DNA of 64,000 nucleotides from Rhododendron vialii (lineage: Eukaryota > Streptophyta > Magnoliopsida > Ericales > Ericaceae): the NCBI RefSeq assembly GCF_030253575.1, contig NC_080560.1, forward strand, positions 13,306,001 through 13,370,000, given 5' to 3'. Position 1 is the stretch's first letter, and every line of letters begins with the position of its first letter. This document shows positions 1 to 64,000 of this stretch, piece after piece. Both the position numbers and the translations under genes were made by a program. A model generated the notes under the pieces. That model was not told the DNA's origin. It worked only from the letters and a program-made list of their open reading frames with translations, and did no database searches.

Positions 1-121
1 ATGCACCTTTATAGCAGAACGGACAAGTAGACAACCTTATACTTAAAGCCCCACAAAGCGACTTCAAATTCATGGGTACATATAAGTGTATAAGTTAATA
101 TGACAGACAAGTAGACAACAT

Positions 122-330
122 ACATCATCCATGGCGCTTTCATTCATTAAACATCAGTACCAAGACTTTTGAGATTGCTCCACTAATGGCATGTCAAACA
201 TTCATCATCCATCGCTCCACTAATGGCATGTCAAACATTCATCATCCATGGCGCTTTCATTCATTAAACATCAGTAACAGGACTTTTGATATTGCTCCAC
301 TAATGGCACGTCAGACCACACAAGGTTGGG
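122..330. repeat. Short local tandem repeat, period about 118 bp
   Basis: A block beginning CATCATCCATGGCGC recurs about 118 bases later, at 122 and again near 240. A shorter unit beginning GCTCCACTAATGGC recurs at about 176, 213 and 294. The copies differ by only a few bases, which suggests recent duplication. No convincing gene accompanies the repeat. Confidence 0.75.
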
Positions 331-1570
331 CACCTGTCCCTCAAACATGGAACGTGTGGCAGGCTGACCCTAAATGGTCTTATGTCACTTGTTATAAAGC
401 AAGCCTTCTTCACCTTTGCCTCCAAGCAAGAACATGAACACAGCCTGGAAAGAATATATCTTGATTTTCATGGGGAACCACAACCACCCCCATGACGAGA
501 AAGATAAACTTACCATGTTCCATCAATAGCATCTAACCAATGGCCTGAAAAATGGGAGATGATATAAGAACTAGATTCGGCAACCTAAAAGAATCATCTT
601 CTCTTGGTGTAATTTTAATCGAAACCTTAGCCCTAAGCACTGGAATTTGCTACAAGAATTCCTCTTCCAAACACTTTCTCTGGGAGTGGAACATCAACGG
701 TGTGACAAAGCGGGGAAGGTAAGCTGGTGTCATAGCATAACAAAACTGAAAAATATCATGGGTAAGCCCAACTCAGAAGTATTGCATAACTCAGATTGAA
801 ACAGAGTTTGGACCACTATGCTTATGGGACAGAAGTGAAAAACCATCTTTTAATTCAGGAAGGTCATGGTTGCAATTCAGCCGTAAAATATTGATGGTAG
901 ATGGAGATCAGGAAACAGGTTTTGTCGCACTCAACTTTACCCAATGACATGATACTTTGATATGTATATGATTCATGACAATGTAGACTTCATGTTCAAA
1001 TACTTGTAACCTAACTAAGTCCTTGTACTTGGATGAAGGAAAGCGATCTACTTTGTGACTGTGTGGTGGTACTGCAGGAGCACTAATACCAAATTATCCT
1101 TGGGATGCACCAACCAAAATCAAATCATAGTTGGGCAACGTGTTGAGGAAAACAAGTTCTGAATGGTAGAATTGACATGCTCTCATTCAATCTAAATCTC
1201 ATGCTCACGCGGCACATAATACAATCATCCTCATACCCAACATCCAAGCAGCTATATTTATTTTGGTCCTCATTTGACATTTCTGACATATACAAAGCTA
1301 ACTATTCTCTTAAGTTACTTATCCAAAAAAAAAAAACTATTCTCTTAAGTTTTCCGTCCAAGGAGTGTATATACTATTCTATTTGTCTTGGGATTTTTTA
1401 GGGTAATTTCTTTCTGACCTATTGTTTCATACAGGTTTAAAAAAGAATTCCTTAATTGTAACGGAGGGTGATGTCAATACTTTGCATGAAATTAATTAAA
1501 GGGAGATTTACTGATAGGTCCACTATAGACATTTCATTAGCCCACAAGTCCACCTAATAATTTTGTAAAG
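331..1570. other. No recognisable gene
   Basis: This stretch is AT-rich with only short reading frames. On the minus strand two pieces have splice-like borders: about 533-571, reading WLDAIDGTW, and 440 downward. I could not tie them to any protein family and do not call them exons. Confidence 0.4.
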
Positions 1571-1574
1571 CCAC

Positions 1575-1865
1575 AAGTCCACACAACCTAAACCCTAAGG
1601 TACCCTATGAAAGTGCTTAAAACCCTAAAACCTATGAAAGTGTCTAAACCACTAAAACCCTATAATAGGAAAGTATATCCTAAAACCCTATAAAAGTGCC
1701 TAAATCCTATAAAAGTGCCTAAACCCTAGGATATCCTACGCTAGGGTACCCTACACAGGGTAATCTACCCTACCCTACCCTACCCTACCCTATAATAAAA
1801 ATGTGCACCCTATAATGAAAGTGCCTAAACCCTAGGGTACCTTACCCTACCCTACTCTAGGGTGC
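1575..1865. repeat. CCCTA-rich, telomere-like degenerate array
   Basis: The stretch is dominated by CCCTA and ACCCTA words, including a run of five TACCC units near 1770-1795. These are mixed with the repeated phrase GAAAGTGCCTAAACCC. It resembles degenerate interstitial telomere-like or simple-sequence DNA. The plant telomere repeat is CCCTAAA, so this array is related to it but not identical. Confidence 0.7.
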
Positions 1866-3070
1866 CCTAAAATGGACTTTAGACCTTCCAAAATTAATAC
1901 GTGGACTTATGGGCTTATGAAGTTCACATAATGGACCTAAGACTAATTTTCTAATTAAATAAAACTGAGGGAGGACATGAAGTGTGTTTGCTCCAAATAT
2001 GTTCATTACACAAGATTAGAATTCAAACCATCCAGAGAAGTCACATTAAAAGTCCTCATCTTTGACTCTCCACAGAAAAGACCCATTCAATCAAGGGGAA
2101 AAACAACAGAAGTATTTGTGCAAGTTGAAACATCCCATGGCCTCAACCCTATGTAACAAGCAAGGAGTAACAGCTCTGTAATCCTCTCCGGCTGTGCAAG
2201 TGCACAAAGCTCAACATCTCAACCACCACACAATATATTAGACTGGGAATATGCAACATACTTTAGAGGCCACTAGTTCAATGGTTAAAACTTGATCAAT
2301 TAACGTTACGGACAAGGGATTCTTGCCTTTAATGAAGAATTTTTAGGTCCTATACCCAACCTTCTACTCCCCAAACGCCGTTCAAGGGAGACCAAACTAG
2401 CATCATATTTTTCATAACTTGCAAAATTGGGTATGGCAACAAGGGAATCTAAAAGGGTAACTTAGCCCTTAGGGTGCGTTTCTGCTAGACTAAATAGACT
2501 CAAGCCTATGTTACATGGATTTCTAGGCAAGTCATTCTCCTCACATATATCAACTAAAATACCATTTAGCATAAACAACTTGACTAGTATCTATTGGTGA
2601 CCCATGAAAACTTGACTATTGCCATTAGCCTGTAGTCCATTTACTTTAGCGGAAACACACCCCATTTACTTTGGAAACACACCAGTGTTTCCAGGTTTAG
2701 AGTTGGTCAAACATAGTCACTTTCATTCTTCATCCTTGCATTACCATCCCAATGCAGAAAAGTATGCCCTAAACCTTCGAAAGTCAGAGACTAACAACTT
2801 TATTATAATTTTCCACTTCAAGATCATATGTTCCATACCCTAATCCAAGTCAAGGAAATAATCCCAACAGACAATGACAACATAAAATATGTCAATAAAC
2901 AACAACCCCAGAACAAAATGAAACTGCACCCAAAAAATAAATTAACAGAGGTAACCTATTAAATTCCCCCAAAACGCTGAAATAAATCCAAAAAAGGCCA
3001 CAAAACAAAATAATTACCACAAAACAGTTATGCAAGTCCACAAGAACCCCTGAAATACACAGTATTTAAA
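1866..3070. other. Intergenic or intronic DNA with no recognised feature
   Basis: The only reading frames here are short and uninformative. If the exon at 3,822-4,007 belongs to an expressed gene, this segment would lie in its first intron or beyond. I searched by eye for a thioredoxin-like WCPFS motif on the minus strand and did not find one. Confidence 0.4.
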
Positions 3071-3075
3071 ATATA

Positions 3076-3679
3076 CTACCTCCGTCCCAAAATGTGTGTC
3101 CAGTCCGCAAAAAGACTTAAAAATAATAAATTTTTTTGACAAAAAAATCAAGTTTTTTCCATGAATTAAAAAAACTCATTGATATCTAGTAAATTACAGA
3201 AATCCTATTGGTACCGACGGTACCCATAGGGAAAATGCACCGACGGCCACCGGACGGCCGTCTCCGGTCACCGGACGGCCGATCCGAGCCGTCCAAAAAT
3301 TTTAAAAAATAAAACCGAGGGGCCCTACGCGAGAATCAATGGCATCCAAGGTGTATAGGGTACTTGATCCGAGCACCCATTTTTCGTGTATATTTGTATA
3401 TACGTGTATATACACGAAAAAGGGGTACTCGGATCAAGTACTCTACACATCTCGGATGCCATTGATTCTCGCGTGGGGCCCCTCGGTTTTATTTTTTAAA
3501 ATTTTTGGACGGCTCGGATCGGCCGTCCGGTGACCGGAGACGGCCGTCCGGTGGCCGTCGGTGCATTTTCCCTATGGGTACCGTCGGTACCCATAGCAGT
3601 ACTCAGTAAATTATTGAAAAAATTGTGTGGTTTTTGGTCCTTGTTTTGCAGACCAAACAAACATTTTGAGACGCCCGAG
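3076..3679. mobile_element. Stowaway-like (Tc1/mariner) MITE, split by a second MITE
   Basis: The left end, after TA at 3,074-3,075, reads CTACCTCCGTCCCAAAATGT. The right end, read inward before TA at 3,680-3,681, gives CTCGGGCGTCTCAAAATGT. These are matching terminal inverted repeats of the CTCCCTCCGTCCC type with a TA target duplication, typical of Stowaway elements. About 190 bp belong to this element. The 408 bp in the middle plus a 9-bp duplication come from a later insertion. The pair lies just downstream of the minus-strand exon at 3,822-4,007, so it would sit in that gene's first intron. Confidence 0.8.
3197..3604. mobile_element. Foldback MITE, Mutator-like, nested in the Stowaway
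   Basis: Two arms of nearly 190 bp are almost perfect reverse complements and meet near position 3,400. The arms carry GGTACCGACGGTACCCATAG at the ends and GCCGTCCAAAAATTTT inside. The element is flanked by AGTAAATTA at 3,188-3,196 and again at 3,605-3,613, a perfect 9-bp target duplication, the length typical of Mutator-like elements. An RNA from this locus would fold into a very long hairpin. Confidence 0.85.
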
Positions 3680-3821
3680 TATTCCATAATCAACGCAATA
3701 ATCGAACACATGCAAGCATGATTTCAACGATCAAAACTAGGAAATAAAAATATGGGTATTTTAGTTTTTCGGCAATCGTTACAGTATACGAAGATTCGTA
3801 ACGAAATCGTGTGGTAGGTAC

Positions 3822-4007
3822 CTCGAGGGGGGAATTGAGAGGGAAAGAGAGGGGCCACGTAGATTGGAGAGCGTCCAAAAACGACGCCGGTTGGGGTTGG
3901 GAAGGGCAGATCGGGGGCGGTGCTGAGGAGGCGGATCTTAGGGAGGAAACGGCGACGCAGAGGTGGAGGAAGAGGAGGGTTGTTGTGGAGGGGTTTGGTA
4001 GCGCCAT
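3822..4007 (-). CDS. First exon of a secreted-type protein, possibly 5'-adenylylsulfate reductase-like
   Basis: The exon encodes 62 residues from an ATG at 4,007 to a good splice donor (GAG|GTACCT) at 3,821. The start MALPNPSTTTLLFLHLCVAV followed by SSLRSASSAPPP looks like a signal peptide. Then come PICPSQ, SFLDALQS and NSPLE. Plant APR-like (thioredoxin-domain) proteins begin in a similar way, with a secretory signal, a CP motif, a Gln-rich stretch and a PPLEV-like end of exon 1. I infer that family only weakly, because the diagnostic thioredoxin exon is not visible on the minus strand before position 1. The gene is therefore partial in this window or has lost its 3' part. A CT-rich leader lies upstream at 4,140-4,170. 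Confidence 0.45.
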
Positions 4008-4062
4008 GGGAGAGAGGGGTTTAGAGGGAGAAGATAAATTGCGAAGACCAACAACAAACACA

Positions 4063-4082
4063 AGATAGATAGATAGATAGAT
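4063..4082. repeat. (AGAT)n microsatellite
   Basis: About five tandem AGAT units lie in the probable 5' leader of the minus-strand exon that begins at 4,007. A CT tract follows at about 4,139-4,170. Confidence 0.8.
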
Positions 4083-4603
4083 ACTCCTACGAGATGGGAT
4101 AAATTGGGGAAAGTTATGTAGATAAACAGTCAACAACGTCTCTCTCTCTCTCTCTCCTCTCTCTTTCTGAAACAATACAGTACAGTTATGGCCTATAGGT
4201 GGAGCGAGTGGGTATGCCAGCGGCTAGATCTCGTCACAAAATTACACTAGTAGTAGTGCTCAAAGGAGAAGTGATTTCTTTCTCCTTCTTCTTTTTTAAT
4301 AGAAGATGCATTAAACATAAATTAAGGGTTTTCGAACCGGGTATATAACTCCAATCAAATCCTCATATAAGGGTAGATATAAAAATCTCTCATCGAAATT
4401 GGTTTGTCATTTGCTAACGCATCGGCACGATGATTTGCTTCCCGATAGACATGCTTGATGGACACCGTTCAAATTCCTCTAGGAGGGACCTGCAATCAAG
4501 GAGAATTAATTTTGCCATGGCCACGTGGTGCGTCTATACATTCTCTATCAGATATTATTGCGGTATTAAATGCATGAATCCAAAGGAATGTATGAAATCA
4601 AAA

Positions 4604-4797
4604 GGGAATTGACTTCTACATTCTCTTTTTTACCACATACACTCTATTTTTTTGTCTTTATTCATGTGAATTTACCTTTTTACCCTTTCATAAGTTCATT
4701 TTTTTACACATTAAGGGGCAATAGAGTAAATTAACATCAAATAAAGAAAAAAAAATAGTGTTATGTGATAAAAAAGGGAGTGTAGTAGTCAATTTCC
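4604..4797. mobile_element. Foldback MITE of 194 bp, 8-bp target duplication
   Basis: The left end reads GGGAATTGACTTCTACA. The right end read inward gives GGAAATTGACTACTACA, and the similarity runs on for about 50 bp. AATCAAAA is present at 4,596-4,603 and 4,798-4,805. An 8-bp duplication suggests a hAT-type element, though a 9-bp reading with one mismatch would suit Mutator. A related copy lies near 16,362-16,553. Confidence 0.75.
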
Positions 4798-5480
4798 AAT
4801 CAAAAAGCACTAAATAATTACTATTGTAATGGTCTAGTTCCACTAATTTCCGGTCTTTGCAGTGGGCTCATAATCAAATCGTCCAATCTCATATTGTGAG
4901 CTGAGATGAGAGAAACTTAGATTAATTGAACATCGATAAATACGTGAATAAGAAGATTTATTTGAGATAATTTAAATGCTTAGACAACGGTATCAAAAAT
5001 AAAATTATACTCATCCTTTAAGGAATTAAATTAGGATGATAAACTTGTTTTTCTACTTTGTTAAAAATTCTCGAAGTTGAAATTTCTCTTATTTCAGTTT
5101 ATTTTTTACTGTGATCTTTTTCCTCACTCGGACAAGTTAATCTCATGGTGAGAGGTGGTATTAGCCAACCCTCGGAGGGGACAAATTCAAATTTTTACTT
5201 TACCTTACATTCACATAGGACTCACAAAACTTAGTTCTAGACTCTACGTGAATGCGAGAATAGGTTGTAATACTACTTGGTTGTGGTTGTACTTTGTCCA
5301 GATTCAACTTTCATTACATTTTTCTAAACACTTCTATGTTCTGTTTTCATGAATCTTAACATTTTTCAAATTTATTGTACCCGTGTAGCAAACGAGCCGA
5401 ACTGGGCCGCCTCACATTTATAGAGAAATCATTTACTATCCTTGCTAGTAATAAGGAGCTAAACCAACGAGTTCGAAACG
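4798..5480. other. Upstream region of the nCBP gene
   Basis: This is AT-rich intergenic DNA with no gene. The transcription start of nCBP should lie in its last 100 bases or just after. I see no clear TATA box. Confidence 0.4.
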
Positions 5481-5580
5481 TTACAAAATTCGGCTAACTT
5501 AGAAGACAGGAGGAGAGAGAACGATCGGAACTAGGGTTTGAAACCAAAGACCGTCGGTGAGTCCTAGGAAGAAGCTCAAA

Positions 5581-5685
5581 ATGGAATTCGTAGCTAATAA
5601 CAAGGAAATCGAGAACAAGTTTCTTTCAACTGCCAACGCTCAATCAGTGCCCGATCTTTCATCAACTGGTTTCCATCCTCTCAAG

Positions 5686-5716
<31 letters not shown>

Positions 5717-8700
5717 ACACGCACATACATATTGATACGTGTACATAATGTATAGACGCCCGGCACGCGAAGCATGTGCAGATCGTATCGTGCGAAAGAG
5801 TGAAAGGGGAAAATTCAATGGAGATTAATTTCTAACTGAATCTGAGATGTGCAAGTATAACAACCCCTTTGGATGGAGAGGTTTCATGAGAAAAGAAAGG
5901 AAATGGGTTAAGGTTTATTGTGAAATCACTCATTTTGATTGTGCATCTTGGTGAGAAATGGAGAGAAAAATACAAAAAGTAATTTTTTGATTGGCCCTTC
6001 CCCTTTCTTATATCTCATGATTTCTCACTTTTCAAATGGGCTGTAAGAGGGGGGAGAAGAAAATTAGGCTGACATTTTCTTTAGGAAACTCTCTGTTTGG
6101 AAGTTGTTTGGAAGTTGTGGAAAGGGAAGAGAAAGGAAGGGATAAGAGAGAAAGTAGAGGGAAAGTTGGAGAGAAAATATGAGAAAAGTTAAATTCACTC
6201 ATTTTGATTGTGCATCTTGGTGAGAAATGGAGAGAAAAATACAAAAAAGTAATTTTTTGATTGGCCCTTCCCCTTTCTTATATCTCATGATTTCTCACTA
6301 TTCAAATGGGCTGTAAGAGGGGGGAGAAGAAAATTAGGCTGACATTTTCTTTAGGAAACTCTCTGTTTGGAAGTTGTGGAAAGGGAAGAGAAAGGAAGGG
6401 ATAAGAGAGAAAGTAGAGGGAAAGTTGGAGAGAAAATAGGAGAAAAGTTAAATTCATTTCGATATTTTTCCCTCCTCTCTTTCTGTTGGAACCCAAACAA
6501 GAGAGAAGGATTATCAATATGAGCCAGCCTTAAAACAAAGCTATGTGAGCCAGCCTTAAAACTGATACGATTTGGTGTGATGTTTCCTTTTGTAATAGTT
6601 AAGGATTATCAATATGATATGTATGTGTATATGCGTATATTTGTGGATGCATAGGTTGAATTGTATAAGAGCATCCCAATGGTTGAGCAATTACAATGCC
6701 AAAGCTGTTTTTTCCCCCCTTTGGATAATCTCCAATGGTTTGCCTCAAAATGTATTAAAGCCATTTTTGCACCAACATCAAGAGGGTTGTAAACAAGGGT
6801 CGTGATTTACCGGATATAATGGTAGTTGTGCTTGAAAAAATTGCTTGTTCCCTGGTAGCAACATTTCCATAAAAATGGCATAGTGGCAGTGGCCAAAAAG
6901 TGACTTTGGCTTTGAAAATTTGACTAAAAACATTGAAGATGCTCTAAACCGTTGTCTAAGATCCCGTTGTGCTTTGATGTGGTTAAGTTAGAGTGAGAGG
7001 AACCGAGGATATTTTGACGGGGACAAGAGGCTGTTGTTTAAAATTAAGAGTCTCTTCGTTTCTACTTTGTTTAGTTGGGAGTCGAGGGAGTGCAACCTAC
7101 CATGTATCAATTCCTTTACATGATAGATATTTTTTGAGTTTAGAGTATTGTATATGTCCTTTTCCATTGATTGGCCCTTTTTCTTTTTTGACTTTTTTTT
7201 GTTCCTCACTTCCGTTTGTGCATGGGTGGCATTCCCTTAATGCCTTTTCAATTGAATTTAGTAATTATAAGAAGGAAATTTGTTTGTAGTGGTGTTGGAA
7301 TGGTTTCTGCAGGTTTCCAAAGAAAATGAGAACTTTTAGTTGCACATTATCCCTTGCCTGCATTTGGTGATAGACTAATAGTTCTATTTGCATGGTTTTG
7401 CCCTGAATTTATGCACTACTCTGTTTTTCAAAATCAAAAGTATAAACCATGTCTTTGTGCGTATGTTAGCGAGAGATTAGTTCATGATTGGGTTATGTGG
7501 TAGCTGGTGAGTGATTTGACTTTAATTTGTGGTTCTGTTAATAGTATATGTGGGAAAACTGGCTGCTAGTTTCGAACGTTTGTGTCTGGAAAGAAATGAG
7601 TTTATGCTTGAAGCTCATTCATTTGGTTTCAATGGCTGTGACCTTGGTGGAGTTCTCTTAGTTGTATCACCGAGAGAAGGGACATGCCTTTTAGAGCTTA
7701 ATGATGGATAAATTTGTTGACATGAGTCTGCCCATAGATTTACTTAATAGATGTTGCAACTTGCAAAAGTATTCCTTCTTATATACTTGAGTGATGTTTT
7801 CGTTGTTTAGAAGTTTGACACATCTTGTTGAATTCGCATCTCTTAAATTTCTTCTGCTTCTTCTGCTCCACGATAATAATGCTGCCGCTCATCTTGCTAC
7901 AATGTTTCTGTGATCAGCACAATTTTGTTTTTTGGTACACTCGTCGAACACCTGGAGTTCGAACTCAAACATCATACGAGGACAATATAAAGAAAATAGT
8001 GGAATTTAGTACGGTAAGATTTCAATTTGCATGTTATGAGACTGGAAAAGTTGAGTCATAATACGTCGGCTTAAGTTATTTATGTGGCTTCAATGTGTTG
8101 ATCTAACCTCTGAACGTTGTCTGCCAATAGGTTGAAGCCTTTTGGGTCTGTTATTGCCATTTGGCTCGACCATCATCTTTGCCCAGCCCAACCGATTTGC
8201 ATCTTTTCAAGGAAGGAATTCGCCCGTTGTGGGAGGTAAGATTAGATGTAGACTGTGTATTTGGTCATGCTAATTAATCATGACTACAGATTGTCGCAAA
8301 AAAAGAGAGGAGAGAGCATAAAGTTCTTTATCCTTCCCTTGGTTCGCCGTTGGCCTTCACGACATATAAGGTTATTGGATAAATGCTTTAAGTAGGCCCT
8401 CAACATAAGTAACTGTTTCTTTTTTCTTTTTCGTCTTCTCTTTTCCTTTTGTTAGGATTCTGCTAACTGCAGTGGTGGAAAGTGGATAATACGATTCAAG
8501 AAGGTTCTCTCTGGTCGCTTTTGGGAGGATTTGGTAAGGGCAAATCATCTTGTAGGTTTGTTAGACGACAGAATGGATTCAATTTTTTTGCCATTTCTTA
8601 GGTAGACTGGGATGATACCTGAAGATATCTCCCACCTCAATGTCATATTTGTAGATTTTTGTGGCGTCTCTTAATTGTGGGGATTTCAAAAAAATCATGT

Positions 8701-9233
8701 TTTCAGCGTAATTTCGACCTTACTTCCAGAATCCAATTTTCAGGGCTTTGTTCCCTTAAATGGGTTCCCTTGATTGGATGTGGTGGTCGAATTGATCCTA
8801 AACTCGAGGTTTATGATCTTTGTTTCCACCTAAGTAGTGTGTTTAACCCCCGTGCTTGAAACATATAACGTTTGTTTTATGTGGGATGTTTGTGTAGGTT
8901 CTAGCATTGGTGGGCGACCAACTTGATTATGGCGATGATATATGTGGCGCGGTACTAAGCATTCGGTTCAATGAGGACATATTGAGCGTGTGGAATCGCA
9001 ACGCATCTGATCAACATGTCAGTGCTGCTCATGCTACTTGTGTTTTTCCCAAACTTTTAACCGTAAATGTTGGTAAACTTTGCCTTTTTATATTGAACCA
9101 GGCTGTAATGGCTTTGAGAGATTCGATAAAGCGGCACCTAAAGCTTCCCCATAGCTATGTGATGGAGTACAAGCCCCACGATGCTTCTCTGCGTGACAAC
9201 TCGTCGTATAGAAACACTTGGTTAAGAGGATAG
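5581..9233 (+). CDS. NCBP: Novel cap-binding protein nCBP (eIF4E class II, 4EHP type)
   Basis: The product is a cytoplasmic protein that binds the mRNA 5' cap. It is the plant class II relative of eIF4E. I reconstruct six exons with GT-AG borders and phase 0 throughout: 5,581-5,685, 7,918-8,013, 8,131-8,235, 8,456-8,533, 8,898-9,017 and 9,102-9,233, giving 211 residues. Diagnostic stretches are FWYTRRTPG, FWVCYCHLARPSSLPSP, LHLFKEGIRPLWE, GGKWIIRFKKV, ALVGDQLDYGDDICGAVLS, SVWNRNAS and the C-terminus DNSSYRNTWLRG. The tryptophans in FWVCY and RPLWE sit at cap-stacking positions known for the family. The start is the first ATG in a short N-terminal exon. The length is close to known nCBP (about 220). 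Intron 1 is 2.2 kb and holds a tandem duplication and a MITE. The gene looks intact. Confidence 0.95.
5691..5715 (+). repeat. (CT)n tract at the start of nCBP intron 1
   Basis: A run of CT dinucleotides begins immediately after the first splice donor of the nCBP gene. It is a microsatellite placed inside the pre-mRNA. Confidence 0.85.
5927..6455. repeat. Tandem duplication of about 269 bp in nCBP intron 1
   Basis: The block starting CACTCATTTTGATTGTGCAT at 5,927 is repeated from 6,196 with few differences. One copy has an extra GGAAGTTGTTT-like stretch near 6,105. The high identity points to a recent duplication. The block is purine-rich on the plus strand and encodes nothing recognisable. 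Confidence 0.85.
6669..6944. mobile_element. Tourist-like (PIF/Harbinger) MITE
   Basis: The element starts GAGCATCCCAATGG after TAA (6,666-6,668) and ends CATTGAAGATGCTC before TAA (6,945-6,947). The short inverted repeat GAGCATC and the 3-bp TAA duplication match Tourist-type MITEs, which are common in dicot introns. At 276 bp it has the usual size. It lies in nCBP intron 1. Confidence 0.65.
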
Positions 9234-9505
9234 GGACGTGCCGATCCACTGATAGCCAGAACGGAATTTGCAATTCGTGGCATGCACTTTGTTTCACCCT
9301 TCTGTTAAAGTGTTTCATTCGCATGGAGAATCATGGTCACCACCGGTTGACTCTAATAGATCTTAGCAATGTCTGGTGTTTCGATGGATGTAACCACCAG
9401 TTCACATGTTGAATCTCATGATGTTACTCAATTGTTGGTATGTCATGTTTAATTGTAGCTTGAGCAAGGGATGTATTATGTGCTCAAGGGATGTATTATG
9501 TTCAT

Positions 9506-9506
<1 letters not shown>

Positions 9507-9555
<49 letters not shown>
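9507..9555. repeat. (CT)n microsatellite, 49 bp
   Basis: A pure CT dinucleotide run lies about 270 bp after the nCBP stop codon. It is preceded by a 19-bp direct repeat around AAGGGATGTATTATG. It may lie in the 3'UTR. Confidence 0.95.
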
Positions 9556-9560
<5 letters not shown>

Positions 9561-10110
9561 TTTATTCAGGCCACAGGAATTCAGGATTTTCTTTTCTGTC
9601 TTTTTGAGATTCAGTGGTGTCTACCCGAATGTGCTAATCGTCTTGTTGAGTGACTATTGAACTTCATAATCGGAATGATTGACATCCATCAACATTCCAC
9701 ATTCCACAACTCATCAAAGTACTCAAACACAAAATAGCCGGTTTGACTTGGTCACAACATCCAATCTAATGCAAGCCTCAACAAAGCCTTATTCTGAAAT
9801 TTGTCATATCAAAACTGCAATGAAACCAAGATTACCAAAGATGCAGAATGACAACCGAACAAATGATATCAGACGCCTGGTAATACAAAGGTATTGCATT
9901 CGCGAACCCACAAGTTTCCCAACCAGAACAGCCAAGTCAAGTCTAGCTTTATGTGTAGTTATATTTGGTCCAGCATGCATCTGCTGAACAAGCACAAAAT
10001 TTCATAGCAAATTAAGTTTGGGAGGTGAAACAAGGTCAACATTTCTTGTGATGATCATAGATTGCATCCAAGTCCATGAGATGGAAACTAACCCGAACCC
10101 CTTCCTGGAC

Positions 10111-13100
10111 CTAGACCGATGATTGAAGCCCAATGATACCTGCAAAACATGGATGTGACAGATGTTAATCTGTCCTATACAGGCAAAAATGATTCCGAGA
10201 ACAAAAACTTGTGAGCATTCATATCTCAATAATATCATAGGCAAAATCCTAGGCAAAGACACCATTGCCTATCGCTTACGCACAAGACGAGGATGATAGT
10301 TACCAGTTACCACGTGTCACAATGCTAATATAGATTCATTACACCTCATTAGGAGGTAAAGAGTTCGAGTCTTGCCACACACAAGAAACCAACCCCAGGC
10401 TAAGGCCTCCCAATGTGCCCGAAGATAAAAAGAAAAACAAGGAATGCTAAGCACACAACCTATTATTCTACAGATGTTATCCTTAGCATAGTCTTTTAGG
10501 GTTTCACCCTACTAAACCTAGCTTCACTCAGGCCCAGGAAAACAAAATAGCACATGACAGCAAAAACAAGAAAAACAATTTAGAGTTTAGTACCACATCC
10601 AACTCTTGCACCGGCGTTTCCTGTTGTCTTGCTAAGATCATGTCCACCTGTTGCATTGATTGTCACAATTAGATAAAGCCCAAAAACTGACGCTAGAGAG
10701 GCAATATCGCAACCACTTTGAAGACAATAATGCTACTCAATTCTCACTTTCAAACTCACACCTAACGCAGACAAGCAGGAATTGGAAAACAACATTTGGA
10801 ACTGAAGAGTGAAGACCCGTAAAAGCTGATGTTCTCCCTATCCTGAGAAACACTGTGAGAGCAAACAATGTTTTTCCTTACCCTGAGAGATTACTCAATT
10901 GCCAACTAGGTAACTACGCTGGAAAATGAACAGTTAATGCCCGACCTCAAGGAAATTTTGGCGTTCGGAGGGCTAGTTGGAACTTTGAAGGTCTAATTTA
11001 ATACTGTATCATGGTCTCCAAAGTCCCAATACATTAAACCTTTTCTTCTTGATAGAGAACCCTAGTTGGCTCCTCAAAGAGACACCTTTCTTTCTTTCTT
11101 TCATTTTCATATTATAATTCTACGACATTAAGCAATAAAACTCAATGCAGATCAAGACGTAACCCATATTTTAGCTTTCACATAAGCGACAGCAGTTACC
11201 CAATCAGATCACAAAGAAGAAGGAAAGTTCAAAACTGATCCAAGTTCGCTAAGAACTAGACAGAGTACAAGAACCTTGTGAGGAACAAGATCAAGAGAAA
11301 AGTAACTTAAACTGATACAAAGTTCAACTGATGTTAGTCTCATCAATGATTACAGTTATATAATCAAAGAAATATGAACTCTTGCGGCTCATGCCTGCAA
11401 CTATTAGACGTGCCGAGGTACCTAAAATACACATTATTGCATGAATGAAATGGTGCATTAATTCACTTTATGGCGATAATAAGTTTTCATTGTGGTATTT
11501 AGAACCTTCTAATCATACTCTTTGGTATCTTTAGCTTTGCGGCTATTGCTTGATAGTCCATGTTGATACTGATGAGCACCGCACGACTAATTTATCATTT
11601 GCCAGGGTACATCACAAGACAGTACATCTACTTTAAAAGCGAAGTTAATGCAAATTAGAGAGACGGACAAGAATAGGGAAGAAACCCTACGATTATGCGC
11701 CAAATGCCAGCTGTAATAAAGTTTCAATTGCTATTGCACTTCAACTATGATGTAAAATTTCACAACTCATGAGTGCAACAAACGCTGAAGCACTATCAAA
11801 TGCCACTAAAATCCCTTCTTTTCCTACGACCAAAAGGTGCCTGATATTACATCTCCTGATAAATGTTTAGTTTCTCAAGTCAACATCGATTATTAGAACT
11901 TTGGAAGTACTTCTTTCAAGTTTAGGAATCATATTTGTGTCACAAGATGCAAACAAGAGTAACCATTTTGAAGTACCATACCTCTCCCAAGATCGTCAGG
12001 ATCTGCATGCACGACAACTGCTCTTCCCAATATGGAATGATGTCCAGTTAGTGGAATCTACAAATCCATTAACAAGGCATAAAAAAGGTAAATCTTAACA
12101 CACCATCCAAGCATATGAACTTTTAATACCTCGAAAAAATGCCAGATTAAGTAGTAGTATTACACTATTACTACTGCGCTATAGGGAACTACATTTCTTT
12201 CCCCGCAACAACTGGAACAAGTATATTCCTAACTCTGTGATGGTCAATTACCAAAATGGAAATTGAAATCACCTAGTTTAGATTTCTACACATCATCCAA
12301 ATGAACGATTGGTGCCTGGTATCAAATGTTAAGAAACCAAAACCATATTGAAATAAAGAAACTTTTGGAATGCATACCAGCGTGTCTTCAATTGAAATCT
12401 TGGCAACTCCTGAAACAAGGAAATCAAAGTTAGGCTATCAAATTGGTCCACTCTAGTCGCAATAACTACATGAATACAAGTGAAAAATAACAAGAATAAC
12501 TGAACACCCACCATCTGGGCCAGCAACAATATTACCCAAATCCCCTGCGTGACGCTCTTTATCAGAAGGAGCTCCATGATTTTTCTTCAGAGGATTAAAA
12601 TGAGGTCCTGTTGTAAATCAGTCATCAAATCAGAAACCCACAATCACTCACTCCCAATCCACAAGTATTCGTAGCACACGTTTATAATTGAAGAAAATAT
12701 TTACGAAGACTCTAATTGGAATTTGAGTTCAAGAATAAGAGTTTGTGTGTCTGTCCGTAAGATTTTAAACAGCTCCTTTCCATGGTAAGATAGGATGAGG
12801 AAAAAGTGGATTGGGTTCCTCACCAAATCTCATTATCTTGGGTAGGAAACGGTGCGAACAAAAATTGAACCAATAAAACCCCCAAATTTATCTCTCACCA
12901 TTTCCAACTACTCATAATCCAAACAAGTGATATGGGTCCTAATTTCTTTCCTTTTCTTATCATTTCTCACAACCCTATGAAGGGTCTGTTTAATTAGGTG
13001 AGAACAAGGGAAAGAAGAGTGACCAGTGGAATTGCAGCCGTTGGTGGTATCGCCAAGGGCGTGAATATGGAAACCGTGAAGACCTGGAGTGAGGCCAGTT

Positions 13101-13314
13101 ATCCTCCCTGTGATATGGGTTGCTCCTGTATATACCCCACCCTTAATTATACTCCGTAGAAGCTTGTAATAAATGCATATACACAATACTAGATAATAAA
13201 ACAGAGAGAGAGAGAGAGAGTGAGAGAGGCACCTCTTGGGTCCTGAACGAACTGGAGAGTACCCTTAACATGGGGGTCACCGGCGATGAGAGCCACCGCT
13301 TTCACAGTAGTCAT
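10111..13314 (-). CDS. CSD3: Cu/Zn superoxide dismutase, CSD3 type
   Basis: The enzyme converts superoxide to oxygen and hydrogen peroxide. Seven exons, read downward, are 13,314-13,233, 13,125-13,024, 12,607-12,512, 12,409-12,378, 12,057-11,982, 10,647-10,594 and 10,139-10,111, giving 156 residues. The start is [18 protein letters not shown]. Metal ligands are all present: [30 protein letters not shown] and [12 protein letters not shown]. Disulfide cysteines appear in TNGCNSTG and RVGCG. The sequence is closer to the [15 protein letters not shown] class (Arabidopsis CSD3) than to the cytosolic CSD1 or plastid CSD2, and no transit peptide precedes the start. It ends GIIGLQSSV, without the AKL-type peroxisome signal of Arabidopsis CSD3, so its location is uncertain. 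The gene looks intact. Confidence 0.93.
10295..10440 (+). repeat. Possible tRNA-derived SINE fragment in a CSD3 intron
   Basis: The phrase TTACACCTCATTAGGAGGT is followed by AGTTCGAGTCTTGCC, which resembles a polymerase III B box (GGTTCGANTCC). An A-rich tail GATAAAAAGAAAAACAAGG follows. A related sequence is at 60,300-60,400. The A box is weak, so the SINE call is an inference. Confidence 0.4.
13201..13222. repeat. (GA)n tract in CSD3 intron 1
   Basis: A GA run lies just after the first exon of the minus-strand superoxide dismutase gene, so it reads as CT in the transcript. Confidence 0.85.
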
Positions 13315-13364
13315 CTTGCTGCTCTTTTTCGGTTATTTTTGCATCATACGCGTGTATATACCCT

Positions 13365-13560
13365 CCAAGCTGGAAAAAATTTCAGTGCTGAGTGGGTTTC
13401 ACGTGGTTCCCACCCGGTGCATCCAAGCTGTCCATTACGTTTTTGGACGCAATAGAATATCCCGATTGGTTCAATTGTATGGGTTGGACGGTCCGAATGT
13501 GCCAAACGGATATCACGTGAAGTATACCCGTCCAACACTGAAAAATTTCTCAAGCTGATT
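13365..13560. mobile_element. Short MITE-like foldback next to the CSD3 start
   Basis: The left end reads CAAGCTGGAAAAAATTTCAG. The right end read inward gives CAGCTTGAGAAATTTTTCAG and continues into a CACGTG-containing stretch in both arms. The ends fold on each other imperfectly. It lies within 60 bp of the superoxide dismutase ATG and so may hold part of that gene's leader or promoter. A second member of the family is at 13,868-14,100. Confidence 0.6.
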
Positions 13561-13629
13561 CCAATCGGGATTGAATGGTCTCTTTGCACCTTAGTTACGT
13601 AATCCTTCAGTAACCATGCGCTCGTGGTC

Positions 13630-13855
13630 ACTCTATCAATCAATTTACTCTATCATAATGGAGTAATAATAAGTTTGATTTTTGATATTTAGTGGTGAGA
13701 TTCATCTTTTATTGGTGGAAAACTCTGGGTAATTTTTACCAATTGTTTTTTGGTAGTAATAAAGTTTGATTTTAGGGATAGTAGTATTTCAGTGGTACGA
13801 CTCATCTTTTATTGGTGAAAAACTCCCAGTAATTTTTTTTATCATTTTTTGGTAC
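13630..13855. repeat. Tandem duplication of about 115 bp
   Basis: The unit AATAATAAGTTTGATTTT followed by GATTCATCTTTTATTGGTGG is present twice, at about 13,664 and 13,757, with several differences. It lies between two MITE copies upstream of CSD3. Confidence 0.65.
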
Positions 13856-13867
13856 GTCGAAAACGAG

Positions 13868-14100
13868 AAATTCTTGGACGATGGGTGAATATATTCTATG
13901 TGATATCCACTCGATACTTTTGAGCCCTCCGATGCACTTTTGGACGGCTCGAATTCAAACATTCTCTTTTCTTTCACTCTTCCTCTTTCTCTCTCATTTT
14001 TCTCTTTTCAAATTCGAGCCGTCCAAAAGTGCATTTGACTGCTTGAATGTGCTGAGCGGGTACCACATGATATCCACCACGCACTGAAAAATTTCTCCTC
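13868..14100. mobile_element. Second MITE of the AAATTTTTCAGTG family
   Basis: The arms start GAGAAATTCTTGGACG on the left and, read inward, GAGAAATTTTTCAGTGCG on the right. Internal arms TGGACGGCTCGAATT and AATTCGAGCCGTCCA are perfect complements. It shares the outer motif with the copy at 13,365-13,560. Confidence 0.6.
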
Positions 14101-14109
14101 GAAAACACA

Positions 14110-14930
14110 AACCATTCAAATGAAAACACAATCAGTTCAAGTACAAATATAGTACTACAAGACAACATCAAGGAACTTGCTAATTCGGGACAGACACAAC
14201 ATGGCGCACTGATTGATTGAGGTGAATCTTCGGTTTCGGTAGCCATTAATAAATGGAAAATTTATATAAATGATCCTTCTAGTTTCATTCGAGTCCCATT
14301 TTTATCCTTTAAGTGTCAATTATAATTTTTTTGACTTTCAAGTTTGGTTTTTGTACTAAATTGGTCCAATTGATAACTTTTTTTCAACCAAATTGGACAA
14401 AAAAAATCTGATTGATGGCGGTTTGGACGTTGCAGTTCGTACCAAGTTGGTTCAATAGATGGTGTTGCCCTCAATCTGATTTTTTTCATCTAGTTTGGCT
14501 GTCAAATGTTATCAATTGGACTAACTTAGTACGAAAATCAAACTTGAAGGTCAAAAGAGTTGCAATTAATACTTAAAAAACGAAAATGAGACTTGGATGA
14601 AAGTAGGAGGACCATTTCTATAAATTTCCCTTAATAAATTCCTCCATTTGCGCTGCTCCCAGTGTGGCCATATGATCTACACTCTGGTTTGCATTTTTGG
14701 GATCACTAGCAAAAGCTTGGTGAGGGTGTCCAATAGGGGGTCCATAGTTGATCAATGCGGACATTGCTTTGGCCGTCTTGTGGGAGAGTCTCTATCGCCC
14801 GAAGCAAATCTCCAGATCAGCTCAAAAGCCACTTGCCCATACGATCTCGGAAGGGGCCGCCAAATTCAGCTTTTCCATTTCTTTCGTGCCAACAATCATT
14901 TGTTTTAACTTGAGACGCCAGTTTTACCTT
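14110..14930 (-). pseudogene. Decayed RNase H-like fragment (LINE-type scrap), split by a MITE
   Basis: On the minus strand, the piece just right of the MITE reads NPKNANQSVDHMATLGAAQ then MEEFI. It resembles the C-terminal end of plant RNase H domains from non-LTR retrotransposons (REANQCADxLAKLGA). Removing the MITE at 14,255-14,630 makes the reading continue left of it. No reverse transcriptase is visible nearby and the frame is poorly preserved upstream. The family call is an inference from one short motif. Confidence 0.35.
14255..14630. mobile_element. Foldback MITE, Mutator-like, 376 bp
   Basis: The ends GGAAAATTTATATAAATGATCC and, read inward from the right, GGGAAATTTATAGAAATGGTCC begin arms of about 150 bp that are near reverse complements. 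TTAATAAAT occurs at 14,246-14,254 and again at 14,631-14,639, a perfect 9-bp target duplication. The inner parts share GGTCCAATTGATAAC and its complement. Confidence 0.85.
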
Positions 14931-14949
14931 TACTTGTTGGATAGACGTT

Positions 14950-16360
14950 CAAGATCGGTATTGTCTAGTTTAGTCCAAAGTAAGGACCGGAGACAATCAA
15001 ACTCGTTCCAATTGCACAGGTCTTTTTATTTGGTTGGATACAAGCATTAAAATTGAGTTATATTTAAGGGAGCCACATATTCTTATATGTGATTAAAAAC
15101 TTCTCCTAAAAAAGAAGTGTGTAAGAATAAACATTTGCACACATTTAAGAGAAGGAAATGATTCAATAATCTAATCAAACGATAAAAATAACTAATTTAA
15201 TAATCTAAGCAAACAAATCTATTATGAGTTGAGAATAGAAATTCTCCTCGAAAAATTAAGGTGGCGGTGTGTTGAATTAATTGTAGACGGTAAGCTTCTT
15301 TATTTTGAGAGTTTTATGTTTTTTCTACTTATAAAAGGTCAAGCCGACACCATAGACACTACGTTGCGAAGAGATTTGCCTTTGCTTGGAGAAATAAAAA
15401 GTAAATAGTATATTATAAGCCCAAAACTTGAGAAAGAACAAACGAATATTCTACGAAAGAGGATATTCAAGGATCAATCATGACATTTTAATGCATGTGA
15501 GAGAAATATTTTTAAAAGTAATCTATATGAAACTTTAGACGCGTTTATAAAGATATTAGACGCGTTTATAAAGATATTGAATATGTAATTACTGACGATA
15601 CCATCAAATAATTTTTTGCTCCAAAATTAAACATGTATTAAACTATATATTTCCCAACGTGTGAGATCTATATATAGTCTATCCTAACATGAGTTTTGGG
15701 TATAATTATTTCTTTCACTATTAGTTGGGTATATATAGTCTTTCACCATCAACTAAAGGGCCAATATGGACTATTTTGTTGATGCAATTTAATACATCGC
15801 TCTAGTAATAGTTCAAAGAAACCACGTATATATATTTGTAGGCATGGAGTGAAAATAAAACTCAATGAATATTATGTAAAGAAATAATTTTCATTTTTAG
15901 ACTCTCTTATTTAATGAAATAAATGGATTTTTATTTTCAAATTTAGAAAATTAAAAGAAAATCCTCAAATAGGAAGTTTATTGATCGAACAAGGATTATA
16001 TATATAAATATGCACGTACACAAATTTCCCTGTTGAAAGACAAGCTAAACATTGCATTTTAAGAGGAAATTAAATAATCATCTTAAGTGGGCATACCACG
16101 CAAGTTGCCATCTTGCCCACTTTTCAGAATTATGTTTACATCATATTGACATGTGATTTATCTTTTTAATCCTTTAATTATCATGTACATATTTACAACT
16201 ATATGTGTTTCCTATCTTATTGAGATTTCATCAATATTATTTTCTAACTTAGTAGGATTGCAAAAACAATGTTTCCTAACTTAGTGTGGTTGAATTAATA
16301 TTCTTTACCTTTGATAAGGAATTCAAATAGTGAGATTAACCTTATTTCCATATTTAACGA
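14950..16360. other. AT-rich DNA, no gene seen
   Basis: No reading frame has recognisable coding character. A 26-bp unit containing TAGACGCGTTTATAAAGATAT is tandemly doubled near 15,537-15,585. Nothing else stands out. Confidence 0.5.
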
Positions 16361-16361
16361 A

Positions 16362-16553
16362 GGAAAACAATTTTCAAACCCTTTTAACAATTCACACTCT
16401 TATTTTTGTTTTTATCCACATGAATTTATAATTTTGTCCTTGAATATGTGAAACAATGTATTGAATAAAGGAAAAGATAGCAAATTCAAGTGGATAAAGA
16501 CAAAAAAGAGTGTGTGAATTGCAAAAAAAAGGGTTTGTGAAAATCAATTCCCA
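16362..16553. mobile_element. Foldback MITE related to the copy at 4,604
   Basis: The left arm GGAAAACAATTTTCAAACCC and the right arm, read inward as GGGAATTGATTTTCACAAAC, both run into CACACTCTT and TTTATCCAC. The ends and layout match the element at 4,604-4,797. Flanks TTAACGAA and AAAACGAA match at six of eight positions, a decayed target duplication. Confidence 0.6.
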
Positions 16554-16854
16554 AAACGAAAGACATCCGAAATTCAAAAGAACCAAAAAGAAACAATAAA
16601 GCTATGGCCTATGGGTACCTATGAAATGTACATACTATGTAGACCTGGATAACAAGTCGGGTCGGGTCAGTCGGGTTCGTGTCACAAATCACCCGACCTG
16701 AACCCAACCCATTTAGAATTCGTGTTTCTCGAGTCGTGTCAGTTTCGTGTAAAAAATGCTCAATCCTAATCCGTTAACTTTGTGTCCGGTTCGTGTCGTG
16801 TTATCGTGTCTGTTGCCCAACTCTATATAGAATTACAGATATACCATATATATA

Positions 16855-17232
16855 TATACGGGACGGTTCAAGGGACACCCAAAAAAATACCTAAAAAAAC
16901 ACCCCAAATCTCAAACTCATAGTTCCTGATCAAATTTGTATGATCCGAACCGTTCAATGTGTGCAAAATATAATTTTAAGGGTGCTCGCGAGAAATTAAC
17001 AAAAAAAATGATCGGGAAAGGCTTGATTTGAGCAGTTTTATTTGAACCGTTCAATAAAAAACTGTTTGAAACTGTTCAGATCAAGTCATTCCCGGTCATT
17101 TTTTTGTTGATTTCTCGTGGGTACCTTTAAAATCACGTTCTGATCACATTGAGCGGCTCGGATCATCAAAATTTGATCGGGAACTATGAGGTGTTTTTTT
17201 AGGTGTTTTTTTGGGTGTCTCCGAAACCGCTC

Positions 17233-17235
<3 letters not shown>
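16855..17235. mobile_element. Foldback MITE inside the hAT-like repeat
   Basis: The left arm carries GGGACACCC, AAATACCTAAAAAAACACC and GATCCGAACCGTTCAATG. The right arm carries the near reverse complements GAGCGGCTCGGATC, AGGTGTTTTTTTAGGTG and GGGTGTCTCCG. The arms are about 150 bp each. TA dinucleotides surround it, including the long run that follows. Confidence 0.65.

Positions 17236-17274
<39 letters not shown>
17235..17274. repeat. (AT)n microsatellite
   Basis: About twenty AT units follow the right end of the foldback element, and a shorter AT run borders its left side. The element may have inserted into an existing AT tract. Confidence 0.9.
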
Positions 17275-17277
<3 letters not shown>

Positions 17278-17491
17278 AGTGTTAATGGGTGACACAGATT
17301 AGTAATCGTGTTGGTTGTGTCAATTTCATGTCTCTCGTGTTCAACCCGAACCCGATCCATTTAGAATTTGTGTTCTTGAGTCGTGTCATTTTCATGTTTC
17401 GTATCAGAAATGTTTAATCCTAACCCGTTAATTTCTTGTCCGATTCATGTCGTGTTATCGTGTTTCGTGTCCGTTGCCCAGCTCTAATACC

Positions 17492-17808
17492 ATGTACATA
17501 TGAGTTTTGGGGGCCTATCTAGGGTCCAACAAAGATGATTCGAATCGTTCATTATTTTTAAAATATTTTTTAAGGAGCCCTGTAAAAAATCAGCTCAACC
17601 CGATATTAGTAAGGATTTTTTCTGAATTTGTGGAGGCGAAACTACTTAACTACTTAGTTTCGCCCTTACAAATTCAGAAAAAATTCTTATCGATGTCGGG
17701 TTGAGCTGATTTTTTACAGGGCTCCATAAAAAAATATTTTAAAAATAATAGACGATTCGAATTATCTTTATGAGATCTGAGATAAACTCCACAAAATTCA
17801 TATGTACA
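17492..17808. mobile_element. Foldback MITE of about 315 bp
   Basis: The ends TGTACATATGAGTTTTG and its near reverse complement border arms that share AAAAATCAGCTCAACCCGAT and its exact complement. The centre around 17,640 reads CTACTTAACTACTTAG. A copy with the same core (AAAAATCAATTCAACTCGAT) lies at 33,830-34,150. Confidence 0.7.
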
Positions 17809-18109
17809 TTTCATATGTGCAAATAGCATCACTCAAATAGAAAATCAATTTCCTCTGCGCAATTTGTCTAAAAACAATTAAGAGGTACGTTTTGGCGCAA
17901 AAAAGAAGGCCACGTTAGCTGAGCTGGGTAGAACCCACCAACAAGTGGGCTCCAAGTCAGCCACAGGTGGGTCCCCTATAACCTTCGGCGGATTCCAAGT
18001 CTCATGCAATACCATTATTAGATCCATTCGTTCGAATCCTCTGTGAGTTGGCAATCTTTTGGTTGATGACCTCTGTATCCCTCCTCCCTCTTTCTTCACA
18101 AAATGTCTA

Positions 18110-18205
18110 AGCCTAAATATCTTCACCAAAATATCTTCTCACCCATCCCCTCTTACTGGAAAAAGATTGTAGAGAGAGAGGAAGAGCAGAGAGAGAGAGA
18201 AAGCG
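18110..18205 (+). promoter_or_regulatory. Alpha-tubulin leader with GA tract
   Basis: The presumed 5'UTR is purine-rich (AGAGAGAGAGGAAGAGCAGA and similar) directly before the ATG at 18,206. No perfect TATA box is seen. CCTAAATATC near 18,110 is a weak candidate. Confidence 0.35.
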
Positions 18206-21200
18206 ATGAGGGAGGTGATAAGCATTCACATAGGACAGGCTGGGATTCAGGTGGGTAACTCCTGCTGGGAGCTCTACTGCCTTGAACATGGCATTCAGCC
18301 CGATGGGATGATGCCTAGGTACATCTATTTTCGACATTCTCCATTCATCTTTTTTCATATATAGAGATTTCTGCATCTGGGTTTTTGTGTATCAGTAGAT
18401 GCGGCCTGTTTTTCGATAATCTACGTTTGTGTACTCGTTTTTTGCTAACTGGGTTTAAATTTGTCTTTGTGGATCTGAAAATTTTGAATCTGTTTATAGA
18501 CTATAGTTGAGCTCTGTTTTTCTTAGTTTGTATGGTTTGTTTGTTGGCAGTTGTTACTCGTAAGCTGTAGCCTTGGAGTAATTATTTGGGGGTCTTGTTC
18601 CACACATTTTGCTGTAACTTAGTACTGCGCCCAGCAGAAATGTGTGGTGTATAAGAGTTTTGGGTCACCACATGGGCCGTGGCGGTGCCCCAAGATCGCC
18701 AAATATATTTGCGTAGCCTCGGGTCTGAGATCGTGGGTGAGGTCTAAGTTCTGTTTTTTCTCCATGTATTCAACCCAAAAGGTTATGTATTAGGTGTGGT
18801 GGTTGGGGCCTGGGCGGGGGGGCTCATGTTTTTTTGGTGGTAGCAAGCTCTTCTTCATTGTATTTTCGGGCGACTTTGAGTAGATTTCTCTGGTTTTTAT
18901 TTTCAAATGAATAATTGTTTGTGTCATTTAGGTTGGTTCATGGTTTTCGGTAGTAGTGTGTTCTTCTGCATTTCATTGTGTAGATTTCTCTTGTTTCTAT
19001 TATTGGTTCCAAACAAATTATTGCGTTTGTCATTTACGTATATGAACTTTGGGATGTACTCAATCAGACCAGTAGTACACTACCAAAATGAGTTGATCTC
19101 ATTCTAACCAAGTAACCTCGTAGGCACCATAACTACTGGAAATGGTCATACTTTAATCTCTTTTCGCACTTGCAAGTTGAAGTATCTTTTGCAGTGAGAA
19201 CTAAGAAGTTGGAATGGTCACTGCTTATGTATCATTTTGACTTTATGTCACCAGATGCTCCACATCTGAGTAAAAAGAGGCCACTTGGTAGGATCAATGA
19301 AGTCATATCTCAAAAATCTTCCTCGTCCCGTTGATTCCAGTTTGGACCTTTTGCATCAGGATGTTAGTTTAAACTTGTTACTTGCACATCTAAAATCGCC
19401 CTTTCCATTTTATGGTTACGTGTGTCACTATTCTGTAACAAGGTAGTATATGGATGGTTTCCATATGAGTATTCCCATATGTGACTCTTAATTGAGAGAT
19501 CAGGATCAAGACCATCAAATGTCATGAAGGAATCTCTGTATTTGGTGAGTCCTTGAGTCCTTCGATGACTTGCCCCACATATATTTACCATCCAAATGGC
19601 GAATATGGTTATTTTTATCTGTCGGAAACAAATTCAGCAGCTCTTTGTTTTCCAACCTTCTTTGGGCCTAATGGGGTTTATCTTATGTGCTTGCAGTGAC
19701 ACCTCATTTGGTGTTGGACACGATGCCTTTAATACCTTCTTCAGTGAAACCAGTGCTGGAAAGCATGTGCCTCGGGCAATATTCCTTGATCTGGAACCAA
19801 CCGTGGTTGATGAAGTTAGGACTGGGACCTACAGACAACTTTTTCACCCAGAGCAACTTATTTCTGGCAAAGAGGATGCCGCCAATAACTTTGCGAGAGG
19901 ACATTATACAGGTAACCTTCAATCTGCGATTCAAATGTTAATGGTTTCTGTTTTCAAAATAAATCCTGGAGATTACATTTTAAGGAAAACAAAAGCCCTT
20001 GTTGCTTTAATTATTCGTTCATTTGCATCTGAATCGGTTTTAGAGTATAGCAAACTGTACTTCTAATATATATGCTCCCAAAAATGGGCTTTTCCAGAAG
20101 TAAAGCTCATAGATTATGTTTTGAGACCGCTATCTAAACAAGGTTGTCTCTGGAAAGTATACTGCAAACTAATTCTGGAAACAGAAACCAAATAGAGTCT
20201 ATAATTTCGTTGGACATAACTTGCTAAAACTGTTTTGTTTGTTATGCGCTGCAGTGGGGAAGGATGTCATTGAGATATGTCTTGACCGAGTGAGAAAATT
20301 AGCAGACAACTGCACTGGTTTGCAAGGGTTTTTGGTGTTTAACGCCGTTGGTGGTGGCACTGGTTCTGGATTGGGGTCATTGCTTTTGGAGCGCTTGTCT
20401 GTAGAATATGGAAAGAAGTCAAAGCTTGGTTTCACCATCTATCCTTCACCTCAGGTACTTCCTTAAGACAATAACTAGAATGACATGAAGTACAGAAAAT
20501 TTGTTGCTAAGACAAGTCAATTCTTCTCCACAAACTAAGGAAAAACCTTTTTGTGTCCCCCCCTCGCCTTTCTTCTTCAGTAAGAATAACACAAAAGTTC
20601 TATGATTTCAAATGCATGGTAGATAAATTTTCTTACATTTTACTCTAATTTCATCAGAGATGATTTTATGAAGAGAAAATGATTTTATCCTCTCTTTTTT
20701 GGGAAAAATGATTCATGCAGCTTTTGAGGTGAAGTCACACGCCTAGGTAACTAAGTAATATGAAGTGTATAAGCATGAGGGACCCTCAATTCAATAGCTA
20801 GCATTAGGTTTGAGTTCTACCCAAGACCATTTGACACAGCTAACCCTGATTGAACACTTTAGCGCGTTAGACATATCTATAGAGTTAGAGTCTTCGCATG
20901 CTGTAAAAATTTGCTGAAGATTTTGCTTCCACTATTAGTTGGAAAAAACTTGCTTATCCAAGACAGAACAGAGAGAAAAGGGCAAGAAAACATAATAAAT
21001 TCTTGTGACGATTTTATCCAAAATCTCCAGGTTTCAACTGCGGTTGTGGAGCCTTACAACAGCGTATTGTCCACTCATTCCCTCCTTGAACACACAGACG
21101 TTGCTGTGCTCCTAGACAATGAAGCTATATATGATATCTGCAGGAGATCCTTAGACATTGAGAGGCCAACTTACACCAACTTAAATCGCTTGATTTCTCA

Positions 21201-22812
21201 AGTTATCTCCTCGTTGACCACTTCCCTCAGGTTTGACGGAGCCATCAATGTGGACGTTACAGAGTTCCAAACTAACCTGGTGCCATATCCTCGCATTCAT
21301 TTCATGCTCTCATCTTATGCACCAGTGATATCAGCTGTAAAAGCATATCACGAGCAGATATCCATACCAGAAATCACCAATGCCGTATTTGATCCCTCAA
21401 ACATGATGGCCAAATGTGACCCAAGGCATGGGAAGTACATGGCATGTTGTTTAATGTATCGTGGAGATGTAGTGCCCAAGGATGTCAATGCTGCTGTTGG
21501 CGCCATTAAGTCTAAACGGACTGTTCAGTTTGTTGACTGGTGAGTTTCCTTCACAAAATTATGATACTTGTGCAACACAATTTTACTCACCATGTCTTTG
21601 TTTCTGATATGCTTTTCAAATGGTCTTCCTGGGGTAAATAATTTCAGTCTGCTCAAACCTTTTCCAAAATTTGCCGGTGTAGGTTTACCCATCATATTTG
21701 ATGCTAGTGCAATGTTCATATTGTGCTTTCTGGTCTTCCTGTATCTTATGTTTCTTATCTACTGTGCATGTCAAGGGACACAAGGTAATAATGTCAACTT
21801 CTGAAACAGCCACAATTTAGATGTTTGAGCAATGTTAAGATTTGTATTTCTTCTATAGTCTATTAGTACCAATTCTAATGATCCTAAATTTGGGAAAATG
21901 ACGGCCAAGGACATGTTTTGATAATTAATACCCGCCAAGGACGTTTTCAGCATTAACAATTGTTCGTAGCATGTCCGTGGAGGGTATTAACAATCAAAAC
22001 ACGTCCTGGGCTGTCATTTTCCCTTTTCTTTGGTGTGTGGCTGTGTGCATAGATCCCAACAGGTTTTAGTGGCAGATCTACGGTGAGCAACCACTGCATG
22101 TCAAACGCATCAAACAAGTAATGTATGGTTTAAAAAGAATTTAGAACGAACCCACTAAAAAGAACCAGCAAAGTTTAATCACAACATAATTGGAAATGGG
22201 TTTTTAAATTGTTTCTTCCAGAAAATGAGGTCTTTCATCACCGTTAATTCTTTTCGTTCGATTACTGACTACAACTCTGGTGAAATGTATTTTGTTCTTC
22301 CTATTGGTTAAGAATTGGATATTTATGGTTTGTTTATTATCTTGATTTGAAAGAAAAGGAAATACTAGGTAACGACTTCCAACTGCTAAAATAGTCAGAT
22401 AGAGAAATGGTGTGTGAGAACCAAAAAAGAAAATTCTAGTATACCTATATTGCTCCCAATGCCCGTGATCCTAAAAATTTTGGTATCTGCAAATATCAGG
22501 TGCCCCACTGGTTTCAAGTGTGGCATCAACTACCAGCCACCAACAGTGGTACCTGGGGGCGATCTTGCAAAGGTGCAGCGTGCAGTTTGCATGATAAGCA
22601 ACAACACAGCGGTGGCAGAGGTTTTCTCCCGAATTGACCATAAATTCGATCTGATGTATGCCAAGAGAGCATTTGTCCACTGGTATGTTGGTGAAGGCAT
22701 GGAGGAAGGCGAGTTCTCAGAAGCACGGGAGGATCTCGCTGCTCTTGAGAAAGACTATGAGGAAGTTGCAGCGGAAGGCGTCGAGGAGGAAGATGAAGGA
22801 GAAGACTACTGA
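18206..22812 (+). CDS. TUA: Alpha-tubulin
   Basis: Alpha-tubulin pairs with beta-tubulin to form microtubules. Five exons are 18,206-18,318, 19,697-19,911, 20,255-20,454, 21,031-21,539 and 22,500-22,812, giving 449 residues. The start is [20 protein letters not shown], carrying the MREV/MREI-type N-terminus. The tubulin GTP-binding signature GGGTGSG is in exon 3. [37 protein letters not shown] and [16 protein letters not shown] are all intact. Residue 40 is Thr in [12 protein letters not shown], not the acetylated Lys of other alpha-tubulins. The C-terminal tail is acidic and ends EDEGEDY with the terminal Tyr. The sequence is nearest the plant TUA3/TUA5 class. Introns of about 1.4 kb and 0.96 kb lie after exons 1 and 4. 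Confidence 0.95.
21892..22023. mobile_element. Small foldback MITE in the last alpha-tubulin intron
   Basis: GGGAAAATGACGGCCAAGGA on the left and its near complement at 22,004-22,023 form arms of about 45 bp, sharing TGTTTTGAT and TTAATACCC. I found no clear target duplication. It lies between tubulin exons 4 and 5. Confidence 0.65.
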
Positions 22813-24026
22813 AATTTTGTCGGGAAAGATGGAACAGAACTTTATTAATGCCTTAAGTATATCTTTCTCTTTTCAATGTTTTTCTCGTTGCATTTGCAGT
22901 TTGACTAGCATTTCTTGTTTTTCTTTTTGCTTTTGTTGTTTGAATTGTTGGCTTTGAGTTCATCATATTCTGTGATGGAGCGTTTGGACAGGACACAAAA
23001 ATCGGATCATTTTTCCTGTCGAGTTGGAACTTGATTTTCGCGGAATATCTTTCTTCCGGTTAAACGAAACAGTTGTCTTGATATTCAACTGTCTTCTACT
23101 TGTCTCTCTGTGAATCCCATGCTACTTCTATGAGAGAGAGAGTCGCAACATTTGACCTCACCATATGGACGGCTCGTTGTCATGTGGGTGTGTTCAGTAT
23201 AACTCTACCATATTTCTAGTCAAGTCAACTGTACCCACTTCAGGGTACCTGTGTTCTTAATTTTTTCATTTCAACGAGCATCCCTTGTGTTGCGTAATTG
23301 TAGTGATACCTGCAAATACCCTTAAGCCACCGGATCGAGTTATTTGGTTGTCGCTCATAACTTCAAACACAAGAAGAATTCAAGTTGAACTTCATTGAAT
23401 GGCGCATTAAACCACAGAATTGCCCTAGCTTGTTCGCCTCAGAATTTTTGTTGAACGTACAGAAGAACTCAACACATTGCAGCTAACCTGGGGATTGAGA
23501 TGGTAAATGATCTCTTAGTGAACAATTTTATGGGCTGGCGATCTCTCTCCTTTATCAATGTTGCAAGTCCGAAACACAAAATAGATTAGGGAAAACTAGC
23601 TAGTGGAATGGGGACGAGGACACTGGTTTTTTGTTGTAAGTAAAGCAATGGGTGTTTTCTCAAGGGATAGAGATTTGTTGTAGCTCCAGAAGTAGGCTGA
23701 AACCCATTCATGCAACTTGGTAAATAAAAATTATGCACAAATCTCATGCAAAACGATGTATAAAGACAGCTCTGATTTTGAAACAGAAGTAACTGACCAA
23801 AATTCGAATTCAAGGATACATGCATTTATACTCTAGTGCAAAACAGACGGGTACTTCATAATTTCATCTCCAAAGAGAATCAAAATCCAAATACAAAACC
23901 ACAGAATGATAACTTCAAACTGTTAGTTGCAATACTCAATCTGAAAAACTAGCAAAAGAGAAAAATAATACTGTAGGAAACAGTAACTCCATGGCAACAA
24001 GCCAAACAAGCCTTGTCTCTCAAACT
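22813..24026. other. Convergent intergenic region between tubulin and RPS5
   Basis: This holds the 3'UTRs of the plus-strand tubulin and the minus-strand RPS5 genes. No additional gene is recognised. A T-rich stretch follows the tubulin stop codon. Confidence 0.5.
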
Positions 24027-27241
<3,215 letters not shown>

Positions 27242-27432
27242 CACTGAAACACCTGCGCACTGATTTTTTCAGAGAGAGAGAGAAACAGAGGGGTCTTACA
27301 ACAAAATCTACGTCTACGCGCTTAGATACATAGGGAAGAGAGAGGAACAAACCGTTTTAGAGAGAGAGAGGGGCGAAGGAGGAGGGGGACGGCGCCGCCT
27401 GAAGCTCGAAGTGAAACGATGAAGAGAATGCG

Positions 27433-27461
27433 AAACCCTGATTTGTCCAGGGTATTTATAT
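27433..27461 (-). promoter_or_regulatory. Probable RPS5 core promoter: TATA box and telo-box-like word
   Basis: On the minus strand, CGATATAAATACCC (27,451-27,464) is a good TATA box about 215 bp upstream of the RPS5 ATG. AAACCCTG lies close by at 27,433-27,440. Plant ribosomal protein promoters often carry AAACCCTA-type telo boxes. Confidence 0.5.
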
Positions 27462-27889
27462 CGAGGGTTGGAGGTCTAGGGCAAACGAAATGGGCTTGCT
27501 GCAATAGGGTGGTAATACGACAGCGTTTTGGGGACTTTTTTTTTTTTTTGATCCGCACGTTTTGGGGACTTGATTCGATCAATTATCGATTGGCCTGTCA
27601 TCGTGGGAAATAATTTAGACAAAATGATTTAACAAACTATATATATAAGGCCCAACCTTTTGAATAATTAGAGGTAATGTAATACGAGAGAATAATATTT
27701 TTCGTAAAGAGAAAAAATAAAATAAGAACATTAGGCCTAACAAAATTTATGGTAGGTATTATAAAATTTGGGGGAAAATATGGGCCAGGGTTAAAGATGC
27801 TCTTAGTATTTATGACACGATTCAATTTGATGAAAGAAATGACCACGTTAGATAAAAAGAGAACAACATATTTGATATAAATGTTTAGT

Positions 27890-28447
27890 GGATGATGCTA
27901 TGGTGTCTCCGGTCATTTTGGGGACACCGTAATTTTTGGTATAATTTCACCATTATGAGCATAACTAAAATTCATTACAAGCATAACAGAACCCAAATAA
28001 AGCATAACCAAGGAATATTCAAAAAACCAATTAAGGTATTTGGATGCCCTAGGCCAAGTGGTGAAATAATGCCCTACATAGAAGGAATTTTTTTTTGCAA
28101 AAAAATACCCTACCAGGATTTAAACCCAAACATCTTATGTGGAAAAGCAAACACTCTACCACTAAACCACCAAAGAAGTTTATATTATAGTTGCACACAG
28201 AAAATATATATACTTATCTAGAAATGGGTGCCCCATTTTTTGCCCAAAATGTGGAGGCCCAAGGCGGCGGCCTCTTGGGCCTCCCCATTGGGCCGGCCCT
28301 GAATCAAGTTATGCCTTGTTATGGTTCTGTTATGCTTATAATGGTTTTGGTTATACTCATAATAGATTTTGGTTATGCTCATAGTGGTTTTGTTATGCCA
28401 AAAGTTACGGTGTCTTCAAAATGACCGGGGACACCGAAGTCATTCCC
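27890..28447. mobile_element. Mutator-type MITE, short relative of the 14.65-kb element
   Basis: The left end GGATGATGCTATGGTGTC and the right end (inward GGGAATGACTTCGGTGTC) share CGGTCATTTTG and GACACCGTAA with the ends of the element at 34,744-49,398. Subterminal GCATAAC/GTTATGC words occur on both sides as they do there. Flanking AAATGTTTA and AGATGTTTA match at eight of nine positions, though this reading leaves two extra bases at the left end. The interior lacks transposase and holds a tRNA-like sequence, so this is a non-autonomous derivative. Confidence 0.8.
28105..28172 (-). repeat. tRNA-like head of a probable SINE inside the MITE
   Basis: Read on the minus strand, GGTGGTTTAGTGGTAGAG resembles a tRNA 5' part with a polymerase III A box. 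It is followed 30-odd bases later by GGTTTAAATCCTGG, a B-box-like word. The following bases run into a T-rich stretch. The surrounding GGCCCAAGGCGGCGGCC-type sequence may belong to the same insertion. It is either a tRNA-derived SINE or a decayed tRNA copy. Confidence 0.5.
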
Positions 28448-28459
28448 AGATGTTTAATC

Positions 28460-29630
28460 CTTTATAAAAGCCAATTGCTTGCATAAGGGAAACTAAGAAG
28501 TGAGATGGAGTGTTTACTTTTTTTTCATTTTTGGTAGTCCACTGTATTTCGAGACAGCTTGCGTGCACATGAAGCTAATTCCTATAACCCCTTCTTTAAG
28601 GTGAATCGGTAATGTAATCCCAAGAATTATATTGATAAGGAAAATCAAACCTGAGACCTTAAAAGAGTAAACTCCTAATTCTAGGTCAAACCCTTTGGTT
28701 TTTTACTTTATTTGTTTCTTATTATCAATGTATTTTTTGCCTAAGAAAACAACAAAAAATTAATAAAAAACCTCATAATTGATCTCCCTTCCACAAATTC
28801 TGTGTATGGGCTAAATTAAGTAAAATGATGTAACGCCACTTTGATTATTCACATAGTTTAGAAGAGAAGATCCTTTTCTTTTTGAGAAAAAAAAACAATT
28901 AAGCAACCAAGCCACAAAATAAACTTAAAGCCCAGCTAGAACCACACGGGCAAGTTTTCCTGCATGTGGCTCATCTGTAATAACTTCTTCGGAATTGCAT
29001 GAGCTATCAGACGGATTTCTAAATGGGGATGCTTCCTCCAGCATGAGCGAACCTTTTCAAAATTTTTTTTTTTTCTTTTTTGAAACAATAAACAACTAAG
29101 CTAACAAAACAAACGGACCATTTATGTTTTCCTAGTCCTACTATCCAATTAGTAATTCAACTTCTTAAAAGTTCTTTTATTTTGCTTTTTGTTAACAAAA
29201 GTTCTTTTATTTTCCTTTTCCAGTAATTGTAAACGAACACGAGCCTAGTACGTATCAAGGGGCCGGAGTCCCTGTAGTGCATGGTGCACTATAAGAATGT
29301 AGTATACAATCTGAGTCGTTCATCAATTTCATGTAAACCATCCCTAATTTGTACAGGGACCCCAAGTCCGCGTATCAGTAGTCAAATAGAGTAAACCATC
29401 CAAATATGTGAGAAAACATCCAGGAGCAAGAACACCTGCTTTCCGTTGATTCCACCATCAACCTGTTTCTCTTCCTATTGTAAAGAAAGCCAAGGCAATT
29501 GTCATGTGTCACTTCGCATAATGTTCTGGCGATATAATCAAACAACAAACAAGCACCAAATCCAGAACTGGAATTTTTTTATATTTTTTTATTTTCCATC
29601 AAAGAAGAACATCATTTATATATATAAAAG
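28460..29630. other. Intergenic AT-rich DNA
   Basis: No gene is recognised. A small inverted pair GAGTCCCTGTA and TACAGGGAC borders about 90 bp at 29,267-29,365. A direct repeat of AAAGTTCTTTTATTTT lies at 29,168-29,215. Confidence 0.4.
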
Positions 29631-29635
29631 AAATA

Positions 29636-30876
29636 TTACAAGGATTTAGCAAACGTAACCACAACGACAACTGTGTTATTGCCTAAGGTAAAGAGTGCCG
29701 ACGACATGCGAAAGCTAAGAGGCCTAAGGAACAGAACACAGTGTGATCGTGCGCGAGAAAAAATCACAACTAACATAAAAGAAAAATAAAATAAAACAGA
29801 CAACCCAAAAACCACCGCTACGAGCCGCTTGAAGACTCCTTGCGCCACTGCCATGAGCCCCGTGAACACACACTCCATAGCCATGAACGACCAAACCGCT
29901 GGCCGGATCGCACTCATTCATAACAGCGGCCGACGCAGATTAGTTAGCCAAAGCGAGAAATCAAACACAACCAAATAATCGCCCCACATCACAGCCGCAC
30001 CTCAACAACCTACAACAAACAAACAAACCCACCAGATATGCATGCAAAACAAAATCGATCGGATCGGTTAGGGAAGGGAAGGGAAGACAGATGAGGGAAA
30101 ACCAAATCCGACCGGAGAGGGGAAAGAAGAGAAACACAAAGCGATAGCCGGTCGAGCAGGGGAAAGTGAGACCAGAGAGGTTGTTGTTCACGGGAAAGCT
30201 CTGATGCTCGACGGGGAAGGGCAAATAGAAGGGGGAAGTCGAGCAATCGGAGGGGAAGAAAATAGGCATGCATATCTAGCAACGGGCTAACAACAGCGGC
30301 CAGATTGGACGATGCTGGTGGACAGCGTAACTGCAGGAAAAGCAGAGTGCCGAGCTCCGATCGGATTTCAAAGGGCACGAGAACAAACCCACTGCCCGCA
30401 GCGAGAGTGGCAACAAAAAGACCAAGCTCTCTCTTCTGCTTCTTCATTTTTTATTTAATCAGCACCACAAGCTTCCTTTTTTTTTTTTCCCGACATAACC
30501 AAGCTCTGTTTTTCAGCACCTGTAGAAACCCCAAAAATCACATGCAAGAGCCCCACGATTGGATCGGACGGGGAGGGGAAAAAAGGGGCGGGAACCCGAT
30601 CCAATCAGAGGAAAGAAACAGAACGAGAGAGAGAGAGAGAACAGTCACTCGGATGGGGTAGGGGAAAAATGAAACGGGGGGCCGAGCGACTGGAAAAATA
30701 GAATGCATGCGTGATTGGTGACGAAATGCAGGCTCACCGGAGTACATCACCGGAGAAAGAGGCCTTGAGGGCTGGAGAAACGAACGACGGAGCAGGAAAC
30801 AGAGCTCGCCGGAGGTAGAAAGCAGCAACGTATAAACAAATGGGTATTATTGGAGAGAGAAACAAATTGGTATTAT

Positions 30877-30939
<63 letters not shown>

Positions 30940-31075
30940 GGAGGGGAGGGGGGGCGGGCGACTGGCATCGCCCCCCCAACAGAAGTCTGGCCGGAGAACT
31001 CTGGAAGAAGAGGAAGAGGAGAGGAATTTTAGAGAGAGGTTAGAGCCTCTCTCTCTCTTAGCAGGATCGGATTCT
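29636..31075 (-). other. C/T-rich, CpG-containing stretch, transcript-like but unidentified
   Basis: Read on the minus strand, this begins like a plant leader (TCTTCCAGAGTTCTCCGGCC) with a long CT tract. It then continues pyrimidine-rich for over a kilobase. The largest minus-strand frame is 145 codons (30,447-30,010), starting MKKQKRELGLFVATLAAGSG. It is dominated by Leu, Pro, Ser and Phe, as expected from CT-rich DNA. A 93-codon frame starts at 29,917. I recognise no protein family. It could be a noncoding transcript, a detached leader or part of a retroelement. Confidence 0.3.
30879..30936. repeat. (GA)n microsatellite, 58 bp
   Basis: This is a pure GA dinucleotide run. A smaller GA tract and the phrase GGTATTATTGG precede it and are repeated at 30,843 and 30,869. 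Confidence 0.95.
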
Positions 31076-31366
31076 ATAATGATTACTAGAATTGGAACTT
31101 AGAACTATACGAAAAGAAGAAAAATTTGCACCAAGTAATAGCATCGATGATCATTTAACAAAACTGAACCATACTATGTCTTTCTCAAAAAGGGGTAAAA
31201 CACAAAAAAGAAAAAAGGACACCTTAAACAACATCGTACGAATCTCCATACTCAGATACAGAGTCTTAAATCCCAGTACAGATACTGAAGCATAAAGTTT
31301 GCCATGAAGTGTCGCAATAACAAGCAATCAAAACCTGAAGGAGGGTAACCAATGTATAAAATCTTA

Positions 31367-31564
31367 TCAGCGCAACCTTCTTGCCTCCCTCTCAGACTCG
31401 AGAAGGGTGAGCACATCTCCTTCCCTCACCGGGCCCTTGACATTCCTCATAATGTACCGGTTCTGATCATCAAGAAACTTGACTCTCACCTGAGTCACCT
31501 GTCCCCTTGATCCTGTGCGGCCCATGACTTTCACCACGATTGCATGCTTAATCTGGGACTCCAT
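31367..31564 (-). CDS. RPS28: 40S ribosomal protein S28 (eS28)
   Basis: This small-subunit ribosomal protein has 65 residues in a single coding exon. The start is [20 protein letters not shown], followed by [25 protein letters not shown] and the C-terminus [12 protein letters not shown]. Length and sequence fit the family (about 64-65). An acceptor (CTCCTCAG|AATGGAG) lies just before the ATG. A donor (ACACAG|GTTCGT) lies at 33,543-33,544, so a 5'UTR intron of nearly 2 kb is predicted. The gene looks intact. Confidence 0.95.
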
Positions 31565-31567
31565 TCT

Positions 31568-33548
31568 GAGGAGCCCAAGAAGAAATTCAAAAGGCAGAAT
31601 ATTTGTATACATAAACAACAAGTTCTCTCCAACATAATCAAGAACCACAGATACATCGGACATAAAAGATACCAAATGGGGGCAGGAGTGAGATTCTTGA
31701 GAAAGCAATAAGTTTCATGTGAAAAAATACTTCTATACAACAATTTTTGTTTTCAGTAAATAATTTACAAGGTCAACTAGAAAAAAAGAAACATGTTTTT
31801 GCTACAGCTGTGCCTCCTAGCATGTAAGAATTTGGAAGTCTGGAGAAACTCTGTTTGAATTCATGGGGTAACATTGGATGTCTCAACAGCAGAAAATATG
31901 ATATGCTCTGAGGACATCAGTAAATGTAAAACTATCAACAAATCTATTAAGTGAGAGAAAGTGTTGCTATTCAGGTTAGATTAGTTTGTAAAAGAAAACA
32001 GACCAACACAACAAAGATTTAAGTCACCGTAGTTCCATTTTGATTGATTCTCTCATGACAGATAAAATGAGAGGTGAAAATATTTAGTCAATGACCAAAA
32101 CGCTTGCTGCAAATACCAAACAGACTCCTCTAATCTTCAAATTTCAAGGCTTCATAGAACAATTATGAGTGGTACAGGCTCCAAAACACAAATGCAAACA
32201 CCTAAGCCCGTGTAACTACAATTGAAAATTTTGTTGAATGGATAGGACTTACTGAATTCACCAATTGCACCATTACACTAATAGACAAGAGAATGACCAA
32301 TTCTTTTGCCCCCCTTTGTTTTTGCATAAAAAAGAAAAAGAAAAACAAGTCTGTAGCAGACAACCCTCCGGGTGGTTAATAATAGCAAAGATTAGCAAAG
32401 ATCAAATTAGACGTGATTTTTCTCCTTCCTTTGTGGCGTTCATTGAGTGGAAGGCATGAACAAAATTGTCTCTTACTCACATTCTCCAAATAGATAGGGA
32501 AGTCCATATCAAGAAGTTTACAATCCAAGAGCAATAAGTTATAGCTTCAACGCCAGACATGACACAAACAAACAATAACATGCTTATACAGAGACACATA
32601 CTACATGTGCCCCCATGTGTCTGTGGGTGTTATTTGAAACAACTCTGACCTTAAGAATCAGAAGTTAAACTGTTGCAAACGAGCAGAACACAACCAATCA
32701 AACAACCAGGTGAGCCAATTTTCATTACAAGACACAAGAAGGCTCTGCTTGGATCGATGTGGATGACTTGCCACTATTATTTGATGAGAATTCACAAATT
32801 TAGGTTTGGTAGTTTACAAGTCAATTACAACATTGAATATAGGATCTTGTCGTGATAGATTCAAACCAGTGTTCCGCCTAGCGCCTAGGCCAAATAATCG
32901 GGGATTAATGGGCCCTTCGAGATTAGTCGGGTTTGGGTATGTCTACTAAATAAGATTGACTTGAAATTCTTCATGCCAACGATTCCAGTTACGCATTGAT
33001 CCAATAAAATACATATCTTCCACCACAACTCCATCTTCCACTCTAGTTTTACCAGCTAACTACAGCTAAAATTCTAATATTTTCTTGTTAAAATGGAAGA
33101 TAAATCGTTGATTTAAACCCATGTGAATTCAACGAAGCCTAAAAATGTGATTATCAAAAAAAAAAAAAAAAAAACGAAGCCTAAAAATATCATCTAACTG
33201 AGCAAACATTCAGTCAAAGAACAACGAAATAATCTCCTTTGTGCATCTCCAAACACAGCTAAATTTCTATGCACCCAAAAAAAAAAACATCAAAACAAAA
33301 CAGGAAAAGCTAGGCGAAATTAAGTTCAATTTATGGTCATGAATTGTTTCATTTCTAACACCTGGAACTGTTTAATTTCGTTTCCCTCCAATTCTCTACA
33401 ACCCAAATGAAAACAACAGATCTAGAATCGTCAGAACATACGTATGCCAATATTCACATAAAAAATAACATGGAATTGAACATATCATGGATTACTATAA
33501 ATGACTGCAAAACAGAAAGTTGGGAAGAGAGAATCACTACGAACCTGT

Positions 33549-33588
<40 letters not shown>

Positions 33589-33640
33589 CGGCTGGAGAAA
33601 CTGGGGCTAGCTTCTGTGTGGTTGGCGCTCAAATGCGGGC
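31568..33640 (-). promoter_or_regulatory. RPS28 5'UTR exon and leader intron
   Basis: The first, noncoding exon would lie above 33,545 and includes a CT-rich leader. The intron between 33,544 and about 31,568 contains no other gene that I recognise. Leader introns in plant ribosomal protein genes commonly raise expression. No second coding exon is needed. Confidence 0.6.
33551..33587. repeat. (GA)n tract in the RPS28 leader
   Basis: A GA run lies within the predicted noncoding first exon of the minus-strand RPS28 gene, so it reads as CT in the transcript. Confidence 0.9.
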
Positions 33641-33829
33641 GAACCCTAGGGGATTGTATGTTATGGCGAAGATGATGTCAGATTACGAGTTTGCCCAGGT
33701 TGAGGTTTGATCTTGGATCACAAGGGTGGTGGGTTTTATGGTCAATTTGATTAGGGGCCGAGGAAAGCAATACCAGAGGTTCAAACGGAAAATCTATGGA
33801 TACATATATTCATGTACATACATTACGTA

Positions 33830-34150
33830 CGTACGCATTTTAGACTCGTTTCGGATTTTATAAAAATGGTTCGAGTCGTTCATTTTTGTTCAAAATAGTT
33901 TTTTCACGGTCCGTGTAAAAAATCAATTCAACTCGATATCGGTAAAGGCATTTACAAAATATCCAACTTTCCTTTAAAATTCAGGCATCGATTCTATAGC
34001 AAAAAATGGATGTTTGATAAATCTTTTACCGATGTCGGATTGAGTTAATTTTTACAGAAATTGTAAACAAATTATTTTGAACAAAATGAAAAGCTTAGAT
34101 CTTTTTTGTAGGACTCCAGACGGATCTAAAGTGCGTATATACGCGGTATA
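33830..34150. mobile_element. Foldback MITE, same family as 17,492-17,808
   Basis: Arms with AAAAATCAATTCAACTCGAT and the near complement ATGTCGGATTGAGTTAATTT are separated by about 120 bp. Outer arms carry GTACGTACGCATTTTAGA and its partner near 34,125. It sits upstream of RPS28. Confidence 0.6.
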
Positions 34151-34743
34151 TGTACATGAGTGTATATATCTATAGCAAGACTCAGGTCCAAAACTATGAG
34201 GACTCTATCTATAATCACAAACACTTAGCGTATACAAATTCACTCACATCAAGTGTGGGACCGTAAGTGTGGGTAAGTTTGTGTGTTTGTGTTTGCATAA
34301 GTGTTTTTTGTGGTTCTACAACCATTGTCATTTGTGGGAAAAAAATCCAAAAGAACCTAAACTATGGAATTTGATTTTGTACCCTCAAGTAGTCCCGAAT
34401 TTTTTTTTAAGACCCATTTTGGTTTTGCTCATGAAAAATGCTAGAACTGAGTAAAACCACACTCATTTACGCACTCACGCTTACATGTGTGTGGGCCTAC
34501 ACACACTATACACATCCATAGAGCCCACATCTTTGTGAGTATGAATGTGTAAATGAGTATGGTTGTAGAATAATTGTTCACTGAAAGTTTGGCTTTTCCC
34601 GAACTGTTTTGGTTTTTTTTTTTTTTTGATCCGCTAACTATTTTGGTTGAAGTTCGAACTGTTCGGTTCAAGTTGAGTATTTGTTTTTTTTTTTTCCTCC
34701 TAAAATCTGTGTTTGTAAATCTTATCAAATACTAGTAGTGTTT

Positions 34744-34850
34744 GGATGATGCTACGGTGTCCCCGGTCATTTTGGGGACACCATAATAATTGGTATGACA
34801 AAATCATTATGAACATAACCAAAATCATTTAGTGCATAACCAAGGTACAA
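34744..34850 (+). repeat. Left terminal inverted repeat of the Mutator-like element
   Basis: It pairs with 49,290-49,398. Similarity is strongest in CGGTGTCCCCGGTCATTTTG and GGGGACACC, then weaker through CAAAATCATTA and CATAACCAA words. Confidence 0.9.
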
Positions 34851-35099
34851 CAAATTTCCCGGATACTTAAAGACCCGGTGAAAAAAAAAAGAAAAAGAAA
34901 TTAGCCCCCTTTAACCACGGTTTAACCACGGTTAAGGGAGTTTTATCCCCTACATCTATCATCCTCTACATCTTTTTCCTAAATCATTCCCCTTTAACTA
35001 GGGAAAATCCCTCTGCACTTCGTTCATCTCCTCATCTCCCAGACTCCCACCCAGAAAGAAAACCCTCACCCTTTAACCACGTTCATCTCCCACCCATCA

Positions 35100-35142
35100 T
35101 CGACTCCTCGTCTGGTGTCGAGGAATGGATTGATCTGAGCAA

Positions 35143-35180
<38 letters not shown>

Positions 35181-35370
35181 CTCTTCTCTTCCTCTGTCCC
35201 CTCCTCCCTACCGTACATCCACCCCGTGGACGTCGCCGCCGCCCCCACAACAAACAACAACGGCGTCGGGCCGCCATCGGACAACCCGGTTTCAATCCAA
35301 ATCCGAAACCCACCTTCAACGAGAACAAGGCTGAGATCCTGAAGCTCCCCCACGCCCACGTCAAACCCAG
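35100..35370 (+). other. GC-rich segment in the left arm, possible captured gene fragment
   Basis: This block is markedly richer in G and C than its surroundings and has an open plus-strand frame ending NPKPTFNENKAEILKLPHAH before a possible splice donor region. It follows a CT tract at 35,145-35,177, as in a plant leader. I do not recognise the protein. Capture of host exons is common in this transposon class, so that is the likeliest explanation. Confidence 0.35.
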
Positions 35371-35821
35371 TATTTGTTTTTGGGTATAATCTGATTCCCT
35401 ATTTTATTTCTGAACAAATTTTATTTACGGCCCATATTTATTGAAATCTTCTAATTTGTGTTAACTTTAGGGCAACACAAATTAACGATTCTAGCACTCC
35501 TATGTTGTGACTTGTTGTTGCTGCTACTTAAGCGTGGCCTGATGATGAAACTAGTACCCAGAAAATAATAGCAGAATTTTTTTATATATTTGTGTATTTT
35601 TTCTCAATGGAGACAATAGTAGCAAAATTTCACGGTACTCTTTTATGTATTTGATTTGAAAGGTTTATTTGAAGTTTGACGAGTTTTTACCCATTTTAGG
35701 GTTTTCAGATCAGTTTACACGCACTTTAACTAATTTCTATGAGTCAAAATTTTGACGTCTGCTAACAGAGGTGATTAATAGAAACGACAGTTAAAGTCCT
35801 ATACGAACTTGCCTTACAAAG

Positions 35822-36327
35822 ATAAGATTTTATCTAAGAGATTTCGAACTTGAGACCCAAGAAGAGCAAACTCTTAATTCGTATACATTGCCGCCCCTGT
35901 TTGTCCATGACTTTTTTTTTTTGGAAGTCATGTCTAGTGAGTTAGTGCTTAGAAACTTTTATGAGTAGGTCACGTAGACACCGACATTTGTACTTGCGTA
36001 TTGAACAACATAGTGTGCTTACATTTTGTTCTTGTTATATCTGTTAAGAAACAATGTGTGAAAAAAACACCAAGAATAAGATGTTATCTAAGAGATTTCG
36101 AACTTAAGACCCAAGAAGAGCAAACTCTTAATTCGTATACATTGCCGCCCCTGTTTGTCCTTGAATTTTTTTTTGGAAGTCATGTCTAGTGAGTTAGTGC
36201 TTTGAAACTTTTACGAGTAGGCCATGTAGACACCTACATTTGTACTTGAGTATTGAACAACATAGTGCGCTTACATTTTGTTCTTGTTTTATCTGTTAAG
36301 AAACAATGTGTGAAAAAAACACCAAGG
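35822..36327. repeat. Tandem duplication, period 254 bp, in the element's left arm
   Basis: The unit starting ATAAGATTTTATCTAAGAG recurs at 36,076 as ATAAGATGTTATCTAAGAG. The two copies are nearly identical through AACAATGTGTGAAAAAAACA. It includes GATTTCGAACTTGAGACCC, which holds a B-box-like word on the minus strand. The duplication looks recent. Confidence 0.9.
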
Positions 36328-37084
36328 GGGTGCAACCAGCGTATACAAGACCAATAGATACCGATGTGGTAAACTTGTTTTTACCATACATTATATTTAA
36401 GGTGATGGTTTAGTTGAATGTTGGTTCTCTCTAGACTTTGTTGCGCCATAAATAACAATCCAATTTCTTTGAACTGTAAAGAAAGACAGCATAAACAATC
36501 TGGTGTATTGTGTTTCCATAAAAGTCATATGATTGGCGGTGAGGAAGTGGGAGAAGAGTATTTTTCTTTGTTTGTTACACTATTTGATCACACAAATGCC
36601 CTTATATGTTGTTGGTTAAGGTGTTTGCATATAAGTTGTTTGTCAAAATGTATTGTTGATTCTATAGTGGTCAATTATTATTTGTAGGTATTCCAAATTT
36701 CAGAATCTTGATGTTAGTGTGAGATATAGTAATGGTGTTTATGGTCCATTGATAATTTAGTCTCAATTTTGTCCAAATAATAATCAAACAACTCTCCGAT
36801 TGTTTTTTTTTTTTTTTTTGAGAAATAGTAGTCATGCAAATGTTTGACATCGAAGTCTATAATATTTGTGTAGATTTGGTGACATAAGTCTCTTGAAAAC
36901 CCATTTAGAAGGCATATGAGGTGTCACGAAATAGATTTATTTTGTTTATCACTATGAAGCTGACAATTGTGTAAGTAATGCACTTTAATTATAGGTCATG
37001 TGTATGCAACCTATTTCACCTATGTATGTAACTAGTCTTATGGATTAAAAGTTATGACAATGTGGTTTATTATTTAGGGGTACA

Positions 37085-39416
37085 ATGGAAACTCCCAATA
37101 ATAGTACCAACAGCAAGGGTGTGAAGGTAGATTCATATGATTGGGAATCCAATTCCGACTCTTGTTCTAGTTCGGAAGATTCGCAGAGTAATATATTTGT
37201 TTCTGAAGATGAAGATAATGATGTGGATGGGGAAAAGGAAGGGGAAGGGTCAGTTTCCAGTGTAGATGATAGTTTTCGCTTGCTCACTGATACAGAGATT
37301 ATGGAAATGAAATTTGTTTCTGAAGATGAAGCTGGTCAATTCTACAATGCATATGCCAATGCAATTGGTTTTAGCGTATGCAAATATAAAAGTAGACCAC
37401 AAAAAGGCAATGAAATGTAAGTAAGGTGGAGGACTTGGGTTTGTTCTGGGGAAGGTAAAAGAAATAAGAAGCATTTAGAACGCACTGATCGAAAACGACG
37501 TCATAAAGCTGAAACAAGAACTGGTTGTGGTGCTAAATTCCGGGTTTGTCGTATGAGCAAAACCATGAAAAATTATGTTGTCACAGAGTTTGTGAGTACC
37601 CACAATCATCCCTTAGCAGCACCACATTGTGTTCCCTTTCTGCGATCGCATAGACGTGTGGGTGATGCAGACATAGCTCAGGTAATGGCCATGCGGAATG
37701 TTGGCATGAAGCCAGCGGAATGTAGGCATGAAGCCAGCGCAAATTATGGACTATATGACATGTCAGTCTGGGGGTTTCCATAATGTGGGGTTCACTGTAA
37801 AAGATTTGCGTAACAAATTGCATAGCATTCGTAAAGAAGAAATAAAAAATGGGGATGCTGAGGGTGCATTGGGATACTTGTCTGCTCAAGTAAGTAATGA
37901 TCCGTTATTTTTCTTCAAGTACACTGTTGACGAGGATGATCGGTTGGAGACACTTTTCTGGACAGATGGGAGGTCTAAGATGGATTATGCTGCATTCGGA
38001 GATGTGTTAGTTTTCGACACGACCTATCGAACCAATGCTTACAAGAAGCCATTTGTCATATTGGCAGGTGTGAGTAATAACTTTACAACGACCATATTTG
38101 GTTGTGCGTTGTTGTCGAAGGAGACGGAGGATACGTACAATTGGGTTCTTTCAACGTTTTTAGAGGCTATGGATGGTAAACGGCCCATCTCGATGGTCAC
38201 AGATGGTGATTTGGCGATGCGCAATGCAATTAGAAACATTTTTCCTGATGTAAGGCATCGCCTATGTTCGTGGCATCTGGAGCGAAATGCCGCTAAAAAT
38301 GTTCACATACCGGAATTCGTATCTGACTTTACCATTTTGATGCAAATGGAATGTGATGTTGAAGAATTTGAAACTCTTTGGGCTGATATGGTATCACACT
38401 ACGGCCTAGAGACAAACGCTTGGGTGGTAGAGATGTATAACAACCGCGAAAGATGGGCCGAGGCATATCTTCTCGGCCATTTCTTTGCAGGGATGAGGAG
38501 CACTCAGCGCTGTGAAGGTATGAACCGTTATTTAAATCGGTTCTTAACAGTAAGGCTACGGCTTTTTGAATTTGCCCAACAGTACCACCGTGGTCTAGCT
38601 AGGATGCGAGTTGCCGATGCAGAGGCTGAGACGGCAACGGAGCATAGTACCCCTGTTTTGATCACGCAATTGAAAAGCTTGGAGAAGAATGGAACCGAGG
38701 TGTACACACAATACATATTCAGATTCTTTCAGGATGAAATACAGCGTGCATTTGCATTGATTGTGGCGCGTCGTGTTGATGAGATGGAGCGTCGGTTGTA
38801 CTTCATTGAGATGTACTCGCATCCAAAATCCAATTGGACGGTCGAGTATTATCCAATTGATAGCAGAATCAATTGTAGTTGTTTGATGTTTGAGTCTTTT
38901 GGTCTACCTTGTTGCCATATGATTGTGGTCATGAAATATGAACATCTACCGACCATTCTCCTTAGTTTAGTCATGCGAAGATGGACAAGGTGTGGTCGAC
39001 CTCTGACCCAACAACCAAATGTTTGCCAAATTTCTCGCAGTATATCCCACATGGCTAGGTATGGGATATTGAGTTCGGGTTACAAATTGATGTCATTCTA
39101 TGCATCGCATGCCCAGGACTCATTTGAAGATGCTAGGCAAGTGGTACACGAAATGACATCCTGGATCAGGAAGCGTTGGGAGATGGGAAAGAATAAGGAG
39201 TGCAACACAGAGATTGGTAAATCAAGTGATGGCCAAATTTTGTTTGGTGTGGGCGATCCACCTGTGGTCAAGACCAAAGGCAACCCTGGGAAGAAGTCCA
39301 GTGCCCAACATTCTCGGAATCCTAGGAAATGTAGCCACTGCAAGTGCCGAGGTCACGATAAGCGGACATGTCCAAAGTTGTCATCAAAGCATCCAATTGA
39401 CGACCTTCCTATTTAG
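37085..39416 (+). pseudogene. FAR1-type MULE transposase, degenerate
   Basis: The encoded protein would excise and insert the element. In order it has an acidic N-terminus (METPNNSTNSKG, Ser/Asp/Glu-rich), a FAR1-type DNA-binding domain (FVSEDEAGQFYNAYANAIGF to FVSTHNHPL), the MULE catalytic core (FDTTYRTNAYKKPF, SMVTDGDLAMRNAI, CSWHLERN, STQRCEGMNRY), a SWIM zinc finger (CSCLMFESFGLPCCH) and a CCHC knuckle (CSHCKCRGHDKRTCP). Catalytic Asp, Asp and Glu are present. Two changes break the frame: an in-frame TAA at 37,418-37,420 inside the DNA-binding domain, and a 22-bp tandem duplication near 37,697-37,740 that shifts the frame. The rest, 37,728-39,416, is open. It would be similar in length to FRS proteins. 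Confidence 0.92.
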
Positions 39417-40808
39417 CCGTATTTTTATATTTGGCTAAAGTTGATGTACTATGGAACTTTAAAACTCAAGGCCTCAATGTATGAGCATTATCATGAGAAA
39501 TGGATTTCTTTAACTTATTCACTATTGTAGTAGTTAGTAAGTTCAATTACTAAGTTCAGTTGGAATATTCGTATTGCAGATGTTTATCACTCATTTCCCT
39601 TGGCCTAGTTGATGTTGATCTGTGTTTGTGTGTTAATCTATGTCAGTTAGTGTCTTAATCTGTTGAAATGGTTTAGGTCTTTTCATAGGTTGATGTAGTT
39701 TGTTTACCTGTGAAAAATAGTTTTGTTGATATGTCACACAGATATTGTTGCCCCATATGCCAAATTTTGTTTGGTGTGGGCTTCTCCACTTCTTAACAAT
39801 GGTAATAAAACTGTCCCCTGTAAGATAGTCACTCCACTCTTTAAACATACTTAGGGAGATTCTTTAAGATTGAAGATAGTATTCTTTGCCAAACTTGCTT
39901 CCTATCGTACTTTATGAGCAAAAACATAATAAAGAAAACATTTGTCTAGTGTAGTAGCTCGAGAGAAATTAAACGTATCCATCTGCTCGTGTACATTTTG
40001 ACTGCAGCATTTAACACCTAGAGCAGAGAGAGACTATAGTCTTTGGGCATTTTATGTTTTTGAAGTTCCAAAAATCCTCTACTCGTTGGCCAGCCCATAA
40101 AGTAGATTTTTTTTATTTATCATGAATTATCAATTTTCTTATAGCCCTCGGTTTCTGCTGTATTCCCTATCCTATCATAAGTTGGCTGCTAAGTGCTAAA
40201 CCATTAAGACTTCTAACCAGTAAAAGCTAATGAATCAATATGCAGTAAAATAGTTATGCTAAGAGAACCAAGAAAAGTAGCATTAAGAAAGTCTATAATC
40301 AGTTCATTTGTTGAGGCCCATTTGAGAAATCAACTCAGTGGCTCAAGTGGTAGCCTAGTGGATATGTTGTCGCATTGTTTTGCACTTGCCATATTGTGGT
40401 TTTCACATCAGTCTACAGTTGCTTTAGTTCCTTTGAGTACTTACGGAATCTGTTTGAAATAGTTACAGTTACAGTTTGGAAATGTATCTTTGGACTAAAA
40501 TGTATCTGCTCTTTTGCAGGATTAGGAGGACAGGAGAAATTTTGGCATATGAATACCCATCATGCAGGCATTAATGAATACCCATTAAGTTTGATCACCC
40601 ATATGGAACAAGGAAATTACATAACCAAAATATTGCACCTAAATAAATACGAAACAACATAGCATTAGGTTCCAATCATGCGCCATATAATACAAAATGG
40701 AATACCCTAAAAAGTTAAAACTACCATACAGAACGATACTTGATAACCCATGTAAAATCAGGCCCCCAAAAAACTTAACCTTTACAAAATATACCTACAG
40801 ATTGTTAG
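39417..40808. other. Spacer between the two convergent element genes
   Basis: About 1.4 kb separate the transposase stop from the stop of the minus-strand protease gene. It is AT-rich with no gene and presumably contains both polyadenylation regions. Confidence 0.5.
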
Positions 40809-43800
40809 TTATATACGAATCACGTGACCACCTGCGTACACAAAGCCCGTTTTACCTCTTTCTGCCTTCCATGCCTCAAATTTTTTTAAAACCTCCAAGG
40901 CATCCCGATTATTTTTGTCACCACACAATTCCAATAACAACCTTGGCCTTTCGGTATTGTCCATCTACAAAACCCAAAGCTAGCTTAGAAATCCAACACT
41001 ATCACAACCAGTTAAATACAACATAACGATGTTACTTTACGAGCACTAACCTTGTGTACACCGGATGGGAAATTGAACCCTTGCATGAATTTTATAACAA
41101 ATAGCCCACAATCATACCTAAAAATGTGCAAAAAGGAATAAAGTAAACCACTTCAAACGCAAGTAACACAATTAACACAAGTAACCTATAAAGCACAGAT
41201 ACGGATACGGGATACGACACGATACGGATACGGCAATATGGCAAAACCTAAAAAAAAGGATACGAATACGTCGGGGATACATTTTCATAATTATTAATCT
41301 CATAGGCATAAAAGTGAAGCCTTAAAAAATAAAAGAGTAGTTGAATTGCCAATACCAAGCATTAACATAAGATTATGTTCAATAAATTACCCGTCCTCCT
41401 CATGTTGCAAGGGTTGCTTTTCAACATTAGCAATGTTAAACTTCGTGACATCAACCTGATAGAGCTCTCCATATTGGAAGAGCAACGCGCGATGTAATCC
41501 CTCCAGCTAATCGTAAAAACAAGTAGTTAGAATACAAACCGGGCATATCGTAAAACATGGTCTAAACGAGGTGTGCCATACCACTCGTTGTGTCAGTTTC
41601 TTACGAAACAAATTGGATCGAGTAGCGAGCTTTGAATCAAAAATATAAACCATATGAATGCCCATGTCTATTTTGATGCAAAACCGGTGGCTCCCACGAT
41701 CATTTGTTGGTATGTATATCTACGATCAAAGGTAAACAATCATGATTCAAGACCAATTGAAATCTTATTTTATAATTGATTTGCAAAAGTACTTAGTTCA
41801 TCATTTTATAACTTTACCATAGAGCATGAGCTAAGATCAGCAGTAAAATTTGTATCTCCAAAGTAGCTACCGCATAACTTCTTCAAATCACAATCATTGA
41901 GGTTGGGATTGTCTAATATCTGCCTCTGCAAATTTACGGGAATAAAGAGACAAATTTATGGGAATAAAAAACAATGCCAGTAGTATAAGAAACAAAGGGG
42001 ATATTAATTATACTCACTGATACAGTAACTAGCAAATACCACATGAAGTGGCGCTTGTCTGGATAAAGCAACCTTTCCGCATTTGTCATTTGCACGGCTA
42101 CCAAATTTAGAATCTACAACCATACATGATAGGTAACCACATTGGACTAAAATGCAAAAAGTAATAACAAATTGAATACTTCAACTTAAACCAAGTGGCA
42201 AAATCATATTTACACAAACCGTGTCTAGTATCCATACTCCGGGTTTCAAGCTGCACAATTCAGACCGGGTTGCAAAAAATCTTTCGGTGGAAAATAATTT
42301 CAAATGCACGTAAGAATCCCTACAAGAATGATTATGGTAATGAAAACCAATCCTCATAATTTACAAGGGAAAACAAAGGAAAACACATAATTAGAAAAAT
42401 GTACCCAGTAAATGGATCGCAAGGATCAAAGATGAATGCCGCGAACAACTTTTCAAGGTCATTTAAGGGTACCGAGGTTGACTTCCTTGCATAATCAAGT
42501 GTTTCTCGAATATACGGCTATAAAAGAAACAAATAGAAAAGAAAAATAGGTTAGACTAAATACTAGAATGTAGAAGGGGAATTGGGAATCACTAGTAACC
42601 TTGGTTTGTAGATTCAACTGTTGCACACCAGCAAACTGCAAAGACTTGAATTTTCCATAGTGTCCACAAAACTGTTTAATTGGACAGGAAAAACAATATA
42701 AGAACCATGAATTGGAAATACATTGTATACAAGGGACAATAAATGTAAATGATATTAAGATTCATACAGTGGGAACGTTGACATCCACGTTGTCCACAAT
42801 TTGATGTTGGTCCGCAATAATCATTGACTGAGATTTTGCTTGTTTGTTAGGAGGGTTCCTCTTCTTAAGACCATCCTTCGTAAATGGGGAACGTTGGAAT
42901 TGGCTTTTCTTCAACTCATTAGGCTGTCGCAACCGCGGTGGTTCATCATACACTTCCACATTATCATTAACACAGAAAAACGGGACATAGTTGGCATTCG
43001 GCAACTTTTTTTCCCTACCTCTACTCAAACCACCACGCGACTTAAAGCCCTTTACCGGTGAAGGTGAACATACAGCCACATCCATGTCCTGTTGTATCTT
43101 CCTCTTTCGAGTGTCGGTACCTCTACTCAAACCACCGCGTGACTTAAAGTCCGATACTGCTGAAGGTAAAACTAGAATTTCATCCACCTCGAATTGTATC
43201 CTCCTCTTTCAAGTGTTTCGAGTGTCAGTCCCCATGTTATATTGATCAAACTGGTTAGGATCGGGGGTTTTAAACTGGTTGGGTATTGAGGTTTCACTTT
43301 TGTGTACTCCCGTTAATTGGGGAGAGGATTCTCCTGAATGGTGGACTTGGTTCAAGTCCATTTCTTGAGTCGTTTGTGGTTGTAGCTGAGACGGCATTTC
43401 AGAGCCATGATCAAGGGTTTTAAACAAGTTCGGACTTGAACTTTGACATGTATGCACTTGCGTGAGGAGGGGAGAAGATACTCCTTCAAGGTGGACATGG
43501 TTCGGGTCCATTTCTTGAGCTGTTTGTGGTTCCATCTTAGAAGGTGTTTCAGCGCTAAGGTGGCTGGCCAGCCATGGATTTGTTGAGACAGCCTTGGATG
43601 ATTGGTTGAGTGCAGGATTAGGGGTTTGAAACAAGTTCGGTGTTGAAGTTTGACATGCATGTACTCCCACGAGGAGGGCAGAGAATTCTCCTTGAAGGTG
43701 GACATTGTTTAGGTCCATTTCTTGACCCATTTGTAGTTGTAGCTTAGAAGGCGTTTCAGAGCCAAGGTGCTTCGCCATTAATATATTTTGACGCAACAAA

Positions 43801-45328
43801 AGACCTGCTATAGTTGCAAGAGTATTTGTCATCACAGTTACATCTCCAGTTGAAATTTGGGACACTCCGCCTTCATTGCCACTTGCTTTTTCCTCTAGTG
43901 TAAAATGAACCACCACCCCCTCCCTGTCATAACCTCCAATTTGGTCAAACCGATGTAAGACACTCTTAATTTCAGAATCACCCCAAGCAAGCAAAGAAGG
44001 AAATTTTCGAACATAAGGCATAACTGTAGGCCTTGGAGAGACACAATCCAAGTAGAAAACCTGCATTATGAGACAATTAAAGTAATAATGCATAACAAAT
44101 AAATAACCAAAGTGAAATAAGGAATATGAAATGCGTTAATGCAGAATCACTCAATACCTACCACCAGGAGGAATAGGCACCCGCTTGGTTGTGCATGATC
44201 CTTATTGCGTTGGTCCAGTATACCCTTGCATAAGAAGTCTAGGGTCAGGTTCGCCCAATTCTAATTGGCCATTGCCGCAACATCACTGACAACATTAATA
44301 AGGGATCGAGTAACACCCGACTTTGTGGTTGGGCATAAAAAATATCCTAAGATGTACAAGGCAAATTTCCTCTTGAAAACATCATCTACTTCCTCCGTTT
44401 TCTCTAAGTACTCTCTCAACTCTTTCAGTTGGACTACCCCATTCGTCATTCCAAGGTTTTTATAAATTTCTGAAAATTCTACCGACGTATTTCCCTCCAA
44501 CTCAATAAGGTTGCCTTGTGCATTAATGCCCAAACACTCATGAACATGGGAATCAGTGAGAAGGAATGTCTGCCCATGAACAGTAAGTGAACGAGAAACA
44601 GGATCAAATTTATGCACCAACCAATTACATAGCAGATGGTTAAGAGCCGTACACCTCAATTCTAATATTCCACCCAACCCAATAAGCTGAACAGCACGAC
44701 GTTGATCTGGGCTTAACTTTTGTACTATTCGAACGATGGACTTTAAGGAAATACGGTTCTGTATTTTTTTCTGCAAATTTAACAAACATCATCAAATAAG
44801 TTGGCATTCCAAAATCAGGTCAAATCATGTTCACCTAGACAAGTTCCAACAATTTGTACTCACTTTTCTGGGTTTTGGCGGAAGTACAGCTTTTTGCTTG
44901 GTGAGTTCCTCTTTGGCCAACTAAGCCAAATCTTTGTACTTTTGCCTGTGTTCGTTCGACAAGTTTTTCCATTGCTCACCAATGTCCCTCTTCGTCTGCA
45001 ATACGTACCAAATCATGCACCAATGATCATTCGTCATCATCAACATTAGATCAAATAGATGCAATTAGATGACAAAATGTTAAGTTAAAATTATAATTTT
45101 ACCTGATTTGTTATTAAGGTACCAGCATCTTTTAGATTGGCTATGGTTTCATTGCTACTTGCACAAACATAAAGTAGTAGTCAAACATTGTCATAGGAAA
45201 ATACATAATTAAACACCAAATCAGTGTTAAATGAATTAAATTTTCATTAACAAGGAATACTTATATAGAATGAAGGCCGATGGCACCCTTCCTTTCAAAG
45301 CATACTTCTGAATGATCTCGTCTGTCAT
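40809..45328 (-). pseudogene. HMG box - plant mobile domain - Ulp1-like protease gene of the element
   Basis: About 14 exons read downward from an ATG at 45,328 with consistent splice sites. Exons 1-3 (45,328-45,261, 45,157-45,103, 44,995-44,864) spell an HMG box: RVPSAFILYNSNETIA, then TKRDIGEQWKNLSNEHRQKY. Exon 4 (44,770-44,162) is the aminotransferase-like domain: SIVRIVQKLSPDQRRAV, ELRCTALNHLLCNWLVHKFD. Exon 5 (44,060-42,768) is a repeat-rich linker. Exons 6-14 hold a C48 protease core: VWILDT, TNDRGSHRFCIKIDM, VYIFDSK and YDCGLFVIKF, with His, Asp and Cys in place, ending VYAGGHVIRI. In-frame stops occur in exon 3 (TAG), near the end of exon 4 (TAG) and in exon 5 (TGA), so it is degenerate. 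Ulp1 enzymes process SUMO. The element's own use is unknown. Confidence 0.82.
42768..43900 (-). repeat. Internal peptide repeats in the linker of the Ulp1-like gene
   Basis: Three imperfect units of about 50-70 residues follow each other: SETPSKLQLQMGQEMDLNNV, AETPSKMEPQTAQEMDPNHV and SEMPSQLQPQTTQEMDLNQV. Each is followed by a VHxC/S...NLF/NQFKTP segment. A second small repeat, FKSRGGLSRG, occurs twice further on. Confidence 0.85.
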
Positions 45329-45789
45329 GCTGAAAATACATAATTCATCATGGCCGTGTTACAAGCAAACATAATATTTAGATGAAAATGTAATCAGCTT
45401 AAAATGTTTAATCATCAATTGGAAATGGAATCGTACAACTTCAATTGGAAATAGAATCCCTATTTAGTGCAAGGACATGCTAGTGGCACGAGTCACTAGT
45501 TATTAAACACCCTTATAGCTACAAAGAATTGAATAGTCCCGAATGGACCTTCTTGCTCGTGCCTTAGGGCTACCCCTTCCTAATAAACTGGATGGAGATC
45601 AAATCTTTTAGTGACATTCTCAAAAGTTAGCAAAAAGAAATAACCATCTGCCTACATATGATAAAACATAATAGTAACAAAGCATTTCATCTCCAAATGT
45701 AAGTTTCTAGGATTACTCAAAGTGTGCAAATCCATGAAGCTCAAAGTGGTAACTAAATATACTATCACATTGTGAAGAGGGGACTTGAA

Positions 45790-47330
45790 TGCCTCATTCA
45801 TTTCATACTCTTCCTTCCTCTCCTCCACAGCCCTTGCAGAATTTCCTTTGATTCCCTCCCCACTGGCTTGCTCTGAGAGAATTTTACTAGGCCTCGGCCT
45901 CATGACAATTTTAATTGGTTCATGTTTATCATTTTCCAACTGTTTACCAGGTATTTCAGATAAACAGGTTGCAGGGTATCTACTATCTGCCAATTTCTTA
46001 ACCACAATTCTAGTACCCAGACCATCTAAGACATTATCCTGAACCATAGTCTGCAAACCATAATGTTGAGCAACACGGTGTGCCGCAAGACGAAGGTATG
46101 AGGTGGGGAAATGTTGGAACTCAAACTGCTGCTGGTCGGAATTCTTCAGAAACTTCTGAACATCAAGTTCCATTTGCAGAACTAACATAAACGAGCATAT
46201 AGATAAGATAAATAACTACACATTAAATATCCATAAGCACATAAATATTTTTTAACTAACTACCATATAACCTACCAGGTATCCCAATTCCTAAGTTCCA
46301 GCTACCAAAAGCTCTATGATTCAACTGAAGACATACAACCACAACGGCTTGATATTTGAAAAAGAATACCCATCTAAAAGTTCAAAACCTGCAAATGTTG
46401 CTTACATATCCATTTGGACCTGAACTAGTTATGGGTCCCAGAGCAGGTCCACCCGTTGGTGCCAAAATGACATTGCCAAAGTCATTTTTTTCCAGCTTGT
46501 TACAGTGTCAAAAAGCCAATAAATATAGCAATATCGCTGCATCGGTTTGGTGCCATTTTAGCACAATCTCAAATCCATATTGTTGAATTAAACTCATCCC
46601 ATTTTTCGATCATAGGATTTGGCACATGGGTTGACTTGCTCTGAGAATTTCAACCCCAACTTCATTGCCCTCCAAAACCCTAACCCTAACCCTAACCCTA
46701 ATCCATACCAACCTATACAACCAGTCCAACTACCTGTATTTCAGATACATGCCAAAAAAACCCAAATTCAAAAGTCTAGGAAGTAACAGATGACCGAAAT
46801 TTCAGATACATGCCAAAAAAAACAAAAAACAAAGGAGCTATGACAGGAGAAATTAGGGCGAAATTGAAAACAGAAAAAAGGAGGACTCACTGGTGAGACG
46901 ATGACAAGGGTTTTGAAGAGCCTCAACCAAGAAAGGATCGACAGCGACCACCCCATCGTTTATGGTTGGTGGAGCTGAATCCATGGCGTTTGTATCATCA
47001 CGCGGAGGTAGTGTGTGCTCGAGCACATGTGCATTTGTATCATCACGCGTTTGATACGACAAATATTCCTACCACGTAGCCCCGAAGATCGAAACACACG
47101 GCCGTACAAAACTATTTGGATGAATTGTAGGAGAACCCTAACTATTCTAATGAACAAAGAAACCAAAAAAAAGTGCAGGAAAATGAAAAAAACCCTACGA
47201 AACCCTATTTACAGTAGCAATGGTTACCTTGTCACGAAGCAGCGATCCACAATAGAAGGTAGAACCAGAATGGGGATGAAGATACGGACTGAGAGCGACG
47301 GAGAAGAAGAAGATTAGGACGTAGGGTTTT
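45790..47330 (-). pseudogene. Captured 5' fragment of an R3H-domain protein gene
   Basis: R3H-domain proteins bind single-stranded RNA or DNA. A CT-rich noncoding exon (about 47,330-47,228) with a GTAACC donor is followed by coding exon 1 (46,984-46,891), which begins MDSAPPTINDGVVAVDPFL and continues EALQNPCHRLT. Exon 2, from 46,181, reads QMELDVQKFLKNSDQQQFEF, FPTSYLRLAAHRVAQHYGL, LDGLGTRIVVKKL and ARAVEERKEEYE. This matches the N-terminal half of plant R3H/SUZ proteins. The match ends near 45,790 and the C-terminal half is missing. Because introns are present, the copy came from DNA, not from mRNA. It points the same way as the Ulp1-like gene just downstream. Confidence 0.85.
46673..46703. 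repeat. Short (CCCTAA)n tract in the captured R3H intron
   Basis: Four CCCTAA hexamers in a row lie within intron 1 of the R3H fragment. The plant telomere unit has one more A, so this may be a simple repeat or a telo-box cluster. Confidence 0.8.
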
Positions 47331-47539
47331 TTCTCCGTTAGACAATTATTCCCTACAGCAGCGTGTTTTGTCAAAAAGAAAGATGAGTTGTTTTGGGCCC
47401 TTCGATCTTCTCATTAATGTGTTGGCAGCTCCATATTAAAAGCATCACATGATCCTAACAGAGAAATCCTCATAGAGGATCCGGATCCCAAAATTTTTGC
47501 CCGTAAAAAAGTCTGATTTCAAAATTTTGGGGGATTCTC

Positions 47540-48720
47540 CTTGTATGGGCGGGACCAATTGCATACATAATCGGAAAATCGAACATACAATATTGAATCT
47601 GCATTCCGATGAAAAGGTTTTCAAAATCCGTTAGACCCAAAATTTTATGAGAATGATTAAAACAACAAGTACAATAAAATTAACGGTATCGATCGTCGTG
47701 ATAGTGATGCGGTCGTGTGACTACTGTACATTAGACTACAGCACAAGATCTTGGTTCATAATCAAAAAAGTGTAATGTATAGATTTTAAAGGTGGTTGGC
47801 AACTAATTTTTTTTCAAATGCTCGATCTAAACCGATGGGATTTAACATCTTGTTCATTTAATCATTGTCACCAAAATCGGTGATGATCGGATGTTGACAA
47901 CCACATAATCGGAATACATTTGGTGCTTCCAGAAGCGTTAAAGTCCCATACTGCACCACTCTTGGGCCGCCTCGGCTATTTTTTTCCGAATCGGGACCGT
48001 CTATACTTTACGTAACAAAGATTAGAATACTTTTGCCAAAAATGAATTAAATTTCTTATCAATACATACTTGATCGGATGTAAAATGTCATTATAATAAT
48101 GAATCTACGTTCCAATAAAAGGGCTTTCTAAACCCAGTAGTCCCAAAAATTTACGAGAACAATTAAAACACCAATCAAAACAATCTGAACGGTATCGATC
48201 ATTGTGATTGTGTTGCGATAGTATGAGTATTGTACATTACACAAAAGCATAAGACCTTAGTTTAGAAACAATGAAATTCAACATATAGATTTTAAAGGAA
48301 GCTATTCAATAATTTTTTCTGATGACCGATCTAAACCGTTAAGATTGCACATCTTATCGATTCTATATTTTTCGCCAACTTTAGTGATGATCGGATGTCG
48401 GCAACCACATGATTGGAACACATTCGATGCTTATGTAGGTATTAAAGTCCTATAATTCACAACTCGATGACCGCTTGATCAATTTTTTAAAAATCGGAAC
48501 CGTCTATCATTTCCGTAAGAGAGATTAGATCATTCTTGCAAAAAAAATAAGTAAATTGCTTATCGTTACAAACTTTATCGGACATAAGTTATCATTCTTA
48601 TGTTGAATTTTTGTACCAATCAAAGAGTTTCATAATCCGGATGGAGCCCAAAATTTTCATAAATAACTAAATCAACAAGAACAACCAAATTAACGGCCTT
48701 GATTATTAAAATAAATGATT
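47540..48720. repeat. About 2.3 tandem copies of a 505-bp repeat in the element's right arm
   Basis: Landmarks recur in order: GAATCT at 47,595, 48,101 and (as GAATTT) 48,605; ACGGTATCGATC twice; GATGATCGGATGT twice; CCGATCTAAACCG-like words twice. Copies are perhaps 75-80% alike by eye, so the duplication is old. No coding frame is evident. Confidence 0.8.
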
Positions 48721-48839
48721 TATTGAGGTCCATTATATTTTACTGTTGAACATAATCGCAAGACACATTTACAATTTAAATTTTTTTCCCACTTAACCAT
48801 GGTTAAACATTTTCAAATAAAAAAATAAATGAAAAAATG

Positions 48840-49370
48840 ACAGGTGGGTATTGTTATGGTTTTAGAGGTTGTTGTTATACCTTTTAGAGGTTATTGTTAT
48901 GCTTTTATGTGGTCATATTATGCTTCTTTTACTTTTTACTTTTTGTTATGCCTTTTATGGTTTTTGTTATACTTGTTATTGGTTTTGTGTTATGCTTTTC
49001 AATGGTTTATGTTATGCCCACATGGTTATAACTCAACAATTATGTCATTTAATGGTTTTGTTATGCCTATTTTGGGTTAATGTTATACCTGTTTAGGAAA
49101 TGTTATACTCATGTTATGCCATTAAATTCATGTGTTATGCCTTTTTGGGTTTACTTGTTATGCTATTTAGTGGTTTTGTTATGCCAAATTTGATGACCTG
49201 TTAGGGTGACCGGTTAGACCGGTTTTTTTTGGTCAAACTGGCATGCGTGGCACAATCTCAACCGTTGGATCGGAGTTTTGGTTATGCCTTGTTATGGCTT
49301 GGTTATACATATAATTGGTTTGGTTATGCTTGTAATGATTTTGTTACGCCAAAAATTACGGTGTCCCCAA
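48840..49370 (+). repeat. Right subterminal region rich in GTTATGC words
   Basis: GTTATGC, GTTATAC and similar 7-mers recur some two dozen times at spacings of about 10-40 bases between TGGTTTT-type spacers. The left end and the 27.9-kb MITE carry the complement GCATAAC. Repeated subterminal words in DNA transposons often serve as transposase-binding sites, which I infer here. Confidence 0.8.
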
Positions 49371-49398
49371 AATGACCGGGGACACCGAAGTCGTTCCC
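49290..49398 (-). repeat. Right terminal inverted repeat of the Mutator-like element
   Basis: It is the partner of 34,744-34,850. The outermost 12 bases have diverged, then CGGTGTCCCCGGTCATTTTG is exact. The target duplication GTAGTGTTT follows directly. Confidence 0.9.
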
Positions 49399-49407
49399 GT
49401 AGTGTTT

Positions 49408-50326
49408 TCTTTAGTGTTTTTTACTTTTTTTTTGGCATCAAAACTATTTACTTTTCAACTTGTCTAGACAAGAAGAATTCTTGTTGAGACGAATTAGAGA
49501 AATAAAAAGTTGGAAATGAAAAACCTTGGCTTTGGGGGGTTTGAGAGCGTTTAGTCCCACATTGGTTGGGAACTAAAATCTCATGTGATATATTAACGTT
49601 TGGGCAAAAAGGTGGTCTATGGTCAGCTGGGTCGGGTCGTTACAGGAAAAAAAATCACTTAAAGACAAGAAAACACAATCAATGAAATGAAAAACCCTCC
49701 AAAAACCTTCTTTGTAAAAACAAACAATGCATGCAAATTTGTTTCTTAAATAGTTTTTACATTTTTACATCTCTGTTTGATTATGAGAAATAAAAATCAA
49801 AGCTATGATTGGATTTCTATAATGTGTAATTTGTTGCCAGTAAAGGCTGTAATTTTGTCTTTAAAAATTTGCTTAAAAGTTTCATATCTTATACTGTTTC
49901 ATTTCATTTAGTCTGGACAAATTTTAAAATACAGCAATTTTGATGACAAATAAATGAATAAGAAAACCAGCATCATGACAGCATGGAAGACCAAACTGGC
50001 CAGGCTAGAAGAGAGTTCAACTCTTCTTTCTTTTTTCTTTTTTTGATCATGAGAGTTTGACTCTGTTATCTGATGTTTATGGTGTTCTTTTGTGTCTGAA
50101 AAGAAATCTAGAAAGAGATTGCCAGAAATGAACTTATGTTGATGGGCGTCCATGAACTAAGAAAGAAAAAGATGATCAATTCCGATGATCTTTACTCTTA
50201 TCATGGAAGTATAATAGTAGCAGATTCAGATAGAATTGGTCACTACATGAGTACCTGTTGGTAATTTAACTAGATCTGGAGTCACTTCTTTGTCTTATCT
50301 TTAATTTTTCATCTATTTTTTTCATG
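49408..50326. other. Intergenic DNA right of the element
   Basis: No gene is recognised. The sequence is AT-rich with only short frames. Confidence 0.4.
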
Positions 50327-50334
50327 CCCCCAAC

Positions 50335-50573
50335 TAGGGCTGCAAATGAGCCTAGCCGAACTTTGTCGAGCTCGAGCACGATCTCGGCTCATTTACTAAA
50401 TGAGCAAAAAACTTGAGCTCGAGCTCAGTTCCAGCCTTAACGAGTTGAGCTTAGTCATTTACTAAACAAATCTCTTTAATCGAGCCGAGACTCCCCTTGA
50501 CAAGTCGAGCTCTACTTGGCTTGTTTACTAAACGAGCCGAGCTCACGAGCTGCACAGTTCATTTGCAGCCCTA
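50335..50573. mobile_element. hAT-like MITE, 239 bp
   Basis: The ends TAGGGCTGCAAATGA and TCATTTGCAGCCCTA are perfect 15-bp inverted repeats. CCCCCAAC (50,327-50,334) and TCCCCAAC (50,574-50,581) match at seven of eight bases, fitting the 8-bp hAT target duplication. GAGCTCGAG and CGAGCCGAG words fill the arms. A remnant of the family is at 26,745-26,895. Confidence 0.85.
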
Positions 50574-50759
50574 TCCCCAACCATTTGAAGAGTAGAAAGA
50601 AATTGCCTCCAACAAATAGGTGTTGTGGATAAGAGGAATAGGATCTTCCTTTTTGTGTGAGATTTCACCATAATCAATAATCATCCTTCTCTTTTTGAGA
50701 GTTTGCACATACTTGCCATTTATAGCATGCATGTTATGACTCCATAATGAATTCTGCAA

Positions 50760-51078
50760 AATCAAAACAAATGACTCCATAGCTTCCTTACCTTATGGAG
50801 TTGATCTAGCACAAAAGAGAATTGAGGGATGGTGTTGTGTAGTGGTGTGCGCAACACCGTTTGTGTAAAAGAATGGTGAAGAACAAAGAATGGGAAAACA
50901 ACAAAGAATTGGAAAACAATGCCTACTCGCATACTAAAATCAAAACAACCGACTCCATAGCTTCCTTACCTCATGGAGTTGATCTAGTACAAAAGAATTG
51001 TGTGAAAAGAATGGTAAAGAACAAAGAATTGGAAAACAATTCTAAAATCAAAACAACTGACTCCATAGCTTCCTTATC
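50760..51078. repeat. Local direct repeats downstream of the IQM gene
   Basis: The phrase GACTCCATAGCTTCCTTA followed by TATGGAGT (or CATGGAGT) occurs at about 50,771, 50,951 and 51,059. AACAAAGAATTGGAAAACAA occurs twice. These are imperfect tandem copies of about 110-180 bp, and the third overlaps the IQM stop codon. Confidence 0.75.
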
Positions 51079-54000
51079 TTATGGAGTGGCTACTTGATCC
51101 AGCATTGCCTGCTCAAAAGCCAGTGGGCTTTTACCAGCAACTGTTTCTCTACACAGTTTTGTGGGTGTCGAAACCCTGGGACTCCATGGACAATCTCTCC
51201 TTGGAGAAGAAACGGAACTTCTTGGCGACAAGTTCATTTCTTCTAATGCCCGGTTTTGTAGCTCCGAGGGGTAGTCCCTCACGCACACGATCCGTGGCCC
51301 AGCCCCTGTCGTCCATTTGAACGACAACTGATGAGCCAACTGATAGGACTTCGCTCGTTCCTGCGAATTTATCCTCTGGATTATCTTCTCTTTTGGGATG
51401 ACTTCTTCGAAATCTGTTTCCTGATCTTGGTCCTCAAACAAATTCTGCTTTGAAACCATGAAATCGTCGTCCGATAGAACTTCTTCCTCTGTTTCGTATC
51501 CGCCGCTTGGGGTTTCCACTGGTGGTGGCAGTTCATCTTCCTGGAACATCTCAATCACATCATCAGTACTTGGTATTTCGAGCGCGGTTACCTTTGAGTT
51601 CGTTCTTGGGGCAAATCGAGACAAGGGCAGAAGCGTAGCTCCCAAATCGTTGCAATCTTGTGTTATCGAAATGGTTTCCTCTTGAGCTGAGCTTTTGCCA
51701 TTACTTTCTTCAGTGACTTGAGTAAAATCTGGTTGTGATAAGTTGTGTTGTGTAGAAAAGCCACGGTTCTTCCCGTGTGGTTCTTCTTCCTCTTCTGTTG
51801 GGCTTCTCTGAATATAACAGCAAAAGAAGAATACATCATGTTTGCTATCATTTTCATTTTCTGGAAAACGCGGAAACTTGTCTGGGGTAATTTTTGTAAG
51901 CTTTATAGACTTTTTTCAATAGGAATATGGAAAAACCTCACTGGTCAGAGAGCACCAAAGGGATGTGTTCTCTTCTTCATTCAAAAACAAAGTACAACGA
52001 AATACCAACAAAACGGAAAGAATCCCAAACACTATCGGCAAGGAAATCATCTTTTTTTCAATTGTCACCGAAGATTTTTGGCCAGCTACTGGGATGCATT
52101 TTGCTTCTAAAGAAATCAGTACTCCAAATGCAGAGAATAATTGTAAATCTAAAATCCCAGTCGCTGGCCAACAAAGCTCCTGCTGCATCATTCAGCATAG
52201 ACTCATGAATTTCTTTAATAGGGAACAAAAAGAAGAAGAAAGGAAGAGAGCAAGGTTAATCTTTCAACCTGAACTCTGCTGAGATCTACACTGTGTTCCT
52301 TCATGAATAACATGAATTCTTCAAAATTCTCTTCTGTCGGGAGATAATGCCCACTGTGTGGCCAAACTGCCTACAAAATTGCAAATTAAAATCCCATATC
52401 AGACAAACATGTCCCTTAAAACTTTCAAACAGCTTGCATAAGGCTGTGTTTGGATAGCCGAGCAAAAAAAAAAAGGCTGTGTTTGGATCATGAATTTGGC
52501 AGAAACGATGAGGTAAAACAAAACAATTAGAAGAATATAGAAAAAGGAGCTATATTTATTTCTAGTGTTCCCTATCATTTTTCTTTCCCTTGTACTTGAA
52601 CGAGTCCATGATCTAAACAAAGGCTATAGGGGAAAGAAAAAGAAAATAAGACTTAACATTGTCAATCAGTTTTTGTACCTTGAGAATTCCCTCTTCCACC
52701 ACTAATCTCCCTGCGGATAATGTGGCGCCTCCGGCCAAGAAACTTGAATGTTGAAATGTGCCTTTGTGCTTTTGGCCAACATACAATGTTTTGGAAGTGC
52801 TGAGGACGAAAATCCATTTGGCATCTTGAGGTCCTCCCGTTGTATCAAGAAGCATTCCCGTCTGGCTGTAAAAGAGTTTGCCGTTCTCCACTGCAATTTC
52901 ATAAGCCTTCCTTTCTGTCTGCAAGAATGAATAAGAAGCTATTGGTAACGTAAACTTCAATAAAAGATGAACTTTTTGCAATCTCAATTCAGATCAAGCC
53001 ATAGAAGTAGGAAATTGGCAAAACTTTCAACAAGTTTTGCATTTTCCTGTGCAAGTGCAGAAGTGCTTCAAAGTCATCATGAGAAAAATAATTCAGACTT
53101 TGGGAACGGAATTGTAATGAGATTCAGGAAGGTAAAGGACTAGGTAAAGGAATTTTTAGGAAGGTAGTAAGGTAAAAAAACACTAAGCTGGTTTCTACGG
53201 GAACCATGATAAAATCCCTCCACAAGTCCATGATCCATGATCTAAACACGGAGTCAAAGACTGATACCTGTTTCAACTTGGTTCCAAATTGATGTAGAAA
53301 TCAAAAATGCAAACCTCAGAAAGGGCATAGTCTTTGGCCTACAGTCTTGGATCATGGATTTGTGTAGGGACTTTTGATGAAATTGTACCACGCGGCAGTT
53401 TATTAACTTATTATCTTTTCCTTTACTTTTTTCTTTCATTCCATAAGTTACAGAACAAAACCTGGATCCAAGCACAAACATAGGAATCATAAGGAAATTC
53501 AAAAAAGGAAGATGAGGCTCACCGGACCAAGGTATTTGATGCACTGTTGTTGAAGCGTCGCTCGGAGGCATTTGTCAAGGTTGACTTCTTTACCTTCTCC
53601 TATGTCAAGCCTGCAATTTCACCCCTCCATTAATAAGAACTCAATTGAACCAAATCTTACATTGTCAAGAAAACATGTCTCCTTTTTAAAGCTTTGGTGT
53701 CCATTTAACCTTACCAATAAAAGAAGGGCTGTTTACTCTCACAGTGGAGCCAGTTGACGTAATAGAATTGAAGATTGTGACCATAGCGATGCCGAGGATC
53801 AATCTAGTCAAAACAAGGACCAAAGTCAAGAAGGCCATAAAGAATACTACATAGTACGGGGAAAAAATGTCGGTCTTCACTATAGATGAGACTTACTGCC
53901 TCAAGCCAATGCTGTAAAGCAAGTTTTCGAGCACTTTCATCCTTAGATAAACCCTTTCCAACCTACCAACGAGAAAGAAGACAACACATCAGCTCAACAA

Positions 54001-55261
54001 AACACGCATTCAGTATACATGCATTAGTTTGTTCGGAACTTACCTTGGCCGCTTGCTTTCTTGCTCTTGACCAACGTGAAATGGCGGTTTCTGGTTTCTC
54101 TATGTCAAAGAAAGAGGTGGAACTCTGGTTGAGTTCAGCAAAATCTAACAATTTCCACCTACAAAGTGCATAAAACGAGATCAAACACCACAAAATACAA
54201 GAGTTGTGAGGGATTTCAGTGCACCACATTGTAATAATTTTTCCACTCTTGAGTTCCGTTAGGTGTATTTGGATCAAGGATTTGTGTTGGAATACATGCA
54301 AGAATCAAAGTAAAAAAGCCAAATGTTTCTACCATTTTCCTTTCGTTGGGAAAATCTCCTCACAAATCCTTGATCCACAGATAGTCTTACAATCCAGAAA
54401 AATTCACAGAATGGAAAAGTATCATGATTGGAAGAAATGGGGGTCATTTAAATCATGTTGTATAGATTCCTGAAACAACACCTATCATAATTATCTACGG
54501 CTGTGTTTGGATCTTGGATATGTTGAGGGATTTAGAATCGGAAAAATAGTGATGGGACAAGATAGTAAGAAATTTTGGCACGTTTCTGATATATTTTCCT
54601 CATACGTACGTTTTCTCTTTTTTTCACAAATTAGAGAGCCACCCACAGCCCGAACAATCGATTGATACTTTCAAATGCTACGTTAACACGAATCAAATCC
54701 AACACAGCATAATGTTGAGACCATTTTAAGGGAAATAATCGAGACGAAGACATACCAGCTCTGCTCGACTAAAACAGCACAATCCGCCAGTTGTCTTCTG
54801 GTACGGAAGCTTTTGTAAACCTTCTGCACCTTCAACGCAGCCTGACATCTTTGGTGTTCTGACTCCAACAATGCGATTTCGGGTGTTTTCTCAGACACAC
54901 ACTCTGTTGGAAATTGCTCACCAATTTCTCTTCCAACAAACACATTTTGCTCGGTCTCCAACAATAGGATTTCGGGTGTTTTCTCAGACACACTATCTGC
55001 TGGCAATTGCTCACCAATTTCTCTCCTAACAAACACATTTTCCTCCGTATCTGAAGGACCTCTAAATGAGATTTTGGTCTCCAATCCCCTTCTTTTAAAG
55101 CTAACAGACCCTTCTATAATCATCCTTCTGGAGCCATACGATTTCATTTTGCCATTTTCAGACTCTCGACCATCAAAGCTTATTGATCTAGCTAAAAAAG
55201 CTTCCAATTGTCTGTCTGCATCACCAAAATCAGCAAATGGGCAGGAAAAGGATATCCCCAT
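51079..55261 (-). CDS. IQM: IQ-motif calmodulin-binding protein of the IQM family
   Basis: IQM proteins bind calmodulin without needing calcium and act in plant signalling. Eight coding exons, read downward, are 55,261-54,756, 54,158-54,044, 53,962-53,897, 53,803-53,715, 53,610-53,523, 52,918-52,679, 52,370-52,269 and 51,807-51,079, giving 644 residues. The start is [20 protein letters not shown]. The IQ motif [17 protein letters not shown] is at about 145-161. The conserved IQM body includes [67 protein letters not shown] and [20 protein letters not shown]. Then come [19 protein letters not shown] and [14 protein letters not shown]. The long last exon is acidic and Ser-rich and ends [12 protein letters not shown]. 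Residues 73-134 are a 31-residue tandem repeat. A 5'UTR intron is likely (acceptor near 55,289, donor near 56,161). Confidence 0.93.
54860..55045 (-). repeat. 93-bp tandem duplication inside IQM exon 1
   Basis: It encodes two 31-residue units, [20 protein letters not shown] and [20 protein letters not shown], each followed by KTPEI and a Leu-rich end. The duplication keeps the frame and lies just before the IQ motif. Confidence 0.9.
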
Positions 55262-55288
55262 TTACAACAACAGAAGAATTTAGCTTTC

Positions 55289-56330
55289 CTATGGAAAAAC
55301 TCCAAATGCCCAAGATCTATATGGAACAAGTGAGCAAGATCCAAACGGGGGGTGGGGGGGTGCGCAAAACCTGTCAATAAAAACAAAACAAAAGAATTTA
55401 GCTATGAAACAAAGGTGCAAGGTAATTTTGAACGGCATTACTTGGTGAATACTACTACAACAAAAGGCTGGTAACAACTGAAGTTCTTTGATTGCATGAT
55501 TATAGAGCTCCTCCGATACTCAAACTTCTTCGACGCAATTTTTTCAGTCCTTTTTCGAGCGAAAATAACATAAATCCAAGAACTTGGGGTGCAATTCTAA
55601 GCCCAAACATGATTTGGCACAACAAAGATCGAGTAAAAAAAATCAAGAACGCTGATAAGTTGATAGCATGATCTGGTATCGTTAACAATCCTAAAATAGA
55701 AGCCTACCCATGTCATTCGATCACTAGAACACCACAAATTTGGAAACAGGAAGAAATTTTAGGCAAATTGTACTTACAAATACGACAATCCTAGTCAAAT
55801 GGATTGAACCAAATTTCAAGGAAATGACAATGGCAGTGACTTATGACTCATTGGTGATTTTCCCCTTTTCATGGTATGTGAAGATCTACTGAGAAAGAAA
55901 TAGAAATGCTATGGACACAAATATCAAAAAAACGATATATTCAAAATCGTCCGATACAAATGTGATGATGCATGTGGGATCCACACACCGCACAACTCTG
56001 AAGTCAAACATATGTATCCCAATTATTTTGCAAAAAGGAATTCAATGCTACAGGTACCCATCTCTCATTTGTCACATCAGGAATAAAAAACAGATAACAC
56101 CAAAGCATCTTAACAGCAGCATCAAAATAACCCGTTCATAAAACTAGAGAGAGAGAGTTACCTTAGAATGAGAAAGATGTGAATTGGATTCAGACAATCT
56201 GCCGGGAATACAGAAAAAGGATAGACAGAGAAGGTGGAGAGGAAAAAAGAGAAGGGTGACCCCTAAGAAATGTGGGTTGGTTAGGACCAATGGGAGTATA
56301 TGAGAGAGAGAGAGAGAGAGATAGATATGA
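55289..56330 (-). promoter_or_regulatory. IQM 5'UTR intron and leader exon
   Basis: On the minus strand a donor CTAAG|GTAACT lies at 56,161-56,160 and an acceptor CCATAG|GAAAGC lies near 55,289, 28 bases before the ATG. The leader exon above 56,162 contains short CT tracts. This splicing is inferred from site quality only. Confidence 0.5.
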
Positions 56331-56459
56331 ATGTGGTGGGAAAGATTAAGGGTTTGGTAGTTGTAAGAAGAGAACTCAACAGAGTGCGGCGTGGGCCTTT
56401 GAGGGTTTCCGTTCGTTTCCCAGCAAGCAAAATGAGTTCAACGTTTATACTGTCAATGC

Positions 56460-56462
<3 letters not shown>

Positions 56463-56502
<40 letters not shown>
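56463..56502. repeat. (GA)n microsatellite upstream of IQM
   Basis: This is a 40-bp GA run about 140 bp beyond a shorter GA tract at 56,302-56,322. Both lie in the promoter or leader region of the minus-strand IQM gene. Confidence 0.95.
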
Positions 56503-56504
<2 letters not shown>

Positions 56505-56805
56505 AATGCGAGGAAGTTTCATTTCACTGGTTTTTAATTAATAAACCTGAAGAACCACCATGGGCAGTTTTGATAGCAGTTTCCACTGGTTTTTACTACC
56601 GTATTAGGTTCTGTTTAGGGTAGGGAAAGAAACAAAATTTCCTTCCTCGGAAATATGGTCACCTAGTGAATTATGGAAATCCACGTGACACGTAGTAAGA
56701 TACTACCAGGGACGGTCCAAGGCGCCTTTTGAGATCTACTCCATCTTACGTAACCGACGCAATTGTTTCGGATGTTGTCAATAATCACCTTTAACCAATG
56801 AATAT

Positions 56806-57074
56806 ACCCCTTCCGTTCCTATTTAATGGTTTCTTGTTCTTTTCTAATCGGACAAAAAAATAATTATATATTTAAATCGGTAATGAGTTTTTAATTCTAT
56901 AAGACTTGTACCTTGTACAGTTTACAAGATTTTTATGCGCTAGAATTTTGGTCCCAACAAAAACAATTTTAGCATTATCAGTACCCAAAAATTATCTAGT
57001 AAATTACAATATATAATCAATTAAAAAATGATACGACCTCTCAAAAGAGACTATTAGAAGAGGACAAATGGAGT
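56806..57074. mobile_element. Stowaway-like MITE, old
   Basis: The left end TACCCCTTCCGTTCCTATTT and the right end (inward TACTCCATTTGTCCTCTTCT) are diverged versions of the CTCCCTCCGTTCC terminus bordered by TA. About 270 bp long. Confidence 0.6.
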
Positions 57075-58540
57075 ATTATATTAGCCAAAAATCTAGCAGT
57101 TATTTTTTCCTAGGATAAACGTGTTCTGAGATTATATTTATCGATATCTGATCTATATGATTTTTTAGTCATGGTTAAACTTTCAACAAAGTCTATAAAA
57201 TGAACAATTTTGATCATTGAAGTGAGCTGGAAAAACACCCGAAAAAATATACAAATCAAACTGGACTGTCCAATTTTCCCTGAGCTCAAGTTTATTGATT
57301 TTCTTGGTAAAATTTTTTTGAGCTTACTAAGACTATTTGTGTGAAGTTCTAAACTTTGATTTAATATTTCGTTATTTTGAATCTGAATTTCCCTCATATA
57401 CCCTTACGAACACTGCCCTTTAAATCCATTGTAATTGACTGATCAGAGAAAATACTTTGGTTGGTGAGTTTTTTCTACACAAGTCCAAACTTCAACATCT
57501 AGACTTTCTTTGGTCTGCTAATGCAACAAGCACAAAAAGTTGGTTCGATATTGATATGTGAAAAAGTTGGATTTCGTCATGCGAAAATAGATGGCAAGTG
57601 ATTTGGTAAACTAAAATTGTTCATTAATATACTATACAAAGAGAAGAAAATGTATCTTTTTCATGTACTTATTAACGATAAAATTATTTTTATTGAATTT
57701 TTTTTTTTGTAATTGTTATCAGATAAACGGGTTGCATCACAAATAAAATATTGTAGCAACGGAGAGAATTACGAAATCCTCAAGACCGAAGTGAGTTAAC
57801 TTTGTAGCTAATGTGTCTTGTTTTGGCCACGGCTTCTTGCAATTCATATTTAAATTATAGGAAGCAGCCGCATCTTGAGCGTGCATCTTACCACTTAATG
57901 ATTATAAAGTTTTTAAATGTCTCTTATCAATTAGAATAGGTTTTTTATCGATCAAAGTTGTTCAATAAATCGATCTAAGCCATAAGAAACATTAATGGAC
58001 GTTTTGGGATGGCAGGAAAGCTCTCTTAGACCGAACAGATAGAGTTTGGGTTAATTTATAAGCTTATCTCCGTACTCTAATCGTCCATATATCTCGAAAC
58101 GTTTGATTTTCGCCCTTATTCCGTATTTTTAGCATAAATGATGATCTGAATCGACATCTTTCGGAGAAAACATGTCTGCAAAAATGAATGATGGTATATC
58201 TATACCTTTTTTGGTACTAGAAATTGGCGAGATAGTGTATGTGGAGCAATGCCAAAAAAGAATCTGGAGCATATGGCCGTGTCTAAGGCACTATTTATTT
58301 TTCGTGTCGACGGTCACCAAATGGAGATGTCATTTGGTGGTTTTGAATCATTGCTCCGCATCATTCCCAGCATGCCATATATGCATTTTATCTCCTTCAT
58401 TACCAACACGAAGTACATGAACCCCGCAAGATAGATCGATAGTACATACTAACATTTGGAGCATAAAAAAAAATAAAAGAGTAGATTCAGGAGCATTCAA
58501 TAATTTTTTCCACCAAATATTTTCTTAACTAGAAAGGCAG
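57075..58540. other. AT-rich DNA without recognised genes
   Basis: Two short frames at 57,110-57,397 (minus) and 58,172-58,434 (plus) do not resemble known proteins and lack start or splice context. I see nothing else. Confidence 0.45.
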
Positions 58541-58545
58541 AAAGT

Positions 58546-58789
58546 ATATATTTCGTCCTTCCCAATTTAATTGTCCCTCATTCTATTCTAACCGGCAAAA
58601 AAGTTAGTTATATTTTTAAATTCGTAATGAATTTCATATCGAATATGTATATTGTTTGATAGATCTCGATTAATTCTATAATACAATATTTTTAAAATTA
58701 TATAAAATATTATAAATTATAAAAAATAATTAATTAAAAAGTGACATAAACTTAAAAAAATAAAAAATAACTCTGGATGGAGAAAGTAG
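58546..58789. mobile_element. Decayed Stowaway-like MITE
   Basis: The ends TATATTTCGTCCTTCCCAAT and, read inward, TACTTTCTCCATCCAGAGTT are weak forms of the Stowaway terminus. The interior is very AT-rich with ATTAATTAAAAAGTGACATA near the right end. Confidence 0.45.
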
Positions 58790-59021
58790 TAGTAGAGTGT
58801 CCCACCAAATGTCTCCTCTGGCGGCACAACCAAGTAGCTACTAGCTAGTTAGAGACGCATGCCGGGCAGGTTGTTTCCACGAGCAGTGTACTCCATATGG
58901 TAATCGCGGGTGGGTGAGTCACGCGTTTTAGCAGCACAAACTTCAAGACTCTTGTCGGACCGTTTATTCACAGTCTCTTCCAAAATTAATTGGCGATAGA
59001 GAGTTTCGATTAAATCTTTTA

Positions 59022-59257
59022 CTCCCTCCGTTCCATTTTTATTGTTCATTTTCGTTTTTCGTGTCGTTCTTTCAACGCTTATATCTCCCAATCTATAATG
59101 TTTTTCATAATTTTGAAAACTTTGTATTATAGATCTAATCGAGAACTATCAAACAAGATCCATATTGCATATTTTTGAAAATTCATATTGGAAGATATAA
59201 GCGTTGAAAGAATGACACGAAAAACGAAAATGAACTATAAAAATGGGACGGAAGGAG
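59022..59257. mobile_element. Stowaway MITE, well preserved
   Basis: CTCCCTCCGTTCCATTTTTA at the left and TAAAAATGGGACGGAAGGAG at the right are inverted repeats that continue for over 70 bp, including GTTCATTTTCGTTTTTCGTG. TA flanks both sides (59,020-59,021 and 59,258-59,259). At 236 bp it is of typical length. Confidence 0.9.
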
Positions 59258-59259
59258 TA

Positions 59260-60290
59260 TGAGTTTCGATATCACACCTGCAAGTTCATTTTTAAAACAA
59301 TCACAAAGAGCAACATTGTGTAACCAAACTCGTGAAAATACTCTAAAACCAACAAAGACCATAGTAGGAGCAGAGGAAAGATTGCACCGTCAAGACAGCT
59401 AGCTAATACTGGTGTACTAGTACGTAATCAAGTACGGAAATCTCGATCCAAACCCCACGTGGTACAACCACACTTGTCACTACTTACCCCTTTCTTCTCC
59501 TTTTTCCCGGGGACTGCTAGAGCCACCAACCCATGGGGTCCGAAATTGTACCGACAAGCACGCGAAACTTATTCTGGGCCCTGTACGAATGATTCGAGCA
59601 GTTCAATGATTTAAAAAGAATAAATGAACTTATGAAAAATTAGTTTAATCCGATTTGTGTAGGTAGGTACTTGATTAATAATCCCAGTTTTTCCGAATTT
59701 TAAAAAATTGGAAGTTTGCCAAACCGAGTCCTCTTTTTTCAAATTTTTTAGTTTTGTTTTCAAATGTTTGAGAATTATTGATTCGTTTTGACGAAATAAA
59801 TCAAAAAAGTTAAAAATTATTACCAGAGCTCAATTTTTAAAAAAAGTCAAAATAAGCTAAAAATACTCATGTCGTTGAAACAAATCAATAAGTTACAAAA
59901 TTTGAAGCAAAATCAACGAACGCAGAAAAATTAAACAAAGACAAAGAAAAACTCGGCCTTACATATTATCCACAGCCCTACGTGCTGTGTTTGGCATTTT
60001 TCTTCTTGTAAATGCACCCCAAGTCTTGTTTTTCATTGAATGAGTTGTGTGTAAGTTTGGGCATTGAATGACAAATATAAGAGTTCTTTTATAAGAAAGT
60101 AGAGTGCAACAATAATTACCTATAAAATGTACGGTATAAAGTACACTAACCACTTCCTATCAATAAAATAATTTGTCGCAAAAAAAATTATAGACGACTT
60201 TCTTAAAATTTCACTTAAACTTTTCATCACATAAAAATGTCACGTTTTTTTAGCCCTTTCAACTCCTAGACTAATAAATCAACTGAATGT
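59260..60290. other. No recognised gene
   Basis: Only short reading frames and AT-rich stretches are present, with no repeat that I could delimit. Confidence 0.4.
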
Positions 60291-60294
60291 AGTT

Positions 60295-60480
60295 TAGTTA
60301 GTCATGATTCTTACATCTCATTAAGAGGTCAAGAGTTCAAATATTCTCATTCTTGCATCTCACTAGAAGGTCAGGAGTTCGAATCTTCTCACATGTATAT
60401 GAGTATTATTCCCTTAGATGGGTTTTCTTTCTTTTATTTATTCCCTTAGATGGGTTTTCTTTCCTTTATTTATTTCCTTG
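60295..60480 (+). repeat. SINE-like B-box sequence and short direct repeats
   Basis: TTACATCTCATTAAGAGGTCAAGAGTTCAAAT and a partial second copy with GAGTTCGAATCTTCTCAC resemble polymerase III B boxes and the sequence at 10,340-10,375. ATTCCCTTAGATGGGTTTTC occurs twice, about 35 bases apart. A full SINE is not evident. Confidence 0.4.
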
Positions 60481-63400
60481 ATGAGCTTATTTTTTGTATT
60501 ACTTATTATCTCGTAGACTTTCATAATTGATGTAGTATCTTAGATTTGTACTTTATACTTCTACTTCATATTTGATGAAAATGATATCTTTTATTAATTA
60601 AAAACAACCTCCTACGACTACATAGACTAATGGAGTACTATTTGCCTTATGTTGTCCCCAGAAAGAGGGACAGCTGAATCGCATCCTTGCAAAGCATTGT
60701 TAAGTGATCGATTTGGCCGTTCATCTCAATACGGATGGATCAGATTGAATCAGAGCGCATACAAATTTAAACCATTATTTACTAAGATTTACGATTCGAT
60801 CGGCCGCTTCACAGGGGAGTGTGGCAGCATTTCTTCCCACGAAAAGGACAAACAAAGCTAATCTCGATCCCTCTTCAATTTTTTACTACTCCATTTTTTT
60901 GGTTGAAGACAGACAGGTTGTCTTTGATTAACCTAGTGATAGTACTTCATATTTTACAGCGACATTTTGACGATTTTTTCCCTACTCTTTAGAAAGCCCA
61001 ACGCGCTTTCGAAGCACTGCACCGACACCACCTAACAAGCAGCCTCTTTTTAATAAATTCCTTTATCGGAACTGCAACCAACCACCTCTTTTAATAACCT
61101 GATAAAATCTCTTGTTCAAATATTTAGAAACCTGCATTTGGTTGGCATTTGTCTCCACTGTCCATTGACAACCGAAGCCTCTCATAGTTGACTTGTAGTA
61201 ATGGATAATATTGCTATCGATTTATTTACCTCATTTTTTAATCGGCAAAAGAGAATATATTGGAGGAGGTCAATAGCGGTACATCGAGACTCGAGAGAGG
61301 GATTCAACCAAAAGGTTTGATTAATTTGCTATTTATCTCATTATCACTTCCGCTGATGGATCTAAGGCTTAGCCCACACACAAAAGGACAACGAAAAGCT
61401 GTCATAAATTTTGACGAATAAATCTAGAATCACACCCAATCAGCTAGACTTGCGTGTTTTGTGTGCCCAGCATGGTTGAACTTTTGACATTTCTATGAGC
61501 ACATTGAGTTGTACAATTCAAATTCAAAATATGCTATAGCGTAGGTCAAAGATGTACATGTATTTATACGCAAACTGCTACGAAAATTACTTAGTAGTGA
61601 TTATGAAGCATTGCTCGATGCCATGTAAGTGTGTCGCAAGAATGTTGTTGGGTTGAACATATATAATTTATTCATGATAAAGAACCGTACTAATTTGTAT
61701 GAATCCGTCTTGCTCCGAAAATACTGAATAAATTTTCCCGCGTGAGCACAATAAGTTATGCAAAGAGAAAAGTTGGCCAATAAATGGTATGATTGTTCAT
61801 AAAAACATTTTTCATGTTCGTTAGATTATTCATCAAAACATTATTCAAGTCCATCCCATATAACGAAATTACTGGTGTAGATAAAAAAGCCACCTTCCTA
61901 AAAATTTAGAAGCCATCTAAAATAACCCTTTGTCTTGATCATATATAGATTTATGGTCAATCGTTCGTTTGCTCTATTTTATTCAAAATTTATTTATTTT
62001 TTTACGAGATTCAGAGCTTGGATTCCTAATTTAATTGATAGGCATCACATTGTGTAGCTTTGACATCTTCAATTTTTTTTTTGTATTGTATGCGAAATTA
62101 GTGATTTTCAATATAGTCAGAAAACCCATCTCTAAAGCCTATAAAACTTGGAGTATATTGTACTTGACAAGGATACAAAATTTCAAGTTTATAATTAATA
62201 AGTGCCAGTCATGTCTTCAATTTCTGAATCCGCCCCTAGGAGGATTGTTTGTCAGCTGGAGTAGTTGACATTTGACATTTCCAAAAAAAATCATGTGAAA
62301 ATACATACTAAGGTTTTGAATCCCGTATCGTAGCGGAGGTAACTACCGAATTTGCCCAAAACAAGTACCCAACCCCCTCTAATTTCATACCTGTTCAAAT
62401 ATTGGTTGGTACCCGACGTCTGGTCATACTAGTTTTTGTTTTTAATTTTTTAAGGAGGTAATTCCACAACTAAGATTTTTTTACTAAATCATAATTTCTT
62501 TGTTTCTTAATATATGAGCTCCAGAATCATGACTAGTAATTTTTTTTGGTATACTTTCATGTTGGTTAAATTTTTTGAACTTTTTAAGCAAACAAATAAG
62601 TGTACATAACAATATAAATCCGAAAAATGGTGCCCGAAATTATACGGATACCGGTAAAGTATCGTACCATTTTAGAAAATGATACTACTACTAATACGGT
62701 ATTCAAAATCTTGATACATACTGCGATATGGAACAAACAAAAGATGAACGGTAAGGAAGCTTATGTATGGCCCAATCTTGATATTCGGTTCTAATGCTAA
62801 ATTTCTCACATCCAAACTGGGCCAATTTATTCTGACCCGATCTATGGGCCACCTTAGTCCTTATACCATGCAAACTAGGCTTCGAATCTAAAAAAAGAGG
62901 AACTCCGTGAATAATTTATTTATGGCTATTTCTCAACAAAAAAAAAAAACTTATTCACAGTTCTGTGCAATTTTATCCATCCATTTCGGCAACTAACGGT
63001 TAAGATACGTTTTTAAACTATTACAGGTGATAAATATTTTGTACTGTTAATAGTTTGTCTTTAATCTGGATCATCCAAAACGCATTTGAACGGTCGAGAT
63101 TGGCCTCCGTAAACCTTATTTACGGGAGGCCCCGTTAAAAAGTTTTTCTCATCTAAAAAAGGTGGATCACCATCACCCAGTGTTATTTAACTTTGGAGAG
63201 TGAGTTTGGTGGCTTTGAAAAGAAGACAAAACTCTCCCATTGACAGCATGCATCTTGTCATTTGAAAGAGCAAACAAGTTGGAGTCAAATCCATGCCGAT
63301 GCTACTCAGTACTCATAAGACAAAATTAAAGAAGGAAAAAAAAAACGCCTTAGAACCGAATATCACATGTTGAGCATCATTTCATGCATCGAACAATAAC

Positions 63401-64000
63401 AGACATACCAACGTACATTTCGCATCTTAGAAAAAAAAAAAAAACCCAGAGAGTTCCAAACAGAATATATTGTCACCGAACAACGCCTTAATTTCTTTGC
63501 TGCAATGATCATAAACCTATTATTACAAAAACAAAAGTAATCCGGGTATTGATTTCATTTTCATCACCCTCCATTTTATCATTAGCTCTAACCTTTTTTA
63601 CCTCATTGTTCATTTGAATTTACTACTTATCCATGTATGTGTGAAAAAGGTGAATAAATAAAGTAGTAATAATAATTTAAATTCACATGAAATGGGCAAA
63701 TAATAAAAATGTAGTACCTTAAGCTTTTTTTTTTTCTTATCCGAACACAATTCATATCAATCCAAAGAAGCCACACGACATCTACAGATGTCCATCCGAA
63801 AACAACGACAAGGGAAACACCAAAACCATCCAACTAAGAATGAAGCAAGGAAGATAAATGTTTAAGACCAGAAACGACTTCACACCGCCAACAAAAATGG
63901 AGTACGAAATCACTGCCCTAGCTGCAACGTTTATTTGTATCTCAATCTTTCAAGAGAAACATGTTCCATTAGGAAGACTGAAGCCCTTGACAGAAAAATT
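60481..64000. other. AT-rich intergenic DNA, no gene recognised
   Basis: Reading frames up to about 77 codons occur but none resembles a known protein. There are no obvious long inverted repeats or tandem arrays. Short poly-A/T runs are scattered. Confidence 0.45.

Follow-up and report, generated by a model that had tools for sequence, protein, structure and literature searches.

Results

The element and its ends

The window analyzed here, 64,000 nucleotides of a Rhododendron genome, contains at 34744–49398 one inserted copy of a Mutator-like element of ∼14.7 kb, with a transposase gene, a convergent gene on the opposite strand, a fragment captured from a host gene, and a subterminal motif array (Table 1). 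Read inward, positions 9 to 110 of the two terminal inverted repeats (∼110 bp) align over 102 bases with 80.4% identity (E = 2e-23 in a self-comparison of the window). This match alone is weak evidence, because 16 of 300 random 120-mers from the window also have an inverted match at E ≤ 1e-10 somewhere within it. The 9-bp sequence GTAGTGTTT abuts both ends exactly and occurs nowhere else in the window; abutting 9-bp identity was seen in 3 of 200,000 random position pairs, and in 38 of 50,000 pairs when 5 bases of slack were permitted at each end. The abutting duplication confirms to the base the boundaries proposed in the initial annotation, and the inverted-repeat ends and perfect target-site duplication that it described are both present; a fairly recent insertion is supported. 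Each end also holds a palindrome. Across eight copies of the element, all nine stem bases pair in 7 of 16 ends, and fewer pair in the remaining ends.

Table 1. Positions of the features described in the window
Feature	Position	Strand	Evidence
Non-autonomous 558-bp family member, ends L-type and R-type as in the long element	27890..28447	+	in same window
Left target-site duplication, GTAGTGTTT	34735..34743		exact, abutting
Left terminal inverted repeat, L-type, starts GGATGATGCTA	34744..34853	+	end self-match; 9 full-length genome matches, 89–100%
Palindrome GGTGTCCCC-9-GGGGACACC within left end	34756..34782	+	9/9 stem bases pair
252-bp tandem duplication upstream of transposase	35822..36326	+	94% identical; self-BLAST, TRF
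Transposase gene (FAR1 DNA-binding, MULE transposase, SWIM)	37085..39416	+	Pfam; alignments to P0001, P0058, P0004
Predicted multi-exon HMG-box, PMD-like, Ulp1 gene	40857..45328	-	tblastn of relative P0121 in 11 pieces
Ulp1 catalytic region, approximate	41075..41842	-	alignment to relatives
∼150-bp tandem repeats, variable middle of HMG-PMD-Ulp1 coding part	43257..43777	-	self-BLAST
Plant-mobile-domain-like part, approximate	44036..44449	-	P0121 residues 192–295; PF10536 E 9e-4, below Pfam cut-off
HMG-box exons (∼45328-45239, 45153-45097, 44998-44861)	44861..45328	-	domains of P0121
Captured piece of host R3H-SUZ gene	45803..46990	-	Pfam R3H 2.5e-10; DNA match to donor
Pair of diverged direct repeats, ∼619 bp each, upstream of HMG-PMD-Ulp1 gene	47586..48707		71% identical; both matched in 7/7 other paired copies
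Right subterminal array of 19 identically oriented GTTAT(G/A) motifs	48853..49328	+	11/18 spacings 20–23 bases
Right terminal inverted repeat, R-type, starts GGGAACGACTT read inward	49289..49398	-	end self-match
Palindrome GGTGTCCCC-9-GGGGACACC within right end	49360..49386	-	counterpart of left-end palindrome
Right target-site duplication, GTAGTGTTT	49399..49407		exact, abutting

The genome search with the ends and the comparison of interiors that the initial annotation had suggested were carried out, and eight copies with both ends paired, including that in the window, were found in the 533-Mb genome, ranging from 6.9 to 23.2 kb. Each of the seven sisters has one L-type and one R-type end, with interior parts in common and in the same order. 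Perfect 9-bp duplications, all different, flank five of the eight copies, and a further copy matches at 7/9 positions; at the nominal ends of those on C12 and C8 the duplication is not exact, with 1/9 and 3/9 positions matching. The paired copies and their differing duplications show that the ends do not come from two unrelated short elements, a possibility that the initial annotation had itself raised and that we rejected from the 9-bp chance test, the sisters' own duplications, and the shared interiors. Two short MULEs flanking ordinary host genes, with a 9-bp match arising by chance, might be entertained for a family rich in short members, one of which lies in the window, and where random 120-mers so often find inverted matches; this nevertheless has a vanishingly small likelihood, given the exact abutting match, the pairing of one L-type with one R-type end as in seven sisters sharing interior parts in order, and five perfect but differing duplications. 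The interior of the short member has no match to the long element. The length is not exceptional, although the initial annotation contrasted it with far shorter plant MULE insertions: three of the seven sisters are longer (16.3, 21.9, and 23.2 kb), and MULE families published for grapevine measure 14.4 and 17.7 kb (PMC2528002). Nor does this single copy define the cargo of the family, because interiors differ among the eight copies compared; cargo in other copies includes PSD13 and PRP39.

The transposase gene

The MULE transposase noted initially is present, with predicted FAR1 (N-terminal, PF03101, 5.1e-11), MULE (PF10551, E = 3.9e-26), and SWIM (C-terminal, PF04434, 1.2e-6) domains. The MULE domain, the ∼110-bp inverted ends, and the 9-bp duplication are those of the Mutator superfamily, in which target duplications are 8 to 11 bp (PMC6446971). 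Transposases of the plant Jittery group (group 36) have a FAR1 N-terminal domain and a SWIM or CCHC C-terminal domain (PMC6446971), and from the predicted domain layout a FAR1/Jittery-type MULE is the best reading of the element. An autonomous element requires an uninterrupted transposase, and the window copy is interrupted by a stop codon (37418–37420) and by a frameshifting 22-bp tandem duplication (37688–37739), identified from alignments and TRF; in copy A on C1 the frame is without a stop across 760 of the 760 residues of P0004. As the convergent gene also contains stops, the genes are degenerate, as first described.

A predicted HMG-PMD-Ulp1 fusion gene

The second gene was initially described as a convergent Ulp1-like gene; its strand and orientation stand, but Ulp1 is only one end of what is a predicted HMG-box, plant-mobile-domain-like (PMD), and Ulp1 fusion, referred to below as the helper gene. 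An Ulp1 gene is often carried by plant MULEs. In-frame stops begin at 44923, 44263, and 43211, of which two are within residues aligned to P0121 and the third is in a stretch absent from the P0121 model and present in P0122 and P0123. The PMD-like part scores below the Pfam cut-off in every protein scanned except the Vaccinium relative P0152, in which it is above. The Ulp1 triad motifs are present in P0121, and the window copy keeps the His, Asp, and Cys positions with a change in the residue after His (GSHRFC versus GSHWFC in P0121). Many gene models are missing at least one of these motifs; where a scan found the motif concerned, Asp is replaced by Tyr in 4 of 10 proteins and His by Asp in 1 of 12 proteins, and some family members may therefore have lost protease activity. 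An AlphaFold2 model of P0121 has a mean pLDDT of 44.8 and is confident for the HMG part alone, and a PDB sequence search with P0121 returned four sequences, all HMGB1.

The family was observed in Rhododendron, and Vaccinium has related helper genes. Of 26 tagged helper relatives in R. molle and R. simsii, 12 have a related transposase gene at most four locus tags away (27 tagged transposase genes among the matches listed), compared with a mean of 0.16 and a maximum of 3 in 20,000 shufflings; the other 14 have no transposase nearby among the matches listed. These counts rest on the 120 of 313 transposase matches that were listed. Across 11 linked pairs and the window, transposase and helper distances correlate (r = 0.795; 0 of 5,000 permutations), showing, at the level of sequence, that the two predicted genes descend together. 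We considered whether they are instead domesticated host genes picked up by a MULE, since FAR1 and FHY3 are domesticated transposases (PMC2528002) and NCBI names locus P0001 FAR1-RELATED SEQUENCE 5-like. This is very unlikely, as the two genes are multi-copy, linked, and co-diverging, lie between TIRs at more than one insertion site, and are both decaying in the window.

A captured host gene fragment

Upstream of the helper gene is a feature overlooked in the initial annotation, a fragment of a host R3H gene captured together with its intron. Starting 6 bases ahead of the ATG, it comprises exon 1 (coding 46984–46891), the intron (46890–46182), and most of exon 2 (46181–45803), and is 94.0% identical over 1207 columns, intron included, to a donor gene at C3:5139002 that continues beyond the capture junction. 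Both exons are also shared by another R3H gene, at C4:17.19 Mb, and a partial second copy of the piece is on C7. One junction has a short TCA overlap and the other ∼12 bases of filler; most likely, the piece would have been inserted when a break or gap in the element was being repaired. Because the captured DNA begins 6 bases upstream of the ATG, it brought no donor promoter, and promoter capture through this cassette was rejected. That the R3H piece is an original element gene and not a recent capture would fit its sense orientation relative to the helper gene and its retained splice sites; it is extremely improbable, however, with the cassette absent from all seven sister copies, whose slot is in most cases occupied by different sequence, and with the C3 gene running on past the junction and the C4 gene sharing both exons. 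No R3H was present among the 162 annotated proteins examined. The donor of the piece is identified, its junctions can be read, and it offers a rough clock, all within an element still holding a transposase gene.

Discussion

Taken jointly, the matched ends, the sister copies with their own duplications, the co-descending transposase and HMG-PMD-Ulp1 genes, the captured R3H fragment, and the broken genes are very probably best explained by an inserted copy of a FAR1/Jittery-type Mutator DNA transposon family. From what is known of such families, the FAR1-type transposase would bind the ends and cut and paste the element. The right subterminal array is a candidate target for the helper: random placement of its motifs gives a mean of 1.27 spacings of 20 to 23 bases, with none of 20,000 placements reaching the 11 observed, and the array is kept in all eight copies, with 19 to 22 motifs in the last 620 bases. 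More tentatively, the HMG-PMD-Ulp1 protein may bind this ∼21-bp array and counter host silencing, by analogy with VANC of Arabidopsis VANDAL elements, which binds same-direction tandem motifs in noncoding DNA and has repeat-bearing variable regions (PMC5735166, PMC10398659). Two points count against helper binding: the transposase might be the sole user of the end array, and HMG boxes usually show little sequence preference in the DNA they bind. HMG boxes also bend DNA.

DNA bending, the match of ∼21-bp spacing to two helical turns, and the cotravel of the helper gene with the transposase would also suit a DNA-bending helper of the transposase or a second transposition factor comparable to mudrB, not an anti-silencing protein; to this we assign a sizeable minority of the probability, the PMD-like part and the SUMO-protease-type domain pointing rather to chromatin. 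A helper gene that may counter silencing is the reading we retain for this FAR1/Jittery-type MULE. According to a 2026 review, what exactly the Ulp1 domain does in plant MULEs is unknown (PMC13317346). Here the predicted protein joins Ulp1 to an HMG box and a PMD-like part, and because this fusion gene descends with the transposase and a kept end array is at hand as candidate target, one protein and one probe suffice to test the anti-silencing idea. A broader reading, in which a transposase-bearing MULE family has an HMG-box/PMD/Ulp1 helper aimed at its own ∼21-bp array and repeatedly swaps host cassettes into a slot just upstream of the helper, is one we hold to be unlikely; if true, gene capture would occur in the master copies themselves, beyond non-autonomous Pack-MULEs.

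Several known systems resemble the Rhododendron element in part. Jitvine-1 and Jitvine-2 of grapevine are multi-copy, of 11.9 and 14.4 kb, and have a Jittery-type transposase, and some Jittery-like families have ULP sequence downstream of the transposase (PMC2528002); their TIR and duplication lengths are blank in Table 4 of that paper, and the accessible part of its text does not mention an HMG box or PMD. Pack-MULE and Pack-TYPE elements likewise hold host fragments captured between TIRs and copied onward, as the partial C7 copy illustrates here, but are non-autonomous by definition (PMC8903248), whereas the Rhododendron copy retains its own, broken, transposase gene. The KI-MULE and KIU-bearing VANDAL elements of Arabidopsis share an Ulp1 gene reverse to the transposase, and have a VANC-type accessory protein with repeats and noncoding motif arrays (PMC2528002, PMC13317346); they are non-TIR elements with a mudrA-type transposase, in contrast to the ∼110-bp TIRs and FAR1-type transposase described here. 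PMD sequences are present within other MULEs, often antisense, and their authors suggest a possible anti-silencing tool (PMC5418596, PMC6446971 for the occurrence; PMC5418596 for the suggestion). As described in those reports, these belong to MUDR-type groups or are transposase fusions in grasses and Amborella (PMC5418596, PMC6446971), whereas the Rhododendron element has a predicted HMG-PMD-Ulp1 fusion beside a FAR1-type transposase.

Ends, target duplication, and sister copies

The initial annotation proposed a long Mutator-like element (MULE) with inverted ends and a perfect 9-bp target duplication, and this finding not only stands but grows. Read inward, the ends are 80.4% identical across 102 bases, both contain the palindrome GGTGTCCCC-N9-GGGGACACC, and GTAGTGTTT directly adjoins each of them and has no third occurrence within the window. 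Abutting 9-base identity arose in 3 of 200,000 random pairs with zero slack, rising to 38 of 50,000 when 5 bases of slack are allowed.

The genome search with both ends that had been suggested (532.6-Mb assembly, 13 contigs, with the window at C4:13306001-13370000) gave at least 64 scored matches to the left end, nine of them full length (89-100%), and 83 to the right end, 10 of which extend past the ∼125 bases common to the rest. Eight left ends, counting the window, have a correctly oriented right-end partner, defining paired copies of 6,913-23,179 bp; the ninth full-length left end is unpaired. The 9-bp duplication is perfect in five of the eight (GTAGTGTTT, AACCTTATA, TATATATAT, TTATTAATC, and TAATCTGAA), and 7 of 9 flanking bases agree in copy F. 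Copies E and G have no duplication at their nominal ends (1/9 and 3/9 bases agree, respectively). Moving the right end of copy G 15 bases inward, after GGGGAC, places TACCCTGTT opposite TATCCTGTT (8/9, by manual reading), and transposition from a shortened end is possible. Many other end matches are inverted pairs with a few hundred bases between, resembling a 558-bp non-autonomous member in the window; its flanks are imperfect (AAATGTTTAGT / AGATGTTTAAT, 9/11 agree), and its interior does not match the long element.

Elsewhere in the window, there is an apparent tubulin gene ∼12 kb left of the element, and six self-palindromic stretches are probably MITEs or foldback elements.

Features of the window and related loci (positions without a contig are in the window)
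Feature	Position	Details
MULE	34744-49398	14,655 bp
Tubulin C-terminal domain pieces (Pfam)	20863-22812	+ strand
Self-palindromic stretches	3190-3613, 14245-14639, 16824-17269, 17492-17809, 33794-34175, 59020-59259	240-446 bases; two strands 70-92% identical
Non-autonomous member	27890-28447	558 bp; L-type (left) and R-type (right) ends as in long element
Annotated transposon gene	37085-39416	FAR1-RELATED SEQUENCE 5-like
Open transposase stretch	37710-39413	
Helper-gene stops	44923, 44263, 43211	
R3H match	45652-46215	2.5e-10
Alignment to C3 R3H gene	45803-46990	94.0%, 1207 columns, intron included
Match to partial C7 copy	46023-47199	97.5% identical
Telomere-like AACCCT repeat	46676-46701	short; in R3H intron
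Motif array	48853-49328	19 GTTAT(G/A), all one direction
Best R3H match outside element	C3:5139002-5139421	95% across residues 1-140
Second R3H gene	C4:17.19 Mb	both exons in common
Unpaired left end	C1:32555290	
Copy A	C1:39925132-39948310	23,179 bp; paired ends
Copy B	C1:5622260-5644175	21,916 bp; paired ends
Copy C	C4:14016579-14032905	16,327 bp; paired ends
Copy D	C1:15470592-15477819	7,228 bp; paired ends
Copy E	C12:28549106-28563008	13,903 bp; paired ends
Copy F	C4:38157800-38165464	7,665 bp; paired ends
Copy G	C8:7522484-7529396	6,913 bp; paired ends

A transposase and a putative fusion helper gene

The transposase has FAR1, MULE, and SWIM domains, and the best 14 of its 313 matches (120 listed) are all from Rhododendron. 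Its open stretch is 100% identical across 568 residues to the R. vialii protein P0001, 'FAR1-RELATED SEQUENCE 5-like'; we note that the public P0001 model leaves out a stop and a frameshift. All 760 residues of the related transposase P0004 are covered in the window, with one stop and a frameshifting 22-bp duplication, and the helper gene carries three stops, bearing out the description of the genes as degenerate. Copy A covers the 760 residues in a single stop-free piece; copy B has one stop, copy C is broken, copy D retains only 149 residues, and copies E, F, and G have no residues matching P0004.

On the minus strand, the helper gene joins an HMG box, a plant-mobile-domain-like (PMD) part, and Ulp1, with tandem repeats in its coding middle. 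Nine joined open stretches recovered 26 proteins, all Rhododendron, and a 14-sequence profile recovered 37, including 29 Rhododendron, 6 Vaccinium darrowii, and one weak Castilleja retrotransposon match; these searches scored only candidates with the most words in common. In the R. vialii relative P0121, the domain matches are to an HMG box (6.8e-9) and Peptidase_C48 (2.1e-12), together with a PMD-like part (9e-4, under cut-off). Among five Vaccinium relatives, P0152 has an above-cut-off PMD, and HMG is at or below cut-off in four. Stops 44923 and 44263 map onto P0121 residues, and 43211 lies in a stretch missing from that model; copies A and B are stop-free up to its residue 1059. In annotated relatives P0128, P0129, and P0142 (R. 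molle, R. simsii), the Ulp1 part is followed by zf-XS and GRF zinc fingers, reflecting either domain swapping or gene-model fusion; others join HMG with an MRS2-like (E 0.03, weak), glycosyltransferase, or P450 part, and these parts could be captures or errors in the gene models.

The reported convergent arrangement of the two genes recurs in copies A, B, and C, although the helper gene of C is partial. In R. molle and R. simsii, 12 of 26 distinct tagged helper loci (9 of 19 prior to the profile search) have a transposase gene no more than 4 tags away, out of 27 tagged transposase genes taken from the 120 listed matches; when positions were redrawn 20,000 times, such loci averaged 0.16 and peaked at 3. 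Proteins of R. vialii, R. williamsianum, R. griersonianum, and Vaccinium, which lack such tags, fall outside this count. Transposase and helper distances also correlate across 11 linked pairs plus the window (r 0.795; 0 of 5,000 permutations; 65 of 66 comparisons usable, several gene models being partial), one linked locus having been dropped as its transposase is common to another locus.

A directional motif array

At the right end of the element, 11 of the 18 spacings between array motifs are 20-23 bases (random mean 1.27; 11 reached in 0 of 20,000). Elsewhere in the window, a cluster of at least 5 motifs within 570 bases occurs only at the short element's right end. The final 620 bases of all eight copies hold 19-22 motifs, against a mean of 0.33 (maximum 3) in 400 interior samples.

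Captured host sequence

Interior comparison, also proposed earlier, places an R3H cassette in only one of the eight paired copies, that in the window; a partial C7 copy contains part of it. A SUZ match is under cut-off (0.0065), and residues 137-187 of the stretch match element sequence in other copies. Because the C3 R3H gene extends beyond the cassette junction and a second R3H gene has both exons, transfer was from gene to element. Splice sites are intact, and the junctions have a TCA overlap on one side and ∼12 bases of filler on the other (manual reading). In copies A and B the slot holds a different, common sequence; C, D, E, and G hold pieces of a third, which A and B match for ∼190 bases. 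K2P distances are 0.044 (intron) and 0.021 (exons) between cassette and donor, 0.020 for the window versus A and versus C7, and 0.014 for A versus B. Assuming 7e-9 substitutions per site each year, 0.044, 0.020, and 0.014 correspond to roughly 3, 1.4, and 1 million years.

Of 57 open stretches (9 + 48) in other-copy sequence missing from the window, 10 were chosen by eye for Pfam; six had no match, and four matched PSD13_N (copy E, 2.5e-26), PRP39 HAT (copy A, 1.5e-14), NAM-associated (copy A, 4.9e-9), and WW (copy B, 2e-4, under cut-off). Capture from the host is demonstrated for R3H alone among the cargoes.

Relation to known elements

The element is of a known kind. Long Jittery-like MULEs with Ulp1 are a recognized class (PMC2528002), PMD inside MULEs has been published with a conjectured anti-silencing role (PMC5418596), and Pack-TYPE elements are by description non-autonomous (PMC8903248). 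A literature of mostly titles and abstract openings, with subscription papers largely outside, yielded neither an HMG-PMD-Ulp1 gene in a MULE nor a description of this Rhododendron family. What is new is the fusion helper gene, the array in all paired copies, and, within an element that bears a transposase, a host exon cassette whose donor is known. VANC21 binds arrays of same-direction motifs in noncoding VANDAL21 sequence, and tandem peptide repeats occur in VANC variable regions (PMC5735166). The Rhododendron helper gene likewise contains tandem repeats; the resemblance is one of plan and does not imply homology.
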